NCBI RefSeq assembly: GCF_032460525.1
Contig: NZ_CP135963.1
Location: 868,001 to 932,000, forward strand
DNA from: Geodermatophilus sp. DSM 44513
Lineage (GTDB): Bacteria; Actinomycetota; Actinomycetes; Mycobacteriales; Geodermatophilaceae
Direction: 5' to 3'
Length of the DNA: 64,000 nucleotides
Shown here: positions 1-64,000 of the stretch, in pieces
Numbering within the stretch: position 1 is the first letter of the stretch
Layout of the letters: each line of letters begins with the position of its first letter
Notes under the pieces: model-generated
What the model saw: only the letters and a program-made list of their open reading frames with translations
Told to the model about the DNA's origin: nothing
Database searches by the model: none
Translations under genes and position numbers: made by a program

Positions 1-462
1 CATGGCGCCGGCGAGGTAGGGCTGCACGGCGGTGTCGTTGATCTCGGTGAGCACCGGGCCCATGACGAACAGGGTCAGGAACAGCGCGATGCCGGTGAGC
101 ACGGTGTTCGGCGGGGACATCTGCATGCCCAGCGCGTTCCGGGTCAGCGACAGCACCACGATGATCTTGGTGAAGGACGTGGCGAGCAGCAGCACCGCCG
201 GGGCGACCGACAGCACCGTGATGGCCAGGATCAGCGTGATCGAGGTGCTCGGGCTGCCGCCGCCGATGGAGATGTCCACGCCGCCCTCGACGCCGGGAAC
301 CACCGGCGCGACCGGGGCCGTCGGGGCGACCGGCGCCTCGACGGCGGACGCCGGCCCCGCCAGCAGCGCGAGCAGGACGCCGAGCAGCGCCGCGAGCAGC
401 AGGACCAGCCCCACGCGCCGCGCGACCGGGACGCCCCGGACCGGGGCGGGGGAGGCGGTCAT
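1..462 (-). CDS. fliP: Flagellar type III export protein FliP, 3' part missing at window edge
   Basis: FliP is an integral membrane part of the FliPQR export gate. The visible 154 residues contain an N-terminal hydrophobic signal-like segment (about residues 15-36), a Pro/Ala/Val linker, then the first conserved membrane segment (SITLILAITVLSVAPAVLLL) and the FliP-typical stretch SFTKIIVVLSLTRNALG, followed by PPNTVLTGIALFLTLFVM. The ATG at 462 shares one base with the fliO stop codon (TGATG), so it is translated as part of fliMNOP. The rest of the gene, and presumably fliQ, fliR, flhB and flhA, lie beyond base 1. Confidence 0.95.
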   Translation of the reverse strand, partial: MTASPAPVRGVPVARRVGLVLLLAALLGVLLALLAGPASAVEAPVAPTAPVAPVVPGVEGGVDISIGGGSPSTSITLILAITVLSVAPAVLLLATSFTKIIVVLSLTRNALGMQMSPPNTVLTGIALFLTLFVMGPVLTEINDTAVQPYLAGAM

Positions 463-845
463 CAGCGGCGAACCGTCCGGTCCCGCAGCTGCGAGACGAA
501 GGTCGTCCAGCCGTCGCGGTCGAACACCGAACCGGCCAGCGCGCCGGGCGCCCCGGCCATCGCCGGCTGCGCGGCCCGCTGCTCGGCGACGGCCTCGGCG
601 ACCGCGTCGCCGTCCACCTCGGCCAGCAGGGTGACCTGCTCCTCGGTGGAGCCGACGACCAGCACGCGCCCGGCGATCCGGACGACGCTGACGCTGCTGG
701 CCCGGCCCATGCGCTGCCGGGCGACGACCTCGATCAGCCCGTTGCCCTGGCCGAGGCCGCGCTTGCGCGCCACCCCTGCCGCGAACCACAGCACGCCGGC
801 GATCAGGGCCAAGGAGAGCACCAGCCGGATGACCATCCACGTCAT
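462..845 (-). CDS. fliO: Flagellar export apparatus assembly protein FliO
   Basis: FliO helps assemble the FliP ring of the flagellar export gate. The 127-residue protein has one N-terminal membrane segment (residues about 3-24) and a basic cytoplasmic part with the FliO/YscJ-like stretch GLIEVVARQRMGRASSVSVVRIAGRVLVVG. Its ATG overlaps the fliN stop by four bases (ATGA) and its stop touches fliP. Position between fliN and fliP is the usual one, which supports the call despite weak sequence conservation in this family. Confidence 0.9.
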   Translation of the reverse strand: MTWMVIRLVLSLALIAGVLWFAAGVARKRGLGQGNGLIEVVARQRMGRASSVSVVRIAGRVLVVGSTEEQVTLLAEVDGDAVAEAVAEQRAAQPAMAGAPGALAGSVFDRDGWTTFVSQLRDRTVRR

Positions 846-1588
846 GCCCGGGAGCCGATCTCGGAGGCGGCGGCGTCGGTGATGATCTCGCTGATCCGCA
901 GGCCGAAGTCCTCGTCGACGACGACCACCTCGCCGCGGGCGATCAGCGTGCCGTTGACCAGCAGGTCGGCCGGTGCGCTGGCGGCGCGGTCGAGCTCGAC
1001 GACCTCGCCGGGGTGCAGGGAGAGCAGCTCGCCGACGGTCATCCGGGTGCGGCCGATCTCGACGGTGACCTCCATGGCCACGTGCCGCAGCAGGTCCAGG
1101 CTGCCGCGCTGGGTGCGCGGCTGGGGCAGGGTCACCTGCAGGGCGAGGACCGCCTCGACGGTGCCGCCGGCGGCCATCAGCGGGACGGCGACGAACATGC
1201 CCTTGTCCCGCAGACCGTCCAGCGCGGCGTCGGGCTCCTCGGTGCGCTCGGCGTCCACCCGCACCCGGCCCAGGGTGGCCGCGGCGGCCTCCAGGGCCGG
1301 GCGCAGCGCGGTGGCGACGTCCATCGGGCCCACGGGGGAGTTGGCGAGGGCGTCGACGACCTCGGCGGACACCACCAGCACGACGTCCCCGCTCACCTCC
1401 CCGGACAACCGCGCGGCCACCGCGGTGGTGGCCGTCGCCGGGACGAGGACGGCGTCGGGGTCGCTGACCGGCGCGCCGGGGACGAGCTCGGCCGTCGCCG
1501 GCACCAGCGCGGCCGCGGCGCGGGCCGCCGACGCCACGACGGCGATCACGGTCTCGGAGGCCTGGGAGTGGTCCACGGAGGAGGTCAT
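842..1588 (-). CDS. fliN: Flagellar motor switch protein FliN with N-terminal extension (FliY-like)
   Basis: FliN forms the lower part of the C-ring rotor and helps target export cargo. The last 80 residues are a SpoA domain (LDLLRHVAMEVTVEIGRTRMTVGELLSLHPGEVVEL to the end), typical of FliN. Ahead of it lie about 160 residues resembling the CheC-like part of FliY, without an obvious phosphatase motif. I start at the ATG at 1588, which overlaps the fliM stop (ATGA). A longer open frame upstream runs antisense-like through fliM and is composition noise. Length 248 residues. Confidence 0.9.
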   Translation of the reverse strand: MTSSVDHSQASETVIAVVASAARAAAALVPATAELVPGAPVSDPDAVLVPATATTAVAARLSGEVSGDVVLVVSAEVVDALANSPVGPMDVATALRPALEAAAATLGRVRVDAERTEEPDAALDGLRDKGMFVAVPLMAAGGTVEAVLALQVTLPQPRTQRGSLDLLRHVAMEVTVEIGRTRMTVGELLSLHPGEVVELDRAASAPADLLVNGTLIARGEVVVVDEDFGLRISEIITDAAASEIGSRA

Positions 1589-2571
1589 GCGGAGTCCTTC
1601 TGGGCCGGGGGGACGGAGCTGTGGGCAGCGCGCTGGCCGGCGGCCGGCGTGGGGACGATGGCCGCGGCGAGCCGGCGGCGGTGGTTGCTGGCGATGGCGT
1701 GGGCGAAGGTCACGTCGTTGGTGGTGACCTCGAGCGGGGCGTCCTGCGGGTGGCGCAGCAGCAGCACGTCGCCGATCGCGAGGGAGAGCAGGTCCTCGGA
1801 GGACACCTCGAGCGCGCTGAACCGCACGCCGACGTCCACGGGCACCTGGGTGAGCCGCTCGGTCAGCGCCTCCAGGGCGCGCCGCCGCTTGGCCTGCGCG
1901 GACTCCGACAGCTGCGGGGAGGCGGCGTTGTTCAGCGGGGTCTGGAAGGAGGAGAACGGCAGCACCAGCGTGGCCACCCCGCTGCGGGCGCCGATGCCCA
2001 TGGTGAAGGAGGCCACCATCACCGTGTCCGACCCGGCCGCGGCCTGGGCCAGCTGCGGGTTGTACTCGACCTCGCTGAGCTCGGGCTGCAGCTCGAGGAT
2101 GTGCGCGAAGGAGGCGGTGAACTCCTGCAGCAGCCGGCCGATCAGGTGCCGGGTGATCGACGTCTCCATGATCGTCATCGGCCGCGCGGGCTGCTCCGCG
2201 GCGCCGGAGCCGCCGAGCATGTGGTCGACGGCGGCCATCGCGACGTCCAGCGGGTAGGCCAGCACGCCCTTGCCGGCCAGCGGCTCGATGGTGAAGGTGA
2301 CGATGAAGCACGGGTCGGGCAGCGTCGCGACGTAGTCGTCGTAGGACTGCTGCTCGATGCCCAGCAGCTCCAGGCGCGCACCGGCCCGCAGCATCGAGGT
2401 GAGCACCGTCGTGGCCTGCCGGGAGAACGCCTCCTGGGCGATCTGCAGCACCCGCACGTGCTCGCGGGAGAGCTTGGTGGGGCGGCGGAAGTCGTAGGTC
2501 CGGGGCTCGCCGCGGCGGCTGCGCCCGGTGGGGGCGGGTCCGGTGTCGGGGCGGGTCACGCCTGGGTTCAT
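1585..2571 (-). CDS. fliM: Flagellar motor switch protein FliM
   Basis: FliM is the middle C-ring protein that transmits switching signals to FliG. The 328-residue protein shows the FliM core: YDFRRPTKLSREHVRVLQIAQEAFSRQ near residue 25, the GG-containing loop DHMLGGSG near residue 118 and a C-terminal SpoA region. The conserved extreme N-terminal CheY-P-binding helix (LSQxEIDALL type) is not seen; the N-terminus is basic and Pro-rich instead, so switching may work differently. It is first in fliMNOP. A GTG five codons in (2559) is an alternative start. Confidence 0.93.
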   Translation of the reverse strand: MNPGVTRPDTGPAPTGRSRRGEPRTYDFRRPTKLSREHVRVLQIAQEAFSRQATTVLTSMLRAGARLELLGIEQQSYDDYVATLPDPCFIVTFTIEPLAGKGVLAYPLDVAMAAVDHMLGGSGAAEQPARPMTIMETSITRHLIGRLLQEFTASFAHILELQPELSEVEYNPQLAQAAAGSDTVMVASFTMGIGARSGVATLVLPFSSFQTPLNNAASPQLSESAQAKRRRALEALTERLTQVPVDVGVRFSALEVSSEDLLSLAIGDVLLLRHPQDAPLEVTTNDVTFAHAIASNHRRRLAAAIVPTPAAGQRAAHSSVPPAQKDSA

Positions 2572-2595
2572 CGGCGGGGGACGCGACCGCCCTGA
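2568..2595 (-). promoter_or_regulatory. Possible FliA-type promoter at the fliM start
   Basis: Reading the minus strand, TCAG (2595-2592), 16 bases, then GCCGATGA (2575-2568). The -10-like box is identical to that before flbD. It overlaps the annotated ATG of fliM, so transcription would begin near 2561. That would work only with a leaderless GTG at 2559. It may be coincidence. Confidence 0.3.
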
Positions 2596-2680
2596 CCAGC
2601 GGCGGGGGGCGCTGCCGGTCAGGGCGGGCGGGTGTGACGGGTGGTGCCGGCGGGGCTCACCTCGGGGTGCGCCCCGGTGG

Positions 2681-3154
2681 TCACTGGGTGACGTACTCCG
2701 TGAGGTAGATGCCCTTCACGAACGGGACGCCGTCCTCCGTGTAGGCCTCGACGATCTTCTGCTCGAGGGCCTCCTTGAGCGCGTCCCGGGCACCCACCAC
2801 GTCGGCCGGCTGGGCCTGGGAGTAGGTGGAGATGACCAGGTCGAGGGCCTTGGCGCCGTCGACCCCGCCGCCGCCGTGCCCGTCCCCGGCGGCCGCGACG
2901 GTGTAGTCCAGGGTGATGCCGATCTTGAGGTAGCCGCCGCCGGCGAGGTTCACCGCGATCGGCTCCAGCGCCGCGTACCCGGCGTGCTCGGGCTCGGCGG
3001 CGGCCTCGGCCTCCCCGCTGCCGGCGAAGAGGAAGAAGTACGCCGCGCCGGCGACCGCGAGCAGCGCCACGACGCCGATCAGCAGCAGCTTCTTCTTGCC
3101 GCCGCCGGTCGCCTCGCCGTCCGCGGGGGTCTCGTCCTTCTTCTTGTCAGCCAT
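2681..3154 (-). CDS. fliL: Flagellar basal-body-associated protein FliL
   Basis: FliL is a single-pass membrane protein that surrounds the stator and supports torque. The 157-residue protein has a Lys-rich cytoplasmic start (MADKKKDE), one membrane helix (about residues 23-43) and an extracytoplasmic FliL domain with the typical end (DALKEALEQKIVEAYTEDGVPFVKGIYLTEYVTQ). Its start overlaps the end of motB by eight bases. It is the last gene of flbD-motA-motB-fliL. A 109-base gap without clear signals separates it from fliM. Confidence 0.93.
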   Translation of the reverse strand: MADKKKDETPADGEATGGGKKKLLLIGVVALLAVAGAAYFFLFAGSGEAEAAAEPEHAGYAALEPIAVNLAGGGYLKIGITLDYTVAAAGDGHGGGGVDGAKALDLVISTYSQAQPADVVGARDALKEALEQKIVEAYTEDGVPFVKGIYLTEYVTQ

Positions 3155-4055
3155 CGGTGCCTTCCTGGGTCAGCCCGGCGTCCAGGCCGGGGAGCAGTTC
3201 GTTGGCCTCCGCGGAGGCGGTGGACTGGACGACGACGTCGACGCGGCGGTTCACGCCGATCGCCGTCGGGTCCGACGGGGGGACCAGCGGGGCGGTGTCG
3301 GCGTAGCCGTTGGCGACCATCCGGGGCCCCGGGATGCCGGTGGCCGCCAGGTACCGGACGACGGTCGTCGCGCGGTAGGCCGACAGCTCCCAGTTCGACG
3401 GCCACACCCCGCCGGGGGTGACCGGCAGGTGGTTGGCGTGCCCCTCGACGCCCAGGGAGTTGGGCAGCCCGGCCAGCGTGGGCGCCACGGCGTCGAGGAT
3501 GGCCCGGCCCTCCGGGCGCAGCACGGCCTGCTCGGCGTCGAAGAGCACCTGGTCGGCGACGATGTGCACCACCAGCCCGCGCTCGTCGATCTCGTAGCGG
3601 GCCGCGCCGGCGTACCCGGCGGCGGTCAGGGCGGCGTCGATCCGGTCCCGGATCGCGGCGAGGTCCTCGTACTGGGCCTGCGCCTCGGCGGCGACCTGCC
3701 GGGCCTCGGCGAGCGCGGCGGCCGCGGCGGCGGCGTCCACCTCCGCCTGGGCGACGGTCTCCTCCGGCGCGATGGCCGAGGCGATGTCGATGGCCCCGGG
3801 CAGCCCGTCGAGCACCGAGCCCTCCGGGGTGGGCCCGGGCTGCACGGTGATGGGCCCGCCGAGGCTCGCGGACAGGCCCTTGGCCAGGGCGGCGAACTTC
3901 GTCTGGTCCACCTGGCTCATCGCGTAGAGCACCACGAAGGTCACCAGCAGCAGGGTCACCATGTCGGCGTAGGAGACCAGCCACCGCTCGTGGTTCTCGT
4001 GCTCCTCCTCCTCGTGCTTCTTGCCGCGCCGACTCCCGCCGTGCCCGGCGCTCAC
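3147..4055 (-). CDS. motB: Flagellar stator protein MotB
   Basis: MotB forms the proton channel with MotA and anchors the stator to peptidoglycan. The 302-residue protein has an acidic/His-rich cytoplasmic start, one membrane helix containing the proton-carrying aspartate (SYADMVTLLLVTF, Asp31), an Ala-rich linker or plug, and a C-terminal OmpA-like domain (VEGHANHLP, ELSAYRATTVVRYL, NGYADTAPL). The start is GTG at 4055, 31 bases after motA. The Asp in the membrane helix fits a proton-driven motor. Confidence 0.95.
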   Translation of the reverse strand: MSAGHGGSRRGKKHEEEEHENHERWLVSYADMVTLLLVTFVVLYAMSQVDQTKFAALAKGLSASLGGPITVQPGPTPEGSVLDGLPGAIDIASAIAPEETVAQAEVDAAAAAAALAEARQVAAEAQAQYEDLAAIRDRIDAALTAAGYAGAARYEIDERGLVVHIVADQVLFDAEQAVLRPEGRAILDAVAPTLAGLPNSLGVEGHANHLPVTPGGVWPSNWELSAYRATTVVRYLAATGIPGPRMVANGYADTAPLVPPSDPTAIGVNRRVDVVVQSTASAEANELLPGLDAGLTQEGTDG

Positions 4056-4086
4056 CGGGCCGCTCGGCGGGTGCGGCGGGGGGCGG

Positions 4087-4857
4087 TCACGCCGCCTCCC
4101 GGGCCAGTTCGCTGGGCGGGATGAGGGAGTTGAGCTTGAGCCGGACGGCGCGCGGGCTGGTGCCGGCCTGGATCTCCGCGATGCCCTCGACGAGCAGCTC
4201 CATCTGGGCGGCCTTGAGCTCGCTGACCCGCAGGATCTTGGCGCCCATGGGCAGGAACCAGAAGTTCGCGGCCATGACGCCCCACAGGGTGGCGACGAAC
4301 GCCGCGGCGATCATCGGGCCCAGCGCCTCGGGGTTGCTGAGGTTGGCCATCACGTTCATCAGGCCGACGATGCAGCCGACGATGCCGATGGTCGGTGCGT
4401 AGCCGCCCATCGCGGTCATGAACTTGGCGGCGACCTTGTCCTCGGTCTTGCGGGCGGCGATCTCGCTCTCCAGGACGGTGCGCAGCTCCTCGGGGTCGGT
4501 GCCGTCGATGCCCATCTGCAGGCCGCGCTTGAGGAACGGGTCCTCGATCTGCTTGACCTGCGCCTCCAGCGCCAGCAGGCCCTCCTTGCGGGCCTTCTCC
4601 GCGAGGCTGACCAGGGTCTGGATCTGCTCGGTGGCCGGCGGCACCCTGGCCGGCATCAGGGCAGCCTTGAACCAGCCGGGCATCTTCTTGAGGTCGTCCA
4701 TCGTCTGGTGCGCCATCGCCGCACCGAAGGTGGCGACGAGGACGAGGATGATCGCCGGCAGGAAGAGCAGCGACATCGGGTCGGACCCCTCCATGATCAT
4801 GAAGACCAGGAGGGCGACCATGGAGACGACGAACCCGATCAGGGTGGCGGGGTCCAC
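4087..4857 (-). CDS. motA: Flagellar stator protein MotA
   Basis: MotA is the torque-generating membrane subunit of the stator. The 256-residue protein has an N-terminal membrane pair (from GFVVSMVALLVFMIMEG), a cytoplasmic loop with the conserved charged region (AEKARKEGLLALE...FLKRGLQMGIDG) and a second pair (YAPTIGIVGCIVGLMNVM; MIAAAFVATLWGVMAANFWFLP). I start at GTG 4857 because GAGGAG lies upstream and flbD ends four bases before it. Longer frames run into flbD. Confidence 0.93.
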   Translation of the reverse strand: MDPATLIGFVVSMVALLVFMIMEGSDPMSLLFLPAIILVLVATFGAAMAHQTMDDLKKMPGWFKAALMPARVPPATEQIQTLVSLAEKARKEGLLALEAQVKQIEDPFLKRGLQMGIDGTDPEELRTVLESEIAARKTEDKVAAKFMTAMGGYAPTIGIVGCIVGLMNVMANLSNPEALGPMIAAAFVATLWGVMAANFWFLPMGAKILRVSELKAAQMELLVEGIAEIQAGTSPRAVRLKLNSLIPPSELAREAA

Positions 4858-4861
4858 GGGG

Positions 4862-5143
4862 TCAGCGCTCCTCGCGAGCCGGGAAGGGCACGACGGAGGC
4901 GCTCGCGTCCTCCTCGGCACGGGACGGCGAGCGGTACGTTCCGCGGTCCATCTCGTAGGCGGTGGCGAGGATGCTGGCGCGGTACTCGCGGATCTCCACG
5001 AGCACGTCGTCCACGCTCTCCGAGACGATGTACCGGGTGCCGTCGACGAGGAACACGACGGTGTCGGGGTGCCCCTCCACGCGCTCCACCAGGTCGGGGT
5101 TGAGCGCGAACCGCTCACCGTTCAGGCGCGTCACACGGATCAC
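4862..5143 (-). CDS. flbD: FlbD family small flagellar protein (SwrD-like)
   Basis: This 93-residue protein begins VIRVTRLNGERFALNPDLVERVEGHPDTVVFLVDGTRYIVSESVDDVLVEI, the compact all-beta FlbD/SwrD fold. SwrD raises flagellar torque in Bacillus; Gram-positive FlbD sits near motAB. The GTG start at 5143 is preceded by GGAAGGA at good distance. A variable tail of about 40 residues follows the conserved part. It is the first gene of flbD-motA-motB-fliL and has a FliA-type promoter-like sequence about 70 bases upstream. Confidence 0.88.
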   Translation of the reverse strand: MIRVTRLNGERFALNPDLVERVEGHPDTVVFLVDGTRYIVSESVDDVLVEIREYRASILATAYEMDRGTYRSPSRAEEDASASVVPFPAREER

Positions 5144-5210
5144 GGCGGTCCTTCCGCTCGTTCGGGGAGGGGTGGCAGCACCCGCGCACGGGGCCGCCGG
5201 TCTCCGGTTG

Positions 5211-5238
5211 TCATCGGCCCCGCGCGGGCGCGCCTTGA
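5211..5238 (-). promoter_or_regulatory. FliA (sigma-28)-type promoter of flbD-motAB-fliL
   Basis: On the minus strand: TCAA (5238-5235), 16 bases, GCCGATGA (5218-5211). Same layout and spacing as the boxes before fliC and flgN. The known FliA/SigD/WhiG consensus is TAAA, 14-16 bases, GCCGATAA. It lies 68 bases before the flbD GTG. Confidence 0.7.
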
Positions 5239-5307
5239 GCCGAACGGGCCGCCTCACCCCTCCGGGTGAGCGGCGGTGACCTGCACCGACACCGGGTGCC
5301 GAGACGA

Positions 5308-5365
5308 CGAGATCGCCGATCTCGCACGCTTCCACGGGCGGGAACGTGCGAGATCGGCGATCTCG
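5308..5365. repeat. Perfect 21-bp inverted repeat between flgE and flbD, copy 1 of a palindromic element
   Basis: Arms at 5308-5328 and 5345-5365 are perfect reverse complements with a 16-base loop. Each arm is itself palindromic (CGAGATCG-C-CGATCTCG). It lies just 3' of flgE on the coding strand, so it could act as a terminator, although there is no U-tract. The same GAGATCG-S-CGATCTC core, twice, occurs at 53098-53159, so this is a dispersed element. Confidence 0.8.
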
Positions 5366-5378
5366 ACGGGAGCGACGG

Positions 5379-6671
5379 CTACCGCTTGAGGTTGACCAGG
5401 TCCTGGAGCACCTCGTCGGAGCTGGTGATGACGCGGCTGTTGGCCTGGAAGCCGCGCTGGGCCACGATCAGCCCGGTGAACTCCTCGGCGAGGTCGACGT
5501 TGGACATCTCCAGCGCGCCGGCCACCAGGGAGCCGCGTCCGCCGGTACCGGCCTCGCCGATGTTCGGGACGCCGGAGTTGTTGGCGGCGCGGAAGGTGCT
5601 GCCGCCGGCCTTCTCCAGCCCACCGGGGTTGGCGAAGGAGGCCATGGCCAGCCGGCCCAGCGTCTGCCGCTCCCCGTTGGAGAAGGAGCCGGTGATCGTC
5701 CCGTCGTTGCCCAGGGCGAAGGACTCCAGCGTCCCGGCGGCGTAGCCGTCCTGCTCCGGTGCCGTCACCGTGCCCGGGCTGCCGTACTGGGTCATGGTGC
5801 TGATGTCGATCGCCACGGCCCGGCCGTCGATGGTCAGCGCCAGCTCGTCGATGCTCGTGGCCGTGAGCCTGCCGGTGGCCGCGTCGAAGGTGATGTCCTG
5901 ACCCGTCGCGCCGTTCACCGGGGTCCGGGGCTGGTTGGTGGGACTGACCGGCGCAGTGGGGTCGAACGCCGGGTTCGGGATGGCGGCGACGACGTTCCAG
6001 GCCCCGTCCCCGACGGCCCCGGTCTTGGTGAAGGTGAACGTGACCGGCACCTCGTTGCCGAGGTCGTCGAAGACGGTGAGCGGGGTCTCGATCGTCGTCG
6101 CAGGAGCCGGGGGAGTGGTGGTGGCCGGGGTGGCGTCCGCCGGGAGGTTGCCGGCGACCACACCGGTCGTGGTGGCTCGCGGTGCGATCGTCTGACCGGC
6201 GGGGACGGAGAGCGCACCGATGGGGCCGTTCGTGTTCACCACCCCGGTGGCGTCGGCCGCCCAGCCCTGCAGCTTGGCCCCGCTGGGGGTGACCAGGTTG
6301 CCGGCGGCGTCGAAGTTGAAGGAGCCGGCGCGGGTGTAGAGCTGCTGGGCGCCGGTCTGCACGACGAAGAAGCCGTCGCCCTCGATCATGAAGTCCGTCG
6401 AGCGACCGGTGTTCTGGGTCGAGCCCTGGCCGAAGTTGGTGGTGATGCCGGCGACCTTGACGCCCAGCCCGACCTGGGCGGGGTTGGTGCCGCCGACCTC
6501 CGCGCGAGGGGCCGAGCCGTTGCGCACGGCCTGCGACAGGGTGTCCTCGAACACGGTCTGCGAGGCCTTGAAGCCCACCGTGTTGACGTTGGCGATGTTG
6601 TTGCCGGTCACGTCGAGCTTCGTCTGGTGGGCGCGCAGCCCGGAGATCGCGGAGTTCATGGAACGCAGCAC
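5379..6671 (-). CDS. flgE: Flagellar hook protein FlgE
   Basis: FlgE polymerises into the hook joining rod and filament. The 430-residue protein has the rod/hook N-terminal motif (SAISGLRAHQTKLDVTGNNIANVNTVGFKAS), the FlgE central signature (STDFMIEGDGFFVV...YTRAGSFNFDAAGNLVTPSGAKLQGW), a variable Thr/Pro-rich insert and the conserved end (GALEMSNVDLAEEFTGLIVAQRGFQANSRVITSSDEVLQDLVNLKR). I choose GTG 6671, with AGGAG six bases upstream, over the ATG at 6659. It follows flgD across a 57-59 nt dispersed repeat. Confidence 0.95.
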   Translation of the reverse strand: MLRSMNSAISGLRAHQTKLDVTGNNIANVNTVGFKASQTVFEDTLSQAVRNGSAPRAEVGGTNPAQVGLGVKVAGITTNFGQGSTQNTGRSTDFMIEGDGFFVVQTGAQQLYTRAGSFNFDAAGNLVTPSGAKLQGWAADATGVVNTNGPIGALSVPAGQTIAPRATTTGVVAGNLPADATPATTTPPAPATTIETPLTVFDDLGNEVPVTFTFTKTGAVGDGAWNVVAAIPNPAFDPTAPVSPTNQPRTPVNGATGQDITFDAATGRLTATSIDELALTIDGRAVAIDISTMTQYGSPGTVTAPEQDGYAAGTLESFALGNDGTITGSFSNGERQTLGRLAMASFANPGGLEKAGGSTFRAANNSGVPNIGEAGTGGRGSLVAGALEMSNVDLAEEFTGLIVAQRGFQANSRVITSSDEVLQDLVNLKR

Positions 6672-6706
6672 GGGGTGCTCCTGAGGGTGGGGGGAGGGGA
6701 TGGAGT

Positions 6707-6765
6707 GGCCCCCTCGCAGGGCCCCGCCGTGAGCGTGCGAACGGTGGGGGGCGAGGGGGTCCTTC
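6707..6765. repeat. Dispersed 57-59 nt inverted-repeat element, copy A
   Basis: Begins one base after the flgD stop codon on the coding strand. Outer stem CCCCCTCGC / GCGAGGGGG, inner stem of C-runs and G-runs around a GAGCGTGCGA-type loop, ending GGTCCTTC on the plus strand. Same family as the copies near 12.1, 36.1, 37.9, 39.0 and 41.3 kb. Confidence 0.85.
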
Positions 6766-6766
6766 T

Positions 6767-7189
6767 TCAGCTGGTGCCGGGCACGGAGATCTCGGTGAGC
6801 CGGCCGAGGGGGACGTCCACGCCGCCCACGACGGCGCTCGGCTCGTCGCCGCTGATCTTCACCGAGCCGACCGTGCCGGTGACGGTCCCGCCGGACTCGT
6901 CGGTGTAGCTGACGGTCTGCCCGACGAGGGCGCCGGCGCCCAGCGAGCGCTGCAGGGTCGCCATGGCGGAGTTCTGCGCGGCGATCTGCTCCAGCTTCTC
7001 CACCTGGGTGAACGTCGCGGTCTGCGACATGAACTCGGTGGTGCTGGTCGGGCTGTTCGGGTCCTGGTAGCGCATCTGGGCGACCAGCAGCTGCAGGAAC
7101 ACGTCCTTGCCCATCTGGTCGGTGCGGGTGACGGTGCTGGTGGCGGGCGGGGTGGTGGCGCCCACCACCCCGGCGACGGCATCGGGCAT
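6767..7189 (-). CDS. flgD: Flagellar hook assembly scaffold protein FlgD, short form
   Basis: FlgD caps the growing hook. The 140-residue protein contains the FlgD N-terminal signature (KDVFLQLLVAQMRYQDPNSPTSTTEFMSQTATFTQVEKLEQI) and a short beta region with VGQTVSYTDESGGTVTGTV. It lacks the long FlgD Ig-like/Tudor C-terminal part of E. coli FlgD (about 230 residues), as in other Gram-positive forms. It sits between fliK and flgE, the usual hook-length order. The element directly after its stop codon may end transcription or only stabilise RNA. Confidence 0.92.
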   Translation of the reverse strand: MPDAVAGVVGATTPPATSTVTRTDQMGKDVFLQLLVAQMRYQDPNSPTSTTEFMSQTATFTQVEKLEQIAAQNSAMATLQRSLGAGALVGQTVSYTDESGGTVTGTVGSVKISGDEPSAVVGGVDVPLGRLTEISVPGTS

Positions 7190-7219
7190 CGGTCGTTGCT
7201 CCTCTCGGCCCCGGACGTC

Positions 7220-8557
7220 TCAGACTCGGACGTCGAGGCCGGACGACGGGACGGTGGACGGGCGGGCGGGGGTCGTACGGGTCTGGTCGGCGTCGGAGCC
7301 GCGCAGCCAGGGCCGGCCGCGGCCGTCGGGCTGCCCCTGCTGGCCGGCGCGGTCGCCGGCCGCCTGCTGCTGGGCCGAGGTCCAGGACCCGCCGGTCTCG
7401 CGGTCGACCGAGGCGCCGGTGCAGGTCAGCCCGGCCCCGGCCAGGTCGCGGCGCAGGTCGGGCAGGGCCTCGGTCAGCGCGGCGCGGCCGGCCTCGGTGG
7501 CGCTGCGCAGGCTGAGGTCGACCGCACCCTGGGCCACGGTCACCTGCACCTCGACCGGCCCGAGGGTCTCCGGGGTGAGCACCACGGTCATCGTGTGCGT
7601 GCCGTCGGGGGCGCTGCGCAGGACGGCGACCTGCTGCGCGACCTGGCCGGAGACCGGCGGCGCCGGTGCGGCCGGGCTGGTCGCCGCGGCCGCCGGAGCA
7701 GGCGCCGAGGCGGCGGCGGGTGCGGCGGGTGCGGACGTCGGGGCCGTCGCCGGCGTGGCCGGGACCGGCGCCGGCGGCTCCCCCTCGGGGGCGGTCCCGG
7801 TGTCGGCACCCGCGCCCTCGCCGGGAGCCGGTGCGGCCACGGCCACGGCCGGGGTCGACGTCGGCGGGCCCGCGACCGGGGCGCCGTCCCCTGCCGCCCG
7901 GGCGGCGGTCTGCGGGCCGGCGAGCACCACGGTCAGCCCGGGCAGCGGGCCGGTGCCCGGCGCGGCGGTGGTCGCGGCGGGCGGGGCCGGCGTGGACACC
8001 CCGGCGACGGCCGGGCCGGGGACCGGGCCGGTCGGTGCGCCCGGCGGGACGGCGGGCGCACCGGCACCCGGGACGGCGGACGGGGAGGGCGCCCCGGCGG
8101 CGGCTCCCGTGGCGGGCCCGGCGACGACGACGGCGGGGTCGCCGACCGCGCCGACCGCGCCGACGGCGGCGGTCGGGGCGACCGAGCCGGTCGGCGCGAC
8201 CGGGGTGACCGGAGCAGAGGTGCCGGCGGTGGCCGGGCCCGTCGTGCCGGGGACCGCACCGGGCCCGAGACCGGTGAGCAGCGCCCACAGGGCCGGCGGC
8301 ATGCCCGCCGGGGAGACGCCGGGGACCGCCGGCTGGGTGGTCGCCAGCACGACCTCGGCGGCCGGCGCCGCAGGAGGGTCCTCGCCGTCGGCGGCCGGCT
8401 CCTGGTCGCGGGGTGCCCCGGATCCGCTCGTGACCGCGTCGTCCAGGGCGCCGTCCAGGGCGCTGGCGAAGCGCTCGCCGCCACCCGGGGAGTCCGGAGC
8501 CGCCGGGCCGGCGCCCGGGGTGGGTGCGGGTGCCGCCGGGGCGAGGGGAGCGGTCAT
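7220..8557 (-). CDS. fliK: Flagellar hook-length control protein FliK
   Basis: FliK measures hook length and switches export specificity. The 445-residue protein is mostly low-complexity Ala/Pro/Gly/Val (ruler-like, residues about 1-300). A compact C-terminal Flg_hook domain follows (QVAVLRSAPDGTHTMTVVLTPETLGPVEVQVTVAQGAVDLSLRSATEAGRAALTEALPDLRRDL, about residues 305-370), then a short hydrophilic tail. The ATG at 8557 overlaps the stop of the upstream hydrolase (ATGA). Placement before flgD-flgE agrees. Confidence 0.9.
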   Translation of the reverse strand: MTAPLAPAAPAPTPGAGPAAPDSPGGGERFASALDGALDDAVTSGSGAPRDQEPAADGEDPPAAPAAEVVLATTQPAVPGVSPAGMPPALWALLTGLGPGAVPGTTGPATAGTSAPVTPVAPTGSVAPTAAVGAVGAVGDPAVVVAGPATGAAAGAPSPSAVPGAGAPAVPPGAPTGPVPGPAVAGVSTPAPPAATTAAPGTGPLPGLTVVLAGPQTAARAAGDGAPVAGPPTSTPAVAVAAPAPGEGAGADTGTAPEGEPPAPVPATPATAPTSAPAAPAAASAPAPAAAATSPAAPAPPVSGQVAQQVAVLRSAPDGTHTMTVVLTPETLGPVEVQVTVAQGAVDLSLRSATEAGRAALTEALPDLRRDLAGAGLTCTGASVDRETGGSWTSAQQQAAGDRAGQQGQPDGRGRPWLRGSDADQTRTTPARPSTVPSSGLDVRV

Positions 8558-9513
8558 CGGAGGGCCTCTGCCTTGCTCATCACGGAGCGCACGTAGTCCT
8601 GGGTCTCGGGGTAGGGCGGGATGCCGCCGTGACGGCGCACGGTGCCGGGCCCGGCGTTGTAGGCGGCCAGGCCCAGCTCGGTGGAGCCGAACTGCCCGGT
8701 CAGGTCGGCCAGGTAGCGGGCCGCGCCGTCGACGGCGGAGGCGGGGTCGAACGGGGCCACGCCCAGGCCGCGGGCGGTGGCGGGCATGAACTGCATGAGG
8801 CCCTGGGCGCCGGCGGGGGAGACCGCGGAGGCGTCGAAGCCGGACTCCTGCTGGGCGACGGCGGCCAGCAGCGCGGGGTCGACGCCGTGCCGGGCGCCGG
8901 CGCGGGTGAACAGGTCGGCGTAGGGGACCCCGGACAGCGACGCGGTCGACGCCGCGGCCGTCGGGCGCGCCGCCGGCTCCGCGGGCAGCACCCGCCGGAT
9001 GACCGACGGGTTGCCGACGTCCTGCACCTTGACGACCTCACCGGCCTGCGGCGCGGCGATCATCTTCCCGTCGCCGACGTAGATGCCGACGTGGTCGATG
9101 CCGGGGCGGCCGGAGGAGTGGTCGAAGAACACCAGGTCGCCGGGGCGGGCGTCGGCCAGGCCCGCCACCGGCCGGCCCGCGGTGGCCTGCTGGGAGGAGG
9201 TGCGCGGCAGGTCGATGCCGAGGTCGCCGTAGACCAGCTGGGTGAACCCCGAGCAGTCCAGGCCCTTGGCCGGGTCGGTGCCGCCCCACAGGTAGGGGAC
9301 GCCGAGGTGCCGGCGCGCCTCGGCGACGACGGCACTCTCCGAGGCGCTGCCCGCCGTCCCCGTGGCGGAGGTCGCGGAGGCGGCGCCGGTCCCGGTGAGG
9401 CCGGCGGCCGTGGCGGCCGCCGTCCACGCGGCGGACGTGGCGGGGCGGGGGGCGGTGAGGAAGCGCGACTGGATCTCGCTGATCCGCGACTGCACCGCGC
9501 TCAGTCCGTCCAC
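8554..9513 (-). CDS. NlpC/P60 endopeptidase fused to lytic transglycosylase, within the fli operon
   Basis: A 319-residue two-domain wall hydrolase. Residues about 60-165 are NlpC/P60 (GVPYLWGGTDPAKGLDCSGF with Cys87; ARPGDLVFFDH; IDHVGIYVGDGKMI). Residues about 195-319 are a soluble lytic transglycosylase domain (ALLAAVAQQESGFDAS with Glu223; GAQGLMQFMPATARGLG; LGLAAYNAGPGTVRRHGGIPPYPET). It probably opens peptidoglycan for the rod, the job of FlgJ elsewhere. The GTG start at 9513 follows GGGGAGGC and overlaps the end of fliJ by 13 bases. No signal peptide is visible, so it may leave through the flagellar export route. Confidence 0.9.
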   Translation of the reverse strand: MDGLSAVQSRISEIQSRFLTAPRPATSAAWTAAATAAGLTGTGAASATSATGTAGSASESAVVAEARRHLGVPYLWGGTDPAKGLDCSGFTQLVYGDLGIDLPRTSSQQATAGRPVAGLADARPGDLVFFDHSSGRPGIDHVGIYVGDGKMIAAPQAGEVVKVQDVGNPSVIRRVLPAEPAARPTAAASTASLSGVPYADLFTRAGARHGVDPALLAAVAQQESGFDASAVSPAGAQGLMQFMPATARGLGVAPFDPASAVDGAARYLADLTGQFGSTELGLAAYNAGPGTVRRHGGIPPYPETQDYVRSVMSKAEALR

Positions 9514-9956
9514 GCCGCCTCCCCGTCGGTGCGGGCACGGCGGCCGGAGCGGCCGGTGACGAGGTCGTCCACGGCCTTCTCCTCGGCAGCCTGCTCGGCC
9601 AGTCGCACCGCCTGCAGGTGGCGTTCCCGCAGCCGCTCCAGCCCCTTGGTCCGCTGGGCGGCCGCGGTCCACGCGGCGCGCACCAGCTCGGCCTGCTCGG
9701 CCGACGCGGTGGCCAGCGACCGGGCCGCGGCGGCGTCCTCGGCGGCCAGCCGTCCCATCGCCAACATCGCGACGAAGGCGCGGGGGTCCGTGGGGCCCGA
9801 CGGCGGGGGAGCGGTCGCCGCGCCCTCCGCCTCGGTGGCGCGCCGGTCGGCCTCGGCGGCGGCGCGGGCGGCCTCGGCCGCGGCCAGCGCGGCCGCGCGC
9901 TCCTCGGTGCGGCGGACCTCCAGGACCGGCTGCAGGCGGAAGGGTGCCCGCTTCAC
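9501..9956 (-). CDS. fliJ: Flagellar export chaperone FliJ
   Basis: FliJ is the central stalk of the FliHI ATPase complex. The 151-residue protein begins MKRAPFRLQPVLEVRRTEERAAALAAAEAARAAAEADRRATE, the FliJ N-terminal helix, and is predicted to be a long two-stranded coiled coil rich in Ala, Glu and Arg. It follows fliI with a 31-base gap and overlaps the wall hydrolase gene. The order fliI-fliJ is diagnostic, because the sequence itself is weakly conserved. Confidence 0.85.
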   Translation of the reverse strand: MKRAPFRLQPVLEVRRTEERAAALAAAEAARAAAEADRRATEAEGAATAPPPSGPTDPRAFVAMLAMGRLAAEDAAAARSLATASAEQAELVRAAWTAAAQRTKGLERLRERHLQAVRLAEQAAEEKAVDDLVTGRSGRRARTDGEAAWTD

Positions 9957-9987
9957 CGGTCACCTCGGCGCGACTCCGCGAGCTGCC

Positions 9988-11295
9988 TCACGCTGACCGC
10001 ACGATGCGGTTGAGCCACGCCCACGACTCCCCGGCGGGGGTCAGCTCGCCGGTCGGCTGCTGCAGGAACGCCTCGATCTGCGGGGCCAGCTGGCGGGCCC
10101 GGTCGACCAGGGCGTCGGTGCCGGCGGAGTAGGCGCCGATCTCGATGAGCTCCTTGACGTCGCGCAGCGCGCCGAGCAACCGGCGCACCTCGCGGGCGTC
10201 GGCCATCTGCGGGGGCGCGACGACCGCGGTGGCCACCCGGGAGATGGACTCGAGCACGTCGATCGCGGGGAAGTGGCCCTGGGTGGCCAGCGCGCGGGTG
10301 AGCACCACGTGCCCGTCGAGGATGGAGCGGGCGGTGTCGGCGATCGGCTCGTTGTGGTCGTCGCCGTCCACCAGCACGGTGTAGAGGCCGGTGATCGAGC
10401 CGACGGCCGCCGTCCCGGCCTTCTCCAGGAGCCGGGGCATCATCGCGAAGACGCTGGGCGGGTAGCCGCGGGTGGCCGGCGGCTCGCCGGCGGACAGCCC
10501 GACCTCGCGCTGGGCCATGGCGGTGCGGGTGATCGAGTCCATCATCAGCAGCACGTCGCGGCCCTGGTCGCGGAACCCCTCGGCGATGCGGGTGGCGACG
10601 AAGGCGGCCTTGAGCCGCACCAGCGGCGGCTCGTCGGAGGTGGCGACGACGACGACGGTGCGCGCCATGCCCTCGGCCCCGAGGTTCTCCTCGAGGAACT
10701 CGCGCACCTCGCGGCCACGCTCGCCGATCAGGCCGATGACCCGGACGTCGGCGTCGGTGCCCCGGGTGATCTGCGCCAGCAGCGTGGACTTGCCCACGCC
10801 GGAGCCGGCGAAGATGCCCAGCCGCTGGCCCTTCCCCAGCGGGACCATCGTGTCCAGCACCCGGACGCCGGAGGTCAGCGGCTCCTGCACGCGGGTCCGG
10901 GAGAGGGCGTGCGGCGTCTCGCTGGCCAGGTCGACGAACTCCAGCCCGGCGTCCAGCGGCGGGCCGCCGTCCACCGGCCGGCCCAGGCCGTCGAGCACCC
11001 GCCCGAGCAGCGCCTCGCCGACCGGCACCTGCAGCGGCCGGCCGGTGGCGCGCACCCGCGCGCCGGCCTGCACGCCGGACAGCTCGCCCAGCGGCATGCA
11101 GGTCAGCCGCTCGCGGGAGACGGCGACCACCTCGGCGAGCAGGCCGCCGTCCGGTGTCGGGTCGATCTCCACGAGGTCGCCCACGGCGGCCGGGACGCCC
11201 TCGACCGTGAGGGTCAGCCCCATCGCGCCGACGACCGAGCCGGTGACCAGCGGGCGGGCTGCGGCTCGGGCGCGGTCGAGCAGACCGGCGCTCAC
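9988..11295 (-). CDS. fliI: Flagellum-specific ATP synthase FliI
   Basis: FliI is the hexameric ATPase powering flagellar export. The 435-residue protein has a beta-barrel N-domain, Walker A GSGVGKST (residues 164-171), the conserved IGERGREVREF (residues 190-200), Walker B DVLLMMDS (about 247-254) and the export-ATPase signature GEPPATRGYPPSVFAMMPRLLEKAG (about 270-294). Its start overlaps the fliH stop by four bases. Length and motifs are complete. Confidence 0.97.
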   Translation of the reverse strand: MSAGLLDRARAAARPLVTGSVVGAMGLTLTVEGVPAAVGDLVEIDPTPDGGLLAEVVAVSRERLTCMPLGELSGVQAGARVRATGRPLQVPVGEALLGRVLDGLGRPVDGGPPLDAGLEFVDLASETPHALSRTRVQEPLTSGVRVLDTMVPLGKGQRLGIFAGSGVGKSTLLAQITRGTDADVRVIGLIGERGREVREFLEENLGAEGMARTVVVVATSDEPPLVRLKAAFVATRIAEGFRDQGRDVLLMMDSITRTAMAQREVGLSAGEPPATRGYPPSVFAMMPRLLEKAGTAAVGSITGLYTVLVDGDDHNEPIADTARSILDGHVVLTRALATQGHFPAIDVLESISRVATAVVAPPQMADAREVRRLLGALRDVKELIEIGAYSAGTDALVDRARQLAPQIEAFLQQPTGELTPAGESWAWLNRIVRSA

Positions 11296-11957
11296 GGGGC
11301 CAGCACCGCGCGGACCCGGTCGAGCGCGGCACCCAGCTGGGCGTCGACGCGGGTGGGGCCGGTCTCGGCGACGGCGCCGGCGCGCTCGACCGCGCGGTCA
11401 CCGACGACCCGCACCGCGTCGGGCAGCTCGGCCAGCGCCTCGGCCGGCAGCTCGGCGAGGTCGTCGGGGTGCAGGCGGACGACGGTGGGCTCGTCGGCCG
11501 GGCACAGCGTGAGCGCCCGGCGGACGGCGTCCATGACCGGGTCCTCGGCGAGGGCGAGCTCGCGGCACAGCAGGTCCTCGACGAGGGTCAGCACGATCGT
11601 GACGACGGAGTCGCGGACGTCCTCGGCCACCGGGACGGCGGCGGCCTCCAGCTGGGTCACCGCGGCCCCGAGCGCGGCGGTGGCCGAGACCATCCGCCGC
11701 TCCCAGCGGGCCTGCACCTCGGCCAGCCGGGCCTGCGCGGCCCGCTCGGCCTCCGCGACCACGGGCTCGGCGCCCCGCACCCCCTCGGCGTGACCGGCGG
11801 CGTAGCCCTCCTGCCGGGCGTGCTCGCGCAGCCGGGCCAGCTCCTCGGCGTAGACGTCGCCGAGGCGCACCGCGTGCCGGCCGCCGGGCACCGGGACGTC
11901 GGCCGCGCGGCGCACCGTCGTCCGCCGCTCGCCGGTCGCCTGGGGCGGGACCGGCAC
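11292..11957 (-). CDS. fliH: Flagellar assembly protein FliH
   Basis: FliH regulates FliI. The protein has a central Ala/Glu-rich helical region (LGDVYAEELARLREHARQEGYAAGHAEGVRGAEPVVAEAERAAQARLAEVQARWERRM, containing GxxxG-like spacing) and a C-terminal domain ending VDAQLGAALDRVRAVLAP. The start is uncertain. The frame is open back to a GTG at 12179 inside fliG, but that extension would translate a dispersed repeat (12100-12156). I prefer the GTG at 11957 (221 residues, normal length), although no clear ribosome-binding site precedes it. A start near the sequence VLRESALLRG (about 12027) would need a non-standard codon. Confidence 0.82.
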   Translation of the reverse strand: MPVPPQATGERRTTVRRAADVPVPGGRHAVRLGDVYAEELARLREHARQEGYAAGHAEGVRGAEPVVAEAERAAQARLAEVQARWERRMVSATAALGAAVTQLEAAAVPVAEDVRDSVVTIVLTLVEDLLCRELALAEDPVMDAVRRALTLCPADEPTVVRLHPDDLAELPAEALAELPDAVRVVGDRAVERAGAVAETGPTRVDAQLGAALDRVRAVLAP

Positions 11958-12099
11958 CGTGCGGGTGTACGCCGCGCGCGGCGCGGCCTGCGCGGTCCCC
12001 CCGCGCAGCAGCGCCGACTCCCGCAGTACACGGCCGGCGCCCGGGCTGGCGACGGGACCAGCGGCGGCCCCGCCCAGAGGCTCGTCGCGACTCGCGACC

Positions 12100-12156
12100 G
12101 GCCCTCCTGCAGGGGCCCGCCGCGAGCCTGCGAGTGGCGGGGGGCAGGAGGGTCCT
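12100..12156. repeat. Dispersed inverted-repeat element, copy B
   Basis: Begins immediately after the fliG stop codon on the coding strand. Outer stem GCCCTCCTGC / GCAGGAGGGT, inner stem of GGGCCCGCC and GGCGGGG type, loop GCGAGCCTGCGAGT. It separates fliG from fliH and remains open in the fliH frame. Confidence 0.88.
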
Positions 12157-13230
12157 TCACGCGACGAAATCGTCCTCACCGCCCCGGTTGATCGTCAGCA
12201 CGCCCTGCTCCTCGAGCGTGCGGATGACGCCGACGACCTTGGCCTGGGCCTCCTCGACCGTCCGGGTGCGGACCGGGCCGAGCAGCTCGATCTCCTCGGC
12301 GAGGTTCTCCGCGGCCCGCTCGGACAGGTTCCGGACGACCTTGTCGCGGACGTCGGGGCGCACGCCCTTGAGCGCGGTCGCCAGGTCGTTGGCCTCCACC
12401 TCGCGCAGCACCAGCTGCAGCGAGCGGTCGTCGATGGTGACGATGTCCTCGAACACGAACATCTGCGAGCGCACCTGGTCGGCGAGCTCGGGGTCGGTGG
12501 TGTCCAGCCACTCGAGGATGGAGCGCTCCGTGGGCCGCGGCGAGCGGTTGATGATCTCGACGAGGGTCTCCACACCGCCGACGGTGCTCATGTCCTGGTG
12601 CGCCAGCAGCGAGCCCATCCGCCGGCCGAGCTCCTCCTCGACCAGCCGGACCATGTCCGGCGTGGTGCGGTCCATCGTGGCGATGCGGTGCGCGACCGCG
12701 GCCTGCTGGTCCGGGGCGAACCCGGAGAGCACCTCGGCGGACTGGGCCGGGGTGAGGTGTGCCAGCACCAGGGCGATGACCTGCGGGTGCTCGTCCTTGA
12801 GGAAGGTCACCAGCTGGCGGACGTCGGCGTTGCGCAGCGAGGCGAAGGGCACCTCGGTGTAGACGACGTTCAGCCGGGACAGGATGCCGTCGGCCTTGTC
12901 CTCGCCGAGACCGGCCGCGAGGATCTCGCGGGCGAACTCCACGCCGCCGCGCCCCACGAACCGCTGGGCGGTCATGAGGTGGTGGAACTCCTCCAGGACG
13001 CCGTCCACGTCGCCGGACTCCACCGCGCCGAGCTTCATCAGCTCGCGGGTGACCGCCTCGACCTCGCGCGGTCGCATCTTGGACAGCAGCGCACCGGCCT
13101 CCTCCTTGGACAGCTGGGCGATGAACACCGCGGCCTTGCGCAGGCCCGGCATGTCCGGGCGCTGCCGCACCGCCGGCAGGGCGGCGGTGGGCGCGGTCGC
13201 CGAGACCGGTTCGACGGATGCCAGCGTCAC
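12157..13230 (-). CDS. fliG: Flagellar motor switch protein FliG
   Basis: FliG couples the C-ring to the MS-ring and to MotA. The 357-residue protein shows the three FliG domains: N-terminal LRKAAVFIAQLSKEEAGALLSKMRPREVEAVTRELMKLG, a middle part with EHPQVIALVLAHLTPAQSAEVLSGF (the EHPQ motif) and the C-terminal torque helix region VFEDIVTIDDRSLQLVLREVEANDLATALKGVRPDVRDKVVRNLSERAAENLAEEIELLGPVRTRTVEEAQ, with the expected charged residues. It overlaps the fliF stop by four bases. Confidence 0.97.
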   Translation of the reverse strand: MTLASVEPVSATAPTAALPAVRQRPDMPGLRKAAVFIAQLSKEEAGALLSKMRPREVEAVTRELMKLGAVESGDVDGVLEEFHHLMTAQRFVGRGGVEFAREILAAGLGEDKADGILSRLNVVYTEVPFASLRNADVRQLVTFLKDEHPQVIALVLAHLTPAQSAEVLSGFAPDQQAAVAHRIATMDRTTPDMVRLVEEELGRRMGSLLAHQDMSTVGGVETLVEIINRSPRPTERSILEWLDTTDPELADQVRSQMFVFEDIVTIDDRSLQLVLREVEANDLATALKGVRPDVRDKVVRNLSERAAENLAEEIELLGPVRTRTVEEAQAKVVGVIRTLEEQGVLTINRGGEDDFVA

Positions 13231-14819
13231 TTCACACCACTCTCACTGAGCCAGCCGCGCAGCATGGCGGCCACCTCGTCGGGCTTCTCGCTGACCATCG
13301 TGGCGATCTCCCCGCGGACCTTGGCCCGCTCGGCGGCCTCCAGCTCCAGGGCGGCATCGTCGACCGCCGGCACCGCCCGCGCGCTGGCGACGCGGATGCG
13401 GTCCAGCTCGGCCATCACGTCGTCGGTGAGCTCGAGGGCCTCGTAGTCCTCCTCGTCCTCGTCGCCGGACCGGCGGCGGGAGCGCAGCCACACGATGAGC
13501 ACGAGCAGCGCGATGCCCAGGGCGATGCCGCCGGTGCGGACCATCGACCACAGCTGCGCCTGCTCCTCGGCCTCCTGGGCCGCCGCCAGCTCCTCGGCGG
13601 CGCGGTCGGCGGCGGTGGTGTCGAAGGCCATCGCGGCGACGGTGATGTCGTCGCCGCGGGCGACGTCCAGGCCGACGGCGTTGCCGATGAGGTCCTGGAT
13701 CTGCGCCTGGTTGGCGCCGCCGGCCACCGCGTCGTCCATGACGACGGAGACGGTCAGCCGGTTGACCGTCCCCGGCGCGGCCTCGACGGTCTCCACCGTC
13801 GTCCCGACCGCGTTGTTCGAGGTCGTGGACTCCTTGGTGTAGGTGGAGTCCCCGCCGGCGCCCGCGTCGGGCTGGTTCTCCGGGCCGAGGACGCCGCCGA
13901 CGGCGGCGCCGGTGCCGGCGTAGTCCTCGGTGGTGGTGCTCTCCGAGATCGGCGGGGTGCCCTGCTCGTAGGTGTGCGTCTCCGAGGTGGTGCTGCGCTG
14001 GTCGAGGTCGAGGTCGGCGCGGACCGACACCTGTGCGCGGCCGGGGCCGAACACCCGGTCGAGGATCACCTGGGCGTTGGACGCCAGCCGGGCCTCGTAG
14101 TCCTGTTCCATCTGCGAGCGGGCGTCGCCGGCGGCCGACGTGACGCCCTGGCCGGGTGCGGAGAGCACCGCACCCGAGGAGTCGGCCACCGTGACTTGCT
14201 CGGCGTCCATCCCCTCGATGCTGGAGGAGACCAGGTTGGTGACGGCCTGCACCTGGCCGCTGTCCAGGGAGGTGCCCGCGGCCAGGTCCAGCAGCACCGA
14301 GGCGGTGGGCTCGGCCTCGTCGGAGGCGAACACCTCCTCCTCGGGCAGGGCCAGGTGCACCGTGGCCTGCCGGACGCCCTCCAGCGACTCCAGCGTCGCG
14401 GCCAGCTCACCCTCCAGCGCGCGCTGGTAGGTCTTCTGCTGCTGGAACTCGCTGGTGGTGATGCCCTGCTCCTCCATCAGCGCGTAGCCGGTGTCGTCGC
14501 CGGCGGGCAGGCCCAGGCCGCTCATGTCCAGGCGCAGGTCGTACACGGCGTCCTTGGCCACCATGATCGTCCCGCCGCCGTCGGCCAGCTCGTACTCGAC
14601 GCCGGCCGCGTCGAGTTCGTCGGCGATCGCCGAGGCGTCCGTGGAGGCCAGGTTGGAGAACAGCGGCGCGTAGGTGGGGGCGGTGATCCAGCGGTAGAAG
14701 ACCAGCCCGCCGAGGACCAGCCCGGCGGCGAGCAGGCCGATGACGACCTTCTGGCCGAGGCCGATCGTGGACAGTGCGGACCGCATGCGCTCCAGCGGAC
14801 CGGCGAGGGCGGTGGGCAT
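13227..14819 (-). CDS. fliF: Flagellar MS-ring protein FliF
   Basis: FliF forms the membrane MS-ring on which the flagellum is built. The 530-residue protein has a first membrane helix (KVVIGLLAAGLVLGGLVFYRWI, about residues 24-45), ring-building domains (YAPLFSNLASTDASAIADELDAAGVEYELADGGGTIMV; QQKTYQRALEGELAATLESLEGVRQATVHLALPEEEVF), a Thr/Gly-rich periplasmic stretch, a second helix (TGGIALGIALLVLIVWL, about 435-452) and a short C-terminal FliG-binding tail. The ATG overlaps the fliE stop region. Complete. Confidence 0.97.
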   Translation of the reverse strand: MPTALAGPLERMRSALSTIGLGQKVVIGLLAAGLVLGGLVFYRWITAPTYAPLFSNLASTDASAIADELDAAGVEYELADGGGTIMVAKDAVYDLRLDMSGLGLPAGDDTGYALMEEQGITTSEFQQQKTYQRALEGELAATLESLEGVRQATVHLALPEEEVFASDEAEPTASVLLDLAAGTSLDSGQVQAVTNLVSSSIEGMDAEQVTVADSSGAVLSAPGQGVTSAAGDARSQMEQDYEARLASNAQVILDRVFGPGRAQVSVRADLDLDQRSTTSETHTYEQGTPPISESTTTEDYAGTGAAVGGVLGPENQPDAGAGGDSTYTKESTTSNNAVGTTVETVEAAPGTVNRLTVSVVMDDAVAGGANQAQIQDLIGNAVGLDVARGDDITVAAMAFDTTAADRAAEELAAAQEAEEQAQLWSMVRTGGIALGIALLVLIVWLRSRRRSGDEDEEDYEALELTDDVMAELDRIRVASARAVPAVDDAALELEAAERAKVRGEIATMVSEKPDEVAAMLRGWLSESGVK

Positions 14820-15148
14820 CAGACCGGCATCCTCATGACCTCGGTGAAGGCCTCGACGGCCTTGTTCTTGAGCGTCACGACCATCTCGGTGGCGAGCTTG
14901 GCCTCGTTCGCCGCGATCATGTAGTCGTGCACGTCACGCAGGTCGCCGGTGGCGGCCTGCACGGCCAGCCCGTCCGAGGTCGCCTGCTTGGCCTGCAGCT
15001 GCTCGATCGACTGCGTGAGGACGGCGGCGAACCCGCCGCCGCCGGCCGCGGTGGTCCCGGCGACGTCGGGGGCGGCACCCGCGCCGGTGAGCCCGGCGAG
15101 CCCGGTGACCGCGGAGGGGAAGGCGACGGCGCCGATCGGCGAGGTCAT
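14819..15148 (-). CDS. fliE: Flagellar hook-basal body protein FliE
   Basis: FliE joins the MS-ring to the rod. The 109-residue protein has a variable Gly/Ala/Thr N-terminus and the conserved helical FliE C-terminus (FAAVLTQSIEQLQAKQATSDGLAVQAATGDLRDVHDYMIAANEAKLATEMVVTLKNKAVEAFTEVMRMPV). It lies between flgC and fliF, the usual order, with two bases between the flgC stop and the fliE start. Confidence 0.95.
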   Translation of the reverse strand: MTSPIGAVAFPSAVTGLAGLTGAGAAPDVAGTTAAGGGGFAAVLTQSIEQLQAKQATSDGLAVQAATGDLRDVHDYMIAANEAKLATEMVVTLKNKAVEAFTEVMRMPV

Positions 15149-15150
15149 GG

Positions 15151-15549
15151 TCAGCCCCTCCCGAGCTGGAGCGCGGCCTGGTAGGCGTTGGTGGCCCGCT
15201 CGACCACGGCGAGGTTCGCCTGGTAGCCGCGCTGGGCCATGATCATCTGGGTCATCTGGTCACCGAGGTCGATGTCGGGGTAGCGGACGTAGCCGTCGGC
15301 GTCGGCGAGCGGGTGGTCCGGTTCGTGCACCAGCCGGCCCTCCGCGCTGCCGTACTCGGCGCGGGCCACGCGGACGCCGCCCTCACCGGAGCCGTAGTCG
15401 ACGGACTGGGCCACGATCAGCCGCTCCTGGAAGGCGGGGCCGTCGGTGGAGCTGACGCTGTTGATGTTGGCGATGTTGTCCGAGACGGCGTCCAGCCACT
15501 TGCGGTGGACGAGCAGCCCGGACCCGGAGATGCCGAGGGCGTCGAACAT
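15151..15549 (-). CDS. flgC: Flagellar basal-body rod protein FlgC
   Basis: FlgC is a proximal rod protein. The 132-residue protein carries the N-terminal rod motif (MFDALGISGSGLLVHRKWLDAVSDNIANINSV) and the C-terminal FlgC signature (VRYPDIDLGDQMTQMIMAQRGYQANLAVVERATNAYQAALQLGR). The ATG at 15549 shares one base with the flgB stop (TGATG). Complete and of normal length. Confidence 0.96.
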   Translation of the reverse strand: MFDALGISGSGLLVHRKWLDAVSDNIANINSVSSTDGPAFQERLIVAQSVDYGSGEGGVRVARAEYGSAEGRLVHEPDHPLADADGYVRYPDIDLGDQMTQMIMAQRGYQANLAVVERATNAYQAALQLGRG

Positions 15550-15899
15550 CAGCCCGTCGTCCTCAGTGACGTGCGCATGACGGTGTACTTCCCGTCGAGG
15601 GCGCCCAGGGCCAGCTGGTAGCGCAGCCCGGTCTCGGTGGCGATGACGGTCTCGGCGTCCAGGTTGACGTTGTTGCCGTCGGTGCGGGTCGGCTCCAGGG
15701 AGCGGCGCACCGCACCGGCGGAGTCCGTCGGCGTGGCGCCGGCGGCCAGCGCGCCGCGCAGGCCGGACTCGAAGTCCACCCGGCCGGCCAGGAAGCCCGG
15801 CGTCTGCAGATTCGCGATGTTGTCGGCGGTGACCCGCTGCCGCTGGGCGAGCCCGCCCAGCGCGGCGTGCAGGGCCGACGAGGTGACGTCCCCGATCAC
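15549..15899 (-). CDS. flgB: Flagellar basal-body rod protein FlgB
   Basis: FlgB is the first proximal rod subunit. The 116-residue protein contains ALHAALGGLAQRQRVTADNIANLQTPGFLAGRVDFESGLR and a C-terminus with LDAETVIATETGLRYQLALGALDGKYTVMRTSLR, both typical of FlgB. It starts with GTG at 15899. It is the first gene of the long flgBC-fliEFGHIJ-hydrolase-fliK-flgDE operon. A FliA-like promoter candidate lies about 125 bases upstream. Confidence 0.95.
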   Translation of the reverse strand: MIGDVTSSALHAALGGLAQRQRVTADNIANLQTPGFLAGRVDFESGLRGALAAGATPTDSAGAVRRSLEPTRTDGNNVNLDAETVIATETGLRYQLALGALDGKYTVMRTSLRTTG

Positions 15900-16022
15900 G
15901 GGGCTGTTCCTCGGGCAGGGCGGCAGGACACGATCGGCCTCCGGGTACGCGGGAGAGGCACTCGCGAGCGAGTGCGGGGTCCGCCGATCCGTGGCGAGAG
16001 GTGCGCTTTCCGTGCTCTGGAC

Positions 16023-16050
16023 TCATCGGCACCTGGTGGGGCGCGCCGGA
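16023..16050 (-). promoter_or_regulatory. FliA-type promoter candidate for the flgB operon
   Basis: On the minus strand: TCCG (16050-16047), 16 bases, GCCGATGA (16030-16023). The -10 box is identical to that of flbD and the spacing equal; the -35 box is weaker. The flgB leader would be about 115 bases. Confidence 0.55.
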
Positions 16051-16191
16051 CGGGTGCTCCCCACGGGAGTGGCCGCAGTCCCCGGGAGGGGTGAACGAGT
16101 CGACTGTGACTCGCGGTGCGTGACCGGTCAGCCCCGGAGACGACAACGCCCCCCGGAGCGCCGGCTGGTCGGCACCACGGGGGGCGGAGGT

Positions 16192-16213
16192 CGCCAATAT
16201 CGCGATATTGGCG
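16192..16213. promoter_or_regulatory. Perfect 22-bp palindrome next to the fliT-like gene
   Basis: The half CGCCAATATCG is followed directly by its reverse complement. It is strikingly AT-rich at its centre in a very GC-rich neighbourhood and lies six bases 3' of the fliT stop. With no loop it is a better regulator-binding site than a hairpin terminator. The binding protein is unknown. Confidence 0.65.
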
Positions 16214-16219
16214 GTCTGG

Positions 16220-16558
16220 TTAGAGGGCCCGGTCGACGTAGGAGGCGACCGGACGGGTCGGGCCGTAGGACATCCGGGCGGCGACGTCGCGCTGCCGGCG
16301 GGACTGGATGATCCGCTCGACGAGCTCCTCGGCGACGGCCAGCTGGTGCTGCAGCAGCCGGGCGGCGCGCTCGCGCAGGTCCTCCGGGACGGGACCGAGG
16401 CTCGAGGGCGGCACCCAGTCCTCGGCGCGGCGGCCCCAGGCGGCGATCTCCTCGTGCCGGTCGGAGCGGAGGGTGGACTCGGCGGCCAGCACCTCACCCT
16501 CGAGCGCGTCGAGCACGGTGGCCCACCCGCGGGCCCCGCCGTCGGGACCGGGCGTCAC
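16220..16558 (-). CDS. FliT-like flagellar chaperone (tentative)
   Basis: A 112-residue, mostly helical protein (LDALEGEVLAAESTLRSDRHEEIAAWGRRAEDWVPPSSLGPVPEDLRERAARLLQHQLAVAEELVERIIQSRRQRDVAARMSYG) translated from a GTG at 16558 that overlaps the fliS stop (GTGA). Gene position after fliD-fliS and the helical hairpin layout fit FliT, which guards FliD. The sequence is too diverged to prove it; it could be another export chaperone. Confidence 0.65.
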   Translation of the reverse strand: MTPGPDGGARGWATVLDALEGEVLAAESTLRSDRHEEIAAWGRRAEDWVPPSSLGPVPEDLRERAARLLQHQLAVAEELVERIIQSRRQRDVAARMSYGPTRPVASYVDRAL

Positions 16559-16929
16559 GCGATCGAGGCGGCGGCCTGCCGCCACGCCTCGCGCAGCGGC
16601 TCCACGACCTGTCGGCAGGACGCCACCCGGTTGCGGTCGGCCTTGACGTTGGCCTGCACGAGCTCGCCGAACAGCCAGGTGTACAGGGCGGCCAGCCGCG
16701 GGCCGCCCTCCCACGCGTCCACCCGCAAGCTCTCCTGCAGCTCCACGACGATGTCCTGGGCGTGGGTGAGCTGGTTGCCGGCCGCCTGCCGGTCACCGGC
16801 GCGCAGGGCGGTGTCGGCCCGCTCCAGGTCCAGGGCCAGCCGGTCGTACAGCATGACCAGCAGCTGCTGGGGGGAGGCGGTGGCGACGCTGTCGCCGAGG
16901 TAGCGGGCGCGCAGGGCGGCGGCACTCAT
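16555..16929 (-). CDS. fliS: Flagellin export chaperone FliS
   Basis: FliS binds the C-terminus of flagellin and prevents early polymerisation. The 124-residue helical protein has the FliS signature (ARYLGDSVATASPQQLLVMLYDRLALDLERADTALRAGDRQAAGNQLTHAQDIVVELQESL, then YTWLFGELVQANVKADRNRVASCRQVVEPLREAWRQA). It sits 56 bases after fliD and overlaps the fliT-like gene. Confidence 0.95.
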   Translation of the reverse strand: MSAAALRARYLGDSVATASPQQLLVMLYDRLALDLERADTALRAGDRQAAGNQLTHAQDIVVELQESLRVDAWEGGPRLAALYTWLFGELVQANVKADRNRVASCRQVVEPLREAWRQAAASIA

Positions 16930-16985
16930 GGGGGGGACTCCTCGGGAGGTGCGACGGGGGTGCGGTGGGACCGACGGGGGCGGGC

Positions 16986-18332
16986 CTAGGACGAGCTGGA
17001 CCAGCCGGGCAGCGACGCGAGCTGGCCGGACAGCCAGGACGACTGGCTCTGCAGGCTGGACAGGGCCGACTCCAGAGCGGTGAACTGCCGGGTGAGGGTC
17101 TGCTGGCGCAGCTCCAGGCGCTGGTCCCAGGCGTCGATCCGCTTCTGGATGTCGCTGACCTCGCTGTCCTTGCCGTTGGCCAGCGTCACCAGCGAGCCGG
17201 TGGTCGCGTCCGTGGCGGACTTCGCGAGGGTGAGCAGCCGCTGGGCCACGCCGGGGACGGCGGTGGTCCCGCTCGTGTCGCCGTCCACCAGCCTGCGGGC
17301 CAGCGCCGGGTCCTCCGTGAGGAGGGCGGTGAACTTCGCGGAGTCGAACTTCAGCTTGCCGTCCCGTTCGACGGTGATCCCGGCCTTGGAAGCGGCGTCG
17401 GCCGTGAGCAGCGTGCCGTCCGCACCGACGGCGTGGGTGACCGCGTCGACGAGCTGGCCGGCCAGGGCCCGCAGCGAACTGTCGCCGCGGAGCACCGCGG
17501 TGCTGCCGGGGCTGTTGTTCGCGCGCTCGTTGATGGTGGTCAGCACGGTGTTCGCGGCGTCGACCATGGCCTGCACGGCGGAAGCGAGGGCAGCCGGGTC
17601 GCTCGCCACGGTGACGGTGGCCGTGGCGCCCTTCTCGCTGACGGTGAAGGTCGTGCCGGGCATGAGGTCGCTGAACGTGTTGGTGGCCGAGGTGGCCGTG
17701 TAGGCGCCGCCGGCCACGCTGAGCTGCGCGTCGGTGCCGTCGGTCACCGCACCGAAGGTGATCCCGCCGCTGGTGGTGAACTTCCCGTCGAGGCCCGAGG
17801 CGGTCGAGGTGAGCTGCAGCCTGAAGCCGGCACCGGTGTTGACGGCGGTGGCGGTGACGCCGGCCTTGGCCGCGTTGATGGTGGTGACCGCCTGGTCCAG
17901 CGTGCTGCCGGCCGTGATCGTGATGTCCTTGGCGGCGGTGTCGCCGTCGGCGTCGGTCACGGTGAGTGTGACGTCGCTGGTCGGGTCACTCCACGTGGAG
18001 TTGTCGATGACCGTGTGGCTGGCCGCGAGGGTGGTGACCGAGAAGCTGATCTGACCCGTGGCGGCGCCGGCACTCGCGCTGGCCGACACCGACGTGTGGG
18101 AACTGCTGGCCTTGACCGGCGTCCAGGTGGCGGCCTGGGTGAGCTTCTCCGCGGCCGACTGCAGCGTGCTGACCGTGCTGTTGACCGTGCGGTAGGCCGA
18201 CGCGTCGGCTTTCGTGTCGGTCAGCTTGGTCCGCAGCAGCGTCTGCGGCTGCCGCTCCAGCTGCATCAGCTGGGAGATGATCGAGGTGGTGTCCAGGCCG
18301 GAGGCCAGGCCGCTGATGTTGAAGCCTGCCAC
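16986..18332 (-). CDS. fliD: Flagellar filament cap protein FliD
   Basis: FliD caps the filament and inserts flagellin. The 448-residue protein begins FNISGLASGLDTTSIISQLMQLERQPQTLLRTKL, the FliD N-terminal motif, has variable Thr/Ala-rich middle domains and a C-terminal coiled-coil part (LANGKDSEVSDIQKRIDAWDQRLELRQQTLTRQFTALESALSSLQSQSSWLSGQLASL). It lies downstream of fliC and is separated from it by a strong hairpin, so it may have its own transcript or receive read-through. Confidence 0.96.
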   Translation of the reverse strand: MAGFNISGLASGLDTTSIISQLMQLERQPQTLLRTKLTDTKADASAYRTVNSTVSTLQSAAEKLTQAATWTPVKASSSHTSVSASASAGAATGQISFSVTTLAASHTVIDNSTWSDPTSDVTLTVTDADGDTAAKDITITAGSTLDQAVTTINAAKAGVTATAVNTGAGFRLQLTSTASGLDGKFTTSGGITFGAVTDGTDAQLSVAGGAYTATSATNTFSDLMPGTTFTVSEKGATATVTVASDPAALASAVQAMVDAANTVLTTINERANNSPGSTAVLRGDSSLRALAGQLVDAVTHAVGADGTLLTADAASKAGITVERDGKLKFDSAKFTALLTEDPALARRLVDGDTSGTTAVPGVAQRLLTLAKSATDATTGSLVTLANGKDSEVSDIQKRIDAWDQRLELRQQTLTRQFTALESALSSLQSQSSWLSGQLASLPGWSSSS

Positions 18333-18389
18333 GCGGGGACCTCCGGGAGCGGGTCGGCCGGTCAGGTCCGGCGGGATGGGGGTTCAGCA

Positions 18390-18421
18390 GTGAGGGGGGA
18401 GGCCGGGGCCTCCCCCCTCAC
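18390..18421 (-). terminator. Strong hairpin between fliC and fliD
   Basis: A perfect 15-bp stem (18390-18404 with 18407-18421) and a two-base loop, 27 bases after the fliC stop. There is no long U-tract, as is common in actinobacteria. It probably ends most fliC transcripts and may let some pass into fliD. Confidence 0.8.
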
Positions 18422-18447
18422 CGGGTGGTGCTGGGTGGTGCGGTTGA

Positions 18448-19704
18448 TCAGCCCAGCAGACGCAGGAGGCCCTGCGACGACTGGTTGGCCTGCGCCAGCA
18501 TGGCGGTGCCGGCCTGGGCCAGGATCTGGGTCCGGGTGAAGTTGGTCATCTCCTGGGCCATGTCCGTGTCACGGATCCGCGACTCCGAGGCCGTGGTGTT
18601 CTCCACCGCGACGTTCAGGTTGTTGATCGTGTGCTCGAACCGGTTCTGCTTGGCACCCAGGTCGGCGCGGACCGAGGAGACGGTCTTGATGGCCGCGTCG
18701 ATGTCCTTGATCGCCTGCGTCGCACCGCTGGCCGCGGCGAACGTCGGGGTCGCCTTGGAGATGGCCTCCGCCGTGGTACCGATGGCGGTGCCCGTGCCGT
18801 CCGTGTACCCCTCGACCGCGTCCCCGACCGTGAAGGTCAGGTTCGTGGTGGCCAGGGCGAACGGGTTGGTGGTCAGCCCGAGGGCGGACGTGGCGGCCGC
18901 GTTGAGAGCCACCAGCGCCTCGGCGTTGGTGGTCGTGCCGCTGTTGTCCGCGTCCGCGGCGGCACCGTAGTCGACGGTGCCGAGGTCGAAGGACTTGCCG
19001 CCGAAGGACACGGTGCCCTCGAGGTTCTCGTAGGACGCCACGGTGCCGGCGGCGGAGAAGTCGTCACCGGTGGCGGCGGTGAACGTCAGGACGGCCGCGG
19101 CAGCGTCGGTCGCGTTGGCCGTGGAGACGGTGCCGGCGCCCGTGCCGTTGGTGTAGGCGCCCTCGCCGGTCACGTCGACGCCGTCCACGTTCAGGCCGGC
19201 GGCGCCCATCGCGGTGCCGATGTTGACCTGGATGGACTCGCTGGCGTTCGCGCCGACCTGGAAGGACTTGCCGGTGAAGTTGCCGTCCAGCAGCTTGGTG
19301 CCGTTGAAGTTGGTGACCTCGGCGATGCGGGAGAGCTCGGACTTGAGCTCGCCCATCTCCTTCTGGATGCTCGACTTGGCGTCGTCGTTCAGGCTGCCGG
19401 AGTTGGAGGCCTGGACCGACAGGTCGCGCATGCGCTGCAGGATGGTCGTGGTGGTGCCCAGCGCGCCCTCGGCGGTCTGCACGACCGAGATGGCGTCCTG
19501 GGTGTTGCGCACGGCCTGCTTCATGCCGCCGATCTGCGAGCGGAGGCCCTCGGAGATGGCCAGGCCCGCGGCGTCGTCGGCAGCGCGGTTGATGCGGAAA
19601 CCGGAGGACAGCCGCTCGAGCGACTTGCCCATCTGGTCGTTGGTGACCGACAGGTTGCGGTACGAGTTCAGCGCACCGATGTTGGTGTTGACGCTCATGC
19701 CCAT
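18448..19704 (-). CDS. fliC: Flagellin
   Basis: The filament protein, 418 residues. The N-terminal D0/D1 region (VNTNIGALNSYRNLSVTNDQMGKSLERLSSGFRINRAADDAAGLAISEGLRSQIGGMKQAVRNTQDAISVVQTAEGAL) and C-terminal region (VSSVRADLGAKQNRFEHTINNLNVAVENTTASESRIRDTDMAQEMTNFTRTQILAQAGTAMLAQANQSSQGLLRLLG) are canonical. The middle (about residues 145-330) is a variable surface domain rich in Ala, Thr and Gly. Its leader carries a FliA-type promoter and two GGA sites suited to CsrA. It lies between fliA and fliD. Confidence 0.98.
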   Translation of the reverse strand: MGMSVNTNIGALNSYRNLSVTNDQMGKSLERLSSGFRINRAADDAAGLAISEGLRSQIGGMKQAVRNTQDAISVVQTAEGALGTTTTILQRMRDLSVQASNSGSLNDDAKSSIQKEMGELKSELSRIAEVTNFNGTKLLDGNFTGKSFQVGANASESIQVNIGTAMGAAGLNVDGVDVTGEGAYTNGTGAGTVSTANATDAAAAVLTFTAATGDDFSAAGTVASYENLEGTVSFGGKSFDLGTVDYGAAADADNSGTTTNAEALVALNAAATSALGLTTNPFALATTNLTFTVGDAVEGYTDGTGTAIGTTAEAISKATPTFAAASGATQAIKDIDAAIKTVSSVRADLGAKQNRFEHTINNLNVAVENTTASESRIRDTDMAQEMTNFTRTQILAQAGTAMLAQANQSSQGLLRLLG

Positions 19705-19707
19705 GGT

Positions 19708-19754
19708 GTTCCTCCGTGGAAGTCGGGGCGGATCAGATCCCGCTGCATCCGTGC
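19708..19754 (-). promoter_or_regulatory. Two candidate CsrA-binding sites in the fliC leader
   Basis: On the transcript strand, GCACGGATGC (19754-19745) resembles the CsrA consensus ACARGGAUGU, and CCACGGAGGAAC (19719-19708) has a GGA inside the ribosome-binding site of fliC. This two-site layout, one site over the Shine-Dalgarno, is known from Bacillus hag. csrA and fliW lie 5 kb away, which supports control of flagellin translation. Confidence 0.6.
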
Positions 19755-19773
19755 TGCGGGCCTTGCAGGTGCA

Positions 19774-19801
19774 TGTACGGCCAGGGCCGGCCGGGACTTG
19801 A
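19774..19801 (-). promoter_or_regulatory. FliA-type promoter of fliC
   Basis: On the minus strand: TCAA (19801-19798), 16 bases, GCCGTACA (19781-19774). The layout equals the flbD and flgN promoters. Transcription would start near 19767, giving a leader of about 60 bases that contains both CsrA-like sites. Confidence 0.7.
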
Positions 19802-19834
19802 GGCGAACCGGACGGCTTCTCGCCGAGTTCTCAC

Positions 19835-20818
19835 TCAGGCGGGTCGGGGGACGCCGTAGCGCTGGGCGGCCGCCCACGCCGGGCGCGAGTGCGGTGCCGC
19901 GCGGGGAGAAGGGGGAGCCGCCGCTGGGGGTGCGTTGCGCCCGGCGACCCGGTCGACGTAGGAGCGCTGCTGGTTGCGGGCCCGCACGCCGCCGTCCGCT
20001 GCGACGGCCCGGCCCTCCCACACCTCGCTCATCGCCGCGTGCAGCAGGGTCAGCGCCCGGGCCCGCATCTGCGAGACGCGGGAGAGGGTGACGCCGAGGT
20101 CGGCGGCGATGTCGGTCAGCGACTCGCCGCCGAAGAAGTTGCGCTCCACGACCTCGTCGAGCCGGTCGGGCAGCTGGCGGATCGCCTCCTGCAGGTGCCG
20201 GGACCGCTCGCTGCGCAGCAGGGCCCGCTCGGGTGACTCCCCGGTGTCCGGCAGGTCCAGGGAGGCGCCGTCCGGGCCGGTCTCGGCGTCGATGCTCACC
20301 ATCACGGCGCGGTGGACGTCGACCTGCAGCGAGTCCAGGTCGCCGGTGGCCATCCCGAGGCTGGCGGCGAGCTCCGCCCGTGTCGGCGGCCGGCCGAGCC
20401 GGATGGCGAGGGCGTCGGCGGCGGCCTCGGTGCGCCGGGCGGCGGCCCGCACCGACCGGCTGGCCCAGTCGCCCGAGCGCAACTCGTCCAGGACGGCGCC
20501 CTGCAGCCGGGGCAGGGCGTAGGTCGCGAAGGAGGCACCCGCGGTCGGGTCGAACCGCCGGGCCACCTCGACCAGCGCCACCCGTGCGCAGGACAGCAGG
20601 TCCTCGCGGCTGACGTGGGCGGGCAGCGAGATGCGCGAGGCCACCGCGTTGACGGCGAACGCGGCCAGCGGCAGGTGCTGGGTCACCAGGGAGTCGGTGT
20701 CGCGTGCCGCCGCCTGCTCGGTCGAGCGGTCACGGACGTCGGCGCCGGTGCCGGCAGCGACGGCGCGCGGGGCAGGGACACGGGACCGCAGGGTCGCCGG
20801 GGCACGCGATGGGCTCAC
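19835..20818 (-). CDS. fliA: FliA/WhiG-family RNA polymerase sigma factor
   Basis: Likely the motility sigma factor. The 327-residue protein has an unconserved N-terminus (1-45), region 2 (QHLPLAAFAVNAVASRISLPAHVSREDLLSCARVALVEVARRFDPTAGASFATYALPRLQGAVLDELRSGDWASRSVRAAARRTEAA), region 3 (LAIRLGRPPTRAELAASLGMATGDLDSL) and region 4 (LQEAIRQLPDRLDEVVERNFFGGESLTDIAADLGVTLSRVSQMRARALTLLHAAM), plus a C-terminal Arg/Pro/Ala tail of about 60 residues absent from typical FliA. GTG at 20818 follows AAGGGGGAC. It diverges from flgN-flgKL and precedes fliC. Confidence 0.9.
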   Translation of the reverse strand: MSPSRAPATLRSRVPAPRAVAAGTGADVRDRSTEQAAARDTDSLVTQHLPLAAFAVNAVASRISLPAHVSREDLLSCARVALVEVARRFDPTAGASFATYALPRLQGAVLDELRSGDWASRSVRAAARRTEAAADALAIRLGRPPTRAELAASLGMATGDLDSLQVDVHRAVMVSIDAETGPDGASLDLPDTGESPERALLRSERSRHLQEAIRQLPDRLDEVVERNFFGGESLTDIAADLGVTLSRVSQMRARALTLLHAAMSEVWEGRAVAADGGVRARNQQRSYVDRVAGRNAPPAAAPPSPRAAPHSRPAWAAAQRYGVPRPA

Positions 20819-20898
20819 GTCCCCCTTCTCGGCAGGGCCGGACCCGGGTGGCACCCCGGGCTGCGGGCGCGGTGCCGTCCGCACTTGCCCGCCTCGGC

Positions 20899-20926
20899 TC
20901 AAGGCCCTCCCGGCGGCTGCCGAAGC
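20899..20926 (+). promoter_or_regulatory. FliA-type promoter of flgN-flgK-flgL-fliW
   Basis: TCAA (20899-20902), 16 bases, GCCGAAGC (20919-20926), 67 bases before the flgN GTG. Same spacing as the flbD and fliC boxes. No equally good box faces fliA. Confidence 0.65.
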
Positions 20927-20992
20927 CAACTCCGAGGACCCGCCGACAGCACCGATGCCTGTCGCGGGCGGCACCGGGAGGACGGTGGGGGC

Positions 20993-21478
20993 GTGGACTA
21001 CCAGCACCTGTCGACGTTGCTGTGGCGGGAGCAGGAGCTGCTGGACCTGCTGCTGTTCAAGGCGGAGGAGAAGCAGTACCTCATCGTCACGGGCAAGACC
21101 CGCTGGCTGGCGCGGATCGCGCACGAGATCGAGGTCGTGCTCGACCAGCTGCGCACCATCGAGGTGGAGCGGGCGGCGACCACCGAGGCGCTCGCCGAGC
21201 AGCTGGGCGTGGGCAGCAACCCGTCGCTGAAGAAGCTCGCCGAGGCGGCCCCGGCGCCGTGGAACGACCTCTACGCCAAGCACCACGAGACGCTGCTGGT
21301 CCTGGTGACCGACCTGCGTGGCCTCTCCGACACCAACCGCGAGCTGATCGAGGGCGGGCTTGCCGCCCTCGGCGACGCCCTGCTCACGGTCAAGGCCCCC
21401 TCGGCCGGCACCTACGGGGCCACCGGCCGCAGCGACGTGCGGGCGCACCGCGCGGTGACCCTGGACGGCGCCCTGTGA
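20993..21478 (+). CDS. flgN: FlgN-like chaperone for hook-associated proteins
   Basis: A 161-residue helical protein starting VDYQHLSTLLWREQELLDLLLFKAEEKQYLIVTGKTRWLARIAHEIEVVLDQLRTIEVERAATTEALAEQLG. This matches the FlgN architecture, which guards FlgK and FlgL before export. The GTG at 20993 follows a G-rich stretch. Its stop overlaps the flgK GTG (GTGA). Position directly before flgK-flgL is the strongest support. Confidence 0.85.
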   Translation: MDYQHLSTLLWREQELLDLLLFKAEEKQYLIVTGKTRWLARIAHEIEVVLDQLRTIEVERAATTEALAEQLGVGSNPSLKKLAEAAPAPWNDLYAKHHETLLVLVTDLRGLSDTNRELIEGGLAALGDALLTVKAPSAGTYGATGRSDVRAHRAVTLDGAL

Positions 21479-22902
21479 GCTCGTTCTCCGGTCTCAACAC
21501 CGCCTCCACGGCGCTGTGGGCGCAGCGTCGCGGCCTGGACGTCACAGGTCACAACATCGCCAACGTCAACACCGAGGGCTACTCCCGCCAACGGGTGGAC
21601 CTGGAGGCCATGGGCGGCAGCGCCGTCCCCGCCTTCCACTCCGTCTCCTCCGGGACGGGTCAGGGCGTCAGCGTCGAGCAGGTCATCCGCATCCGGGACG
21701 CCTTCCTGGAGAGCCGGGCGCACACCGAGTCGGCCAGGTCCGCGCAGCTCACGGTGGAGTCCACCGCCTTCGAGCAGGTGGAGCAGGCCTTCCGCGAGCC
21801 CGGCAGCACCGGCATCCAGCGGCTGATGGACGACGTGTCGAACAGCTGGGGCAACGTCGCCGACCACCCGACCGACCTGGCCGCCCGGAGCCAGCTCCTG
21901 CAGGACCTCGACACCTTCGCCGACGGCGTCTACGCCACCCGCAGCACGCTGGACGGGCAGTGGACGCAGAGCCGGCAGAACCTCGGCGTGCTCGTCGACC
22001 AGGTGAACGCCGACGCCACCGAGGTCGCCTCGCTCAACCGGGCGATCCAGCGCGCCACCCGCGCCGAGCTGCCGACCAACGAGCTGGCCGACCGGCGTGA
22101 CGCGCTGGTCCTGGACCTCGCCAAGGCGACCGGGGCCACCGTCCGCCCCCGGGAGGACGGCGTCCTCGACGTCGTCCTGGGCGGTGTCACGCTCGTCGCC
22201 GGCTCGACCGCCACCCGGCTGGTCGCCGACGGGCCGGCGAGCCTGGACGACATGGCCGCCACCGGTGTGCAGCCGCGACTGGTCACCACCCCGGGCGGCA
22301 CGCAGGTGACCGTGGGGGGGACGGCGGGCGGGCAGCTCACTGTCCTCACCGACGTCGTCCCCCGCCAGCGCGACGCACTGGACGACGTGGCCGCCCGGTA
22401 CGTGGCCGACACCAACGCCCTGCACGCGACCGGCTACGACCGGGCCGGCGAGCAGCCCGGGGACCTGCTGGCCATCGACCCGGTGAGCAAGCGGATCGTG
22501 CTCGACGCGGACATCACCGGACCGGACCGGATCGCCGCCGCCAGGACGGGCCCGGTCGACCCGGCGACCACGCCGCCGACCGGCCCGTCCACGGACAACG
22601 AGGTGGCCGACGCGATCAGCCAGCTGCGACTGGCCCCCGACGGCGCCGCCGTGCGCTACCGCGCCATGATCGTCGAGCTGGGGGTGCAGGCCTCGGTGAG
22701 CTCGCGCAACCTCGAGATCCAGGACGTGGTCACCACGAACGTCGACGCCGCGCGCGAGTCCGTGGCCGGCGTGAACCTCGACGAGGAGATGTCCAACATG
22801 CTGCAGTTCCAGCACGCCTACTCGGCGGCAGCCCGGATGGTCAGCGCGGTCGACGAGGCCCTCGACGTGCTGATCAACCGCACCGGCCTCGTGGGGCGGT
22901 GA
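21475..22902 (+). CDS. flgK: Flagellar hook-associated protein 1, FlgK
   Basis: FlgK forms the first hook-filament junction layer. The 475-residue protein has the rod/hook N-terminal motif (FSGLNTASTALWAQRRGLDVTGHNIANVNTEGYSRQRVDL), the FlgK middle (FREPGSTGIQRLMDDVSNSWGNVADHPTDLAARSQLLQDLDTFADGVY; ELPTNELADRRDALVLDLAK) and C-terminus (GVNLDEEMSNMLQFQHAYSAAARMVSAVDEALDVLINRTG). It starts with GTG and is coupled to flgN. Confidence 0.96.
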   Translation: MSSFSGLNTASTALWAQRRGLDVTGHNIANVNTEGYSRQRVDLEAMGGSAVPAFHSVSSGTGQGVSVEQVIRIRDAFLESRAHTESARSAQLTVESTAFEQVEQAFREPGSTGIQRLMDDVSNSWGNVADHPTDLAARSQLLQDLDTFADGVYATRSTLDGQWTQSRQNLGVLVDQVNADATEVASLNRAIQRATRAELPTNELADRRDALVLDLAKATGATVRPREDGVLDVVLGGVTLVAGSTATRLVADGPASLDDMAATGVQPRLVTTPGGTQVTVGGTAGGQLTVLTDVVPRQRDALDDVAARYVADTNALHATGYDRAGEQPGDLLAIDPVSKRIVLDADITGPDRIAAARTGPVDPATTPPTGPSTDNEVADAISQLRLAPDGAAVRYRAMIVELGVQASVSSRNLEIQDVVTTNVDAARESVAGVNLDEEMSNMLQFQHAYSAAARMVSAVDEALDVLINRTGLVGR

Positions 22903-22907
22903 CCTGA

Positions 22908-23819
22908 GTGCGCATCACCCAGCGCGCCGTCGCGCTGACCAGCCTGCAGGGTCTCAACCGCAACCTCGACGCCGTCGGGCGGCTGCAGCAGCAGCTGACC
23001 TCCGGACGGAGCATCAGCAAGCCGTCGGACTCACCGACCGGCACCAACACGGCGATGCGCACCCGCGGGGAGCAGTCGGCCAACGAGCGGCACGTGCGCA
23101 GCATCACCGACGCCCAGAGCCGGCTCGCCGCCACCGACACCACGCTCAGCTCGATGCTCACCCAGGTGCGGCGCGTCCGGGACCAGACGGTGTACGCGAG
23201 CAACACCGGTGCGCTGTCGGCCACCTCGCGCGAGGGCATCGCCGTGGAGGTGGAGCAGCTGCGCGAGAGCCTGCTCGGGCTGGCCAACCAGACCGTCAAC
23301 GGCCGGCCGGTCTTCGGCGGCACGACGTCGAGCCCCGTCGCCTACGACGGGGCCGGCGCCTACGTCGGTGCCGCTGTCGACCCCGCCGACGAGGCCACCC
23401 AGGTCATGCGCCGGCTGTCGGACACCGAGCGGGTCCGCGCCGACGTCACCGGCGCGGAGGCCTTCGAGCTGCCCGGGCCGGGCGGTCGCAACCTCTTCAC
23501 GGTGCTCGACGACCTCGCCGTCGCCATCCGCAGCGGCGTGGACATCGACCTGGCCGACGGGCTGACCGACCTGGACGCCGTCCGCGACCAGATGATCACC
23601 GCGGCCGCCGACGTCGGCGCGCGGGCCAAGCGGGTGGACGACGCCCAGGGGCTGGCGGTCGACCGCTCCCTGTCGCTCACCGACCGGCTGGCCCGCACGG
23701 AGAACATCGACCTGCCGAGGACCATCATGGAACTGGAGATGCAGAAGGTCGGGTACGAGGCGGCGCTGGCGGCCACGGCCAAGGCCCTGCAGCCCACTCT
23801 CGTGGACTTCCTGTCGTGA
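22908..23819 (+). CDS. flgL: Flagellar hook-associated protein 3, FlgL
   Basis: FlgL is the second junction layer, related to flagellin. The 303-residue protein starts VRITQRAVALTSLQGLNRNLDAVGRLQQQLTSGRSISKPSDSPTGTNTAMRTRGE and ends with a flagellin-like helix (IDLPRTIMELEMQKVGYEAALAATAKALQPTLVDFLS). The middle contains NQTVNGRPVFGGTTSSPVAYDG, typical of FlgL. GTG at 22908, five bases after flgK; its stop overlaps fliW. Confidence 0.95.
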   Translation: MRITQRAVALTSLQGLNRNLDAVGRLQQQLTSGRSISKPSDSPTGTNTAMRTRGEQSANERHVRSITDAQSRLAATDTTLSSMLTQVRRVRDQTVYASNTGALSATSREGIAVEVEQLRESLLGLANQTVNGRPVFGGTTSSPVAYDGAGAYVGAAVDPADEATQVMRRLSDTERVRADVTGAEAFELPGPGGRNLFTVLDDLAVAIRSGVDIDLADGLTDLDAVRDQMITAAADVGARAKRVDDAQGLAVDRSLSLTDRLARTENIDLPRTIMELEMQKVGYEAALAATAKALQPTLVDFLS

Positions 23820-24220
23820 CGCTCTCCGCGGTCGCGACCCTGCCCCTGCTGTCCATGACCGAGCCGCTGCCCGGGTTCCCCGGCCACCGGGACTACGTGC
23901 TGGTCACCGCGGACGGCGACGGGCGGCTGTTCTGGCTGCAGTCGATGGCGCCCGACGGTCCCCGGTTCCTCGCGATCGACCCGGCCGCCTACTTCCCGGA
24001 CTACGCGCCGCAGCTGCCCGCCGCGGTGTGCGCCGGCCTCGGTCTGCAGGACCCGGCGCAGGTGCGGCTGTACTGCCTGGTGACGGTGCCGACCGGGGGC
24101 CCCGCCGCGGCCACGGCGAACCTGCGGGCCCCGCTGGTGGTCGACCCGGCCACCTGGCGGGCCACCCAGGTCGTGCTGGCCGACGGCTCCCATCCCATCC
24201 GACGTCCTCTGCGCCGATAA
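23816..24220 (+). CDS. fliW: Flagellar assembly factor FliW (CsrA antagonist)
   Basis: FliW binds flagellin or CsrA and so ties flagellin level to its translation. The 134-residue protein shows the FliW pattern (PLPGFPGHRDYVLVTADGDGRLFWLQSMAPDGPRFLAIDPAAYFPDYAPQLP; VRLYCLVTVPTG; TANLRAPLVVDPATWRATQVVLADGSHPIRRPL). The GTG at 23816 overlaps the flgL stop. The end of the gene carries a perfect GCCGATAA box that may serve csrA. Confidence 0.92.
   Translation: MTLSAVATLPLLSMTEPLPGFPGHRDYVLVTADGDGRLFWLQSMAPDGPRFLAIDPAAYFPDYAPQLPAAVCAGLGLQDPAQVRLYCLVTVPTGGPAAATANLRAPLVVDPATWRATQVVLADGSHPIRRPLRR
24193..24220 (+). promoter_or_regulatory. FliA-type promoter candidate for csrA, overlapping the fliW stop
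   Basis: TCCC (24193-24196), 16 bases, GCCGATAA (24213-24220). The -10 box equals the FliA/WhiG consensus exactly and includes the TAA stop of fliW. The -35 is poor. csrA begins 115 bases downstream, so it need not depend on read-through from fliW. Confidence 0.5.
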
Positions 24221-24335
24221 CCCCTGGGGCGGCGGCGCGCCGCCCGTCCCGGCCCGCGCGGGCCGACACCACGCCGTTCCCGTTCCACCCACCACAGCCA
24301 CGGACGGCCACACCACACCCACGGAGGGGTTCCAC

Positions 24336-24710
24336 GTGCTCACTCTCACCCGCAGCGTCGGCGAGACGATCCGCATCGGCGACGACATCGAGGTCCACGT
24401 CGTCGAGGTCCGCGGCGGCACCGTCCGGCTCGGCTTCACCGCTCCCCGAGAGGTGACCATCCACCGCGAGGAGGTCTACCGGCAGATCGCTGAGGCCAAC
24501 CTGCTCGCCGCCCAGGTCACCGCCGACACGCTGGGCGCACTCGCCGCCTTCGCCCCCGCACCGGCCGGCCGGCCGGAGCCGGAGGTCACCGCCACGCCGG
24601 ACGTGGCCACCACGCCGGAGGCCGGCCCGGTGCCGGCGACCCCGGTGACCCCGGCGACGGTCGCGCGCGCAGCGGGCAGCCGGCGGCCCACCCGGGACAC
24701 CGCCGGGTGA
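24336..24710 (+). CDS. csrA: Carbon storage regulator CsrA with long C-terminal tail
   Basis: CsrA is an RNA-binding dimer that blocks translation at GGA sites. Residues 1-65 are a full CsrA domain (MLTLTRSVGETIRIGDDIEVHVVEVRGGTVRLGFTAPREVTIHREEVYRQIAEAN), including the RNA-binding strand 1 (LTLTR) and the VxIHREEVY segment with its Arg. About 60 further residues rich in Ala, Pro and Thr follow; ordinary CsrA ends at 60-75 residues. GTG at 24336 has GGAGGGG upstream. It is next to fliW, its usual antagonist, and probably targets fliC. Confidence 0.93.
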   Translation: MLTLTRSVGETIRIGDDIEVHVVEVRGGTVRLGFTAPREVTIHREEVYRQIAEANLLAAQVTADTLGALAAFAPAPAGRPEPEVTATPDVATTPEAGPVPATPVTPATVARAAGSRRPTRDTAG

Positions 24711-24784
24711 GCCCACTGACGGGACCGGCCCCCGGTCCTTGTGCACTCCTGCCGGGAACCGCACCGCTCGAGCGACGCCGGGCA

Positions 24785-24810
24785 TCGACACGGGCAAGAA
24801 CTGCCGAAGA
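24785..24810 (+). promoter_or_regulatory. Weak FliA-type promoter candidate upstream of gene at 24911
   Basis: TCGA (24785-24788), 14 bases, GCCGAAGA (24803-24810). The -10 resembles that of flgN, but the spacing is shorter than in the other boxes here. The rest of the 200-base gap after csrA shows nothing else clear. Confidence 0.3.
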
Positions 24811-24910
24811 GATGTCCTGAGGTTGCGTACGGCACAGCGAGAGTTGTGGCGGTCCGCCGGTCGGTGATGCGCCAGAGTTGCCCCCACGCACGTCACAGGG
24901 GGCGATCACG

Positions 24911-25399
24911 ATGCAACACAGCGCAATCACTGAGCCCGGCGACCAGGTCGCCGCGGTCGCCGGTCCCGGCGCGGAGTCCGACACCGTCGTCGTGCACGTC
25001 CAGCTGCGGCCGCGCCGCGGCTCCACGCGGCGCTGCCTCGCGGCGCTGGCCGAGCTGGCCGGCGACCACCCGGAGGTGTCCTTCACGATCACCGGTCTGA
25101 GCAAGGACGACCGGGTCGTGCGGGTGACCGTCGGGGTCGAGCTCGGCCCGCGGGCCGCCGTCGCCCGGTTCTCGCCGCAGGCGCAGGCCGCGTACGCGTT
25201 CGTCAGCGCCGTCTTCACCTCCCTGTACGACCACATGCCGGTCTACACGGTGCAGCCGGGTCCGGCCGAGCGGGCCGCGGCCGCGGACCTCGTGGCGCGC
25301 CTGGAGTCCGGCCCGGCGGAGGACCTCGTCGTCCCGGCTCCCCGCCGGTCCGACGCGACCGGGTACGCCACGGACCCCGTCCTGCTCACCACCCGCTAG
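24911..25399 (+). CDS. Unknown protein in the flagellar cluster, ACT-like N-terminal half
   Basis: Not recognised. A 162-residue soluble protein starting at ATG 24911, with GGGGGCG eight bases upstream. Residues about 20-85 (TVVVHVQLRPRRGSTRRCLAALAELAGDHPEVSFTITGLSKDDRVVRVTVGVELG) alternate strands and helix much like an ACT or ferredoxin-like fold. The rest is helical and ends in a Pro/Asp-rich tail. It lies between csrA and a sigma-like gene, all on one strand, so a role in motility control is possible but unproven. Confidence 0.6.
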   Translation: MQHSAITEPGDQVAAVAGPGAESDTVVVHVQLRPRRGSTRRCLAALAELAGDHPEVSFTITGLSKDDRVVRVTVGVELGPRAAVARFSPQAQAAYAFVSAVFTSLYDHMPVYTVQPGPAERAAAADLVARLESGPAEDLVVPAPRRSDATGYATDPVLLTTR

Positions 25400-25486
25400 C
25401 CGCAGCGAGCTCCCGGACGGGCCCGCTCGTCCTCCCCAGCCGTCGCCCGTGCAGCGCCGTCTTCCCCACAGCGCCGAGGAGTCCCG

Positions 25487-26581
25487 GTGACCCACCGTTC
25501 CGCCACCCCCGTCGACGACACCGCCGCCCGAGGCCGCGCCCCGCTGGTCTTCGGCGGCCTGCCCGAGGCCGAGGGCTGGGCCCTCGCGCCCATCACCTCG
25601 CGGGACCGGGTGCACTTCCGCACCGACCGCGAGCTGCCCCTCGCCGAGCTGCGCCGTGACCTGCCCGACGGCGTGACGGTCAGCTACGACCAGGGCGAGG
25701 GCCTGTACCGCGTCGACGGGGTCCCGGGGACCGCCCCGGTGCTCGCCGACTGGGTCCGGACCTGGTGCGCCGGGCACGGGACGACCACCGTGGGGCTCCG
25801 GGCGGAGACCGACGTCCGCCGCCGGGCGCCGCGGGACCTGCCGCCGGCCTTCCTCGACGACCTGTGCCGCCACTACCTGCCGGTCAGCCTCAAGCGGCTG
25901 CACCGCAACGCGAGCACGCTGCGGTTGCACGTGCCCGACCCCGACGACCTCACCCAGCAGGTGAGCGAGTGGATCCTCAAGGCGGTCGGCCAGTTCGACG
26001 AGGGCAAGGGCGTCCCGTTCGGGGCGTTCCTGGCCACCCAGCTGTCCAAGTGGGTGCACGACCTGGGCCGCAACGCCCACGGCCGCACCGCCGCCGACAC
26101 CGAGCACCGCCAGCAGAAGGCCGTCGCCGCGTTCCTCGCCGAGCACCAGCGGCGGCCCACCGAGAAGGAGCTCGCCGCCTACATGGGGCAGAGCGTGGCC
26201 ACGCTGCGGCGCAACTCCCAGACGGTCGCCACGCTCAACGGGCTGCGCAACCTGCAGTCCCTGGACGGCGGGCCGGACGCCACCGAGGTCATGCTGCCGG
26301 ACACCGCCGAGGCGCCGGACGAGATCATGGGCGAGGCCGAGCAGACCCTGCTGTCCCACGCCCTGACCGCCGCCTGCGCGCCCGAGCCGGGGGCCCGCCC
26401 CGACCAGCGGGCCGGCCAGCCCAACGTCCTGGGCTGGGCCACCTGGTACCTGACCACCTGGGGCGGGCAGACCAAGACCCAGCTGTCGGCCGACCTCGGC
26501 ACGTCGGTGCGCAACATGAACGTGCACGCCGACCGCGTGGAGCGGGCGCTGCGGTCCCGGTTGGCCGAGCTCGTCGACTGA
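25487..26581 (+). CDS. Divergent sigma-70-family-like protein in the flagellar cluster
   Basis: A 364-residue protein. Residues 1-120 are unlike known sigma factors. Residues about 125-190 (DLCRHYLPVSLKRLHRN...DDLTQQVSEWILKAVGQFDEGKGVPFGAFLATQLSKWVHDLGRNAHGRT) read as sigma region 2. Residues about 222-245 (EHQRRPTEKELAAYMGQSVATLRRN) read as region 3, and residues about 315-360 (GWATWYLTTWGGQTKTQLSADLGTSVRNMNVHADRVERALRSRLAEL) as a region-4-like HTH. GTG 25487 has GAGGAG upstream. It could be an alternative sigma factor or a regulator built from one; promoter recognition is unknown. Confidence 0.7.
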   Translation: MTHRSATPVDDTAARGRAPLVFGGLPEAEGWALAPITSRDRVHFRTDRELPLAELRRDLPDGVTVSYDQGEGLYRVDGVPGTAPVLADWVRTWCAGHGTTTVGLRAETDVRRRAPRDLPPAFLDDLCRHYLPVSLKRLHRNASTLRLHVPDPDDLTQQVSEWILKAVGQFDEGKGVPFGAFLATQLSKWVHDLGRNAHGRTAADTEHRQQKAVAAFLAEHQRRPTEKELAAYMGQSVATLRRNSQTVATLNGLRNLQSLDGGPDATEVMLPDTAEAPDEIMGEAEQTLLSHALTAACAPEPGARPDQRAGQPNVLGWATWYLTTWGGQTKTQLSADLGTSVRNMNVHADRVERALRSRLAELVD

Positions 26582-26615
26582 CCCGTGCGCTCGCGGGGAT
26601 TCGTCCGGACCCGGG

Positions 26616-26642
26616 TCGATCGACGTGTCGACCTGCCGATAC
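26616..26642 (+). promoter_or_regulatory. FliA-type promoter candidate before the unknown gene pair 26718-27817
   Basis: TCGA (26616-26619), 15 bases, GCCGATAC (26635-26642), about 75 bases before the first GTG. The -10 box differs from consensus at one position. If used, it puts the two unknown genes in the motility regulon. Confidence 0.45.
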
Positions 26643-26717
26643 CCAGAGCGTGACAGTGCGCACCGGAGCCCGCCGCCGCCGCGCTGCCGGGTCCGTCCCG
26701 GCCGGGGCGGGCGCGCG

Positions 26718-27062
26718 GTGAGCGCCCTGGCAGCGGGCGGTCCCGCACCCGACGTCCTGGTGCCGCACTGGCTGACGGCGGTCCAGCGGGAGGACCTGGC
26801 GACCCTCGTGCGACGCGTCCTGCAGGACCCGGAGGTGCACCCCGTGGCCGCCGTCCACCTCGCCGACGTGCTCACCGAGCTGCACGTGGCCACGGCCCGC
26901 GACGCCGTGTGGCCGGCGTCGGCCGCCCGGGTGCGCCGGGTGACCGGCTGGGGCGCCGACGTGCTGCCGGTGCGGTTGTCCGCGCGGGAGCTCGCCAGCG
27001 TGCTGGTGCTGGCCGGGTTGGCCCCGGCGCTGCGGGCCGCGCTGGGGCGGGACCGCTCGTGA
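26718..27062 (+). CDS. Unknown 114-residue protein
   Basis: Not recognised. A mostly helical protein (VPHWLTAVQREDLATLVRRVLQDPEVHPVAAVHLADVLTELHVATARDAVW...LPVRLSARELASVLVLAGLAPALRAALGRD), no membrane segment or signal peptide. The GTG at 26718 is a choice among few; its stop overlaps the next GTG by four bases, so the two genes are translated together. It follows the sigma-like gene and has a FliA-type box upstream. Confidence 0.55.
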   Translation: MSALAAGGPAPDVLVPHWLTAVQREDLATLVRRVLQDPEVHPVAAVHLADVLTELHVATARDAVWPASAARVRRVTGWGADVLPVRLSARELASVLVLAGLAPALRAALGRDRS

Positions 27063-27817
27063 GCGGCGGCCTGTTCAGCGGCTCCGGCCTGCTGCCACGG
27101 CTGCGTGCGGTCCCCGTGTCGGTGGACGGCCTGCGCCGGGTGGCCGAGGAGGCGCTGCCGGCGATGGCGGCCGGGCGGCTGGGGCTCTCGCTCGTCGACG
27201 ACCGCGCCGACGGCCCCGTCGTCGTGCTCGAGGAGGACGAGCGGCGGGTGCGCACCCCGCTGCGCGACCTGGCCGAGGACATGACCGACGCCCGCGTCGG
27301 CTCGACCCCCGAGGAGCTGGCGGCCGCGCTGACGGCCTGGGTGGACGCCCGGCCGGTCCCCGACGCGGTGGCCGCCGAGGCGGGGGTCGCGGTGCTGGAC
27401 TGGACCGACCGGACCGAGACCTCGGTCGGCTGGCGGGTCGTCGTCCGCCGTGGTGACCGGGCACTGCCCTGGGTGCCGTCAGCAGGGCTGGAGCGCCGCG
27501 TCGTGGAGCAGGTGCGGTCCGCGGCGGGGGAGCGGGCGGCCGACGTCGGGGGCTGCCTGCGCCTCGAGGGTCCGGTCGTGCTGTGGTCGCACCCCGAGGT
27601 GCCGCTGCTGGCCTCCGCCGTGCTGATGACCCCGCAGCTGCTGCTCGACCGGGTCGCCGCCGCGGGCCTGGAGCTGCACGATCCGCACGTCGTCGTCACG
27701 CCGGCCTCGCCCCTGGCCTGTGCCGGTGCCGCGGTGGCCGCCCGCCTCGCCGGGGAGACCGGGGAGGCCTGCCAGCGGCTGCCGTGGCGCCAGCTGGCCC
27801 GCCTCCGCTGGGTGTAG
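27059..27817 (+). CDS. Unknown 252-residue protein coupled to its upstream neighbour
   Basis: Not recognised. It starts at GTG 27059 overlapping the upstream stop (GTGA). Strand-rich segments (LGLSLVDDRADGPVVVLEEDERRVRTPLRDLAEDM; SVGWRVVVRRGDRALPWVPSAG; CLRLEGPVVLWSHPEVPLLASAVLMTPQLLLDRVAAAGLELHDPHVVVTP) suggest a soluble alpha/beta protein. It is the last gene on this strand before a bidirectional terminator, so the flagellar block ends here. Confidence 0.55.
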   Translation: MSGGLFSGSGLLPRLRAVPVSVDGLRRVAEEALPAMAAGRLGLSLVDDRADGPVVVLEEDERRVRTPLRDLAEDMTDARVGSTPEELAAALTAWVDARPVPDAVAAEAGVAVLDWTDRTETSVGWRVVVRRGDRALPWVPSAGLERRVVEQVRSAAGERAADVGGCLRLEGPVVLWSHPEVPLLASAVLMTPQLLLDRVAAAGLELHDPHVVVTPASPLACAGAAVAARLAGETGEACQRLPWRQLARLRWV

Positions 27818-27853
27818 CCCGCCCCTCGGTGATCAGCTGAGCTCGCGGTTGAG

Positions 27854-27887
27854 GGTCCTGGCTCACCACCGGCAGTGAGCCAGGACC
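27854..27887. terminator. Bidirectional terminator ending the flagellar block
   Basis: A perfect 13-bp stem (27854-27866 with 27875-27887) with an 8-base loop, between the convergent ends at 27817 (plus) and 27924 (minus). Confidence 0.8.
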
Positions 27888-27923
27888 TTGTGGGATCAGC
27901 TCACCTGATCATCGGCGCGTCCT

Positions 27924-29951
27924 TCAGGCGAGGTGGCCGAACTCCCAGTGCCAGGGCTCGGGCTTCTCGCCCCCGGGGCGAGCCCAGTCTGGCTGGACGA
28001 ACCCGAAGCGGCCCGCGTTGGCCGCCATCCACGCCGACTGCGCGTTACCGCCGGTGTGGATGCCGCCGCACAGGTCGACGGCCAGCGCCCACCCGTGGTT
28101 CGACGTCCCCGGCACCGCGGCCAGCTCCGGCTTGGTGCGGAAGGCGGTGACCTGCGCGCCCAGGGACCGGTAGGAGTCGGTGATGCACAGCGGGCTGCCG
28201 AAGGCGGCCCGGTAGGCGTCGGCCAGCGCCGTGTAGCCGGCGGCGGCGTCACAGCGCAGCGCGTGGCCGCGGGCGACGGGGCACAGCGCGGTCGCCGGGA
28301 TCCTGCCGTTGGACCAGCCGCCCCACGCGGGGCTGACCAGACCGACCGGGGCGGGCGGCGCGCCGCACGGCCCGCGACCGGCGGTGCCGGCCGGCAGTGC
28401 CGGGTTGGGCTGCGCCGGAGCCGGCAGGGTGACCCGGACAGCGCCCGCGGCGTCCGCGAGCGGGCGGACGCCGACCTGGTAGCCGGCGGCCGAGGCGGTG
28501 ACCACCTGACCCTCACCCAGGTGGATGCCCACGTCGCTGCCGCCGTCGGTGAAGACGAGGTCGCCGACCTGCAGCTGCGACAGGGGGACGGCGGCACCGC
28601 GCGACCACTGCTCACCCGGCGTGCCGGGGACGGCGTGGCCGGCGAGCAGCCACGAGGTGGCCGCCAGCCCGCCGCAGTCGTAGGCGTCGGGGCCGGCGCC
28701 GCCCGGGGCGTAGGGCTTGCCGAGCTGGGCCAGCGCGGAGCTGACCGCGGCCACCGTCTCGGCGGGGAGCACGGTGACCGGGCGGTTGCCGGCCACGCCG
28801 AGGGCGATCCCCGGCACCGGCTGCCCCGCGGCGTCCAGCGCGGGGGACAGGCCGTCCGGCAGCGCCGTCGGGTCGGCGAGCGCGGCCGCGGGCGGGGACA
28901 CGATGCCGGCCAGCGCCAGCGCACCGAGGTGGTCCTGCCAGCGGCGCAGCGCCTGCTGGTTGGTCTCGTGCTGCGCCGCCGCGGCCCGGCCGGTGCCGAG
29001 CGCGGCCAGCTGGGCGGCGACGTCGCTGCGCAGGCCCCCGACCTCGGTGCGCACCTGCTCGAGGACGGCGGCGGCCTGCTGCACGACGGTCGCGGCGGCG
29101 GCCTCGGCCACCGCCACCCGCCGGGCGGCCTGGGCCACCGCGGCTGCGGCGCGTTCGGCGTGCACGACGTCGAGGGAGAGCTCCCGCGCCACCTGCTCGC
29201 TGAGCGCGGCGACGTGCAGGACGTCGGGAGTGGCAGACGGCACGTGCACGTCCAGGCCCACGACCGGGGTGCGCACCTCGGCCGGTGAGCGGTAGAGGTC
29301 GGCGGCGCCGGTCCCGACCGTCTCCCGGGCGAGCGCCAGCTGCTGCTCGGCGGCCTGCTCGGCGGCGCGCGCCGCCGCCAACTCGACCTGGCGGGCGGTG
29401 AGGTCCTGCTGCAGCCCGCGGTAGCGGGTCGCGGCGTCGAGCATCGTGCCCTGCGCGGCCAGGGCCAGACCGGTGGCGTCGGTGGGACCGGCGGTGGTCC
29501 CGCTCGGCTGCGTCGTGGGGGACACCACCCCGGCGAGGACCGGCAGCACCAGGCCGAGGGCGGCCAGCGACAGCCGCACCCGCCAGCGCCGGCCGTCGGC
29601 GGCGGGCAGCCAGCTGCGCAGGGCGACCCGGCGGGCGGGTGCCCCGGACCTGCGGCCCCGGCGCCTGCCCCGGGGTGCCGGCCGCCGCCGCGCCGCGGGG
29701 CGAGCGGGAGTCGAGGGGCGGCGGGTCGTGGCTGCGGCACCGCCGGCGGGGGCGGCGGCCGCGCGGGCGGCGAGCACCGCGCGCAGCGCCCGCGCCTCCT
29801 CGGCGGTCAACGGGGGACGGGTGGCGGTGGACCGGGGTGCCGTCGTGCGGGCCGGCGCGGTGCGGCCCGCGGCGCTGCGGGCGCGGCCCTGACGCCGGGC
29901 TCCGGAGGGGGACGCCGTCCGGGTGGGGACCGGGGTGCGTGGTGCGGGCAC
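27924..29951 (-). CDS. Two-domain cell-wall hydrolase: NlpC/P60-like plus VanY/M15 D,D-carboxypeptidase
   Basis: A 675-residue exported or membrane-anchored protein. Residues 1-120 are a very basic Arg/Pro/Ala tail, followed by one membrane helix (LSLAALGLVLPVLAGVV, about 127-143) and an Ala-rich coiled coil (about 160-330). Next comes an NlpC/P60-like domain (LGKPYAPGGAGPDAYDCGGLAATSWLL; VGDLVFTDGGSDVGIHLG), with Cys in DCGGL. The last 140 residues are VanY-like (CITDSYRSLGAQ; PGTSNHGWALAVDLCG; EPWHWEFGHLA), with the His and Asp zinc ligands. It resembles RipA-type division or remodelling hydrolases. Confidence 0.85.
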   Translation of the reverse strand: MPAPRTPVPTRTASPSGARRQGRARSAAGRTAPARTTAPRSTATRPPLTAEEARALRAVLAARAAAAPAGGAAATTRRPSTPARPAARRRPAPRGRRRGRRSGAPARRVALRSWLPAADGRRWRVRLSLAALGLVLPVLAGVVSPTTQPSGTTAGPTDATGLALAAQGTMLDAATRYRGLQQDLTARQVELAAARAAEQAAEQQLALARETVGTGAADLYRSPAEVRTPVVGLDVHVPSATPDVLHVAALSEQVARELSLDVVHAERAAAAVAQAARRVAVAEAAAATVVQQAAAVLEQVRTEVGGLRSDVAAQLAALGTGRAAAAQHETNQQALRRWQDHLGALALAGIVSPPAAALADPTALPDGLSPALDAAGQPVPGIALGVAGNRPVTVLPAETVAAVSSALAQLGKPYAPGGAGPDAYDCGGLAATSWLLAGHAVPGTPGEQWSRGAAVPLSQLQVGDLVFTDGGSDVGIHLGEGQVVTASAAGYQVGVRPLADAAGAVRVTLPAPAQPNPALPAGTAGRGPCGAPPAPVGLVSPAWGGWSNGRIPATALCPVARGHALRCDAAAGYTALADAYRAAFGSPLCITDSYRSLGAQVTAFRTKPELAAVPGTSNHGWALAVDLCGGIHTGGNAQSAWMAANAGRFGFVQPDWARPGGEKPEPWHWEFGHLA

Positions 29952-30103
29952 TGCGGGTCCCCCTGCGTGTCGTCGTGCGTGGCCGGCTCCGCGGTGTCGC
30001 GGTGTGCTCAGACCTCGTATCGACGTGGTGCAGGAGTTGCTGAAGTGACGGGTGTGACGGGAGTGGCGACCTCACCCCTCCGGGTGGGGATGATCCGCGG
30101 GTG

Positions 30104-30331
30104 TCACCCGATCGGCGGACCCCCGTCGGGTGCGGAGGTGCGCGCCGCCGGTGGCCACCAGCCTCCGTGGTGGTGGTCCAGCGGGATGCGCAGCTCCTCG
30201 CCGTCCTCGGTGGAGACGACCAGCTCCACCCGGCTGACCCGCCGCCCGGTGCCCCCCACCCGCACCGTGCTGCCCGTGACCAGCGGTACGGGGGGCAGCA
30301 CCAGGTCGTCCTCGGGTGGGGACTGCGTCAT
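30104..30331 (-). CDS. Small unknown protein downstream of fumC
   Basis: A 75-residue soluble protein (MTQSPPEDDLVLPPVPLVTGSTVRVGGTGRRVSRVELVVSTEDGEELRIPLDHHHGGWWPP). The ATG has GGGAGGGAG upstream, which supports it as real. Strand-rich centre, no known domain. It lies 186 bases after fumC on the same strand. The gap that follows it (29952-30103) holds a small C-rich/G-rich hairpin near 30072-30090 and nothing else seen. Confidence 0.6.
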   Translation of the reverse strand: MTQSPPEDDLVLPPVPLVTGSTVRVGGTGRRVSRVELVVSTEDGEELRIPLDHHHGGWWPPAARTSAPDGGPPIG

Positions 30332-30517
30332 GGGACTCCCTCCCGGGACGGTGGCGCGCAGGCGGCGGCGCCCATGCTGCCCGAGACGCCGAGGCCCCGT
30401 CGTCCGGGGGTGGACGGCGGGACCTCGGGCGCGTGAGGTGCCGGGCCCTCGCGGCGCCGGCGCCGATCACGGGTGGGGGTGTCGCCCCCGAGCCGCGGGG
30501 CGGGGCCGACGAGGGTG

Positions 30518-31951
30518 TCAGGGGTGGGTCATCGACAGCACGTCGAGGGCCTGATCGAGCTGCTGCTCGGTGAGCTTGCCCTGCTCGACGTAGCCGCGCT
30601 CCACCACGACCTGCCGGATCGTCTTCTGCTCCTTGAGCGACTGCTTGGCCACGATCGCGGCCTCCTCGTAGCCGATGTACTTGTTCAGCGGCGTCACGAT
30701 CGAGGGGGAGGACTCCGCGTAGGTCCGGCACTGCTCGACGTCGGCGATGATCCCGTCGACGCAGCGGTCGGCCAGGATCCGGCTGACGTTGGCCAGCAGC
30801 CGGATCGACTCCAGCACGTTGCGGGCCATCAGCGGCAGCGTGACGTTGAGCTCGAAGACGCCGGTGGTGCCGGCGAAGGTCACCGCGGCGTCGTTGCCGA
30901 TCACCTGGGCGGCCACCTGGATGGTCGCCTCCGGGATCACCGGGTTCACCTTGCCCGGCATGATCGAGCTGCCCGGCTGCAGGTCGGGCAGCTGGATCTC
31001 ACCCAGCCCCGTGCGCGGCCCCGAGCCCATCCAGCGCAGGTCGTTGGCGATCTTCACCAGGCCGACGGCGATCGTCTTGAGCTGGCCGGAGGCCTCCACC
31101 AGCCCGTCGCGGGAGCTCTGCGCCTCGAAGTGGTCGCGGGCCTCGGTCAGCGGCAGGTCCAGCTCGGCGGCCAGCCGCTCGATGATGGCGGCGGCGAAGC
31201 CGGGCGGGGTGTTGATGCCGGTGCCCACCGCGGTACCGCCCAGGGGCAGCTCCCCGATCCGCGGCAGCGAGGCCTGCAGCCGCTCGACGCCGTAGCGCAC
31301 CGCCGCGGCGTACCCGCCGAACTCCTGGCCGAGGGTGACCGGGGTGGCGTCCATCAGGTGGGTGCGCCCGCTCTTGACGACCTCGGCGAACTCGGTGGCC
31401 TTCTGTTCCAGCGACGCCGCCAGGTGCTCCAGCGCCGGGATCAGCGTCCGCACGATCGCGCGGGTCGCGGCGATGTGGATGGCCGACGGGAAGACGTCGT
31501 TGGACGACTGCGAGGCGTTCACGTGGTCGTTGGGGTGCACCGGGCTGCCCAGCGCCTCGGTCGCGAGGGTCGCGATCACCTCGTTGGTGTTCATGTTGCT
31601 CGACGTCCCCGAGCCGGTCTGGAAGACGTCGATGGGGAAGTGGGCGTCCCACTCGCCGCGGGCCACGGCCGCGGCGGCGGTGCCGATCGCGTCGGCGGTC
31701 TCCTGCGGCAGGACGCCGAGGGAGGCGTTGATCTGCGCGGCCGCGCCCTTGATGGCGGCCAGGGCGGCGATCAGCTCGCGCTCGATCGGCGTGCCGGAGA
31801 TCGGGAAGTTCTCGACGGCGCGCTGCGTCTGCGCCCGCCACTTCGCCCAGGCGGGGACCCGGACCTCGCCCATGGAGTCGTGCTCGGTGCGGAAGTCCGT
31901 GCCGTCCTGCGCGGCGGCCTGGTCTTCGGACGGCGTGGCCTGAGCGGACAT
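30518..31951 (-). CDS. fumC: Fumarate hydratase, class II
   Basis: Interconverts fumarate and malate in the citric acid cycle; cytosolic homotetramer. The 477-residue protein carries the superfamily signature [11 protein letters not shown] (about residue 330), the class II stretches [18 protein letters not shown] and [40 protein letters not shown], and [12 protein letters not shown]. Complete. The following glpX, DUF4245, xse and ispH genes repeat the mycobacterial order (Rv1098c onward). Confidence 0.98.
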
Positions 31952-32098
31952 GGCTGCGGCTCCCGGTGTGGTGGTCGGTGTCAGTGCTCCGACCCAGGAC
32001 CCTAGAGGGCCCGCGGGCGCCCGCCGGGACCGCTCCGGTGGGGGACCGGATCGCGCGGGTCGTCCCCCGCGGGGTCCGGTCCCGCTACCGTCGGCGCC

Positions 32099-32743
32099 GT
32101 GGACACCGAGCCCGTCCCCGCCCGCCCGCCGGCGCTGCGCGCCTCGGACACCGACCGCCAGGCCACGGTCGCCCACCTGCAGCGGGCGCTCGCCGAGGGC
32201 CGGCTGGAGACGTGGGAGTTCGACGAGCGGGCCGGAGCCGCCTACGCCGCCGGCACCCTCGCCGACCTGGCCGCACTGGTCGCCGACCTGCCGTCGGCGG
32301 ACGAGCCGACCGCGGGGGAGCTGGTCGGCACGCGCCGCGCGGAGGAGGTGTCCACCGTCTTCGGTGACGTCCGGATCGCCGGTGAGCCGCAGGCCCCGCG
32401 CCGGGTGTCGACCGTCTTCGGCGACGTCCGGCTGGACCTGCGCGGCCTGCGGACCCGCGAGGACCGGGTGGAGGTGCACCTGACGACCTGGTTCGGCGAC
32501 GTCGACGTGGTGGTCGCCGAGGGGGTGGACGCCGAGCTGCACGGCCGGACGGTCTTCGGGGACCGCACGACCCGGCTGGCGCCGGTGCCGAGGGTCCCCG
32601 GCACCCCGCGGGTGGTCGTCCACGCGCGCAGCGTCTTCGGTGACCTGCGGCTGCGCAGCCTCGCGCCGGGGGAGCCGGCCAGCCGCTGGCGGGCGCTGGT
32701 CGACCGCCTCGCCCCGCGGAACGGGCCGACCGCGATCAGCTGA
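32099..32743 (+). CDS. DUF1707 (SHOCT-like) protein with five FGD beta repeats
   Basis: A 214-residue protein. Residues about 12-65 are a DUF1707 domain ([53 protein letters not shown]). Residues 85-200 contain five spaced repeats of a (S/T)xFGD motif ([44 protein letters not shown]), as in LiaF/YvqF-type C-termini that form a stacked beta structure. No membrane helix. Start is GTG 32099. Its last eight bases overlap the end of convergent glpX. Function unknown; a cell-envelope stress role is known for LiaF relatives. Confidence 0.8.
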
Positions 32744-33794
32744 GCTGGTCGGGGTGGTCCAGGGGTGCCGCGGCGTAGGCGCGCAGCTTCTCCAGGGAGT
32801 GCAGGCTCTCGATCGACCGGATGGTGCCCGAGCGCGACCGCATGACCAGCGACTGCGTGGTGCACCCACCGGACCGGTACTGCACGCCGCGCAGCAGCTC
32901 GCCGTCGGTGATGCCGGTGGCCACGAAGAAGACGTCGCCGCGCACCAGGTCGTCGATGTGCAGCACCCGGTCGAGGTCGTGGCCGGCGTCGATGGCCTTC
33001 TGCCGCTCCTCGTCGTCCTTGGGCCACAGCCGGCCCTGCAGCGCACCGCCCATGCACTTGAGCGCGCAGGCGGTGATGATGCCCTCCGGCGTGCCGCCGA
33101 TGCCCATGAGCATGTCGACGCCGGTGCCCTCCCGGGCGGCGGCGATCGCGCCGGCCACGTCGCCGTCGGTGATGAACTTGATCCGCGCGCCGGCCTCCCG
33201 CACCTCGTGCACCAGCTGCTCGTGCCGGGGCCGGTCGAGGATGCAGACGGTGACGTCGCCGGGGGAGCTGTGCTTGGCCCGGGCCACCCGGCGGATGTTC
33301 TCCGCGACCGGCGCGGTGATGTCGACGACGTCGGCCGCGGCCGGGCCGACGGCGATCTTCTCCATGTAGAAGACCGCCGACGGGTCGTACATGGCCCCGC
33401 GGTCGGCCACCGCCATGACCGCGATCGCGTTGGACATGCCCTTGGCCATCAACGTGGTGCCGTCGACGGGGTCGACGGCGACGTCGCACTCCGGCCCCCG
33501 CCCGTCGCCGACCTGCTCGCCGTTGTAGAGCATCGGCGCCTGGTCCTTCTCGCCCTCGCCGATCACGACGACGCCGCGCATGCTCACCGTGCCGATGAGG
33601 GCGCGCATCGCGTCGACGGCGGCACCGTCACCGCCGTTCTTGTCCCCGCGGCCGACCCAGCGCCCGGCGGCCATGGCACCGGCCTCGGTGACGCGGACCA
33701 GCTCGAGGGCCAGGTTGCGGTCCGGCCGGGGCCGGTCGGGCCGCAGACCGCTCCCGCCGTGGGTCACGGAGCCTTCGGGCACGGGAAGGGACAC
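32736..33794 (-). CDS. glpX: Fructose-1,6-bisphosphatase class II (GlpX)
   Basis: Hydrolyses fructose 1,6-bisphosphate in gluconeogenesis; metal-dependent. The 352-residue protein has [38 protein letters not shown], the [13 protein letters not shown] metal-site motif (about residue 105-117) and [20 protein letters not shown]. The start is GTG 33794. It lies divergent to the DUF4245 gene with a 106-base spacer, as in mycobacteria (Rv1099c/Rv1100). Confidence 0.97.
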
Positions 33795-33900
33795 GCGGAC
33801 CTCCTGTTCAGGGACCCCCTCCGGTGCCCGGGGACGCCGGGGAGGGGGCCGCGACCGTCGGACGGGCGGTCGGCGCGGTGAGTCCTGTCATCCTAGGGGG

Positions 33901-34494
33901 GTGAGCTCCACCGGCCCGACGCCTCAGCCGCCCCCGCCGGCACCCTCCCCGGCCGTCGAGCGGGCCAACCGGATGAGCGCGGCGAACATGCTGCGCTCGA
34001 TGGTCCCGCTGGTGGTGATCTGCCTGGCGCTGGTGGGATGGATGACCTTCCAGCAGTCCGGCGTGGACTCCGTCCGCGAGGTCGACCCGGCCAGCACCGT
34101 GCAGCTGGCCGCCGCCCGCGCGGACTACCCGGTCGTCGCGCCCGCGGACCTGCCGGAGGGGTACCGCCCGACCAGCGCGCGCACCGACGCCGGTGGCGCG
34201 CAGGCCGGTGACCCGGTCACCCTGGAGATCGGCTACCTCACCCCGTCGGCGGAGTACGCCGGGTTCGTCGTCAGCGACGACGCCCGCGACGACGCCGTCG
34301 ACGGGGTGCTCGGCGGCGCGCAGGACGGCGGGACCGTCGACGTCGGCGGACAGGCCTGGACCCGCGCGACGACGCAGCGCGGCGAGACCGTGCTGTCCCG
34401 CGCGGCCGACGGGGTCACCGTGCTGGTCACCGGCTCCGCGACGGACGAGGAGCTGGCGACCGTCGCGGCGGCGGTGCGGCCCTACTCCGGCTGA
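33901..34494 (+). CDS. DUF4245 membrane-anchored protein (Rv1100-like)
   Basis: A 197-residue protein with a Pro-rich cytoplasmic start, one membrane helix (MLRSMVPLVVICLALVGWMTF, about residues 31-51) and an external domain with YPVVAPADLPEGYRPTSAR, EIGYLTPSAEYAGFVVSDD and ATTQRGETVLSRAADGVTVLVTGSATDEEL. This matches the DUF4245 family seen next to glpX in actinobacteria. Function unknown. Its end overlaps xseB on the other strand by 13 bases. Confidence 0.88.
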   Translation: MSSTGPTPQPPPPAPSPAVERANRMSAANMLRSMVPLVVICLALVGWMTFQQSGVDSVREVDPASTVQLAAARADYPVVAPADLPEGYRPTSARTDAGGAQAGDPVTLEIGYLTPSAEYAGFVVSDDARDDAVDGVLGGAQDGGTVDVGGQAWTRATTQRGETVLSRAADGVTVLVTGSATDEELATVAAAVRPYSG

Positions 34495-34694
34495 TCGCCC
34501 GCGGCGGCCAGGCGTTCCCGGGCGCGGTCCAGCCAGTGCCGGCACAGCTCGGCCAGCTGCTCCCCGCGCTCCCACAGGCCCAGGGACTCCTCGAGGGTCA
34601 GCCCGCCGGCCTCCAGCCGCCGGACGACGTCGGCCAGCTCCTCGCGGGCCTGCTCGTAGGTGGTGGTCGGCTGGTCGTCGGGGGTCTGGCTCAC
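34482..34694 (-). CDS. xseB: Exodeoxyribonuclease VII small subunit
   Basis: The 70-residue helical protein (TYEQAREELADVVRRLEAGGLTLEESLGLWERGEQLAELCRHWLDRARERLA) is a typical XseB, which binds XseA to form the single-strand-specific nuclease ExoVII. It lies 76 bases after xseA on the same strand. Confidence 0.95.
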   Translation of the reverse strand: MSQTPDDQPTTTYEQAREELADVVRRLEAGGLTLEESLGLWERGEQLAELCRHWLDRARERLAAAGDQPE

Positions 34695-34770
34695 GATGCC
34701 CTCGGTTCGCTCCCGCGGAACGCTCCGCTCCTCGCTCGTTCCTCGCTGCGATGCTCACGTCCCTGTCCGC

Positions 34771-35991
34771 TCACGGCTGCCCATCCTCCCTGGCCACCCG
34801 CACCGGCAGCCGGCCGCCGGCCACCCGCACCGCCAGCCGCTCGTCGTCGGCGACCTCGGCGGGGTCGCGCACCAGGGACCCGTCGGCCCGCTGGACGACG
34901 GCGTAGCCGCGCTGCAGCGTCGCGGCGGGGGAGAGCGCGGCCACCCGGGCGCGGGCGTGCTCGAGGTCGCGCTCGGCCCCCTCCAGCCGGTGCACCAGGG
35001 AGCGCCGCGCGCGGGTGCGCAGCTGACCGACGTCCTCGGCCCGGCCGTGCAGCAGCCGCTGCGGGTCGGCCAGCACCGGCCGGCTCCGCACGCCCTCGAG
35101 CCACCGCTGCTGCTGGTCCAGCCGGGCGGCGACCAGGTGCCGGGCCCGGGCGCGCAGCCCGTCGACCAGCCGGCGCTGCTCGCCGATCTCGGGCACCACC
35201 CGGTGCGCGGCGTCGGTGGGCGTGGCGGCCCGCACGTCGGCGGCGTGGTCGACCAGGGTGGTGTCGGTCTCGTGGCCGACGGCGGTGACCACCGGGGTGC
35301 GGCAGGCGGCGACCGCACGCACCAGGCCCTCGTCGGAGAAGGGCAGCAGGTCCTCCACCGAGCCGCCGCCGCGGGCGACGACGATGACCTGGACCTCCGG
35401 GTCGCGGTCCAGCCGCTGCAGGGCCTCGATCACCGACGCGGCGGCGTTGGCCCCCTGCACCAGGCTGTGCTGGACGGCGAAGCGCACCGCGGGCCAGCGC
35501 CGGCGGGCGGTGACCAGCACGTCACGCTCGGCGGCGGAGTCCCTGCCGGTCACCAGGCCGACGACGGCCGGCGCGAACGGCAGTGGCCGCTTGCGGGCGG
35601 CGTCGAACAGACCCTCGGCGGCCAGCAGGCGGCGGATCCGCTCGATGCGGGCCAGCAGCTCGCCGAGGCCGACGGCGCGGATCTCGGTGGCCCGCAGCGA
35701 GAACGAGCCGCGGGCGACGTAGTAGTCCGGCCGCGCCCGCACGACCACGCGGGCACCCTCGGCGAGCTCCAGGCCGGGGCGGTCGGCGACGTCCCGGGCG
35801 CAGGTGATCGGTACCGACAGGTCGGCGGCCGGGTCGCGCAGGGTGAGGAACACCGTCGCCGCGCCCCGCCGGGACAGCTGGGCGACCTGCCCCTCCACCC
35901 ACACCTCACCCAACCGGCCGATCCACTCGGCGACCTTGCGGGCCACCGTGCGCACCGGCCAGGGCGCCTCGGGAGAGGAGGGAGCGGTCAC
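34771..35991 (-). CDS. xseA: Exodeoxyribonuclease VII large subunit
   Basis: The 406-residue catalytic subunit. It has the N-terminal OB fold ([41 protein letters not shown]), the catalytic domain ([95 protein letters not shown]) and a C-terminal coiled coil ending near [15 protein letters not shown]. All motifs are present. A cluster of dispersed repeats lies just upstream (36041-36147). Confidence 0.96.
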
Positions 35992-36040
35992 CGCCCGAGC
36001 GTGTCAGACGGCACCGACGCCCCGGGTGGCGAGGCGGATG

Positions 36041-36087
36041 GCCTCGTTCCGGGTCCCGCCCCGAGCGGGCGAGGGGTGGGGAGGACG
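36041..36087. repeat. Degenerate copy of the dispersed inverted-repeat element
   Basis: GGGTCCCGCC, then GAGCGGGCGAG and GGTGGGGAGGAC, in the same order as the full element, which follows in tandem at 36090. One outer stem arm is eroded. Confidence 0.6.
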
Positions 36088-36089
36088 GC

Positions 36090-36147
36090 GGCCCTCCTGC
36101 AGGGTCCCGCCGCGAGCTAGCGAGTGGCGGGGGGCAGGAGGGTCCTC
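36090..36147. repeat. Dispersed inverted-repeat element, copy C
   Basis: Begins two bases after the stop codon of the acidic Rv1109c-like gene on its coding strand. Outer stem GCCCTCCTGC / GCAGGAGGGT, the same as copy B; loop GCGAGCTAGCGAGT. Confidence 0.88.
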
Positions 36148-36149
36148 TT

Positions 36150-37760
36150 TCAGGCGCCGCGCGGAGCCAGCGGGCTGGACTCGACCGCCTGGCGCTCCAG
36201 CTTCTCCAGCCGGTTGCGCAGCATCCGCAGGTAGGGCTCCCGGGCCCGGGTGGCCTCCTCGTAGGTGACCAGGTCCTGCACCGTGGAGAGCTGGTAGCCG
36301 CGCAGCCGGCCGCGCAGCTGGGCGATGGTGAAGTCGTCGTAGCCGTCGATCGGCGCGTCGGCGGCCGCCGGGCCGCCGTCGGCGTCCGCGGCGTCCTCCC
36401 CGGCGGTGGCGGACCCGGTGGCCGCGGCCACGTCACTGCCGCTCTCGTCGGTGGCGACCCCGTCGCCGGGTGCGGTGTCGGAGCCCGTGGGTTCGGCGGC
36501 GGCCTCGTCGGCCGACGTGTCCTCCTCCGCGCCCATCTGCTCCTCGACCTGGGCGCCCGCGGCGGTGACCAGTTCCTCGCCGCTGCCGGTGGCGTCGCGG
36601 TCGTCGGCGGCCGGGGTGTCGTCGGTGGAGGGCCGGGTGTCCGCGTCGCTGGCGCCGCTGCCCGCCGCCTCGTCGACCTCGGTGTCCCGCCAGTCGGCCT
36701 GCGCGGGCTCGCCCGGGGTGTCCTCGGCGGCGTCCTCGGGAGCGGCGACGCCCTCGTCGGTGACGGTGCCCTCGACGGTGGCGATCCGCCCGTCGGGGGT
36801 GAGCACGTCGACGTCGGTCGCCACGTCCGGACTCACGTCGTTGGCCGCGTCGGCGTCCCCGAGCAGGAGGTCGGTGTCCGGCGTCCCGGCGTCCGGGGCG
36901 TCGGCGCCCACGTCGGGGCCGCCGGCCTCCTCGCCGACGGGCGAGCCGCCGGGGTCGCTGGGCGCCGGGGCCTCGGTCGCGTCCGGGGTCCCGGCGTCCG
37001 GGGCGTCGGCGCCCACGTCGGGGCCGCCGGCCTCCTCGCCCACCGGCGAGCCACCGGGGTCCATGGGGGCGGGGGGCTGGGTCCCCAGCTGCTCGGGCGC
37101 CGTCGCCTCGGCGCCCCCGGCGTCGGTGTCCTGCAGGGACGGCAGCGGGGCCGTCGGGCTCTCGGCGATCTCGTCGGTGTCGACGACGCCGCTGCCGCCC
37201 GCCGGGGCGTGGTCGGGCACGGCGTCGGCCTCCAGCAGCGCGGTCTCCAGCGCGTCCTCGGTGGACAGGCCCGGCTCGGCGCGGTCCAGGTCCAGCCCAG
37301 CGACGGCGACCTCGTCGGTGATGTCGGCGAGGGCCTCGACGACCTCCTCGGGCGACGGCTCGGCGGGCAGGCCGGACAGCTCGTCGTCCACCAGGGCGGC
37401 GGCCTCCTCGGCCACCTCCTCGTCGTCGACCGCCACGGCGGCCCGGTCGAAGGGGGTCTCCCGGTCGAAGCCCGGGGCGCGGTCGAAGGCGGAGGTGCGA
37501 CCGGCGGACGGCTCGGGCAGCTCCTCGTCGAAGGTCGCCATGCCCGGCTCGGCCTCACCGCGCAGGCCGGTGAGCACCTCGTCGCCGCGGGCGACGAGAC
37601 CCGCATAGTGCTGCTGCACCCGCATCGTGGCCTGCATGGCCAGCCCGATCACGCGGAAGGGCAGGCCGGTCAGGGTCCGCGGCAGGGCGACGGCGTCGTC
37701 CAGGACGGTGGCGGCCAGGCCCACGGCGGCGCGGACGGACGAGGGGATCTCACGCGACAT
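36150..37760 (-). CDS. Acidic lipid-droplet-associated-like protein (Rv1109c position)
   Basis: A 536-residue protein with three parts. Residues 1-70 are conserved-looking and amphipathic ([64 protein letters not shown]). Residues about 70-470 are acidic low complexity (Asp, Glu, Ala, Pro, Gly, Thr). The last 65 residues are a helical SAP/Rho-N-like end ([52 protein letters not shown]). Its place between xseA and ispH matches Rv1109c, annotated as lipid-droplet-associated. The middle holds a two-copy 105-bp tandem duplication. Function here unknown. Confidence 0.75.
36876..37066. repeat. Two-copy tandem repeat, 105-bp period, inside the acidic protein
   Basis: Units start at 36876 and 36981 and encode near-identical stretches containing [20 protein letters not shown]. 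The 35-residue period keeps the frame. Near identity at DNA level suggests a recent duplication. Confidence 0.85.
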
Positions 37761-37847
37761 GGCCCCACCCTGCCCCGAAACGCCGCGCCCGACACCCGCG
37801 CCCTGGCGAAGGACACACCGATGGTGGTAGAGGTCTCGCCCGGTGGG

Positions 37848-37883
37848 TGGGCCCTCGCGCAGGGTCCGGGTGTGAGCCTGCGG
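37848..37883. repeat. Degenerate copy of the dispersed element upstream of ispH
   Basis: GGGCCCTCGCGCAGGGTC and GAGCCTGCGGACACC match the first half of the element; the G-rich second arm is lost. Confidence 0.5.
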
Positions 37884-37895
37884 ACACCGGCTCCT

Positions 37896-37954
37896 GGCCT
37901 CCGTGCAGGGTCCTGCTGCGAGCTCGCGAGTGGCGGGGGACACGGAGGTCCTTC
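37896..37954. repeat. Dispersed inverted-repeat element, copy D
   Basis: Outer stem GGCCTCCGTG / CACGGAGGTCC, loop GCGAGCTCGCGAGT. It ends 15 bases before the ispH ATG, so it forms part of the ispH leader and could affect its expression. The 37761-37969 gap between divergent genes otherwise shows only copy D' and no clear promoter. Confidence 0.85.
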
Positions 37955-37969
37955 CAATACCATGGGGGC

Positions 37970-38941
37970 ATGGCTGATCACCGCGGACGCGTCCTGCTGG
38001 CCGACCCCCGGGGGTACTGCGCCGGCGTCGACCGGGCGGTGGTGGCCGTCGAGCGCGCCCTGGAGATCCACGGTGCACCGGTGTACGTCCGCAAGCAGAT
38101 CGTCCACAACAAGCACGTGGTGGCCACCCTCGAGCGGCGCGGGGCGGTCTTCGTCGACGAGACCGACGAGGTGCCCGAGGGTTCGGTCGTCGTCTTCAGC
38201 GCGCACGGCGTCTCCCCGGCCGTGCACGAGGAGGCGGCCGCCCGCCAGTTGCGGACGATCGACGCCACCTGCCCGTTGGTGACCAAGGTGCACCAGGAGG
38301 CCCGGCGGTTCGCCCGCGACGACTACGACATCCTGCTCATCGGCCACCGCGGCCACGAGGAGGTCGAGGGCACCGCCGGCGAGGCCCCCGAGCGCATCCA
38401 GCTCGTCGACGGCGCCGACGACGTGGCCGCCGTGCAGGTCCGTGACCCGGACCGGGTCGTGTGGCTGTCCCAGACCACCCTGTCGGTCGACGAGACGCTG
38501 GCGACGGTGGACCAGCTGAAGACCCGCTTCCCCGGGCTGCAGTCCCCGCCGAGCGACGACATCTGCTACGCCACCCAGAACCGCCAGCAGGCCGTCAAGC
38601 AGATGGCCGCCGAGTGCGACCTGGTGGTGGTCGTGGGCTCGACCAACTCGTCGAACTCCGTCCGGCTGGTCGAGGTCGCACTGGAGGCCGGCGCCCGCGC
38701 CGCGCACCTGGTCGACTTCGCCAGCGAGATCGACCCCGCCTGGCTCAAGGCGGTCGGCACCGTCGGCGTCACCAGCGGCGCGTCGGTGCCCGAGGTGCTG
38801 GTCGGCGAGGTCCTGGACTGGCTGGCCGAGCGCGGGTACGCCGACGTGGAGACGGTCAAGGCCGCCGAGGAGCGCCTGGTGTTCGCGCTGCCGCGGGAGT
38901 TGCGCACGGACCGGTCCCGGCCGGCCGGCGACCCCGCGTGA
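37970..38941 (+). CDS. ispH: 4-hydroxy-3-methylbut-2-enyl diphosphate reductase (IspH/LytB)
   Basis: Last step of the MEP isoprenoid pathway; an iron-sulfur enzyme giving IPP and DMAPP. The 323-residue protein holds the three cluster cysteines (GYCAGVDRA, Cys17; [11 protein letters not shown], Cys101; [11 protein letters not shown], Cys199), [27 protein letters not shown] and [16 protein letters not shown] start at ATG 37970 with GGGGG just upstream; an ATG at 37962 is in another frame. It follows the order Rv1109c-Rv1110 of mycobacteria. Confidence 0.97.
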
Positions 38942-38954
38942 CAGCACCCGCCGC

Positions 38955-39070
38955 GGCCTTCCTGCAGGGTCCCGCCGCGAGCGTCGGACGGCCCCCTCGT
39001 CGGGTCCCGCCGCGAGCTCGTGAGTGGCGGGGAGCGAGGGGGTCCTTCGCGGGGGGCAGGGAGGTCCTTC
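38955..39070. repeat. Dispersed element, outer copy E, split by another copy
   Basis: The left arm (38955-38987, CCTTCCTGCAGGGTCCCGCC then GCGAGCG) and right arm (39049-39070, GCGGGGGGCAGGGAGGTCC then TTC) form one element interrupted by a complete second element. It begins two bases after the DUF6542 gene stop codon on its coding strand and lies between convergent ends. Confidence 0.8.
38990..39048. repeat. Dispersed element, inner copy nested in copy E
   Basis: A complete 59-nt unit: outer stem GGCCCCCTCG / CGAGGGGGTCC, inner GTCCCGCC and GGCGGGG arms, loop GCGAGCTCGTGAGT. Its ends coincide with the break in the outer copy. Confidence 0.82.
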
Positions 39071-39071
39071 G

Positions 39072-39860
39072 TCAGCGCCGGGCGGCCCAGCGGACGAGCC
39101 CGACCACCGCGGCCGCGGCGGTGGCGATCGCCATGGCGGGGAAGCCGCGGATGAGCAGCGTGGCCACCGAGGCCAGGTTCAGCGACGCCGACGGCGCCAG
39201 CGCGGTGTTCAGCACGGCCACGACCACGTAGACCAGCGGCGGGGCGACCAGTGTGGTGAGCAGGTCCCGGCGGCGCACCACGGCCGCGGCCGCGGCACTG
39301 GTCAGGGTGAGCAGCGCCAGCGTCCCCGGGCCGAGGCCGGTGCTGATCCAGGACTCGACGGCCGCGCCGGCCAGGGTGACCAGGAAGACGGCCAGGACGG
39401 CGACCGCGCCGCGCAGCCGGCTGCCGCGCTCGGCCGCCTCCCGACCGGCCGGCCGGAGGGCCCCGGAGGGCCGGGGGGTGCGGGCGTCGGGCTCGTCGCG
39501 GTCGCGTGCGGTCCGGAGGTGGTCCTCGTGCAGCCGCCGGCGGTCGGCCGCGGGCGGCACCGGGGGCGTGCCGCGTCCGGCGTCCCGGGCGGGCGGCGCG
39601 GCCCGCTCGAGGGGGACGCGGGGGTTCCCGGGGGCCGGCCGGCCGTCCCGGGCGCGCGCCACGTCCCGGCCGCGCGCGGCGCGGCCGGTGTCCTCGGGGA
39701 AGGGCGGCAGGTCGGCCGACCGCATCCGCGGCGGCGGCGGCGGGACCGGCGGGCGCCCGATCCGTGAGACGGCGTCGGCGGGCCCGGGGCGGGCACCGGG
39801 GCGCCGGTCGGACCGCACCCCGGGCTCACGCCAGGTGCTGGCGCTGTTCACCGTGGCCAT
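39072..39860 (-). CDS. DUF6542 membrane protein (Rv1111c position)
   Basis: A 262-residue protein. Residues 1-145 are a disordered Arg/Pro/Gly/Asp-rich region. Residues about 150-262 hold four hydrophobic segments (GAVAVLAVFLVTLAGAAVESWI; LGPGTLALLTLTSAAAAAVV; TLVAPPLVYVVVAVLNTAL; FPAMAIATAAAAVVGLVRW), the DUF6542 arrangement. Start is ATG 39860. Position after ispH equals Rv1111c. Function unknown. The 206 bases upstream contain no gene or clear signal. Confidence 0.8.
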   Translation of the reverse strand: MATVNSASTWREPGVRSDRRPGARPGPADAVSRIGRPPVPPPPPRMRSADLPPFPEDTGRAARGRDVARARDGRPAPGNPRVPLERAAPPARDAGRGTPPVPPAADRRRLHEDHLRTARDRDEPDARTPRPSGALRPAGREAAERGSRLRGAVAVLAVFLVTLAGAAVESWISTGLGPGTLALLTLTSAAAAAVVRRRDLLTTLVAPPLVYVVVAVLNTALAPSASLNLASVATLLIRGFPAMAIATAAAAVVGLVRWAARR

Positions 39861-40066
39861 GGTGGCCCTCCCGTCCCCTCGTGGCGACCCCGCCGGAGGT
39901 CGCCGCGTCCGAGGGGCAACGGTAGCGACGGCCGGGGCGCCCGCAGGGCAGGACGGCGCCGGTGCGTGCTGTGCAGAAGTGCCAAAGCGCGACCCGGGAC
40001 GCGCGCCACGGCGGGGACGGCGGGGCGGGTGTGACGGGGCGGCACCGGAGCGGCGCCCGGTGCGGG

Positions 40067-41173
40067 TCAGCCGCTGGTGCCGTCGCGCTCCACCGCCGGG
40101 GGCCGAGGGGCAGCCGCCGGCGGGGAGAGCTCGGGGGGCCGGGGCAGCTCGGCCGGGCGCAGCGTGCGCACCGTCGCCTCGACCGGCTCGGGCGTGGGCA
40201 CCGGTGACTCCGCGACCCCCAGGTCGTCGAACCGGCGGGCGGCGACCAGCACCGAGCTCTCGTAGGAGCCGACCGTCTCGTTGAAGCGGGTCAGCGTCGA
40301 GGACAGCGCCGACCCCAGCCGGGTGAGGTGCCCGGACAGCGTGCTGAGCCGGGCGTGCAGCCGGCGGCCCACCTCGAGCACCTGGTCGGCGTCGCGGGCC
40401 AGCCGCTCCTGCCGCCAGGAGTGGGCGACGGTGCGCAGCAGCGCGAGCAGCGTGCTGGGGGTGGCCAGCACGACGTCGCGGGCGAACCCGTGCTCCAGCA
40501 GGCCGGGCTCGGCCTCCAGCGCGGTGGTGAGGAACCCGTCGGAGGGCACGAACAGCACGGTGAACGGTGCTGCCGGGCGGAACGCGGTGGGGTAGCGGCG
40601 GGCGGCGAGGGCGTCGACGTGGGTGCGCAGCTGGCGGGCGTGCGCGGCCACCCGCTCCGCGCGCACGCCGGCGTCCTCGGCCTGCACCGCCTCGATGTAG
40701 CCGGTGAACGGCACCTTGGCGTCGACCACCACCTGCCGGCCGTCGGACAGGGTCACCACGAGGTCCGGGCGCACCCCCGCGCCGGCGTCGTTGGTGCCGG
40801 AGGGCTGCTCGACGAAGTCGCAGTGCTCCAGCAGCCCGGCGACCTCGACCACCCGGCGCAGCTGCACCTCGCCCCAGCGGCCGCGCACGTGCGGGGTGCG
40901 CAGCGCGGTCACCAGCGCGGCGGTCTCCTGCCGGAGCATCGCCGAGGTCTGCCCGACAGTGCCCATCTGCTCGCGCAGCTCGCCGTGTGCGGTGGCGCGG
41001 TCCCGCTCGATGCCGGCCAGCAGCCGGTGCAGGTGGTCCAGCGACTCGTGCACCGGCTCCAGGCCCTCGTCGGCCGGCCGGGTGCGGGCGACCAGCGCGA
41101 CGACGCCGAGGGTGACCGCGGTGGCCAGCAGCGCGCCGAGGACGAGGCCGGTGAGCAGCGAGACGGCGTCCAC
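40067..41173 (-). CDS. rmuC: RmuC-family DNA recombination protein
   Basis: RmuC proteins limit DNA rearrangements and are thought to be nucleases. The 368-residue protein has an N-terminal membrane helix (SLLTGLVLGALLATAVTLGVVALV), a coiled coil, and the RmuC domain (VRGRWGEVQLRRVVEVAGLLEHCDF; GVRPDLVVTLSDGRQVVVDAKVPFTGYIEA, with the Asp/Lys nuclease-fold residues; FVPSDGFLTTALE; DVVLATPSTLLALLRTVAHSWRQE), then a Pro-rich tail. GTG 41173. It lies between the DUF6542 gene and the repair genes. Confidence 0.92.
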   Translation of the reverse strand: MDAVSLLTGLVLGALLATAVTLGVVALVARTRPADEGLEPVHESLDHLHRLLAGIERDRATAHGELREQMGTVGQTSAMLRQETAALVTALRTPHVRGRWGEVQLRRVVEVAGLLEHCDFVEQPSGTNDAGAGVRPDLVVTLSDGRQVVVDAKVPFTGYIEAVQAEDAGVRAERVAAHARQLRTHVDALAARRYPTAFRPAAPFTVLFVPSDGFLTTALEAEPGLLEHGFARDVVLATPSTLLALLRTVAHSWRQERLARDADQVLEVGRRLHARLSTLSGHLTRLGSALSSTLTRFNETVGSYESSVLVAARRFDDLGVAESPVPTPEPVEATVRTLRPAELPRPPELSPPAAAPRPPAVERDGTSG

Positions 41174-41187
41174 ACGCAGAGGGTGCC

Positions 41188-41796
41188 TCAGGGGAGAGAC
41201 GATCCTGCGGATGGCGCGACCAGCGGTCGGCCCCCGTGCAGGGGCCCACCGCGAGCATGCGAGTGGTGGGGGGCACGGGGGTCCTTCTCGGGGGCGTGCG
41301 CCGCCTCGTGGTCGAGCAGCCAGCGCTTGACCGGCGTCCCCCAGCGGAAGCCGCCCAGGCCGCCGTCGGAGCCGAGCACCCGGTGGCAGGGGACGAACAG
41401 CGCCGCGGCGTTGCGGGCGCAGGCGTTGGCCGCCGCGCGCACCGCCGCCGGCCGGCCGCAGCGCGCGGCGAAGGCGGCGTAGGTGTCCGGCGTGCCGGCC
41501 GGGACGGTGCGCAGGACCTGCCAGGCGTCCTCGAGGAAGGGCCCGGAGCGCTGGCGCACCGGCACGCCGTCGACGGCGGACACGTCCCCGGCGACGAACG
41601 CGGCGACCGCGTCGAGCACGGGCAGGTGCCCGGCCGGCTGCACCTCCGCCGGGCGCAGCGAGCGGTGGACGACGGGCAGCAGCTCGCCGACGTCGGCGGT
41701 CCAGCCGCTGGCGAGCACGGTGCCGTCCGGGTCGACGACCACGGTGAACGGTCCTGGCGGCGTGTCCAGGGTGGCGGTGCGGGCGGGTGCGGTCAC
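41188..41796 (-). CDS. ogt: Methylated-DNA-protein cysteine methyltransferase with repeat-encoded tail
   Basis: Removes alkyl groups from O6-alkylguanine by transfer to its own cysteine. The 202-residue protein has the catalytic LFVPCHRVLGSDGGLGGFRWG (Cys137) and the helix-turn-helix region (GTPDTYAAFAARCGRPAAVRAAANACARN). The family ends near residue 168; residues about 171-190 are encoded by a dispersed inverted repeat (41229-41287), giving a non-native tail. The GTG at 41796 overlaps the ada-alkA stop (GTGA), so the two repair genes are coupled. Confidence 0.92.
   Translation of the reverse strand: MTAPARTATLDTPPGPFTVVVDPDGTVLASGWTADVGELLPVVHRSLRPAEVQPAGHLPVLDAVAAFVAGDVSAVDGVPVRQRSGPFLEDAWQVLRTVPAGTPDTYAAFAARCGRPAAVRAAANACARNAAALFVPCHRVLGSDGGLGGFRWGTPVKRWLLDHEAAHAPEKDPRAPHHSHARGGPLHGGRPLVAPSAGSSLP
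41229..41287. repeat. Dispersed inverted-repeat element, copy F, inside the ogt reading frame
   Basis: Outer stem GGCCCCCGTGC / GCACGGGGGTCC, loop GCGAGCATGCGAGT. Here the element follows the conserved ogt sequence without a stop codon, so it is translated. Confidence 0.88.
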
Positions 41797-43286
41797 GAGG
41801 CACTCCGATCGGGGGTGGTGGCGAGCGGGCGGGTGAACAGGGCCGGTGCGGCCAGGGCCCACAGGTGCATGACGGCGTAGGACCGCCACGGCCGCCAGCG
41901 GGTCGCGGCGTCGGCGTCGGAGCTGCCGAGAGCGGCCAGGGAGCGGCGCAGCGCCAGGTCGCCGGGCAGCCACACGTCGGGGTCGCCCAGCCCGCGCATC
42001 GCGACCACCGCGGCCGTCCACGGGCCGATGCCGCGGACGGCGAGCAACGAGCGGCCGGCCTCCGCGCGGTCGGCGCCCGGGTCCAGCGTCACCGCCCCGG
42101 TGTCCAGTGCCTCGGCCAGCGCGTGCACGGTGCGCCGGCGCGCGCCGGTCAGGCCCACGGCGGTCAGGTCGGCGTCGACGAGGGCGGCCGGCCAGGGGAA
42201 GGCGTGGGTCAGCGTGCCGACCGGCTCCGGCAGCGGGGTGCCGGCGGCGCGCAGCAGCCGGGCGGTGAGGGTGCGAGCGCCGGCCACCGAGACCTGCTGG
42301 CCCAGGACGGCGCGGACGGCGAGCTCTGCGGCGTCCGGCGCGGCGGGCACCCGGCGGCCGGGTGCGGCGGCGACCGACGCGGCCAGCGCCGGGTCGTCGC
42401 CGAGGACGCCGTCGACCGCGGCCGGGTCGGCGTCGAGGTCCAGCGTCCGGCGGCAGCGGGCCACCGCCGTCCCGAGGTCGCGCAGGGCGGTGAGCTGCAG
42501 CCGGGCGGTCACCGCAGGGCCGCCGTCCGCGGCGGGGGAGAGGTGCACGACGCCGGGGCCGTGCGGCAGGTCCAGCACGCGGGAGAACGTCGTCCCGTCC
42601 CACTCCTCCAGGCCGGGGACGGCGTGCGCGCCGAGGAAGAGCAGCACCTCGGCGGCCTCGTACGGGGCGCGGGCGGCCAGCCGCAGGGTCAGCCGGCCCG
42701 GTGTGCCGGCCGGGGCCGTGGCGCGGGTGCGGCGCAGCCCGGTCGGGGTGGTGGCGAAGACCTCGCGCACGGTGTCGTTGAACTGCCGGATGCTGGCGAA
42801 CCCCGCGGCGAAGGCGACGTCGGACACCGGCAGGTCGGTGGTCTCCAGCAGCAGCCGGGCGGTCTGCGCGCGCTGGGCGCGGGCCAGCGCGAGCGGACCG
42901 ACACCGAGCTCGCCGACCAGGAGCCGGTGCAGCTGGCGCTCGGAGTAGCCCAGCCGCGCGGCCAGCCCCGGGACGCCGGAGCGCTCGACCTCGCCGTCGC
43001 CGATCAGCCGGACGGCGCGGGCGACGACGTCGGCGCGCACGTCCCACTCCGGCGACCCCGGGACCGCGTCGGGCCGGCAGCGGCGGCAGGCGCGGTAGCC
43101 GGCGCCCTGCGCGGCCGCCGCGGTGGAGAAGAAGGAGACGTTGCCGGGCAGCGGCGTGCGGGCCGGGCAGGACGGGCGGCAGTAGATGCCGGTGGTGGCG
43201 ACCGCGGTGACGAACCAGCCGTCGAAGCGCGCGTCGCGGCTGGCCACCGCCCGGTAGCAGCGCTCGGGGTCCAGCGAGGAGGTCAC
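41793..43286 (-). CDS. Ada-AlkA fusion: alkylation-response regulator and 3-methyladenine glycosylase
   Basis: A 497-residue protein with three parts. Residues 1-75 are the Ada zinc domain with four cysteines (Cys36, Cys40, Cys67, Cys70 in YCRPSC and YRACRRC), which takes methyl groups from phosphotriesters. Residues about 80-175 are an AraC-type HTH (GVPGLAARLGYSERQLHRLLVGELGVGPLALARAQRAQTARLLL). Residues about 195-497 are AlkA with the HhH-GPD motif (GRSLLAVRGIGPWTAAVVAMRGLGDPDVWLPGDLALRRSL, Asp present). GTG 43286. It is coupled to ogt, making an alkylation repair operon. Confidence 0.95.
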   Translation of the reverse strand: MTSSLDPERCYRAVASRDARFDGWFVTAVATTGIYCRPSCPARTPLPGNVSFFSTAAAAQGAGYRACRRCRPDAVPGSPEWDVRADVVARAVRLIGDGEVERSGVPGLAARLGYSERQLHRLLVGELGVGPLALARAQRAQTARLLLETTDLPVSDVAFAAGFASIRQFNDTVREVFATTPTGLRRTRATAPAGTPGRLTLRLAARAPYEAAEVLLFLGAHAVPGLEEWDGTTFSRVLDLPHGPGVVHLSPAADGGPAVTARLQLTALRDLGTAVARCRRTLDLDADPAAVDGVLGDDPALAASVAAAPGRRVPAAPDAAELAVRAVLGQQVSVAGARTLTARLLRAAGTPLPEPVGTLTHAFPWPAALVDADLTAVGLTGARRRTVHALAEALDTGAVTLDPGADRAEAGRSLLAVRGIGPWTAAVVAMRGLGDPDVWLPGDLALRRSLAALGSSDADAATRWRPWRSYAVMHLWALAAPALFTRPLATTPDRSAS

Positions 43287-43351
43287 GTCCTGAGCATGAC
43301 AGCGCCAGGGAGCCCGGACCGGCGGTTTCCGGACACGCCGTCCGGACGGGG

Positions 43352-43522
43352 TCAGCCGCCGTCCGGGCCGGTGCCCGCCGGCGCGGACGGCTCGACCAGC
43401 AGGTCCAGCCGGGCCGCCGCGGTGGCCAGTCGCCGGTGGCGGGTCCACAGCCGGACGTCCGGGGTGAGCCGGGTGGCGGCCAGGGTGGCGTGGCTCTCCC
43501 GCAGATGGTCGACCAGGTTCAC
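43352..43522 (-). pseudogene. vapC-like PIN toxin remnant with large internal deletion
   Basis: The 56-codon frame reads VNLVDHLRESHATLAATRLTPDVRLWTRHRRLATAAARLDLLVEP. It joins a VapC start (normally xxLVDTSVWVDHLR) to a VapC end (normally VPLWTRDRRLAAVAADLGV), so about 70 central residues, including catalytic acidic residues, are missing. The GTG overlaps the stop of the vapB remnant. It cannot be an active PIN ribonuclease. Confidence 0.7.
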
Positions 43523-43701
43523 CGGCGGCGGGGCGCGGCGGTCAGCTCCGTTCGGTGCCGCCCGGTCGGGCCAGTCGACGGGCGCTCTCCCGTTCGATCA
43601 GCGCCCGCAGCGCCGCGCACGAGCGCGCTCGTGTCCGTCGTGCCGGTGAGGCGCTGGGCCTCGGCCAGCAGGTCGTCGTCCAGCGCGAGCGTCGTCCGCA
43701 C
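43519..43701 (-). pseudogene. vapB-like antitoxin with two compensating frameshifts
   Basis: It begins VRTTLALDDDLLAEAQRLTGTTDTSALVR, a clear VapB start. The expected continuation (ALRALIERESARRLARPGGTE) is present but one frame over, and the normal ending (ELTAAPRRR) returns in the first frame. This fits a loss of two bases after the ALVR codons and one base near the GGTE codons. The middle of the protein is therefore scrambled. Confidence 0.7.
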
Positions 43702-43751
43702 GCCGGTCACCTCCGCACGGTCGTGGTCATCGGGGGAGGACCAGCTGACCG

Positions 43752-45458
43752 TCAGTCCCCGACGGTGGGCAGGTAGCCCGGCGCCCGGCGGGCGTCGACC
43801 TCCGTCTCGAAGGAGTACGCCAGGTCCAGGACGTCGGCGTCGTCCCAGCGGGTGCCGATGAAGTTGACGCCCACCGGCAGCGCCTCCTGCGGGCCGGCGA
43901 ACCCGGCGGGCACGGTGACGTTCGGGTACCCGGCCACCGCGGCCGGGGTGGAGGAGGCGTAGACGAACGCGTCGCCGACGCCGTCGAGGTGCTCGTAGCG
44001 GGTGACCCAGCCGGGGGTGTTGGTCAGCGCCATCACCGCGTCCAGGTCGTTCTCGTGCCCGGGGCCCTGGGCGAGGGCCTCGTCGATCGCGGCCCGGGCC
44101 AGCCGGCGGATCTCCTCGCGGGTCGCCCGGATCGCCGGGTCCTCCTCCGGCACGGTGGCCGCCTGCGCCTGCTCGAGGAGCTCCTGGCCGAAGTAGGCCA
44201 GCTCCACCGGGTCCTGCTCGTTGAACGCGATGAGGCCGGCGAGGTCCTCGGGGTGCTCGCCGGGCGTGGCGGCCAGGTAGGCGTCGAGGTCCCGCTCGAA
44301 CTCCGCCAGCAGCGCCGGGAACTCGCCCGCGCCGATCTCGGCCTGGTAGGCCAGCTCCAGCGGCACCGGGGTGGCCCCGGCGGCCTCGACGGCCTTGACC
44401 GCGTTGGCGAACACCGCCTCGGTGCCGTCGTCCACGGCCTCGGCCTGCTCGGCGGTCAGCGTCCACACCCCGATCCGCGCGCCGTCGAGGGCGTCGGCGT
44501 CCAGGTCGGCGAGGTCACCGGACAGGTCCTCGGGGATCTCCGCGGTCGCGGCGTCGGCGTCGTCCTGGCCGGCGACGACCTCCAGCAGCAGCGCGGCGTC
44601 GACCGCGTGCCGGGCCATCGGGCCGGCGGTGTCCTGCTCGGCGGAGATCGGCGCGATGCCGTCGCGGCTGACCAGCCCGAGGGTGGGCTTGTGCCCGACG
44701 ATGCCGGTGCTGCCGGCCGGGCAGACGATCGACCCGTCGGTCTCGGTGCCGATGGAGACCTGCGCCAGCGAGGCGGCCACCCCGGCCGCCGAGCCGGACG
44801 ACGAACCGCACGGGTTGCGGTCGAGCACGTACGGGTTGGCCGTCTGCCCGCCGACCCCGCTCCACCCGCTGGTGGAGGTGGTCCCGCGGAAGTTGGCCCA
44901 CTCCCAGAGGTTGGCCTTGCCGATCACGATGGCGCCGGCCTCCCGCAGCCGGCGGGTGATGGTGGCGTCGTCGGGCGCGCTGCCGAGCATGGCGCGCGAG
45001 CCGACGGTGGTCGGCAGGTCGGCGGTGTCCACGTTGTCCTTGAGCAGCACCGGGATGCCCTCCAGGGCGCTGCGCGCGCCGTGCCCGCCGCGCACCCGGT
45101 CGCTGGCCGCGGCCTCCTCCAGCGCGTGCGGGTTGACCGCGAGCACCGCGCCCAGCTCCCCGTCGACCGCGGCGATGCGGTCCAGGTAGGCCCGCACCAG
45201 CTCGACGGCGCGGAGCTGCCCGCCGTCCATCCGCTCCTGCAGCTCCGGGATGGTGAGCGCGTCGAGGTCCAGCCCGCGCACCGGCAGGGTGCCCGAGCCG
45301 GCGGCGTCCACCGCGGGGGCCGGAGCCGGGGCGCCCGTGTCGGCGGCGGCCACGGCCGCGGGCACGACCAGCGCGCCGGCCAGGGCGGCGGTCAGCGCGA
45401 CCCGGCCGGTCAGCGGTCGGGGGAGGGTGCGGCGGGCGTCGGGCACGGCGTTCGGCAT
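43752..45458 (-). CDS. Secreted amidase, amidase signature family
   Basis: Hydrolyses an unknown amide. The 568-residue protein has an export signal (GRVALTAALAGALVVPAAVAAA, about residues 18-39) and a full amidase signature domain: the catalytic Lys in GIPVLLKDNVDTADLPTTVGS, the Gly/Ser-rich loop with the cis-Ser and nucleophile (NPCGSSSGSAAGVAASLAQVSIGTETDGSIVCPAG), and GIVGHKPTLGLVSRDGI. Length and the signal peptide separate it from GatA. It stands alone, with a 25-nt palindrome about 100 bases upstream of its start. Confidence 0.92.
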   Translation of the reverse strand: MPNAVPDARRTLPRPLTGRVALTAALAGALVVPAAVAAADTGAPAPAPAVDAAGSGTLPVRGLDLDALTIPELQERMDGGQLRAVELVRAYLDRIAAVDGELGAVLAVNPHALEEAAASDRVRGGHGARSALEGIPVLLKDNVDTADLPTTVGSRAMLGSAPDDATITRRLREAGAIVIGKANLWEWANFRGTTSTSGWSGVGGQTANPYVLDRNPCGSSSGSAAGVAASLAQVSIGTETDGSIVCPAGSTGIVGHKPTLGLVSRDGIAPISAEQDTAGPMARHAVDAALLLEVVAGQDDADAATAEIPEDLSGDLADLDADALDGARIGVWTLTAEQAEAVDDGTEAVFANAVKAVEAAGATPVPLELAYQAEIGAGEFPALLAEFERDLDAYLAATPGEHPEDLAGLIAFNEQDPVELAYFGQELLEQAQAATVPEEDPAIRATREEIRRLARAAIDEALAQGPGHENDLDAVMALTNTPGWVTRYEHLDGVGDAFVYASSTPAAVAGYPNVTVPAGFAGPQEALPVGVNFIGTRWDDADVLDLAYSFETEVDARRAPGYLPTVGD

Positions 45459-45561
45459 GGCGCTCCTCGGCGGGGCGGACGTGACCCCCGGATGCTGGAC
45501 TGCGGCGGGTGACCGCCGCGTGACGGAACGGTGCGTCCGCCCGACACCCCGCCCGCCCGCA

Positions 45562-45586
45562 GCGTCCCGTCACCGTGACGGGACGC
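45562..45586. promoter_or_regulatory. 25-nt palindrome between XRE gene and amidase gene
   Basis: Arms GCGTCCCGTCAC and GTGACGGGACGC with a single central base, between the XRE stop (45614) and the amidase start (45458), both on the minus strand. It may be an operator for the amidase, perhaps bound by the XRE protein, or a hairpin ending the XRE transcript. Confidence 0.55.
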
Positions 45587-45613
45587 AGCGTGCCGACGGC
45601 ACGGCCCAGGAGG

Positions 45614-45913
45614 CTAGGCGGGCCGGCCGTCGTCGCGGACGACCCGCAGGTGCGGGCCGGTGCAGATGTCGGCGCGCGGGTCCTCCAGGAGGGGCAGGCC
45701 GGCCAGCCGGCGGACCCGGTTCTCCGGGACGTCGAGGGCGCGGGCCAGCGCGGCCGCCAGGCGTTCGCTGACCATCCCCGAGTGCCGGCCGTCGGCGATG
45801 CGGGTGATGGTCTCCGGCGCGATCGCCCACTGGGCCCTCCGCGACGCCGCCTGGGCGGTCGAGGACAGCTCCAGCAGGCGCAGCTGCACCAGCCGCTGCA
45901 GGTCGTGGGCCAC
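45614..45913 (-). CDS. XRE-family helix-turn-helix regulator
   Basis: A 99-residue protein with one HTH domain (residues about 8-70: VQLRLLELSSTAQAASRRAQWAIAPETITRIADGRHSGMVSERLAAALARALDVPENRVRRLAG). The tail (CTGPHLRVVRDDGRPA) is short and unconserved. It lies 65 bases after the YcaO/inositol operon on the same strand and could be its last gene or a separate unit. Its target is unknown. Confidence 0.8.
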   Translation of the reverse strand: MAHDLQRLVQLRLLELSSTAQAASRRAQWAIAPETITRIADGRHSGMVSERLAAALARALDVPENRVRRLAGLPLLEDPRADICTGPHLRVVRDDGRPA

Positions 45914-45978
45914 CCGGCGAGGCTAGAGCGGACCGGGCCGCAGGGGGTGGCCCGCCTCCGTCGTGCGTGGACGGCCGG

Positions 45979-46908
45979 TCAGAACGGTTGCTGCGCCCGC
46001 CAGGCGGCCCACGCGCTCGCGACCACCGACCGCAGGTCGCGGCGGGCGCGGAACCCCAGCTCGCGGGCGGTCCGGTCGGCCGCGGCCAGCCGCCCCGGCG
46101 CGCCGGGGCGCGCGGCGACGACCTCGGGCTCGGTGTCGGCGCCGGTGACCTCACCGACCAGGCGCAGCACCTCCCGGTCGCTGCTGGGCTCGCCGCGGCC
46201 GACGTCGTGGGTGCCGCCCGGAGAGCCGGCGGTCAGCGCGCGCACCGCGGCCAGGTGGGCGTCGGCGACGTCGGCGACGTGCACCAGGTCGCGCACCGGG
46301 CTGCCGTCGGGGGTCGGGTGGCCGTCGCCGTGCAGCACCGGCCGCCGGCCCTCGTCCACCGCCCGGAAGACCGGTGCGAGGGGACCGGTCGGGCTCCGGT
46401 CACCGAGCTCCGGCGTCGCGGCCCCGGCCACCTCGCAGCAGCGCAGCACGACGGCGGCGCAGCCCCACGCCGCGCCGTCGCGCACCGCCCACTCCGCGGC
46501 CAGCGCCGTGCGGCCGTAGGGGGAGCGCGGGGTCCCGTCGGCCTCCGGGTACGCGGCCGCGGTCGAGGACAGCACGACGCGCGCCACTCCCTTGGCGCGG
46601 CAGCCCTCCAGCAGCGCGACGGTGCCCTCGACGTTCTCCGTCCAGTACGGCAGCGGGTCGGCTCCGGACTCCTCGGCCCCCGCCCGCCCGGCCAGGTGGA
46701 CGACGCCCTGCACGGCGTGCTCGCGCAGCACCCGGCGGACCAGCCCGCGGTCCCGGACCGAGCCGACGACCAGCGGCACCGCCACCAGCCGCGCCGGGTC
46801 GCCGGTGGACAGGTCGTCGAGGACGACGACCCGCTCGCCGGCCGCGGCCATGGCGCGCACGACGTGCGCCCCGACGTACCCGGCGCCGCCGGTGACCAGC
46901 CAGCTCAC
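45979..46908 (-). CDS. NAD-dependent sugar epimerase/dehydratase (extended SDR, GalE-like) lacking the catalytic lysine
   Basis: A 309-residue Rossmann protein, last of the ten-gene operon. It has the cofactor motif GGAGYVG (7-13), VVHLAGRAG, the catalytic Ser/Thr region LSSTAAAY (113-120), Tyr131 in SPYGRTALAAEW and the GalE-like DGSPVRDLVHVADVADAH (201-218). The family motif is YxxxK; here position 135 is Ala (Tyr131-Gly-Arg-Thr-Ala), so the lysine that positions NAD and lowers the Tyr pKa is absent. GTG 46908 overlaps the PIG-L stop. It may be a reduced or altered enzyme on a nucleotide sugar. Confidence 0.85.
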   Translation of the reverse strand: MSWLVTGGAGYVGAHVVRAMAAAGERVVVLDDLSTGDPARLVAVPLVVGSVRDRGLVRRVLREHAVQGVVHLAGRAGAEESGADPLPYWTENVEGTVALLEGCRAKGVARVVLSSTAAAYPEADGTPRSPYGRTALAAEWAVRDGAAWGCAAVVLRCCEVAGAATPELGDRSPTGPLAPVFRAVDEGRRPVLHGDGHPTPDGSPVRDLVHVADVADAHLAAVRALTAGSPGGTHDVGRGEPSSDREVLRLVGEVTGADTEPEVVAARPGAPGRLAAADRTARELGFRARRDLRSVVASAWAAWRAQQPF

Positions 46909-47630
46909 CGGGCCGCCCCGTCCGCCGCACCGGCCACCACTGCCCGCGCCCGCGCCCCGCCCAGCAGCACCTCGGGCAGCCCGGCCAGCGCCGCCCGCAT
47001 CTGCGTCGCGCCGCCGAACTGGAAGCCGAGCTGGGTGGCGTAGCGGGCGCACGCCTCGCCGCGCCGCTCGAGGTCCTGCGGCAGTCGGACCTGGGCCAGC
47101 CCCGCCGGCAGGTCGGGTCCGGGGACGGCGGCCGGGTCGCGCAGCACGTAGGGGCTGTCGCGCCACCACAGCACCGGCCGGTCCAGCCCCGCCACCGCCC
47201 GCAGCACCTGCAGGTGGTCGACGTGCCCCCCGAGCGCCTGCGGGGCCAGCCACAGGTCGGCGTCCTGCCGGGTGAGCTCCTCGGCCACCGAGCGCCAGAC
47301 GTCGTCCCCGGGGTGCACGCCGGCGAACAGGTCCGGCGCGCTGGTGTAGCCCCGGTGCGGCGCCTCCAGCAGCCCCAGGTGCACCGGGGTCGCACCGAGC
47401 ACGGCCATCGCGGCGGCGTCCTCGGCGCGGCGCAGCGCCAGGTAGTCGACGTCGGGGCCCAGCCCCTTGTCCAGCTGGCAGGCCAGCGCGAAGCCGGCCG
47501 GGTTTGGCACGGTGGCGGTGAAGCAGGTGAGCACGGTGACCTCGTGCCCGGCGTCGGCCAGCGCGGCCAGCGTGCCGCCGACGCTGAACGCCGCGTCGTC
47601 CAGGTGCGGGCTGACCGCGAGCACCCTCAC
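46905..47630 (-). CDS. PIG-L (LmbE) family deacetylase, MshB-like
   Basis: Zinc-dependent N-deacetylase fold. The 241-residue protein has the metal motif SPHLDDAAFSVGG (His9, Asp11, Asp12) and the second motif GGHVDHLQVL (His136, Asp138, His139), both complete. Family members remove acetyl from GlcNAc-inositol (MshB), GlcNAc-PI and related glycosides. The adjacent GT4 gene and the inositol-synthase-like gene of the same operon suggest a GlcNAc-inositol-like substrate; that is inference. GTG 47630 overlaps the glycosyltransferase stop (GTGA). Confidence 0.92.
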   Translation of the reverse strand: MRVLAVSPHLDDAAFSVGGTLAALADAGHEVTVLTCFTATVPNPAGFALACQLDKGLGPDVDYLALRRAEDAAAMAVLGATPVHLGLLEAPHRGYTSAPDLFAGVHPGDDVWRSVAEELTRQDADLWLAPQALGGHVDHLQVLRAVAGLDRPVLWWRDSPYVLRDPAAVPGPDLPAGLAQVRLPQDLERRGEACARYATQLGFQFGGATQMRAALAGLPEVLLGGARARAVVAGAADGAAR

Positions 47631-48835
47631 AGCAGGTGCGCGGCCGAGCGGAACCGGCACGACAGGTCCGGCCCCGACGGCATCGACCAGTCCGCGGACG
47701 GCGTGCTGCCGGCCACCTCGCCGTAGACCGCGTCGATGGAGCGCGCCAGCACCGGCCAGGAGTAGAGCCGGCGCACCTCCTCCAGCGCGGTGGTCGCCAG
47801 CCGGGCGCGCAGGTCGCCGTCGGCGAGCAGCCGGTGCAGCGCCGCCCGCAGCCCGGCGACGTCGCCCGGGGCGTGCAGCAGCCCGTTCTCGTCGTGCCGC
47901 AGGCAGTCCACGACCCCGACGCTGTCGGTGCTCACCGTCGGCAGCCCGCTGGCCATCGCCTCCAGCAGCGTGTTGCTGAACCCCTCGCTGTAGGTGGGGC
48001 TGACGAACACGTCGGCCGAGCGGTAGACCTCCGGCGCCTCGTCGGGCGGCACGTAGCCGAGGAACGTCGTCCGCCCGTCGGCCCGCGCGCGGGCCTCGTC
48101 GAGGTCCGGGCCGATGCCGGAGACCACCAGCCGGACGCCGTCGGGCAGGGCCTCCAGCAGGTCCAGCACGCCCTTGCGGCGGTCCACCCGGCCGTGGAAC
48201 AGCAGCACCGGCGGCTCGCGCAGCGCGCCCAGCGGCCGCTCGGCCGGGGTGAACCGCCGGGTGTCGGTGGCGCCCGGGACGATGGTGAACCGCGCCGGGT
48301 CCGACCCCAGGTTGCCGACCACCTCGTCGCGGAAGCTGGCGCTGCCGATCAGCACTGCCGAGGAGGCGTCCACCACTGTGCGCATCGCCTCGGCGTGGGT
48401 GGTGCAGCAGGTGCCCACCCAGTGCCCGTCGCCGCCCTGGATGCTCACCACCGCCGGCAGCCCGGTCTCCCGCGCCGCGGCCAGCACCGCCAGGCCCGGG
48501 GGGTAGCCGTACTGGGCGTGCAGCACGTCGAAGGGCCGCTCGGCGTGCAGGTCCAGCACCGTCCGGACGATCTCCGCGATGTCACCCTCCCAGTCGGCGG
48601 GGGCGACGGTCTCCCCGCGGCTGGGCAGCGCGTGCACCTGCACGCCGGCCGGGACCCGGGCCGGCGGGGGCGGGCCGCCGCCGTAGACCCGGGTGCCGGC
48701 CTCGTCGTCCCGGTACTGGCTGACCAGCACCACCTCGTGGCCAAGGGCCACCAGCTCGCGCAGCAGGTTCTCCGCGTAGACGCTCATCCCGCTCACCGCC
48801 GGCCAGTAGCGCCGGCTGACGAAGCACACCCTCAC
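47627..48835 (-). CDS. GT4-family glycosyltransferase (GT-B fold), MshA-like
   Basis: A 402-residue retaining glycosyltransferase. The N-domain has VCFVSRRYWPAVSGMSVYAENLLRELVALGHEVVLVS and DVLHAQYGYPPGLAVLAAARETGLPAVVSIQGGD. The C-domain has RFTIVPGATDTRRFTP, VLLFHGRVDRRKGVLDLLEALPDGVRLVVSG and the nucleotide-sugar motif SPTYSEGFSNTLLEAMASGLPTVST with the EX7E glutamates. The donor cannot be read from sequence; GlcNAc is a guess from the PIG-L neighbour. GTG 48835 is coupled to the upstream isomerase gene. Confidence 0.93.
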   Translation of the reverse strand: MRVCFVSRRYWPAVSGMSVYAENLLRELVALGHEVVLVSQYRDDEAGTRVYGGGPPPPARVPAGVQVHALPSRGETVAPADWEGDIAEIVRTVLDLHAERPFDVLHAQYGYPPGLAVLAAARETGLPAVVSIQGGDGHWVGTCCTTHAEAMRTVVDASSAVLIGSASFRDEVVGNLGSDPARFTIVPGATDTRRFTPAERPLGALREPPVLLFHGRVDRRKGVLDLLEALPDGVRLVVSGIGPDLDEARARADGRTTFLGYVPPDEAPEVYRSADVFVSPTYSEGFSNTLLEAMASGLPTVSTDSVGVVDCLRHDENGLLHAPGDVAGLRAALHRLLADGDLRARLATTALEEVRRLYSWPVLARSIDAVYGEVAGSTPSADWSMPSGPDLSCRFRSAAHLL

Positions 48836-49683
48836 GCCGCCGCCTCCGCCGCTGCCTCGGCATCCCGCAGCGTGGCCATCGCCCGCGGCACCATCTCGTG
48901 CGCCCGGTGCCCGTCGCGGGACAGCTCCAGGGTGACCAGCCGCTCGTACCCGACGTCCCGCAGCGCCCGCAGCACGGCCGGCAGGTCGACGTCCCCCTCG
49001 TCCAGCGGCAGGTGGTCGTGCACGCCGCGGCGCATGCCCTCGACGGCGACCGTGCCCAGGCGCGGCGCGAACGCCGTCACCGCCTCCTGCGGCTCGTACC
49101 CGCCGGCGACGACGCAGTGCCCGGTGTCCAGGGCCAGCGAGATGCCGGGGGCCTCGGCGGCGAGGGCGGCCCAGCCGTCGCAGTCCTCGACCAGCATGCC
49201 CGGCTCCGGCTCCACGGCCAGCGCGTAGGACCGCCCGCCGTGGCTGTCGACCAGCGCGCGCACCCCGTCGACCACCCAGCCCCACGCCGCGTCGCGGTCC
49301 ACCCCCGGCTTCGGCACGCCGGCCCAGAAGCTCACCGCCTCCGCGCCCAGCACCTCGGCCAGGTCGCAGGCCAGCCGCAGGTAGGCCAGCCGCCGCGCCC
49401 GGCCCTCGGCGTCGGCGGTGACCAGCGTCGGCTCGTGCTTGACCCGCGGGTCGAGCAGGTACCGCGCGCCGGTCTCCACGACCACGCCCAGGCCCAGCTC
49501 GTCGCAGCGCGCCCGCACCTCCTCCGCCCGGGCGAAGGCGTCCGGCGCGAACGGGTCGAGGTGGACGACGTCCAGGGTGAGCGCCACCCCCGCGTAGCCG
49601 GTGTCGGCCAGGAACGGCAGCGCGTCGGAGAGCCGGTGCGAGGTGAGCCCGTTGGTGTTGTAGGCGTACCGCAGGCCGGTCAC
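48832..49683 (-). CDS. Sugar-phosphate isomerase/epimerase-like TIM barrel (xylose-isomerase-like)
   Basis: A 283-residue AP-endonuclease-2 fold TIM barrel. Barrel-strand motifs include YAYNTNGLTSHRLSDALPFLADTGYAGVALTLDVVHLDPF, LGLGVVVETGARYLL, GAEAVSFWAG, LAVEPEPGMLVED (metal-binding Glu), ISLALDTGHCVVAGG (Asp and His) and ERLVTLELSRDGHRAHE. IolE (2-keto-inositol dehydratase) and inosose isomerases share this fold, which fits the inositol theme, but the substrate is unknown. GTG 49683, coupled to ycaO. Confidence 0.88.
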   Translation of the reverse strand: MTGLRYAYNTNGLTSHRLSDALPFLADTGYAGVALTLDVVHLDPFAPDAFARAEEVRARCDELGLGVVVETGARYLLDPRVKHEPTLVTADAEGRARRLAYLRLACDLAEVLGAEAVSFWAGVPKPGVDRDAAWGWVVDGVRALVDSHGGRSYALAVEPEPGMLVEDCDGWAALAAEAPGISLALDTGHCVVAGGYEPQEAVTAFAPRLGTVAVEGMRRGVHDHLPLDEGDVDLPAVLRALRDVGYERLVTLELSRDGHRAHEMVPRAMATLRDAEAAAEAAA

Positions 49684-51143
49684 CGGGCCAGCACCTCGGC
49701 GACGGTGTGCCGGCCGGGCTCGCGGTACAGCGCGTAGAGCGCGCCCACCCGCCGGGCGGCGCCGGCGCGGTCGAACCAGGCCGGGCCGCCGAGGCGCTCC
49801 TCGGCGTCGGCGGTCAGGTGCACCCGCGCCCAGCCGCCCGGGTCGGCCCCCACGACGGCGAGCCCCTCGTCGTGCTCGACCAGCCGCCGCACCCCGCGCT
49901 CGCCGATCCGTCCGTAGGACATCGTCTCCACCTCCAGGCCGGGCACCAGCACCTTGGCCGCCACGGCGTCGCCGGCCGAGGGCTGCAGCTCGACCAGCAC
50001 GTCGAGGCCGGCGGCCTGCACCGCGCCGGTGACGGAGGCGTGCAGGTCCTCCCCGGACCAGGTGGGCAGGTCGGTGAGCGCCACGCTCGACCGCCGGGAC
50101 AGCACCGAGTCCTGCAGCAGGTCGACCAGCGCGGCGGTGCCCATCCGGGTCCACTCGAGCATCGCCTGCAGCGCGCGGTCCTCCTCGACCAGCCGTTCCG
50201 GCGGGTGCCCGCCGCGCCAGTGCTCCAGGTAGCCGGCCGGCGTGGCGGGGAGGACGACGTCGTAGGGGCCGTGCATGAACGCCTTGCGGCTGCGCGCGGA
50301 GGCGAACTCGTGCAGCGCCTTGCGGACGGCGGTGTCCCGGTCGGGGTGCGCGGCCTCCCCGCATGCGGTGGCCATCACCGGCACCGGCTCGGAGAGGTCC
50401 CGCGAGCAGCCGACCGCGTACACGTCGACCACGCCGAAGTCCGTCGCCGCGAGCTTCACCACCACGTCGATGCCGGCGGCGTCCAGCCGGTCGAGCAGGG
50501 CCAGCGCGTCGGGGTCGCGCAGGCCGGCCAGGTCGACGACCACGCCGCGGTCCATCGCGCGGAAGGCCGTCGCGTTGCCGTCGCGCTGCAGCACCTCCAG
50601 CAGCGCGTGCGCCACCGCCCGGTCGGCGTCGAACGCCGCGCCCTGCCCGTTGGTGATGACCGTGGTGAGCCAGCCACCGGGCGGCGGAGCGCCGGGCAGG
50701 TCGTCGGGCGCCGACGCGACCAGTTCCGCGGGCACCAGCACCGTCTCGCCGTCGCGCTGCCGGGTCATCGGCAGCCACTGCAGCGGCCGGTCGTCGGCGT
50801 AGGCGCTGCCGGCCTCCAGGCACAGGGTGCGCGGGTCGGCCACCCGGTCGCGGCCGTGCCGCCGGGCCACCTCGGTGTACGAGCCCTGCTCCCGCTGCAC
50901 GCCCTGGTGGGCGCGCAGCGACAGGGCCATCTCGGCCATCTCGCCCAGCGCGCCGGTGCGCGCCTCCTCGCGGGTGGCGCCGTAGCCCAGCCCGCTGCCG
51001 CCGGGGTGCGCCGGCGTCGGGGCCAGGACGGCGCTGTGCAGCGGCACGTCGAGGACGTCGAGGCCCTCGATGGCGAACTCGTCGACCGGGGTGGGGAAGG
51101 AGTCCCGGTACCGCTGCGAGGGCGTGACCTCCGTGGTGGTCAC
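49680..51143 (-). CDS. YcaO-domain ATP-dependent backbone/carboxylate-activating enzyme
   Basis: YcaO proteins use ATP to phosphorylate an amide or carboxylate, forming azolines, thioamides or amidines. The 487-residue protein shows all three ATP-site segments: TGALGEMAEMALS (Glu68, Glu71), ITNGQGAAFDADRAVAHALLEVLQRDG (Glu183, Gln186, Asp188) and ATACGEAAHPDRDTAVRKALHEFASAR (Glu279, Arg284). The C-terminus (YREPGRHTVAEVLAR) lacks the PxPxP end of azoline-forming YcaOs, and no TfuA partner, E1-like partner or short precursor gene was found. Its neighbours are sugar and inositol enzymes, so a non-ribosomal substrate is plausible. Confidence 0.9.
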   Translation of the reverse strand: MTTTEVTPSQRYRDSFPTPVDEFAIEGLDVLDVPLHSAVLAPTPAHPGGSGLGYGATREEARTGALGEMAEMALSLRAHQGVQREQGSYTEVARRHGRDRVADPRTLCLEAGSAYADDRPLQWLPMTRQRDGETVLVPAELVASAPDDLPGAPPPGGWLTTVITNGQGAAFDADRAVAHALLEVLQRDGNATAFRAMDRGVVVDLAGLRDPDALALLDRLDAAGIDVVVKLAATDFGVVDVYAVGCSRDLSEPVPVMATACGEAAHPDRDTAVRKALHEFASARSRKAFMHGPYDVVLPATPAGYLEHWRGGHPPERLVEEDRALQAMLEWTRMGTAALVDLLQDSVLSRRSSVALTDLPTWSGEDLHASVTGAVQAAGLDVLVELQPSAGDAVAAKVLVPGLEVETMSYGRIGERGVRRLVEHDEGLAVVGADPGGWARVHLTADAEERLGGPAWFDRAGAARRVGALYALYREPGRHTVAEVLAR

Positions 51144-52099
51144 AGCTCGGCCAGCGGGACGGGCGCGGCGTCCGGCGGGCCGGACAGCAGCCGCTGCACC
51201 AGGTGCACGACGTGGTCGGTGGTGACCCCCGGGACCATCTCGAACGGCGTGGTCACGGTCCCGAAGTCGAGCACCCCGACGACGGCCAGCATCTCCCGCA
51301 GCTCGCCGTGCGACAGCGGGATCTGCGCGTGGAAGGCCTTGTGCGCGGACAGCGCCACCGGTGCCCCGGCCTCGTCCAGGTCGACCTTGAGGGAGTCGCC
51401 GCAGAACAGGATGCCGCGGCGGGAGTCGTGCAGCACCGAGTGCCCGGGGAAGTGCCCGCCGGTGCGGTGCAGGGTGAGGTCGGGGGCCAGCGTGAGGACG
51501 TCGTCGGCCGGCCAGGTCACCCGGAAGGCCTTGGTCCAGGGCAGGTCGTGCACGTTGACGCACACCACCCGCGGCTCCAGCTCCAGCTGCAGCTGCCACA
51601 GCGCCCCGTAGCCGTGCACGTGGGAGGACGCCAGCACCGGGAAGCCGCCGTGTACCTCGGCCATGCGGCGCAGCTCGGCGAGCATGTCGGCGGTGTACCA
51701 GGGGGCGCACTCGAAGCCGACCAGGCCGATGTCGGTCTCGATCACCCAGCCGCGGCTGTCCAGCCCGAAGCGCGGCTCGGTGCCGAACTCGGTGACGCCG
51801 TCGACCGGGGCCGGCCGCCAGGAGCCGGTGACCAGCTCGTCGGCCTGCTTGGCGGTGACGAACTCGAAGCCGTGCTCGGGCAGTGCGTTGCGCACGTCGG
51901 CGCAGACCGGGCAGACCAGCGGGCCCGGTGCCGGCCAGCGCTGCCAGTGCCCGCAGTTGGTGCAGGCGTAGGCGGGCAGGTCCGGCAGCAGGCCGCGGTA
52001 GGGGTTGGTGTCGACCTGGCTGGTTCCGTGCCGCGCGCCGTCGTCAGCGGCGGGGTCGGTGGGCCGGTCGATCGAGCCGGGCACGTCGGGCGGGGTCAC
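51140..52099 (-). CDS. Metallo-beta-lactamase-fold protein with N-terminal zinc ribbon
   Basis: A 319-residue protein. Residues 44-68 form a rubredoxin-like zinc ribbon (ACTNCGHWQRWPAPGPLVCPVC; Cys46, Cys49, Cys63, Cys66). Residues about 75-310 are a metallo-beta-lactamase fold with a variant first motif SSHVHGYGALWQ (His160, His162), GGHFPGHSVLH (His216, His220) and CGDSLKVD (Asp235). The family's HxHxDH is reduced to HVHGYG, so it may bind one metal. I start at GTG 52099, overlapping the upstream stop; the longer frame adds a Pro/Arg-rich stretch. It could be a hydrolase acting on the YcaO product. Confidence 0.88.
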   Translation of the reverse strand: MTPPDVPGSIDRPTDPAADDGARHGTSQVDTNPYRGLLPDLPAYACTNCGHWQRWPAPGPLVCPVCADVRNALPEHGFEFVTAKQADELVTGSWRPAPVDGVTEFGTEPRFGLDSRGWVIETDIGLVGFECAPWYTADMLAELRRMAEVHGGFPVLASSHVHGYGALWQLQLELEPRVVCVNVHDLPWTKAFRVTWPADDVLTLAPDLTLHRTGGHFPGHSVLHDSRRGILFCGDSLKVDLDEAGAPVALSAHKAFHAQIPLSHGELREMLAVVGVLDFGTVTTPFEMVPGVTTDHVVHLVQRLLSGPPDAAPVPLAEL

Positions 52100-53082
52100 G
52101 CGGGGCCTCCGGAGAGAGCGGTGAGGAGCAGGCGGTGCAGGGCGAGGTCGCGGGCGGGGGGGTACGGCCACCGCGCGCGGCCCGCGACCGCGGCGGTGAA
52201 GGCGGCGAACTGCGCCTGGAACGGCGGGGTGTCGGCGAACGGCACGTCGACGGGGTCGGGGCGGTGCAGCGTGAGCGAGCCTCCCGCCGTCTGGCCCATC
52301 GTGTCGACGGCGACGGCCATGCCGCGGGTGCCGACCACCTCCAGCCGGCGGCGGGGCAGCGCGTCGGGGGTGTTGAACGCGACGTGCAGGCTGACCAGCA
52401 CGCCGCCGTCGGTGCTGCCGGTGAGCAGTGCGCCGTCGTCCACGCCGTAGTCGTGCACCCGGGTCTGCAGCCGCGCCGACAGCTCGACCACGTCCTCGCC
52501 GAGCAGCACGCCGGCCAGGTCCAGGCCGTGCGGGGCCAGGTCGATCGCGGCACCCCCGCCGGCGCGGGCGGGATCGACCCGCCAGTTGTCGTGCGGGCGG
52601 CCGTCCGGCGTCCAGTCACCGGGCAGCCAGCAGCAGTAGACGATCCGGACGGCGGTGACCGTGCCCAGCTCGGGCACCAGCTCGCGCAGCCGCACGTGCG
52701 CGGGGTGCCAGCGCTGGTCGTAGGCCGTCCCGAGCAGGACGCCGGCGTCGCGGGCGGCGACCACCATCGCGTCGGCGTCCGCGACGTCGGCGGCCAGCGG
52801 CTTCTCGCACAGCACCGCCTTCCCCGCCGCGGCGGCGGCCGCCACCAGCGCCCGGTGGCCGGCGTTGGGGACGGCGACGTAGACGGCGTCCAGCCCCGGG
52901 GTGGCGAGGAACCCGGCCAGGTCGGTGCTGCGGTGCGCGCCCTCGACCGGCACCCGGTCCAGGGCCGCGGGGTCGCGGTCGTGCAGTGCGACGACCCGGG
53001 CGCCCTCGACGGCCAGCAGCGCGGGCAGCGCGTGGTCGCGGGCCACCCAGCCGCACCCGGCGATGCCCCAGCCGACGCTCAC
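52096..53082 (-). CDS. Gfo/Idh/MocA-family NAD(P)-dependent oxidoreductase
   Basis: A 328-residue two-domain oxidoreductase with the Rossmann motif GIAGCGWVARDHALPAL (6-22), the family signature VLCEKPLAADVADADAMV (catalytic Lys in EKP), and a C-terminal domain with NWRVDPARAGGGAAIDLAPHGLDLAGVLLGE, where Asp and His act on the sugar. Inositol 2-dehydrogenase is a founding member, which fits an operon with an inositol-phosphate-synthase-like enzyme. The GTG at 53082 is the only non-overlapping start in the operon; 91 bases with a palindromic element precede it. Confidence 0.92.
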   Translation of the reverse strand: MSVGWGIAGCGWVARDHALPALLAVEGARVVALHDRDPAALDRVPVEGAHRSTDLAGFLATPGLDAVYVAVPNAGHRALVAAAAAAGKAVLCEKPLAADVADADAMVVAARDAGVLLGTAYDQRWHPAHVRLRELVPELGTVTAVRIVYCCWLPGDWTPDGRPHDNWRVDPARAGGGAAIDLAPHGLDLAGVLLGEDVVELSARLQTRVHDYGVDDGALLTGSTDGGVLVSLHVAFNTPDALPRRRLEVVGTRGMAVAVDTMGQTAGGSLTLHRPDPVDVPFADTPPFQAQFAAFTAAVAGRARWPYPPARDLALHRLLLTALSGGPA

Positions 53083-53097
53083 CGTGCCCCTCTCCGC

Positions 53098-53159
53098 GGC
53101 GAGATCGGCGATCTCGCCCGGTTGCGGGCCCGGGAGCGTGCGGGATCGGCGATCTCGCC
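53098..53159. repeat. Palindromic GAGATCG-S-CGATCTC element, copy 2, inside the YcaO operon
   Basis: Two palindromes (centred near 53108 and 53151) that also pair with each other (53098-53113 with 53144-53159, one central mismatch). It is the same element as at 5308-5365 and lies in the only real spacer of the operon. Confidence 0.75.
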
Positions 53160-53173
53160 GGGACGCCCGACGC

Positions 53174-54199
53174 TCACCAGGCGTCCGGGAGGTCGACCAG
53201 CAGCCGGCGGCGGGCCGCGTCGGCCGGCAGGGGGTCCGGCCAGCGGGCCGGCAGGTACCCCGACCGCGGGCCGTACTCGGTGGCGTAGCGCTCGCTGGGC
53301 CAGCGCAGCTCCCCGTCGCGGTACAGCGGGTTCTGCCGCAGCGGCGGCAGCGGCTCGCCGAGGTCGACCGGGGCGGGGGTCAGCGGGTCGCCGGCGACCA
53401 GCGCGACCGCCTCGCTGCCGTGCAGCTCGGCGGCGGGGGCCGGTCGCGGCGGGCGGCCGGCCAGCAGCGCGCCGGTCAGCTCGGCGTCGTCGTAGAGCAG
53501 GTCGGTGCCGAGCACCGCGGCGTAGCCCTCCGGGGTCAGCGGCTGCCCGTGCGGGTCGGCCACGTGCGCGTGCCCGATGACGACGGTGCCGCCGTCCCCG
53601 GCCAGCGCGCGCATCGCGGCGGCCGCGGCCGGCTTGTCGCGCAGGAAGTAGAAGGCGTCGTGGCACAGCACGTACGCCGGCGCGGGCACGCCCAGCTCGG
53701 GGGTGGCGGTGACGTCGGCGCACACGTAGCGGGCGGCCGGGCAGACGAACCGGCGGGCCAGCCAGAGCTTCGCCCAGACGACGTCGACGCCGGTGAGGTC
53801 GGTGCAGCCGCGGCGGGCCAGCTCGCGCAGGTGGGTGCCGGTGCCGCAGGCGACGTCGACCACCGGCCGGCCGCCGGGCCAGTGCTGCTGCAGCAGCGCC
53901 AGCCCGGCCAGGTGGGTGGGGTCGGACCAGCGGTGGGCGAAGTAGTCGGCGACCCGGCCCATGCCGAGCAGCGCCATCGCCTCGCGCAGGGTCGCCGCGG
54001 CGGGGACGCGGGCCAGCTGCTCGGCCGGCGGGGGCGGCTCGGTCCACCAGTCGTCGGAGTCGGCCAGCAGCAGCACGCGGGCGCGGTCGACCTCGCCGTG
54101 CGCCAGCAGGCCGGTCACCTCCGCGCGCAGCTCGTCGCGCCCCGCGCGGGCGAACGGGATGCCGTCGACCACCGGGACGGCGGGGGCAGCAGCACTCAC
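53174..54199 (-). CDS. Class I SAM-dependent methyltransferase
   Basis: A 341-residue protein. Residues 1-90 are a helical N-terminal region (GRDELRAEVTGLLAHGEVDRARVLLLADSDDWWTEPPPPAEQL). The SAM-binding motif I VVDVACGTGTHLRELARRG and the later VLCHDAFYFLRDKPAAAAAMRALAGDGGTVVIGH define the fold. The C-terminal 100 residues are unusual and end LLVDLPDAW. The acceptor is unknown; a cyclitol or sugar oxygen is possible by context. It starts with GTG 54199, overlapping the upstream stop. Confidence 0.87.
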   Translation of the reverse strand: MSAAAPAVPVVDGIPFARAGRDELRAEVTGLLAHGEVDRARVLLLADSDDWWTEPPPPAEQLARVPAAATLREAMALLGMGRVADYFAHRWSDPTHLAGLALLQQHWPGGRPVVDVACGTGTHLRELARRGCTDLTGVDVVWAKLWLARRFVCPAARYVCADVTATPELGVPAPAYVLCHDAFYFLRDKPAAAAAMRALAGDGGTVVIGHAHVADPHGQPLTPEGYAAVLGTDLLYDDAELTGALLAGRPPRPAPAAELHGSEAVALVAGDPLTPAPVDLGEPLPPLRQNPLYRDGELRWPSERYATEYGPRSGYLPARWPDPLPADAARRRLLVDLPDAW

Positions 54200-55095
54200 A
54201 GGCCGGCCGCCGCCAGCACGTCGAGGTGGAAGGCCTGCACCGGCCCGGCGTGCACCAGCTCCAGGTCGTCCAGCGCCTGTGACGCGGTGAACGCCGCGGC
54301 CCGGGCGTGGTGGTGCACCTGCAGCACCCGGTCCAGGACGTCGGCGGCGTGGAAGGCCTGCGCCTCCGGGGCCCCGGCGTCCGCGCGCAGCCGTAGCACG
54401 GTGCGCAGCCGCTGCGCCAGCTCCTCCGGCAGCGCGGCGAGCTCCCGTTCCTCCAGCGTGGTGATCACCCGGTCCAGCGCGCCGCCCAGCAGCACCTCAC
54501 CGGCGAACCCGGCGTCGGGCAGCTGCACGTTGTGCAGGTGGTGGGCGATCCCGACGAGGAACGGCGCGACCGGGTCGGCGCCGAACACCGGCGCCACCAG
54601 CACCCCGTAGACCGCCACGGTGAGGCAGTGGTCGCCGTGGCTCTCCGGCGGCTCGACGACCACCCGCGCCCGGCCCGGGGCGGTGGCCCCCGCCCGGGGC
54701 TGGGCGTTGAGCCGCGCGACCAGGGCCGGCGGCTCCGGCGCGGGGACGGCGAGCGGCAGCGCCGCGCGCAGCCGCGCCCGCAGCCCGGCGTCCAGGGGCC
54801 CGGCCACCTCGTCGAACCCGCGCCGCAGCACCTCCAGCGCCTCGTCGTCGGACAGGCCGGCCGTGCGCAGCACCGCGCCGTCGACGCCGGCCAGCCGGGC
54901 ACGGGCCACGGCGGCGGCGGTCTCCGAGAGCGCGACGGCGGCCGGGTCCTCACCGGCCACCAGCCGCCCCCAGGTGCGGGCGAAGGCCTGCTCGGCCAGC
55001 GACCCGGGGGCGCCGGCCACGCGGACCCGCTTGGCGTCGCCGACCTCGGTCAGCAGCGGGCGGAGCTCGGCGAGGGCGGGGGAGCCGCCCGTCAC
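54196..55095 (-). CDS. HD-superfamily-like, histidine-rich protein next to the inositol-phosphate-synthase gene
   Basis: A 299-residue protein not assigned to a named family. Residues about 150-265 hold a metal-site pattern: PPESHGDHCLTVAVYGVLV (His153, His156), GIAHHLHNVQLPDAGFAGE (His185, His186, His188, Asp194), HAADVLDRVLQVHHHARAAAFT (His249, Asp252, His261-263). The helices and spacing resemble HD-domain phosphohydrolases, with the HD pair read as HH. The myo-inositol oxygenase family is also HD-type, so an oxygenase acting on an inositol compound is one idea. N-terminal 110 residues are helical. GTG 55095, coupled to the upstream gene. Confidence 0.6.
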   Translation of the reverse strand: MTGGSPALAELRPLLTEVGDAKRVRVAGAPGSLAEQAFARTWGRLVAGEDPAAVALSETAAAVARARLAGVDGAVLRTAGLSDDEALEVLRRGFDEVAGPLDAGLRARLRAALPLAVPAPEPPALVARLNAQPRAGATAPGRARVVVEPPESHGDHCLTVAVYGVLVAPVFGADPVAPFLVGIAHHLHNVQLPDAGFAGEVLLGGALDRVITTLEERELAALPEELAQRLRTVLRLRADAGAPEAQAFHAADVLDRVLQVHHHARAAAFTASQALDDLELVHAGPVQAFHLDVLAAAGL

Positions 55096-56312
55096 CGGCC
55101 GGTCGAGCCGGTGGCCAGCCAGTCCAGCAGCACCTGCTCCTGGCGGTGCAGGGCGTGCTCGGGCGTGCCGCCGTCCGGGGTCATCGGCGCCTTGAAGAAC
55201 CAGCCGAGGTGGGTCTGCACGCCACCCTGTCCGCGCTGCTGGGCCAGGTCGGTGAGCCGGGCCAGCTCGATGGCCAGCGGCGCGGCCAGGATCGAGTCGC
55301 GGCACTGGAAGTCGACCTTGATCTGCATGCGCTGGCCGAGGAAGCCGACCAGGTCGATGGCGTCCCAGGCCTCCTTCTGGTCCCCGCGCGGGCGGTAGTA
55401 GTCGATGCGCACCACGTGGTCCTCGACCGGGTAGCCGAGGATGGAGTCCAGCACGCTGCCCTTGGTCTGCAGCTTGCTCTCCAGGGAGGCCGGGTCGTCG
55501 AGGGCCAGGCCGTCGCGGTTGCCCAGGATGTTGGTGGAATACCAGCCCTCGACGGTGAGCGCGCGGCTGCGGAAGGCCGGGGCGAGCACCGTCTTCATCA
55601 TCGTCTGGCCGGTCTTGCCGTCCTTGCCGGCGACCGGTACCCCGCGCAGCTCGGCGAGCTCGACGAGGGCCGGCACGTCGGCGGCCAGCGACGGCGTGAA
55701 GTTGGCGTAGCCGACGCCCTCGGCGATCGCGGCGTAGGCGTACACCATCGACGGGGTGATCGAGCGGTCGTCGTCGTCCAGGGCGAGCTCGAACGCCTCC
55801 GCGGACTGCAGCGCCGGTGCCGACGGGTCCGGCCAGCGCTCGGTGGAGGCCAGGTTGACCAGCACCAGGCCGTCGAGCCGCTGCTCCTCGCGGAAGCGGC
55901 GCAGGTCGGCCCGCACGGCGTCGACCTGGGCGCGGCGGGTCTCGGCCAGCACCACGTTGCCACCGGTCACGTTGCGGCAGAAGTCGGCGTCCCCGGCCGC
56001 CGGCCACGGCGTCACCGACGACAGGTACGGCCCGGCCTGGGCGAGCTGGTGGTGGTCCAGGACGCCGTGCTGTTCCGCGGCCTTGCGCAGGTCGCTGCCG
56101 TCGAGGTCCCAGCCGCCGACCACCAGGTCGGCGTACTCCACCAGCCCGGTGGCCGCCTCGACGGGACGGCCGTCGACCTGCAGGCCCGCCAGCGGCAGCC
56201 CGGCGGTGTCCCCCCCGGCGCGCAGCAGTTCCAGCCCGGCCACGGCGGTCGTCGCGACCGCTCCTCCGAGGCCGACGACGGCCATCCCGACCCGTCGTGG
56301 TGCACCGGACAA
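55092..56312 (-). CDS. Inositol-3-phosphate synthase-like enzyme, first gene of the YcaO operon
   Basis: Inositol-3-phosphate synthase turns glucose 6-phosphate into inositol phosphate with NAD. The 406-residue protein has the Rossmann motif VVGLGGAVATTAVAG (12-26), the NAD and active-site motif VAGKDGKTGQTMMKT (227-241), TNILGNRDGLALDD (260-273), KVDFQCRDS (332-340) and the family C-terminus. The KxGQT and LGNxDG forms recall eukaryote-type synthases more than mycobacterial Ino1. I start at TTG 56312, because GAGGGGGAC lies just before it and the Rossmann strand follows; upstream starts add unrelated residues. Confidence 0.88.
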   Translation of the reverse strand: MSGAPRRVGMAVVGLGGAVATTAVAGLELLRAGGDTAGLPLAGLQVDGRPVEAATGLVEYADLVVGGWDLDGSDLRKAAEQHGVLDHHQLAQAGPYLSSVTPWPAAGDADFCRNVTGGNVVLAETRRAQVDAVRADLRRFREEQRLDGLVLVNLASTERWPDPSAPALQSAEAFELALDDDDRSITPSMVYAYAAIAEGVGYANFTPSLAADVPALVELAELRGVPVAGKDGKTGQTMMKTVLAPAFRSRALTVEGWYSTNILGNRDGLALDDPASLESKLQTKGSVLDSILGYPVEDHVVRIDYYRPRGDQKEAWDAIDLVGFLGQRMQIKVDFQCRDSILAAPLAIELARLTDLAQQRGQGGVQTHLGWFFKAPMTPDGGTPEHALHRQEQVLLDWLATGSTGR

Positions 56313-56383
56313 CGTGTCCCCCTCTTGCTCGATCGAACGGCCGGCCCTCGCCGTGGCGAGGCACAGCGGCCGTGCAGACAGAC

Positions 56384-56400
56384 ACTGGAGCCACTCCAGT
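56384..56400. promoter_or_regulatory. Inverted repeat in the divergent region between the YcaO operon and the ABC transporter
   Basis: ACTGGAG-CCA-CTCCAGT, midway in the 196-base spacer between the starts at 56312 (minus) and 56509 (plus). Its position suits an operator acting on both directions; similar half-sites (CTCCACTCC) follow. The protein is unknown; the response regulator gene at 59464 is a candidate. Confidence 0.5.
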
Positions 56401-56508
56401 CCCGTGCTCCACTCCACCACCCGGGCCCCGCCGTGTCCACCGATGGGTGGAACAGCAACCGACGGATCGGCGGTGCCGCGGGATCCCGCGAGGAGGGAGG
56501 GTCACCCC

Positions 56509-57411
56509 ATGACCACCACCGAACCGGCGCCGTCCCCCGGCGGTACGGCGACCGAGGAGCTCCCGGCGGTCCGCGTCCGAGGGCTCGTCAAGCGATACGG
56601 CGGGCGGGCCGTCGTCGACGGCGTGGACCTCGAGGTCCGCCGCGGCGAGGTCTTCGCCCTGCTCGGTCCCAACGGCGCGGGCAAGACGACCACCGTCGAG
56701 GTGCTGGCCGGCGTGCGCCGCCGCGACGCCGGTGAGGTGCAGGTGCTCGGCGTCGACCCGGCCGACGGCGACCGCGCCTGGCGGGACCGGGTCGGCGTCG
56801 TCGCCCAGACCACCGGCGCGGGCAACGCGCTGACCGTCCGGGAGACCGTCGACCACTTCGCGGCCTACCACGCGACCCCGGTCCCGAGCGGGGAGCTGCT
56901 GGACCTCGTGGGCATCGGCGCCACCGCCGGCACCCGCGTGGACCGGCTGTCCGGCGGGCAGCGCCGGCGGCTGGAGGTCGCCCTGGGTGTGCAGGGCCGC
57001 CCCGAGCTGCTGTTCCTCGACGAGCCGACGACCGGGCTGGACCCGGTCGCGCGACGGCAGTCCTGGGCGCTGGTGCAGTCGCTGCGCGCGGCCGGCACCA
57101 CCGTCGTGCTCACCACCCACTACCTCGACGAGGCCGCGCAGCTGGCCGACCGGGTGGGTGTCATCGCCGCCGGCCGGCTGGTGGAGGTCGCGCCGCCGGC
57201 CGAGCTGGGCGGCGAGCTGCGCCGGGAGGCGACGGTCTCCTGGACCGAGGACGGCGTCCGGCGCGAGGTGCGCACGCACACCCCCGCGGCGGTGCTGCGC
57301 GACCTGCTCGCGGCAGCGTCCGGCGAGCTGCCCGACCTGACCGTCACCCGTCCCGGCCTGGAGGACGTCTACCTCCGTCTGGTCGGCGTCCCCGAGGAGG
57401 CCGTGCGATGA
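56509..57411 (+). CDS. ABC transporter ATP-binding protein (DrrA-like)
   Basis: The 300-residue ATPase has Walker A GPNGAGKTTT (53-62), the Q-loop VVAQTTGAGNALTVRETVDHF, signature LSGGQRRRLEVALGVQGRPELLFLDEPTTGLDP with Walker B, the H-loop LTTHYLDEA, and a C-terminal regulatory domain ending VTRPGLEDVYLRLVG, as in drug and lipid exporters. ATG 56509 has GAGGGAGGGT upstream. Its stop overlaps the permease start (ATGA). Divergent from the YcaO operon; whether it exports that product is inference. Confidence 0.93.
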   Translation: MTTTEPAPSPGGTATEELPAVRVRGLVKRYGGRAVVDGVDLEVRRGEVFALLGPNGAGKTTTVEVLAGVRRRDAGEVQVLGVDPADGDRAWRDRVGVVAQTTGAGNALTVRETVDHFAAYHATPVPSGELLDLVGIGATAGTRVDRLSGGQRRRLEVALGVQGRPELLFLDEPTTGLDPVARRQSWALVQSLRAAGTTVVLTTHYLDEAAQLADRVGVIAAGRLVEVAPPAELGGELRREATVSWTEDGVRREVRTHTPAAVLRDLLAAASGELPDLTVTRPGLEDVYLRLVGVPEEAVR

Positions 57412-58229
57412 CCGCTCCCGTCCTGACCCGTCCGGCCCCGCCGTCGTGGGCCCGCGTCGCCCGGGCGCGGGTGGTCCTGGAGCTGCGGCTGTTCCTGCGC
57501 GAGCCGCAGCAGGTGGTGTTCTCCTTCGCCTACCCGGTGCTGATGATGGTCGTCTTCGGCTCGGTCTTCGGCGGCAACGAGGTCTCCCCGGGCGTCACCT
57601 TCAACCAGTACTTCCTGGCCGGCATCGCGGCGACCGGGATCATGCTGACCAGCTTCCAGGCGGTCGGCATGGGCATCGCCGAGGAGCGCGACCGGGGCGA
57701 CCTGGCGCGGCTGCAGGTGCTGGGCACCCCGCCGTCGTCCTACGTGGCCGGCAAGGCCGGTCAGGTGCTGCTGTCGACGGTGGCGCAACTGGCCGTGCTG
57801 CTCGCGGTGGCCGCGCTGGCCTACGACGTCCCGCTGCCCGACGAGCCCGGCCGGTGGCTGACCTTCGCCTGGGTGTCCCTCGGCGGCGCGCTGGCCGGCA
57901 CGGTGCTCGGCATCGCGGTGTCCTCGGGGATGGGCAGCGCCCGGGCGGCCGCGGCCGGCATCCCGGCGCTGGCGATCGTGCTGCAGTTCTTCTCCGGGGT
58001 CTTCTTCGTCTACACCGGGCTGCCGTCCTGGATGCAGCAGGTGGCGTCGGTCTTCCCGCTCAAGTGGATGACCCAGGGGATGCGCTCGGTGTTCCTGCCC
58101 GAGCAGGCCGCCGCCGCGGAGGTGGCCGGGGCGTGGGAGCACGGGCGGACCGCGCTGGTGCTGCTCGCCTGGGTGGTCGTGGGCACCGTGCTCGCCGCCC
58201 GTACCTTCCGCTGGCGGCGCAGCGCGTGA
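57408..58229 (+). CDS. ABC-2 type transporter permease
   Basis: The 273-residue permease has six hydrophobic segments (from VVFSFAYPVLMMVVFGSVFGG; FLAGIAATGIMLTSFQAVGMGIAEERDRGDLARLQVLGTPPSSYVAGKAGQVLL; AALAYDVPLPDE; GTVLGIAVSSGMG; AGIPALAIVLQFFSGVFFVYTGLPSWMQQVASVFPLKWMTQGMR; LVLLAWVVVGTVLAARTFRW), the ABC-2 pattern. It is coupled to the ATPase and to the histidine kinase (GTGA). Confidence 0.93.
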   Translation: MTAPVLTRPAPPSWARVARARVVLELRLFLREPQQVVFSFAYPVLMMVVFGSVFGGNEVSPGVTFNQYFLAGIAATGIMLTSFQAVGMGIAEERDRGDLARLQVLGTPPSSYVAGKAGQVLLSTVAQLAVLLAVAALAYDVPLPDEPGRWLTFAWVSLGGALAGTVLGIAVSSGMGSARAAAAGIPALAIVLQFFSGVFFVYTGLPSWMQQVASVFPLKWMTQGMRSVFLPEQAAAAEVAGAWEHGRTALVLLAWVVVGTVLAARTFRWRRSA

Positions 58230-59467
58230 GCGCCGGCGCCCGCCGGTTCCCCGCCGCCGTCCTGCCCGCCCGGGGTGGGGACGGCGGCGGTGCGCCGCTG
58301 TCCGGCCGCGACTGGCGGGCCACGGTGCTCGGCATGCACCTGGTGTCGGCCGCGGTGTGGGCGCTGGCCGTCGTGACCGCGCTGGTCGGCGACATCGACC
58401 CCGGCGGGCGCACGGTCGTGCTGGTGACCCTCGGCGTGCTGGCCGCCGGCTACGCCCTCGCCGGGGCGCCGGCCATCGCGGACGAGCACCCGGTGCGGGC
58501 GGTGGTCTACCTGGTCGTGCTGGTCTGCTGCTTCGCCGTCCTGGCCTGGCAGGCGCCCTCGCTGCTGTTCCTGCTGTTCCTCGCCTACCCCCAGGTGTGG
58601 TTCCTGGTGGAGTCCCCGCGCCCCGGCGTGGTCTGGACCGTCCTGCTGGCGGCGGCGAGCCTCGCCGCCCCGCTGGCCGCGGCCCGCGACGGCGGCGAGG
58701 CCCGGCAGGCCCTCCTGTCGGCCGGCGTCGGCATGGTGTTCAGCGTCGCGCTGGGCATCTGGGTGAGCCGCGTGCTGCACCAGAGCCGCCAGCGGGCCGA
58801 GCTGATCGAGCAGCTGGAGGCGACCCGCGCGGAGCTGGCCGCCGCCGAACGCGAGCGTGGGGTGCTCGCCGAGCGGGAGCGGCTGGCCCGCGAGGTGCAC
58901 GACACCCTGGCGCAGGGCTACACGAGCATCGTCGTCCTGGCGCAGACGGCCGCGGCACAGCTGCCCGACCACCCGGCCGCGGCCGGGGAGCGCCTGGCGC
59001 TGATCGAGGAGGTCGCGCGGGACAACCTGGCCGAGGCGCGCGCGGTGGTCGCGGCCTTCCAGCCGGTCGCGCTGGACGACGGCACGCTCGTGGAGGCCCT
59101 GGAGCAGCTGGCCGCCCGCTTCGCCCGGGAGACCGGCCTGCCGGTGCGGGTGGACACCGCAGCGCTCGGCGAGGGGCCGCCGCTGCGGCGGGACGAGGAG
59201 ATCGTGCTGCTGCGCGGCGCGCAGGAGGCGCTGACCAACGTGCGGCGGCACGCCGGCGCCACCGACGTGGTGGTGCGGCTGGCGCGGGGCGCCGGGCAGG
59301 TGTCGGTGCACGTGGTGGACGACGGCGTCGGCTTCGACGTGGTCGCGGCCCGGGGCGCCGGTCTGGACGGCCTGCGTGGCCGGGTGGAGCAGGCGGGGGG
59401 TGCGGTGGACGTGAGCTCGGCACCGGGGGAGGGGACGTCGGTGGTCGTGCGGGTGCCGGCGCCGTGA
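58226..59467 (+). CDS. Two-component sensor histidine kinase, HisKA_3/NarL type
   Basis: A 413-residue membrane kinase. About five hydrophobic segments fill residues 30-185, a coiled coil follows (190-218), then the HisKA_3 box EREARLAREVHDTLAQG-like sequence with His225, and a HATPase domain (EEIVLLRGAQEALTNVRRHAGATDVVVRL; VHVVDDGVGFDV; GLDGLRGRVEQAGGAVDVSSAPGEGTSVVVRVP). No large external sensor loop, so it may sense the membrane or the transporter. Coupled to both neighbours by GTGA overlaps. Confidence 0.93.
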   Translation: MSAGARRFPAAVLPARGGDGGGAPLSGRDWRATVLGMHLVSAAVWALAVVTALVGDIDPGGRTVVLVTLGVLAAGYALAGAPAIADEHPVRAVVYLVVLVCCFAVLAWQAPSLLFLLFLAYPQVWFLVESPRPGVVWTVLLAAASLAAPLAAARDGGEARQALLSAGVGMVFSVALGIWVSRVLHQSRQRAELIEQLEATRAELAAAERERGVLAERERLAREVHDTLAQGYTSIVVLAQTAAAQLPDHPAAAGERLALIEEVARDNLAEARAVVAAFQPVALDDGTLVEALEQLAARFARETGLPVRVDTAALGEGPPLRRDEEIVLLRGAQEALTNVRRHAGATDVVVRLARGAGQVSVHVVDDGVGFDVVAARGAGLDGLRGRVEQAGGAVDVSSAPGEGTSVVVRVPAP

Positions 59468-60099
59468 CGATCAGGGTGCTGGTCGTCGACGACCACCCGG
59501 TGGTGCGCGGCGGGCTGGTCGGGTGGCTGGATGCCCAGGAGGACCTGACGGTGGTCGGGGAGGCCGCCGACGGCCAGGAGGCGCTGGCGCTGGTCGCGTC
59601 GGCCGGTCCCGACGTCGTCCTCATGGACCTGCGCATGCCGCGGGTGGACGGCGTGACCGCGACGGAGCGCATCGCCGCGGCGCACCCGGCCGTCCGGGTG
59701 CTGGTGCTGACCACCTACGACACCGACGCCGACATCGTGCGGGCCGTCGCGGCCGGGGCGACCGGCTACCTGCTCAAGGACGCGCCGCTGCCGCAGCTGG
59801 CCGACGCCGTCCGCGCCGCTGCCCGGGGCGAGACGGTGCTCGCCCCACCGGTGGCCGCCCGGCTGGTGTCGCACCTGCGGGCACCGGCCGCCGAGGCCCC
59901 CAGCCCCCGCGAGCTGCAGGTGCTCGCCGGGGTGGCGCGCGGGCTGACCAACGCCGAGATCGGCCGGGAGCTGTTCATCGGCGAGGCCACGGTGAAGACC
60001 CACCTGCTGCGGGTGTTCGGCAAGCTCGGCGTGGACGACCGGACCCGCGCGGTGATGGTCGCCGTCGAGCGCGGCCTGCTGCCCCCGCCCGGCGGGTGA
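59464..60099 (+). CDS. NarL/LuxR-family response regulator
   Basis: The 211-residue regulator has a receiver domain (VRVLVVDDHPVVRGGL-like start; phosphoacceptor Asp55 in VVLMDLRMPRVDG; LTTYDTDADIVRAVAAGATGYLLKDA) and a LuxR-type HTH (SPRELQVLAGVARGLTNAEIGRELFIGEATVKTHLLRVFGKLGVDDRTRAVMVA). It is the partner of the kinase at 58226, and all four genes from 56509 form one operon, so it probably controls the transporter. Confidence 0.95.
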   Translation: MTIRVLVVDDHPVVRGGLVGWLDAQEDLTVVGEAADGQEALALVASAGPDVVLMDLRMPRVDGVTATERIAAAHPAVRVLVLTTYDTDADIVRAVAAGATGYLLKDAPLPQLADAVRAAARGETVLAPPVAARLVSHLRAPAAEAPSPRELQVLAGVARGLTNAEIGRELFIGEATVKTHLLRVFGKLGVDDRTRAVMVAVERGLLPPPGG

Positions 60100-60122
60100 C
60101 CGTGTCGGCGTCCGGTACTCCG

Positions 60123-60194
60123 CACTCCCGCGCGGCTGCCGCCGCTCGTGCGCCGGTGCACGCCCGCGGGGGTGGGGGGAACGGCGCGGGAGTG
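60123..60194. terminator. Possible bidirectional terminator between response regulator and monooxygenase
   Basis: An 11-bp stem CACTCCCGCGC (60123-60133) with GCGCGGGAGTG (60184-60194) closing a 50-base GC-rich loop, between convergent gene ends. Confidence 0.5.
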
Positions 60195-60198
60195 GCGG

Positions 60199-61725
60199 TC
60201 AGGCGGTGGGGACGGTGGCGCGCCGGGTGGTGCGCAGCGCGTAGGCGCCGGCGTCGAACCGGCGGGTCTGCCGGCGGAACGTCGTGGTGTGCGTCGGCCA
60301 CAGGGTGAAGTTGCGGCCCTGGGCGTCGCGGTACCAGGAGCGGCACCCGCCGGCGTTCCACACGGTGTCGGCCAGGGCGGCCTGCACGCGCGCGTCGTAG
60401 GCGTCCTGGGCGGCGCGGTGCACCTCGACCGCGTGCGCCCCCGCCGCCGCCATCGCCGCCAGGGCCGCGAGGACGTAGCGGATCTGCGCCTCGATCATGA
60501 CCACGACCGAGGTGTGGCCGAGCACCGTGTTCGGGCCGAGCAGCAGGAACAGGTTGGGGAAGCCGGCCACGGTGGTGCCGCGGTAGGCGCGGGTGCCGCC
60601 GGACGCCCACTCCTCGGCCAGCGTGCGCCCCTCCCGGCCGACCAGCCGGGCGGCCAGCGGGAGGTCCATGACCCGGAAGCCGGTGCCGTAGACGATGGCG
60701 TCGACCTCGTGCTCCCCGCCGTCGGCGTCGACGACCGAGTGCGCGCGGACCTCGACGACCGGCGCGGCGACCACCTCCACGTTGGGCCGGGTCAGCGCGG
60801 GCAGGTAGTCGTCGCTCACGACCACCCGCTTGCAGCCGATGGCGTGCCGGGGGGTGAGCCGGGCGCGCAGGTCGGGGTCGGGCACCTGGGCGGCGAGCTG
60901 CCGCAGCGACTGCCGCTCGAAGAACCGGCGCACCAGCCCGCCGCCGACGAGCGCCCGCAGCCGGGCCTCCCGGCTCCAGTACTGGCGGGCGCGGGCCAGC
61001 CGCTGCACGGCGGGCAGCCGGCGGTAGCGGCGCCGCTCCCGGTCGGTGTAGGGCCGGTCGCCCCGCGCGATCACCCACGGCGGGGTGCGCTGGAAGACGA
61101 CCACCCGGGCCGCCGTCCGCTGCAGCTCGGGGACGAACTGGGCGGCCGAGGCGCCGGTGCCGACGACGGCGACCCGCAGCCCGGCGAGGTCGACCGAGTG
61201 GTCCCAGCGGGCGGAGTGGAACGAGGGGCCGCGGAAGTCACCGGTGCCCGGGACCTGCGGCAGCTGCGGCTCGACCAGGCCGCCGCAGCCGCTGACCAGC
61301 ACCTCGGCGGTGAGCGGACCGCGGCCGGTCTCCAGGCGCCACAGCAGCGCGTCGTCGTCCCACCGCCCGGCGAGCACGTCGGTGTCGCAGTACAGGTGCG
61401 GCAGGACGCCGGAGTCGGCCGCGACCCGCTCCAGGTAGGCGCGGATCTCCGGCTGCCGGGCGTAGACGTGCGACCAGTCGGGGTTCGGCGCGGAGGAGAA
61501 CGAGTAGAGGTGGCTGGGGACGTCGCAGGCCGCGCCCGGGTAGGTGTTGTCCCGCCAGGTGCCCCCGAGGCTGCCGGCCCGCTCGAGGACGACGACGTCG
61601 TCGATCCCCGCCCGCAGCAGCGCGGCCGCGGTGCCGATGCCGGAGAAACCGCTGCCGACGACGGCCACGCGGACGTGTGCCGGCAGCGGGCCGGTGGCGG
61701 TGGCGTGCCGGGCGGGCGGGGTCAC
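60199..61725 (-). CDS. Flavin-containing monooxygenase, Baeyer-Villiger type
   Basis: The 508-residue enzyme has the FAD motif GSGFSGIG (24-31), the NADP motif VVGTGASAAQ, the Baeyer-Villiger fingerprint FRGPSFHSARWDH (FxGxxxHxxxW), GTWRDNTYPGAACDVPSHLYSFSS and ATG-like VYGTGFRV. These oxidise ketones or heteroatoms with O2 and NADPH. The natural substrate is unknown. I start at GTG 61725 with GGAGG five bases upstream. It lies alone between the transporter operon and divergent ychF. Confidence 0.9.
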   Translation of the reverse strand: MTPPARHATATGPLPAHVRVAVVGSGFSGIGTAAALLRAGIDDVVVLERAGSLGGTWRDNTYPGAACDVPSHLYSFSSAPNPDWSHVYARQPEIRAYLERVAADSGVLPHLYCDTDVLAGRWDDDALLWRLETGRGPLTAEVLVSGCGGLVEPQLPQVPGTGDFRGPSFHSARWDHSVDLAGLRVAVVGTGASAAQFVPELQRTAARVVVFQRTPPWVIARGDRPYTDRERRRYRRLPAVQRLARARQYWSREARLRALVGGGLVRRFFERQSLRQLAAQVPDPDLRARLTPRHAIGCKRVVVSDDYLPALTRPNVEVVAAPVVEVRAHSVVDADGGEHEVDAIVYGTGFRVMDLPLAARLVGREGRTLAEEWASGGTRAYRGTTVAGFPNLFLLLGPNTVLGHTSVVVMIEAQIRYVLAALAAMAAAGAHAVEVHRAAQDAYDARVQAALADTVWNAGGCRSWYRDAQGRNFTLWPTHTTTFRRQTRRFDAGAYALRTTRRATVPTA

Positions 61726-61861
61726 CGGTCCTCCAGGGGTCGGTCGGGCGACGGGTGGGTGCACGGACTCTCCATCGGCGGTCTGCGCAGCCGGGCGGAC
61801 GTCGTCCCCGGGCTCGACCGCCGGCAGGGGGCAGCGGGTCGCGCACGTAGGCTGGACCTCC

Positions 61862-62935
61862 GTGAGTCTCACCATCGGCATCGTCGGGCTGCCCAACGTC
61901 GGCAAGTCGACGCTGTTCAACGCGCTGACGAAGAACGACGTCCTGGCGGCGAACTACCCGTTCGCGACCATCGAGCCCAACGTCGGCGTGGTGGGCGTGC
62001 CCGACCCCCGCCTCGGCCGGCTCGCGGAGCTGTTCTCCTCGCAGAAGACGGTCCCGGCGACGGTGTCCTTCGTCGACATCGCCGGCATCGTGCGTGGCGC
62101 CAGCGAGGGGCAGGGGCTGGGCAACAAGTTCCTGGCCAACATCCGGGAGTCCGACGCGATCTGCCAGGTGATCCGGGTGTTCACCGACCCCGACGTGGTG
62201 CACGTCGAGGGCAAGGTCAGCCCCGGCGACGACATCTCCACGATCGACACCGAGCTGGTGCTCGCCGACCTGCAGACGCTGGAGAAGGCGATCCCGCGGC
62301 TGGAGAAGGAGGCGCGCAAGGACAAGGAGCGCGCCGCCCTGCTGGCCGCCGCGCAGGCCGCGCAGCAGGTGCTCGACGAGGGCCGCACCCTGTTCTCCGC
62401 CGGCGTCGACCCGGGGCCGCTGCGCGAGCTGACGCTGCTGACCACCAAGCCGTTCCTCTACGTGTTCAACGTCGACGCCGACGAGCTGGCCAACGAGGAC
62501 CTCATCGCCGAGCTGCGTGCGCTGGTCGCGCCGGCCGAGGCGATCCTGCTGGACGCCAAGACCGAGGCCGAGCTCGCCGAGCTGCCCGCCGAGGAGGCCG
62601 CCGAGCTGCTCGCCTCGATCGGGCAGGACGAGCCGGGCCTGGACCAGCTGGCGCAGGTCGGGTTCCGCACCCTGGGCCTGCAGACCTACCTGACCGCAGG
62701 CCCCAAGGAGGCCCGCGCCTGGACCATCCCGGTCGGCGCGACCGCTCCGCAGGCCGCCGGCGTCATCCACACCGACTTCCAGCGCGGCTTCATCAAGGCC
62801 GAGGTCGTCTCCTACGACCAGCTGGTGGAGGCCGGGTCGATGGCCGAGGCGAAGTCCCGTGGCTGGGTGCGCATCGAGGGCAAGGACTACGTGATGCAGG
62901 ATGGCGACGTCGTGGAGTTCCGCTTCAACGTCTAG
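61862..62935 (+). CDS. ychF: Redox-regulated ATPase YchF (Obg-related)
   Basis: A ribosome-associated P-loop ATPase. The 357-residue protein has the G1 motif GLPNVGKST (9-17), ANYPFATIEPNVGVV, G3 VDIAGIVRGASEGQGLGNKFL, the YchF-specific motif in place of NKxD (FNVDADEL), and the C-terminal TGS domain (GPKEARAWTIPVGATAPQAAGVIHTDFQRGFIKAEVV...YVMQDGDVVEFRFNV). GTG 61862. In M. tuberculosis it follows Rv1111c; here about 20 kb of other genes intervene. Confidence 0.97.
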   Translation: MSLTIGIVGLPNVGKSTLFNALTKNDVLAANYPFATIEPNVGVVGVPDPRLGRLAELFSSQKTVPATVSFVDIAGIVRGASEGQGLGNKFLANIRESDAICQVIRVFTDPDVVHVEGKVSPGDDISTIDTELVLADLQTLEKAIPRLEKEARKDKERAALLAAAQAAQQVLDEGRTLFSAGVDPGPLRELTLLTTKPFLYVFNVDADELANEDLIAELRALVAPAEAILLDAKTEAELAELPAEEAAELLASIGQDEPGLDQLAQVGFRTLGLQTYLTAGPKEARAWTIPVGATAPQAAGVIHTDFQRGFIKAEVVSYDQLVEAGSMAEAKSRGWVRIEGKDYVMQDGDVVEFRFNV

Positions 62936-62960
62936 CCCTGGCTGGGCATCCGTCCTGCTG

Positions 62961-63001
62961 ACAGGCCCACCGACCGCATTCGTGCTGCTCAGTGGGCCTG
63001 T
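62961..63001 (+). terminator. Terminator after ychF
   Basis: ACAGGCCCAC (62961-62970) pairs with GTGGGCCTGT (62992-63001), with a 21-base loop and a following T-run (TTTG), 26 bases after the ychF stop. Confidence 0.75.
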
Positions 63002-63107
63002 TTGCGTTGACAAGGTGGTAGGCGCGGATAGGTGCCCGCCTGTGCGTTGGTGCGCGCAGCTTGTGCGCAGTCCTGCGCGGGTTCAGTCGGCTTCGTAGCG
63101 TGCGGAC

Positions 63108-63788
63108 GTGATCCCCTACGACAAGCCAGTCAGAGTCCTGCGCGCCGGAGATGACGGGCAGTTGAGGCGGACGGACACCATGGCCCACGTCGGCAACAAG
63201 ATGCTGTTTTCGATCACCGCTGACGTGGAGGATGGGGACCTGGTCGAGTATGAACTGCCCAATGGCAATACGCGGACAATCCGGCTCATCAACGTCCGTC
63301 ATCACGAGGCGCCGAGCATCGCGCCCCGGGACGCGGACCACATCAGCGCCGAGTTCACCCCCGCCTCCCTACCGCAGCCGGTGGCCGCGCCAAGGTTCGA
63401 TCTTCCGGGACTGCATCCCAGGATCTCCGGTGCCGCTGGAAGCCTGTTCCAGAGCGGGCACTACCGGCAGGCGGTCTTCGACGCACTTCAGGCTGTGGAG
63501 CACCGGGTCCAGACTTTGACCGGACGGTCGGAGTCGGGCAGGGACCTCATGGGCAAGGTCTTCGGCAGCGCGAGTCCCCAACTGGATGTCACCAAGGCCG
63601 CCGGGCGCAACGCGGAAGACGAACGCGGGGGGTTCGCCCAGCTGTTCATGGGCGTGATGCTCGGTGTCCGTAACCCACGCGGGCACGGGTCGGCAGTGCA
63701 GGACAGCGCGGAGGAAGCGCTGGAGTACCTGGCGCTGGCCAGCCTGCTCATGCGACGACTGGACCTCGCCGAGTCACGCCTGCCGTAG
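63108..63788 (+). CDS. TIGR02391-family-like protein (HEPN-type C-terminal half)
   Basis: A 226-residue protein. Residues 1-95 are a strand-rich N-terminal domain (VGNKMLFSITADVEDGDLVEYELPNGNTRTIRLINVRHHEAP). Residues 105-220 match the TIGR02391/Ymh pattern (LHPRISGAAGSLFQSGHYRQAVFDALQAVEHRVQTLTG; DERGGFAQLFMGVMLGVRNPRGHG; EEALEYLALASLLMRRLDLAE), an HEPN-like helical fold often found in defence and mobile regions. Base composition is less GC-rich than all neighbours, suggesting transfer. GTG 63108. Role unknown. Confidence 0.75.
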   Translation: MIPYDKPVRVLRAGDDGQLRRTDTMAHVGNKMLFSITADVEDGDLVEYELPNGNTRTIRLINVRHHEAPSIAPRDADHISAEFTPASLPQPVAAPRFDLPGLHPRISGAAGSLFQSGHYRQAVFDALQAVEHRVQTLTGRSESGRDLMGKVFGSASPQLDVTKAAGRNAEDERGGFAQLFMGVMLGVRNPRGHGSAVQDSAEEALEYLALASLLMRRLDLAESRLP

Positions 63789-63816
63789 CGCACGCTTCCC
63801 CACCGCCGCTGTGCCT

Positions 63817-64000
63817 CTAGTACGCGTACACGTCTTCAGCGCCCATCAGGTCCAGCTTGACCCGAGTCGGCAGGTAGTCGTAGGACGCACGAAGCAGCGG
63901 GGCCACGTCTACGCCAACAGCTCGGCGCTCCATCAGATCGTGCAGCTCGGCCAGGTACTGGACGTCCCTTGCTGCGTAAGCCACCTGCGCGTTGGACAGC
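63817..64000 (-). CDS. 3'-5' exonuclease (RNase D/DnaQ-like), 3' end only
   Basis: The visible 61 C-terminal residues read LSNAQVAYAARDVQYLAELHDLMERRAVGVDVAPLLRASYDYLPTRVKLDLMGAEDVYAY. The YAARD segment is the Exo III motif (Tyr-x3-Asp) of DEDDy exonucleases, with the usual LS-x2-Q-x2-YAA-x-D-V-x-YL context. The rest of the gene lies past base 64000. Codon use is less GC-biased than in most of the window, similar to the neighbouring TIGR02391-like gene, so both may belong to a transferred segment. Confidence 0.75.
   Translation of the reverse strand, partial: LSNAQVAYAARDVQYLAELHDLMERRAVGVDVAPLLRASYDYLPTRVKLDLMGAEDVYAY

Follow-up and report, generated by a model that had tools for sequence, protein, structure and literature searches.

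What does an operon make when it combines an inositol-phosphate-synthase homologue, a glycosyltransferase and a PIG-L deacetylase with a YcaO protein? Such a locus lies in the genome of Geodermatophilus sp. DSM 44513, within the window analysed here, a 64,000-nucleotide stretch of contig NZ_CP135963.1. We report that nine of its ten genes appear to form an undescribed small-molecule pathway that has been kept together across phyla; among the matches listed from the open-licence PMC literature, we found no report of such a gene set. On balance, our comparisons of sequences and gene neighbourhoods favour a pathway, shared between phyla and probably mobile, whose product would be a small, water-soluble compound joining a cyclitol to an aminosugar.

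Organisation of the operon

Ten genes run end to end on the minus strand (45979-56285; Table 1), as the initial annotation had proposed, and their gene families are those that it had named. Neighbouring genes overlap by four bases at six of the nine junctions, and the remaining gaps measure 2 (GT4/PIG-L), 23 (HD/MT) and 91 bases (MT/GFO), the last being the largest within the operon; the nine core genes overlap or almost touch. An alternative GTG start for MT at 54199 would make this gene overlap HD too, and the INO start called here lies 27 bases inside the one first given. Scanning the window against Rfam and for tRNA genes returned no matches.

Table 1 Genes of the operon, with positions in the window.
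Gene	Position	Strand	Length (aa)	Assignment
INO	55092-56285	-	397	myo-inositol-phosphate-synthase homologue
HD	54196-55095	-	299	HD-fold protein
MT	53174-54172	-	332	class I methyltransferase; start uncertain
GFO	52096-53082	-	328	Gfo/Idh/MocA dehydrogenase
MBL	51140-52099	-	319	metallo-beta-lactamase fold with N-terminal four-Cys zinc ribbon
YcaO	49680-51143	-	487	PF02624
TIM	48832-49683	-	283	xylose-isomerase-like TIM barrel
GT4	47627-48835	-	402	family 4 glycosyltransferase
PIG-L	46905-47624	-	239	PIG-L deacetylase
SDR (GalE-like)	45979-46908	-		accessory, outside the conserved unit

Catalytic residues are nearly invariant across the cluster homologues in alignments of the collected sequences, which include many near-copies and from which we removed matches below 38% identity or 70% of the query length and those with internal stops. 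INO matches PF07994 (216.7 bits) and PF01658 (120.3 bits), and its K271, K275, K304 and K365 align with K274, K278, K306 and K367 of the A. fulgidus enzyme (1u1i), which we take to be the catalytic lysines of that protein. These positions hold lysine in 71, 71, 71 and 70 of 71 sequences, one of them an INO from an ebo cluster. INO has both the Pfam domains and the conserved lysines of a myo-inositol-phosphate synthase, which is its predicted activity. In TIM (PF01261, 112.6 bits), residues E158, E160, D186, H189, H222, H224 and E253 are invariant across 74 of 74 sequences, including one ebo and one Kineococcus TIM. GFO (PF22725, 87.4 bits; PF01408, 77.8 bits) keeps E93-K94-P95 and D181/H185 in 75-76 of 76 sequences, GT4 (PF13692, 109.9 bits) its E-x7-E motif (E284 and E292) in all 73, and PIG-L (PF02585, 55.1 bits) H7, D9, D10, H134 and H137 in all 67. 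MT matches PF13649 at 38.8 bits, and in the HD protein the HD motif is replaced by HH (H185-H186). The SDR scores 223.7 bits with TIGR01179, under the cut-off of 262.3.

A nine-gene unit recurs across phyla

The unit INO-HD-MT-GFO-MBL-YcaO-TIM-GT4-PIG-L is found, mostly in the same order, in Actinomycetota, Alphaproteobacteria, Bacteroidota, Myxococcota, Planctomycetota and Armatimonadota. Our survey took the best 80 from a total of 278 confirmed genome loci, and most of the 80 carry the unit, as do Roseomonas, Hymenobacter and two Methylobacterium plasmids. The initial annotation had allowed that the neighbourhood might occur only in this strain; instead it recurs across several phyla, and the families that it listed are found together in many genomes, with the exception of the SDR. 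The placement of that gene varies within Geodermatophilaceae, where some members have it after PIG-L in the same orientation and others have it inverted, and other lineages do not have it at this place; the ten-member cluster first proposed is reduced to a conserved unit of nine.

To count the association, we took those 85 of 121 YcaO locus records, some of which overlap, whose upstream flank reaches 6 kb or more and whose downstream flank reaches 4.7 kb or more; four records (L001, L006, L136 and L137) had been excluded beforehand, and the Isosphaeraceae locus L065 dropped out because its flanks were too short. A locus was scored as a cluster when at least two of INO, HD, GFO, MBL, GT4 and PIG-L lay nearby. 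By this definition 75 of the 85 loci, all of them gathered via their YcaO, carry the cluster, most with the full set, which argues that the gene association is not due to chance. Among these 75, of which 23 are Geodermatophilaceae so that the rows are not independent, we count INO in 66, EboD in 1, HD in 74, MT in 65, GFO in 74, MBL in 63, TIM in 62, GT4 in 69 and PIG-L in 69.

The unit varies in several lineages. MT was not detected in 10 of the 75 cluster loci (those of Hymenobacter, Quadrisphaera, Armatimonadetes and Pyxidicoccus, one Corallococcus and five Kineococcus), and MBL is absent from all ten Methylobacterium loci, which implies that these loci can do without one core step or have a substitute for it. 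MBL or TIM stands in a different order in some actinobacteria. Six Kineococcus loci have no INO in the cluster and a TIM that is only 32-35% identical and lies on the opposite strand; PF07994 has no match in any of the five Kineococcus cluster genomes tested. INO was likewise not found nearby in one Goekera (L036) and one Pyxidicoccus locus (L091).

At the genome level, YcaO is present in 41 of 112 Geodermatophilaceae, nine of the 41 belonging to a genus whose three examined loci are of the importer type described below, and in 11 of 12 genomes of the Kineococcus family, two of which are of that type. It occurs in 1 of 246 Planctomycetota and 1 of 251 Armatimonadota genomes, in each case as the already known EboD-type cluster. 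The frequency in the two actinobacterial families suggests a resident trait more than a strain-specific antibiotic, and together with a conserved core that contains no exporter or resistance gene it speaks against a diffusible aminocyclitol antibiotic or signal. We hold such a product to be quite improbable, even though cyclitol, aminosugar, dehydrogenase and methyltransferase enzymes are all present and the cluster is found in Streptomyces, Micromonospora and Corallococcus.

Relation to mycothiol

INO, GT4 and PIG-L had first been read as a parallel to Ino1, MshA and MshB of mycothiol synthesis, with MshC and MshD missing. The parallel stands at the level of families but not of subfamilies: the proteins score far under the mycothiol cut-offs, with 40.2 bits against 638 for INO (TIGR03450), 68 against 462.5 for GT4 (TIGR03449) and 17.6 against 224.35 for PIG-L (TIGR03445). 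A domain scan of the ten proteins agrees that the cluster contains neither MshC nor MshD. The MshC of the host (639.8 bits; G000:C1:2271901-2273157) is encoded more than 1.3 Mb from the cluster, which is therefore not the mycothiol pathway. No MshC scores above the cut-off in 7 of 12 cluster genomes tested. Beyond the three families, the two systems probably have a glucosaminyl-cyclitol intermediate in common; the cluster differs by its extra YcaO, MBL, GFO, TIM, HD and MT.

A different low-molecular-weight thiol or thione, mycothiol- or bacillithiol-like, into which YcaO would insert sulfur, is consistent with the same three families, with the resemblance of GT4 to BshA and MshA (70.5 and 68 bits) and with a bshB1 gene that adjoins the Hymenobacter cluster. 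However, the cluster has no cysteine ligase or acetyltransferase, and neither its ten proteins nor the ten flanking ones show a sulfur-carrier or TfuA-like domain. With every mycothiol model far under its cut-off and a true MshC elsewhere in the host, a thiol product seems unlikely.

YcaO and its stand-alone relatives

YcaO matches PF02624 at 170.5 bits and conserves the acidic residues E68, E71 and E183 of the RiPP and McrA members of its family, residues that presumably serve the ATP site. E183 and Q186-R187 are invariant in all 91 sequences aligned, and the position of Q186 is occupied by Glu in four solved YcaOs. The window YcaO differs from the RiPP and McrA proteins in this Gln at the E-x-x-E-R position, in its context of sugar enzymes and in its partners, with no E1-like or ocin-ThiF domain seen in the ten proteins of the cluster or in the ten window proteins that flank it.

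To our knowledge, the YcaOs characterised so far have peptide or protein substrates, and the best NCBIfam matches here are the SagD cyclodehydratase (TIGR03604, 77.7 bits) and McrA thioamidation (75.1 bits) models. Both points would suit a RiPP cluster, in which YcaO would modify a ribosomal precursor peptide that is later glycosylated and methylated. Yet the two scores fall far under their cut-offs (219.25 and 365), no E1-like partner is seen among the cluster and flanking proteins scanned, and the operon-internal gaps are at most 91 bases. These observations, together with the orphan YcaO genes beside or near a sugar importer, make a RiPP very unlikely.

The orphan genes lie beside or near an SBP and two permeases in seven loci (L046, L064, L132, L133, L140, L141 and L146). 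In a tree built from 53 of the collected YcaO sequences, the importer-type YcaOs, from these loci and L041, form two supported clades among the cluster YcaOs. The same loci as the sugar ABC importer also hold a deacetylase-like family, F15, which occurs in 6 of 6 orphan genomes versus 2 of 15 cluster genomes (Fisher p = 5e-4, with genomes treated as independent). F15 adjoins the importer in three of the seven loci and YcaO in two, and is two genes away in the other two; its Pfam support is weak or none. GT4 is found in none of eight genomes with a stand-alone YcaO; the pathway was judged absent from GT4 alone, and PF07994 matches a different gene in one of these genomes (G427; 139.7 bits). The combination of an orphan YcaO, a sugar importer and a deacetylase-like family points to a non-peptide YcaO substrate, and supports a small, sugar-like one. 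That YcaO adds nitrogen or sulfur to a carboxylate or amide is a guess.

Exchange of the cyclitol module with EboD

Two clusters, from Armatimonadetes (L068) and Isosphaeraceae (L065), are without INO and TIM and begin with EboD (549 and 483 bits, cut-off 333). They are the only EboD-type clusters known. Each sits on a contig of a metagenome-assembled genome, and the two genomes carry similar sample names; they are the two of 23 other YcaO genomes tested in which EboD scores above the cut-off. Profiles from Pfam and NCBIfam do not find EboD among the ten window proteins. Three Streptomyces ebo clusters (L159-L161) carry INO and TIM (39-41% and 47-49% identical to the window proteins), as does the Gemmatirosa ebo cluster (L162), and EboD is not visible in any of these four, the ebo clusters that we examined. 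On plasmids, INO lies within 6 kb of TIM in 33 of 33 TIM records. The INO+TIM module looks exchangeable with EboD, and since GFO remains when INO and TIM are lost in EboD-type clusters, TIM is tied to INO rather than to GFO. One study places EboD near DDGS/EEVS in an SPC tree (PMC5133447). The open-licence PMC literature yielded no relevant paper on EboE with inositol, judged by title, and nothing on edengerol.

The cyclitol module is thus common to both systems, as INO+TIM in four actinobacterial and Gemmatimonadota ebo clusters and as EboD in two YcaO clusters. In other respects they differ: EboA, the TatD-like EboB, the prenyltransferase EboC, EboE and EboF were not found above 60 bits in the YcaO loci (tblastn with L159 queries; flanks of about 5-14 kb), which have YcaO, GT4 and PIG-L in their place. 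A surface glycoconjugate or lipid-carrier pathway with an ebo-like role, joining a cyclitol sugar to a lipid or polysaccharide, would fit the common module, the mdoH-annotated GT2 gene after PIG-L in Roseomonas and the MdoG- and GT2-type genes upstream in Skermanella and Aerophototrophica. We consider it improbable, given the missing ebo genes, ten cluster proteins without a lipid step and orphan importer loci that suggest a soluble compound.

Proposed pathway

For the favoured cyclitol–aminosugar compound, the enzyme families allow the following route to be proposed. INO would convert glucose 6-phosphate to an inositol-type ring, which TIM would reshape; EboD would deliver an equivalent ring in a single step. 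GFO may oxidise or reduce the scaffold, and MT may methylate it. GT4 would add a hexosamine, probably GlcNAc, from which PIG-L would remove the acetyl group to leave a free amine. YcaO would then activate a carbonyl on the small molecule at the expense of ATP, and the freed amine or an outside nucleophile would attack it to form a C–N or a C–S linkage, for example that of an enaminone, amidine or thioamide. Hydrolytic or tailoring steps could fall to HD and MBL, and certain actinobacteria appear to take up an intermediate and to have retained the YcaO step alone. Another donor for GT4 and another substrate for PIG-L are possible. The reaction order in the initial annotation, with oxidation and isomerisation before glycosylation, deacetylation and methylation, is hypothetical.

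The mycosporine pathway derives a cyclitol ring from a sugar phosphate and uses a methyltransferase and one ATP-dependent condensation, and in these three features the cluster would resemble it. Methylobamine is reportedly a UVA-absorbing compound of Methylobacterium. In a more specific version, which we find unlikely, the product could be a mycosporine-like cyclohexenone, or an imine of that kind, that carries glucosamine and would represent a second, inositol-based class of sunscreens in bacteria; the Methylobacterium UVA compounds could then be this product, and YcaO would act on a non-peptide. INO and TIM (or EboD) would make the ring, MT would cap it, and YcaO would replace the ATP-grasp ligase and join the glucosamine nitrogen to the ring, while some actinobacteria would take up the precursor and need only YcaO to complete it. 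Mycosporine biosynthesis involves DDGS, an O-methyltransferase and an ATP-grasp enzyme (PMC10057719). The cluster differs in its added glycosylation and deacetylation, and Pfam finds no ATP-grasp ligase or DDGS-type cyclase domain in its ten proteins.

Association with spore-photoproduct lyase

Genes for spore-photoproduct lyase (SPL) lie within 3 kb of the cluster in four (L002, L055, L065 and L149) of about 20 lineages with flanks examined. SPL overlaps PIG-L in L149, with one gene between SPL and the cluster in L002 and two in L055; the host SPL is about 86 kb away. Within one class, SPL (TIGR03886) occurs in 6 of 7 YcaO-positive versus 29 of 289 YcaO-negative genomes (Fisher p = 1e-5, with genomes treated as independent and kinship uncorrected). 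Two of the seven (G046 and G211) are without the pathway, and SPL is present in four of the five pathway carriers, G196 having the pathway and no SPL. In Nostoc, the sunscreen scytonemin requires ebo genes (PMC6282210).

As the most likely role, we tentatively propose that the compound protects against light or a related stress at surfaces. We rate a photoprotective role as less likely than not, and hold both it and the sunscreen version somewhat lower because SPL is near but does not adjoin the cluster in three of the four lineages and because two of the seven test genomes do not have the pathway. Many carriers, such as Streptomyces, Micromonospora and Corallococcus, are soil bacteria, which counts against a role in light.

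Implications

If the proposed pathway is correct, YcaO chemistry would reach beyond peptides to sugars and cyclitols, and natural-product enzymology would gain a new branch. That INO+TIM and EboD appear to replace one another would provide a direct handle on the substrate of EboD, and hence on the ebo clusters. The carrier genera inhabit leaf, rock, crust and soil surfaces. Since the cluster is spread over several phyla and in some lineages has UV-repair genes close by, these bacteria may make an overlooked protective metabolite.

Organization and distribution of the YcaO cluster

A gene caller trained on the window places ten genes on the minus strand, in the order inositol-phosphate synthase homologue (INO), HD-like protein (HD), methyltransferase (MT), Gfo/Idh/MocA dehydrogenase (GFO), metallo-β-lactamase fold protein (MBL), YcaO, TIM barrel (TIM), family 4 glycosyltransferase (GT4), PIG-L deacetylase and GalE-like SDR. 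By its coordinates, six of nine junctions are 4-base overlaps, and gaps of 2, 23 and 91 bases separate the rest. Together with Pfam and NCBIfam assignments, this confirms the ten-gene unit and families of the initial annotation. The cluster YcaO is the only PF02624 match in the 4.63 Mb host genome, and the closest relative found is from Geodermatophilus pulveris (92% identity).

The proposed check, co-occurrence of these families in other genomes, bore the unit out: a cluster, scored wherever two or more of six markers were present, stands at 75 of the 85 YcaO loci that had sufficient flank, in several phyla. These 75 loci, 23 of them from Geodermatophilaceae, contain INO (66), EboD, a sugar phosphate cyclase (1), HD (74), MT (65), GFO (74), MBL (63), TIM (62), GT4 (69) and PIG-L (69). 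The set of nine genes from INO to PIG-L is a real pathway, and no description of it was found in the open-licence PMC literature searched.

A YcaO profile scan (best 80 of 278 confirmed loci) recovered loci in Actinomycetota, including Rubrobacter, Alphaproteobacteria, Myxococcota, Planctomycetota and Armatimonadota. YcaO occurs in 41 of 112 genomes of the host family, nine of them a genus at 48–50% identity whose three examined loci are all of the importer type described below. It is found in 7 of 296 genomes of the class, of which five have the pathway, in 11 of 12 Kineococcus-family genomes (at least two of the importer type), and one each of 246 Planctomycetota and 251 Armatimonadota genomes. 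By tblastn, plasmids of Roseomonas, Methylobacterium and Hymenobacter match INO at 62–65% identity; the Roseomonas plasmid retains all nine genes in unchanged order, the Hymenobacter plasmid eight without MT, and two Methylobacterium plasmids eight each without MBL. This patchy distribution, together with the four plasmid copies, suggests horizontal spread.

Gene order varies locally. TIM lies between MBL and YcaO at loci L143 and L145, MBL follows TIM at L043, and in Actinomycetospora the pathway is in two pieces, INO to YcaO and, at another site (sought in one genome), TIM-GT4-PIG-L. Several Myxococcaceae clusters (L059, L066, L070) carry two to three tandem YcaO genes, and the Armatimonadetes cluster (L068) carries two. 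The zinc-ribbon MBL is missing from all ten Methylobacterium clusters (L003, L005, L082-L085, L087, L088, L090, L092). In the Hymenobacter plasmid cluster, which adjoins a bshB1 gene, the GFO annotation is split into two CDS and the GT4 match spans two frames, reflecting either decay or sequencing error. Pyxidicoccus fallax retains a 92-aa HD remnant with GFO, YcaO, TIM, GT4 and PIG-L; INO, MT and MBL were undetected at this locus. A Frankineae metagenome bin (G413) seemingly holds two partial pathway copies on separate contigs (L039 and L150), either true copies or a mixed bin; in one, ~7 kb separate YcaO and INO.

Coordinates of features at the host and comparison loci
Feature	Locus	Position	Strand
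Ten-gene unit, INO to SDR	window	56285-45979	-
RmuC, Ogt-like, Ada/AlkA genes	window	40067-43286	
YcaO beside Polysacc_deac_1 protein	L139	8559-12281	
~122-aa protein, Nocardioides	L046	12150-12515	
~122-aa protein, Nocardioides	L064	12075-12443	
ScyD/ScyE-family gene, Streptomyces	L159	6524-7723	
ScyD/ScyE-family gene, Streptomyces	L160	5584-6786	
Myxococcaceae cluster, tandem YcaO	L059	1-4850	
Hymenobacter plasmid cluster	L004	16214-22561	
HD remnant, Pyxidicoccus fallax	L091	8407-8685	

Probable product and a seemingly exchangeable cyclitol module

The pathway probably yields a cyclitol–aminosugar small molecule, and we hold with slightly greater confidence that the substrate of its YcaO is not a peptide. 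It seems rather unlikely that the nucleophile in the YcaO step is the amine exposed by PIG-L. Mycothiol biosynthesis was rejected: the cluster proteins miss mycothiol models by wide margins, host MshC lies outside the cluster, and no MshC reaches the cut-off in 7 of 12 cluster genomes. A RiPP cluster is very unlikely: the ten cluster and ten flanking proteins show no partner domain, no gap inside the operon exceeds 91 bases, leaving little space there for a precursor, and the YcaO model score is too low.

Both INO and TIM are missing from the Armatimonadetes and Isosphaeraceae clusters, whose first gene instead encodes a sugar phosphate cyclase matching PRK06203, which we take to be the EboD model, at 549 and 483 bits (cut-off 333). 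Only these two of 23 genomes tested pass the cut-off. Conversely, three ebo clusters on Streptomyces plasmids carry INO and a TIM barrel along with a prenyltransferase, next to EboA, TatD, EboE and an EboF-like gene, and EboD was not found in the stretch examined; TIM and INO are 47–49% and 39–41% identical to the window proteins. A Gemmatirosa ebo locus combines TatD, EboF, prenyltransferase, INO and TIM. INO lies within 6 kb of TIM in all 33 plasmid TIM records, read off by eye (eight neighbourhoods were examined beyond this pair). The simplest reading is that INO with TIM and EboD would lead to one ring, or to rings that can stand in for each other. Kineococcus departs from this pattern, with no INO and a TIM only 32–35% identical on the opposite strand at six of six loci. 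The YcaO loci do not look like ebo clusters themselves: by tblastn, no homologue of the ebo partner genes scored over 60 bits in these loci, whose flanks span about 5–14 kb. The main texts of two ebo papers contain no occurrence of "inositol" (PMC5133447, PMC6282210), and a section of the former places EboD near enzymes using sedoheptulose 7-phosphate. A ScyD/ScyE-family gene lies immediately upstream of INO in two of the three Streptomyces clusters.

YcaO without the pathway

Seven orphan YcaOs (44–50% identity) come from two genomes of Nocardioides, two of the Kineococcus family and three of a second Geodermatophilaceae genus. Beside or near each of them lies a sugar-type ABC importer, represented by its solute-binding protein and two permeases. 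All seven loci also contain a deacetylase-like family, F15, which adjoins the importer in three, YcaO in two and is two genes off in two. From its motifs we read F15 as a putative NodB-like deacetylase; the Nocardioides member scores 19.8 bits, below the Pfam cut-off, and the Geodermatophilaceae member has no Pfam support. F15 is present in 6/6 orphan genomes versus 2/15 cluster genomes. In a tree, importer-linked YcaOs together with that of L041, whose locus shows F15 and one permease, form two supported clades among cluster YcaOs. GT4, the sole pathway gene searched, is absent from all eight genomes with stand-alone YcaO. Given the importer, F15, the tree placement and this absence, we take the orphan loci to salvage a small sugar-like intermediate. 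In a third lineage (L139), YcaO lies beside a Polysacc_deac_1 protein (33.4 bits) with an S9/esterase-like protein, and no importer was seen around it; the YcaO neighbors at L138 differ and include an adenosine deaminase. At the Nocardioides importer loci, a conserved ~122-aa protein with no family assigned adjoins F15.

Association with DNA repair genes

In four lineages, genes of the spore-photoproduct lyase (SPL) family are no more than 3 kb from the pathway. Roseomonas has two, with one gene in between, and uvsE ~10 kb distant; in Rubrobacter two genes intervene; the Isosphaeraceae example is a fragment where the contig ends; and in Actinomycetospora the gene overlaps PIG-L. None was found in the available flanks of the remaining lineages, about 16. 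At 9/10 Methylobacterium loci the cluster is bordered by a gene of the uracil-DNA glycosylase family, and both Skermanella loci have one on the opposite side. In the host, RmuC, Ogt-like and Ada/AlkA genes follow ~3–6 kb downstream and are retained in several Geodermatophilus loci. Within the class sample, the SPL family TIGR03886 occurs in 6/7 genomes with this YcaO (4/5 with the pathway) versus 29/289 without, uncorrected for kinship. UVA-absorbing compounds are reported from Methylobacterium in portions of PMC12573535 and PMC9664959 that name no genes for them. Because SPL genes lie near the pathway in some lineages, other repair genes neighbor it and TIGR03886 co-occurs with its YcaO, a photoprotective or stress role is favored, though not proven; photoprotection in particular is possible, at rather less than even odds.
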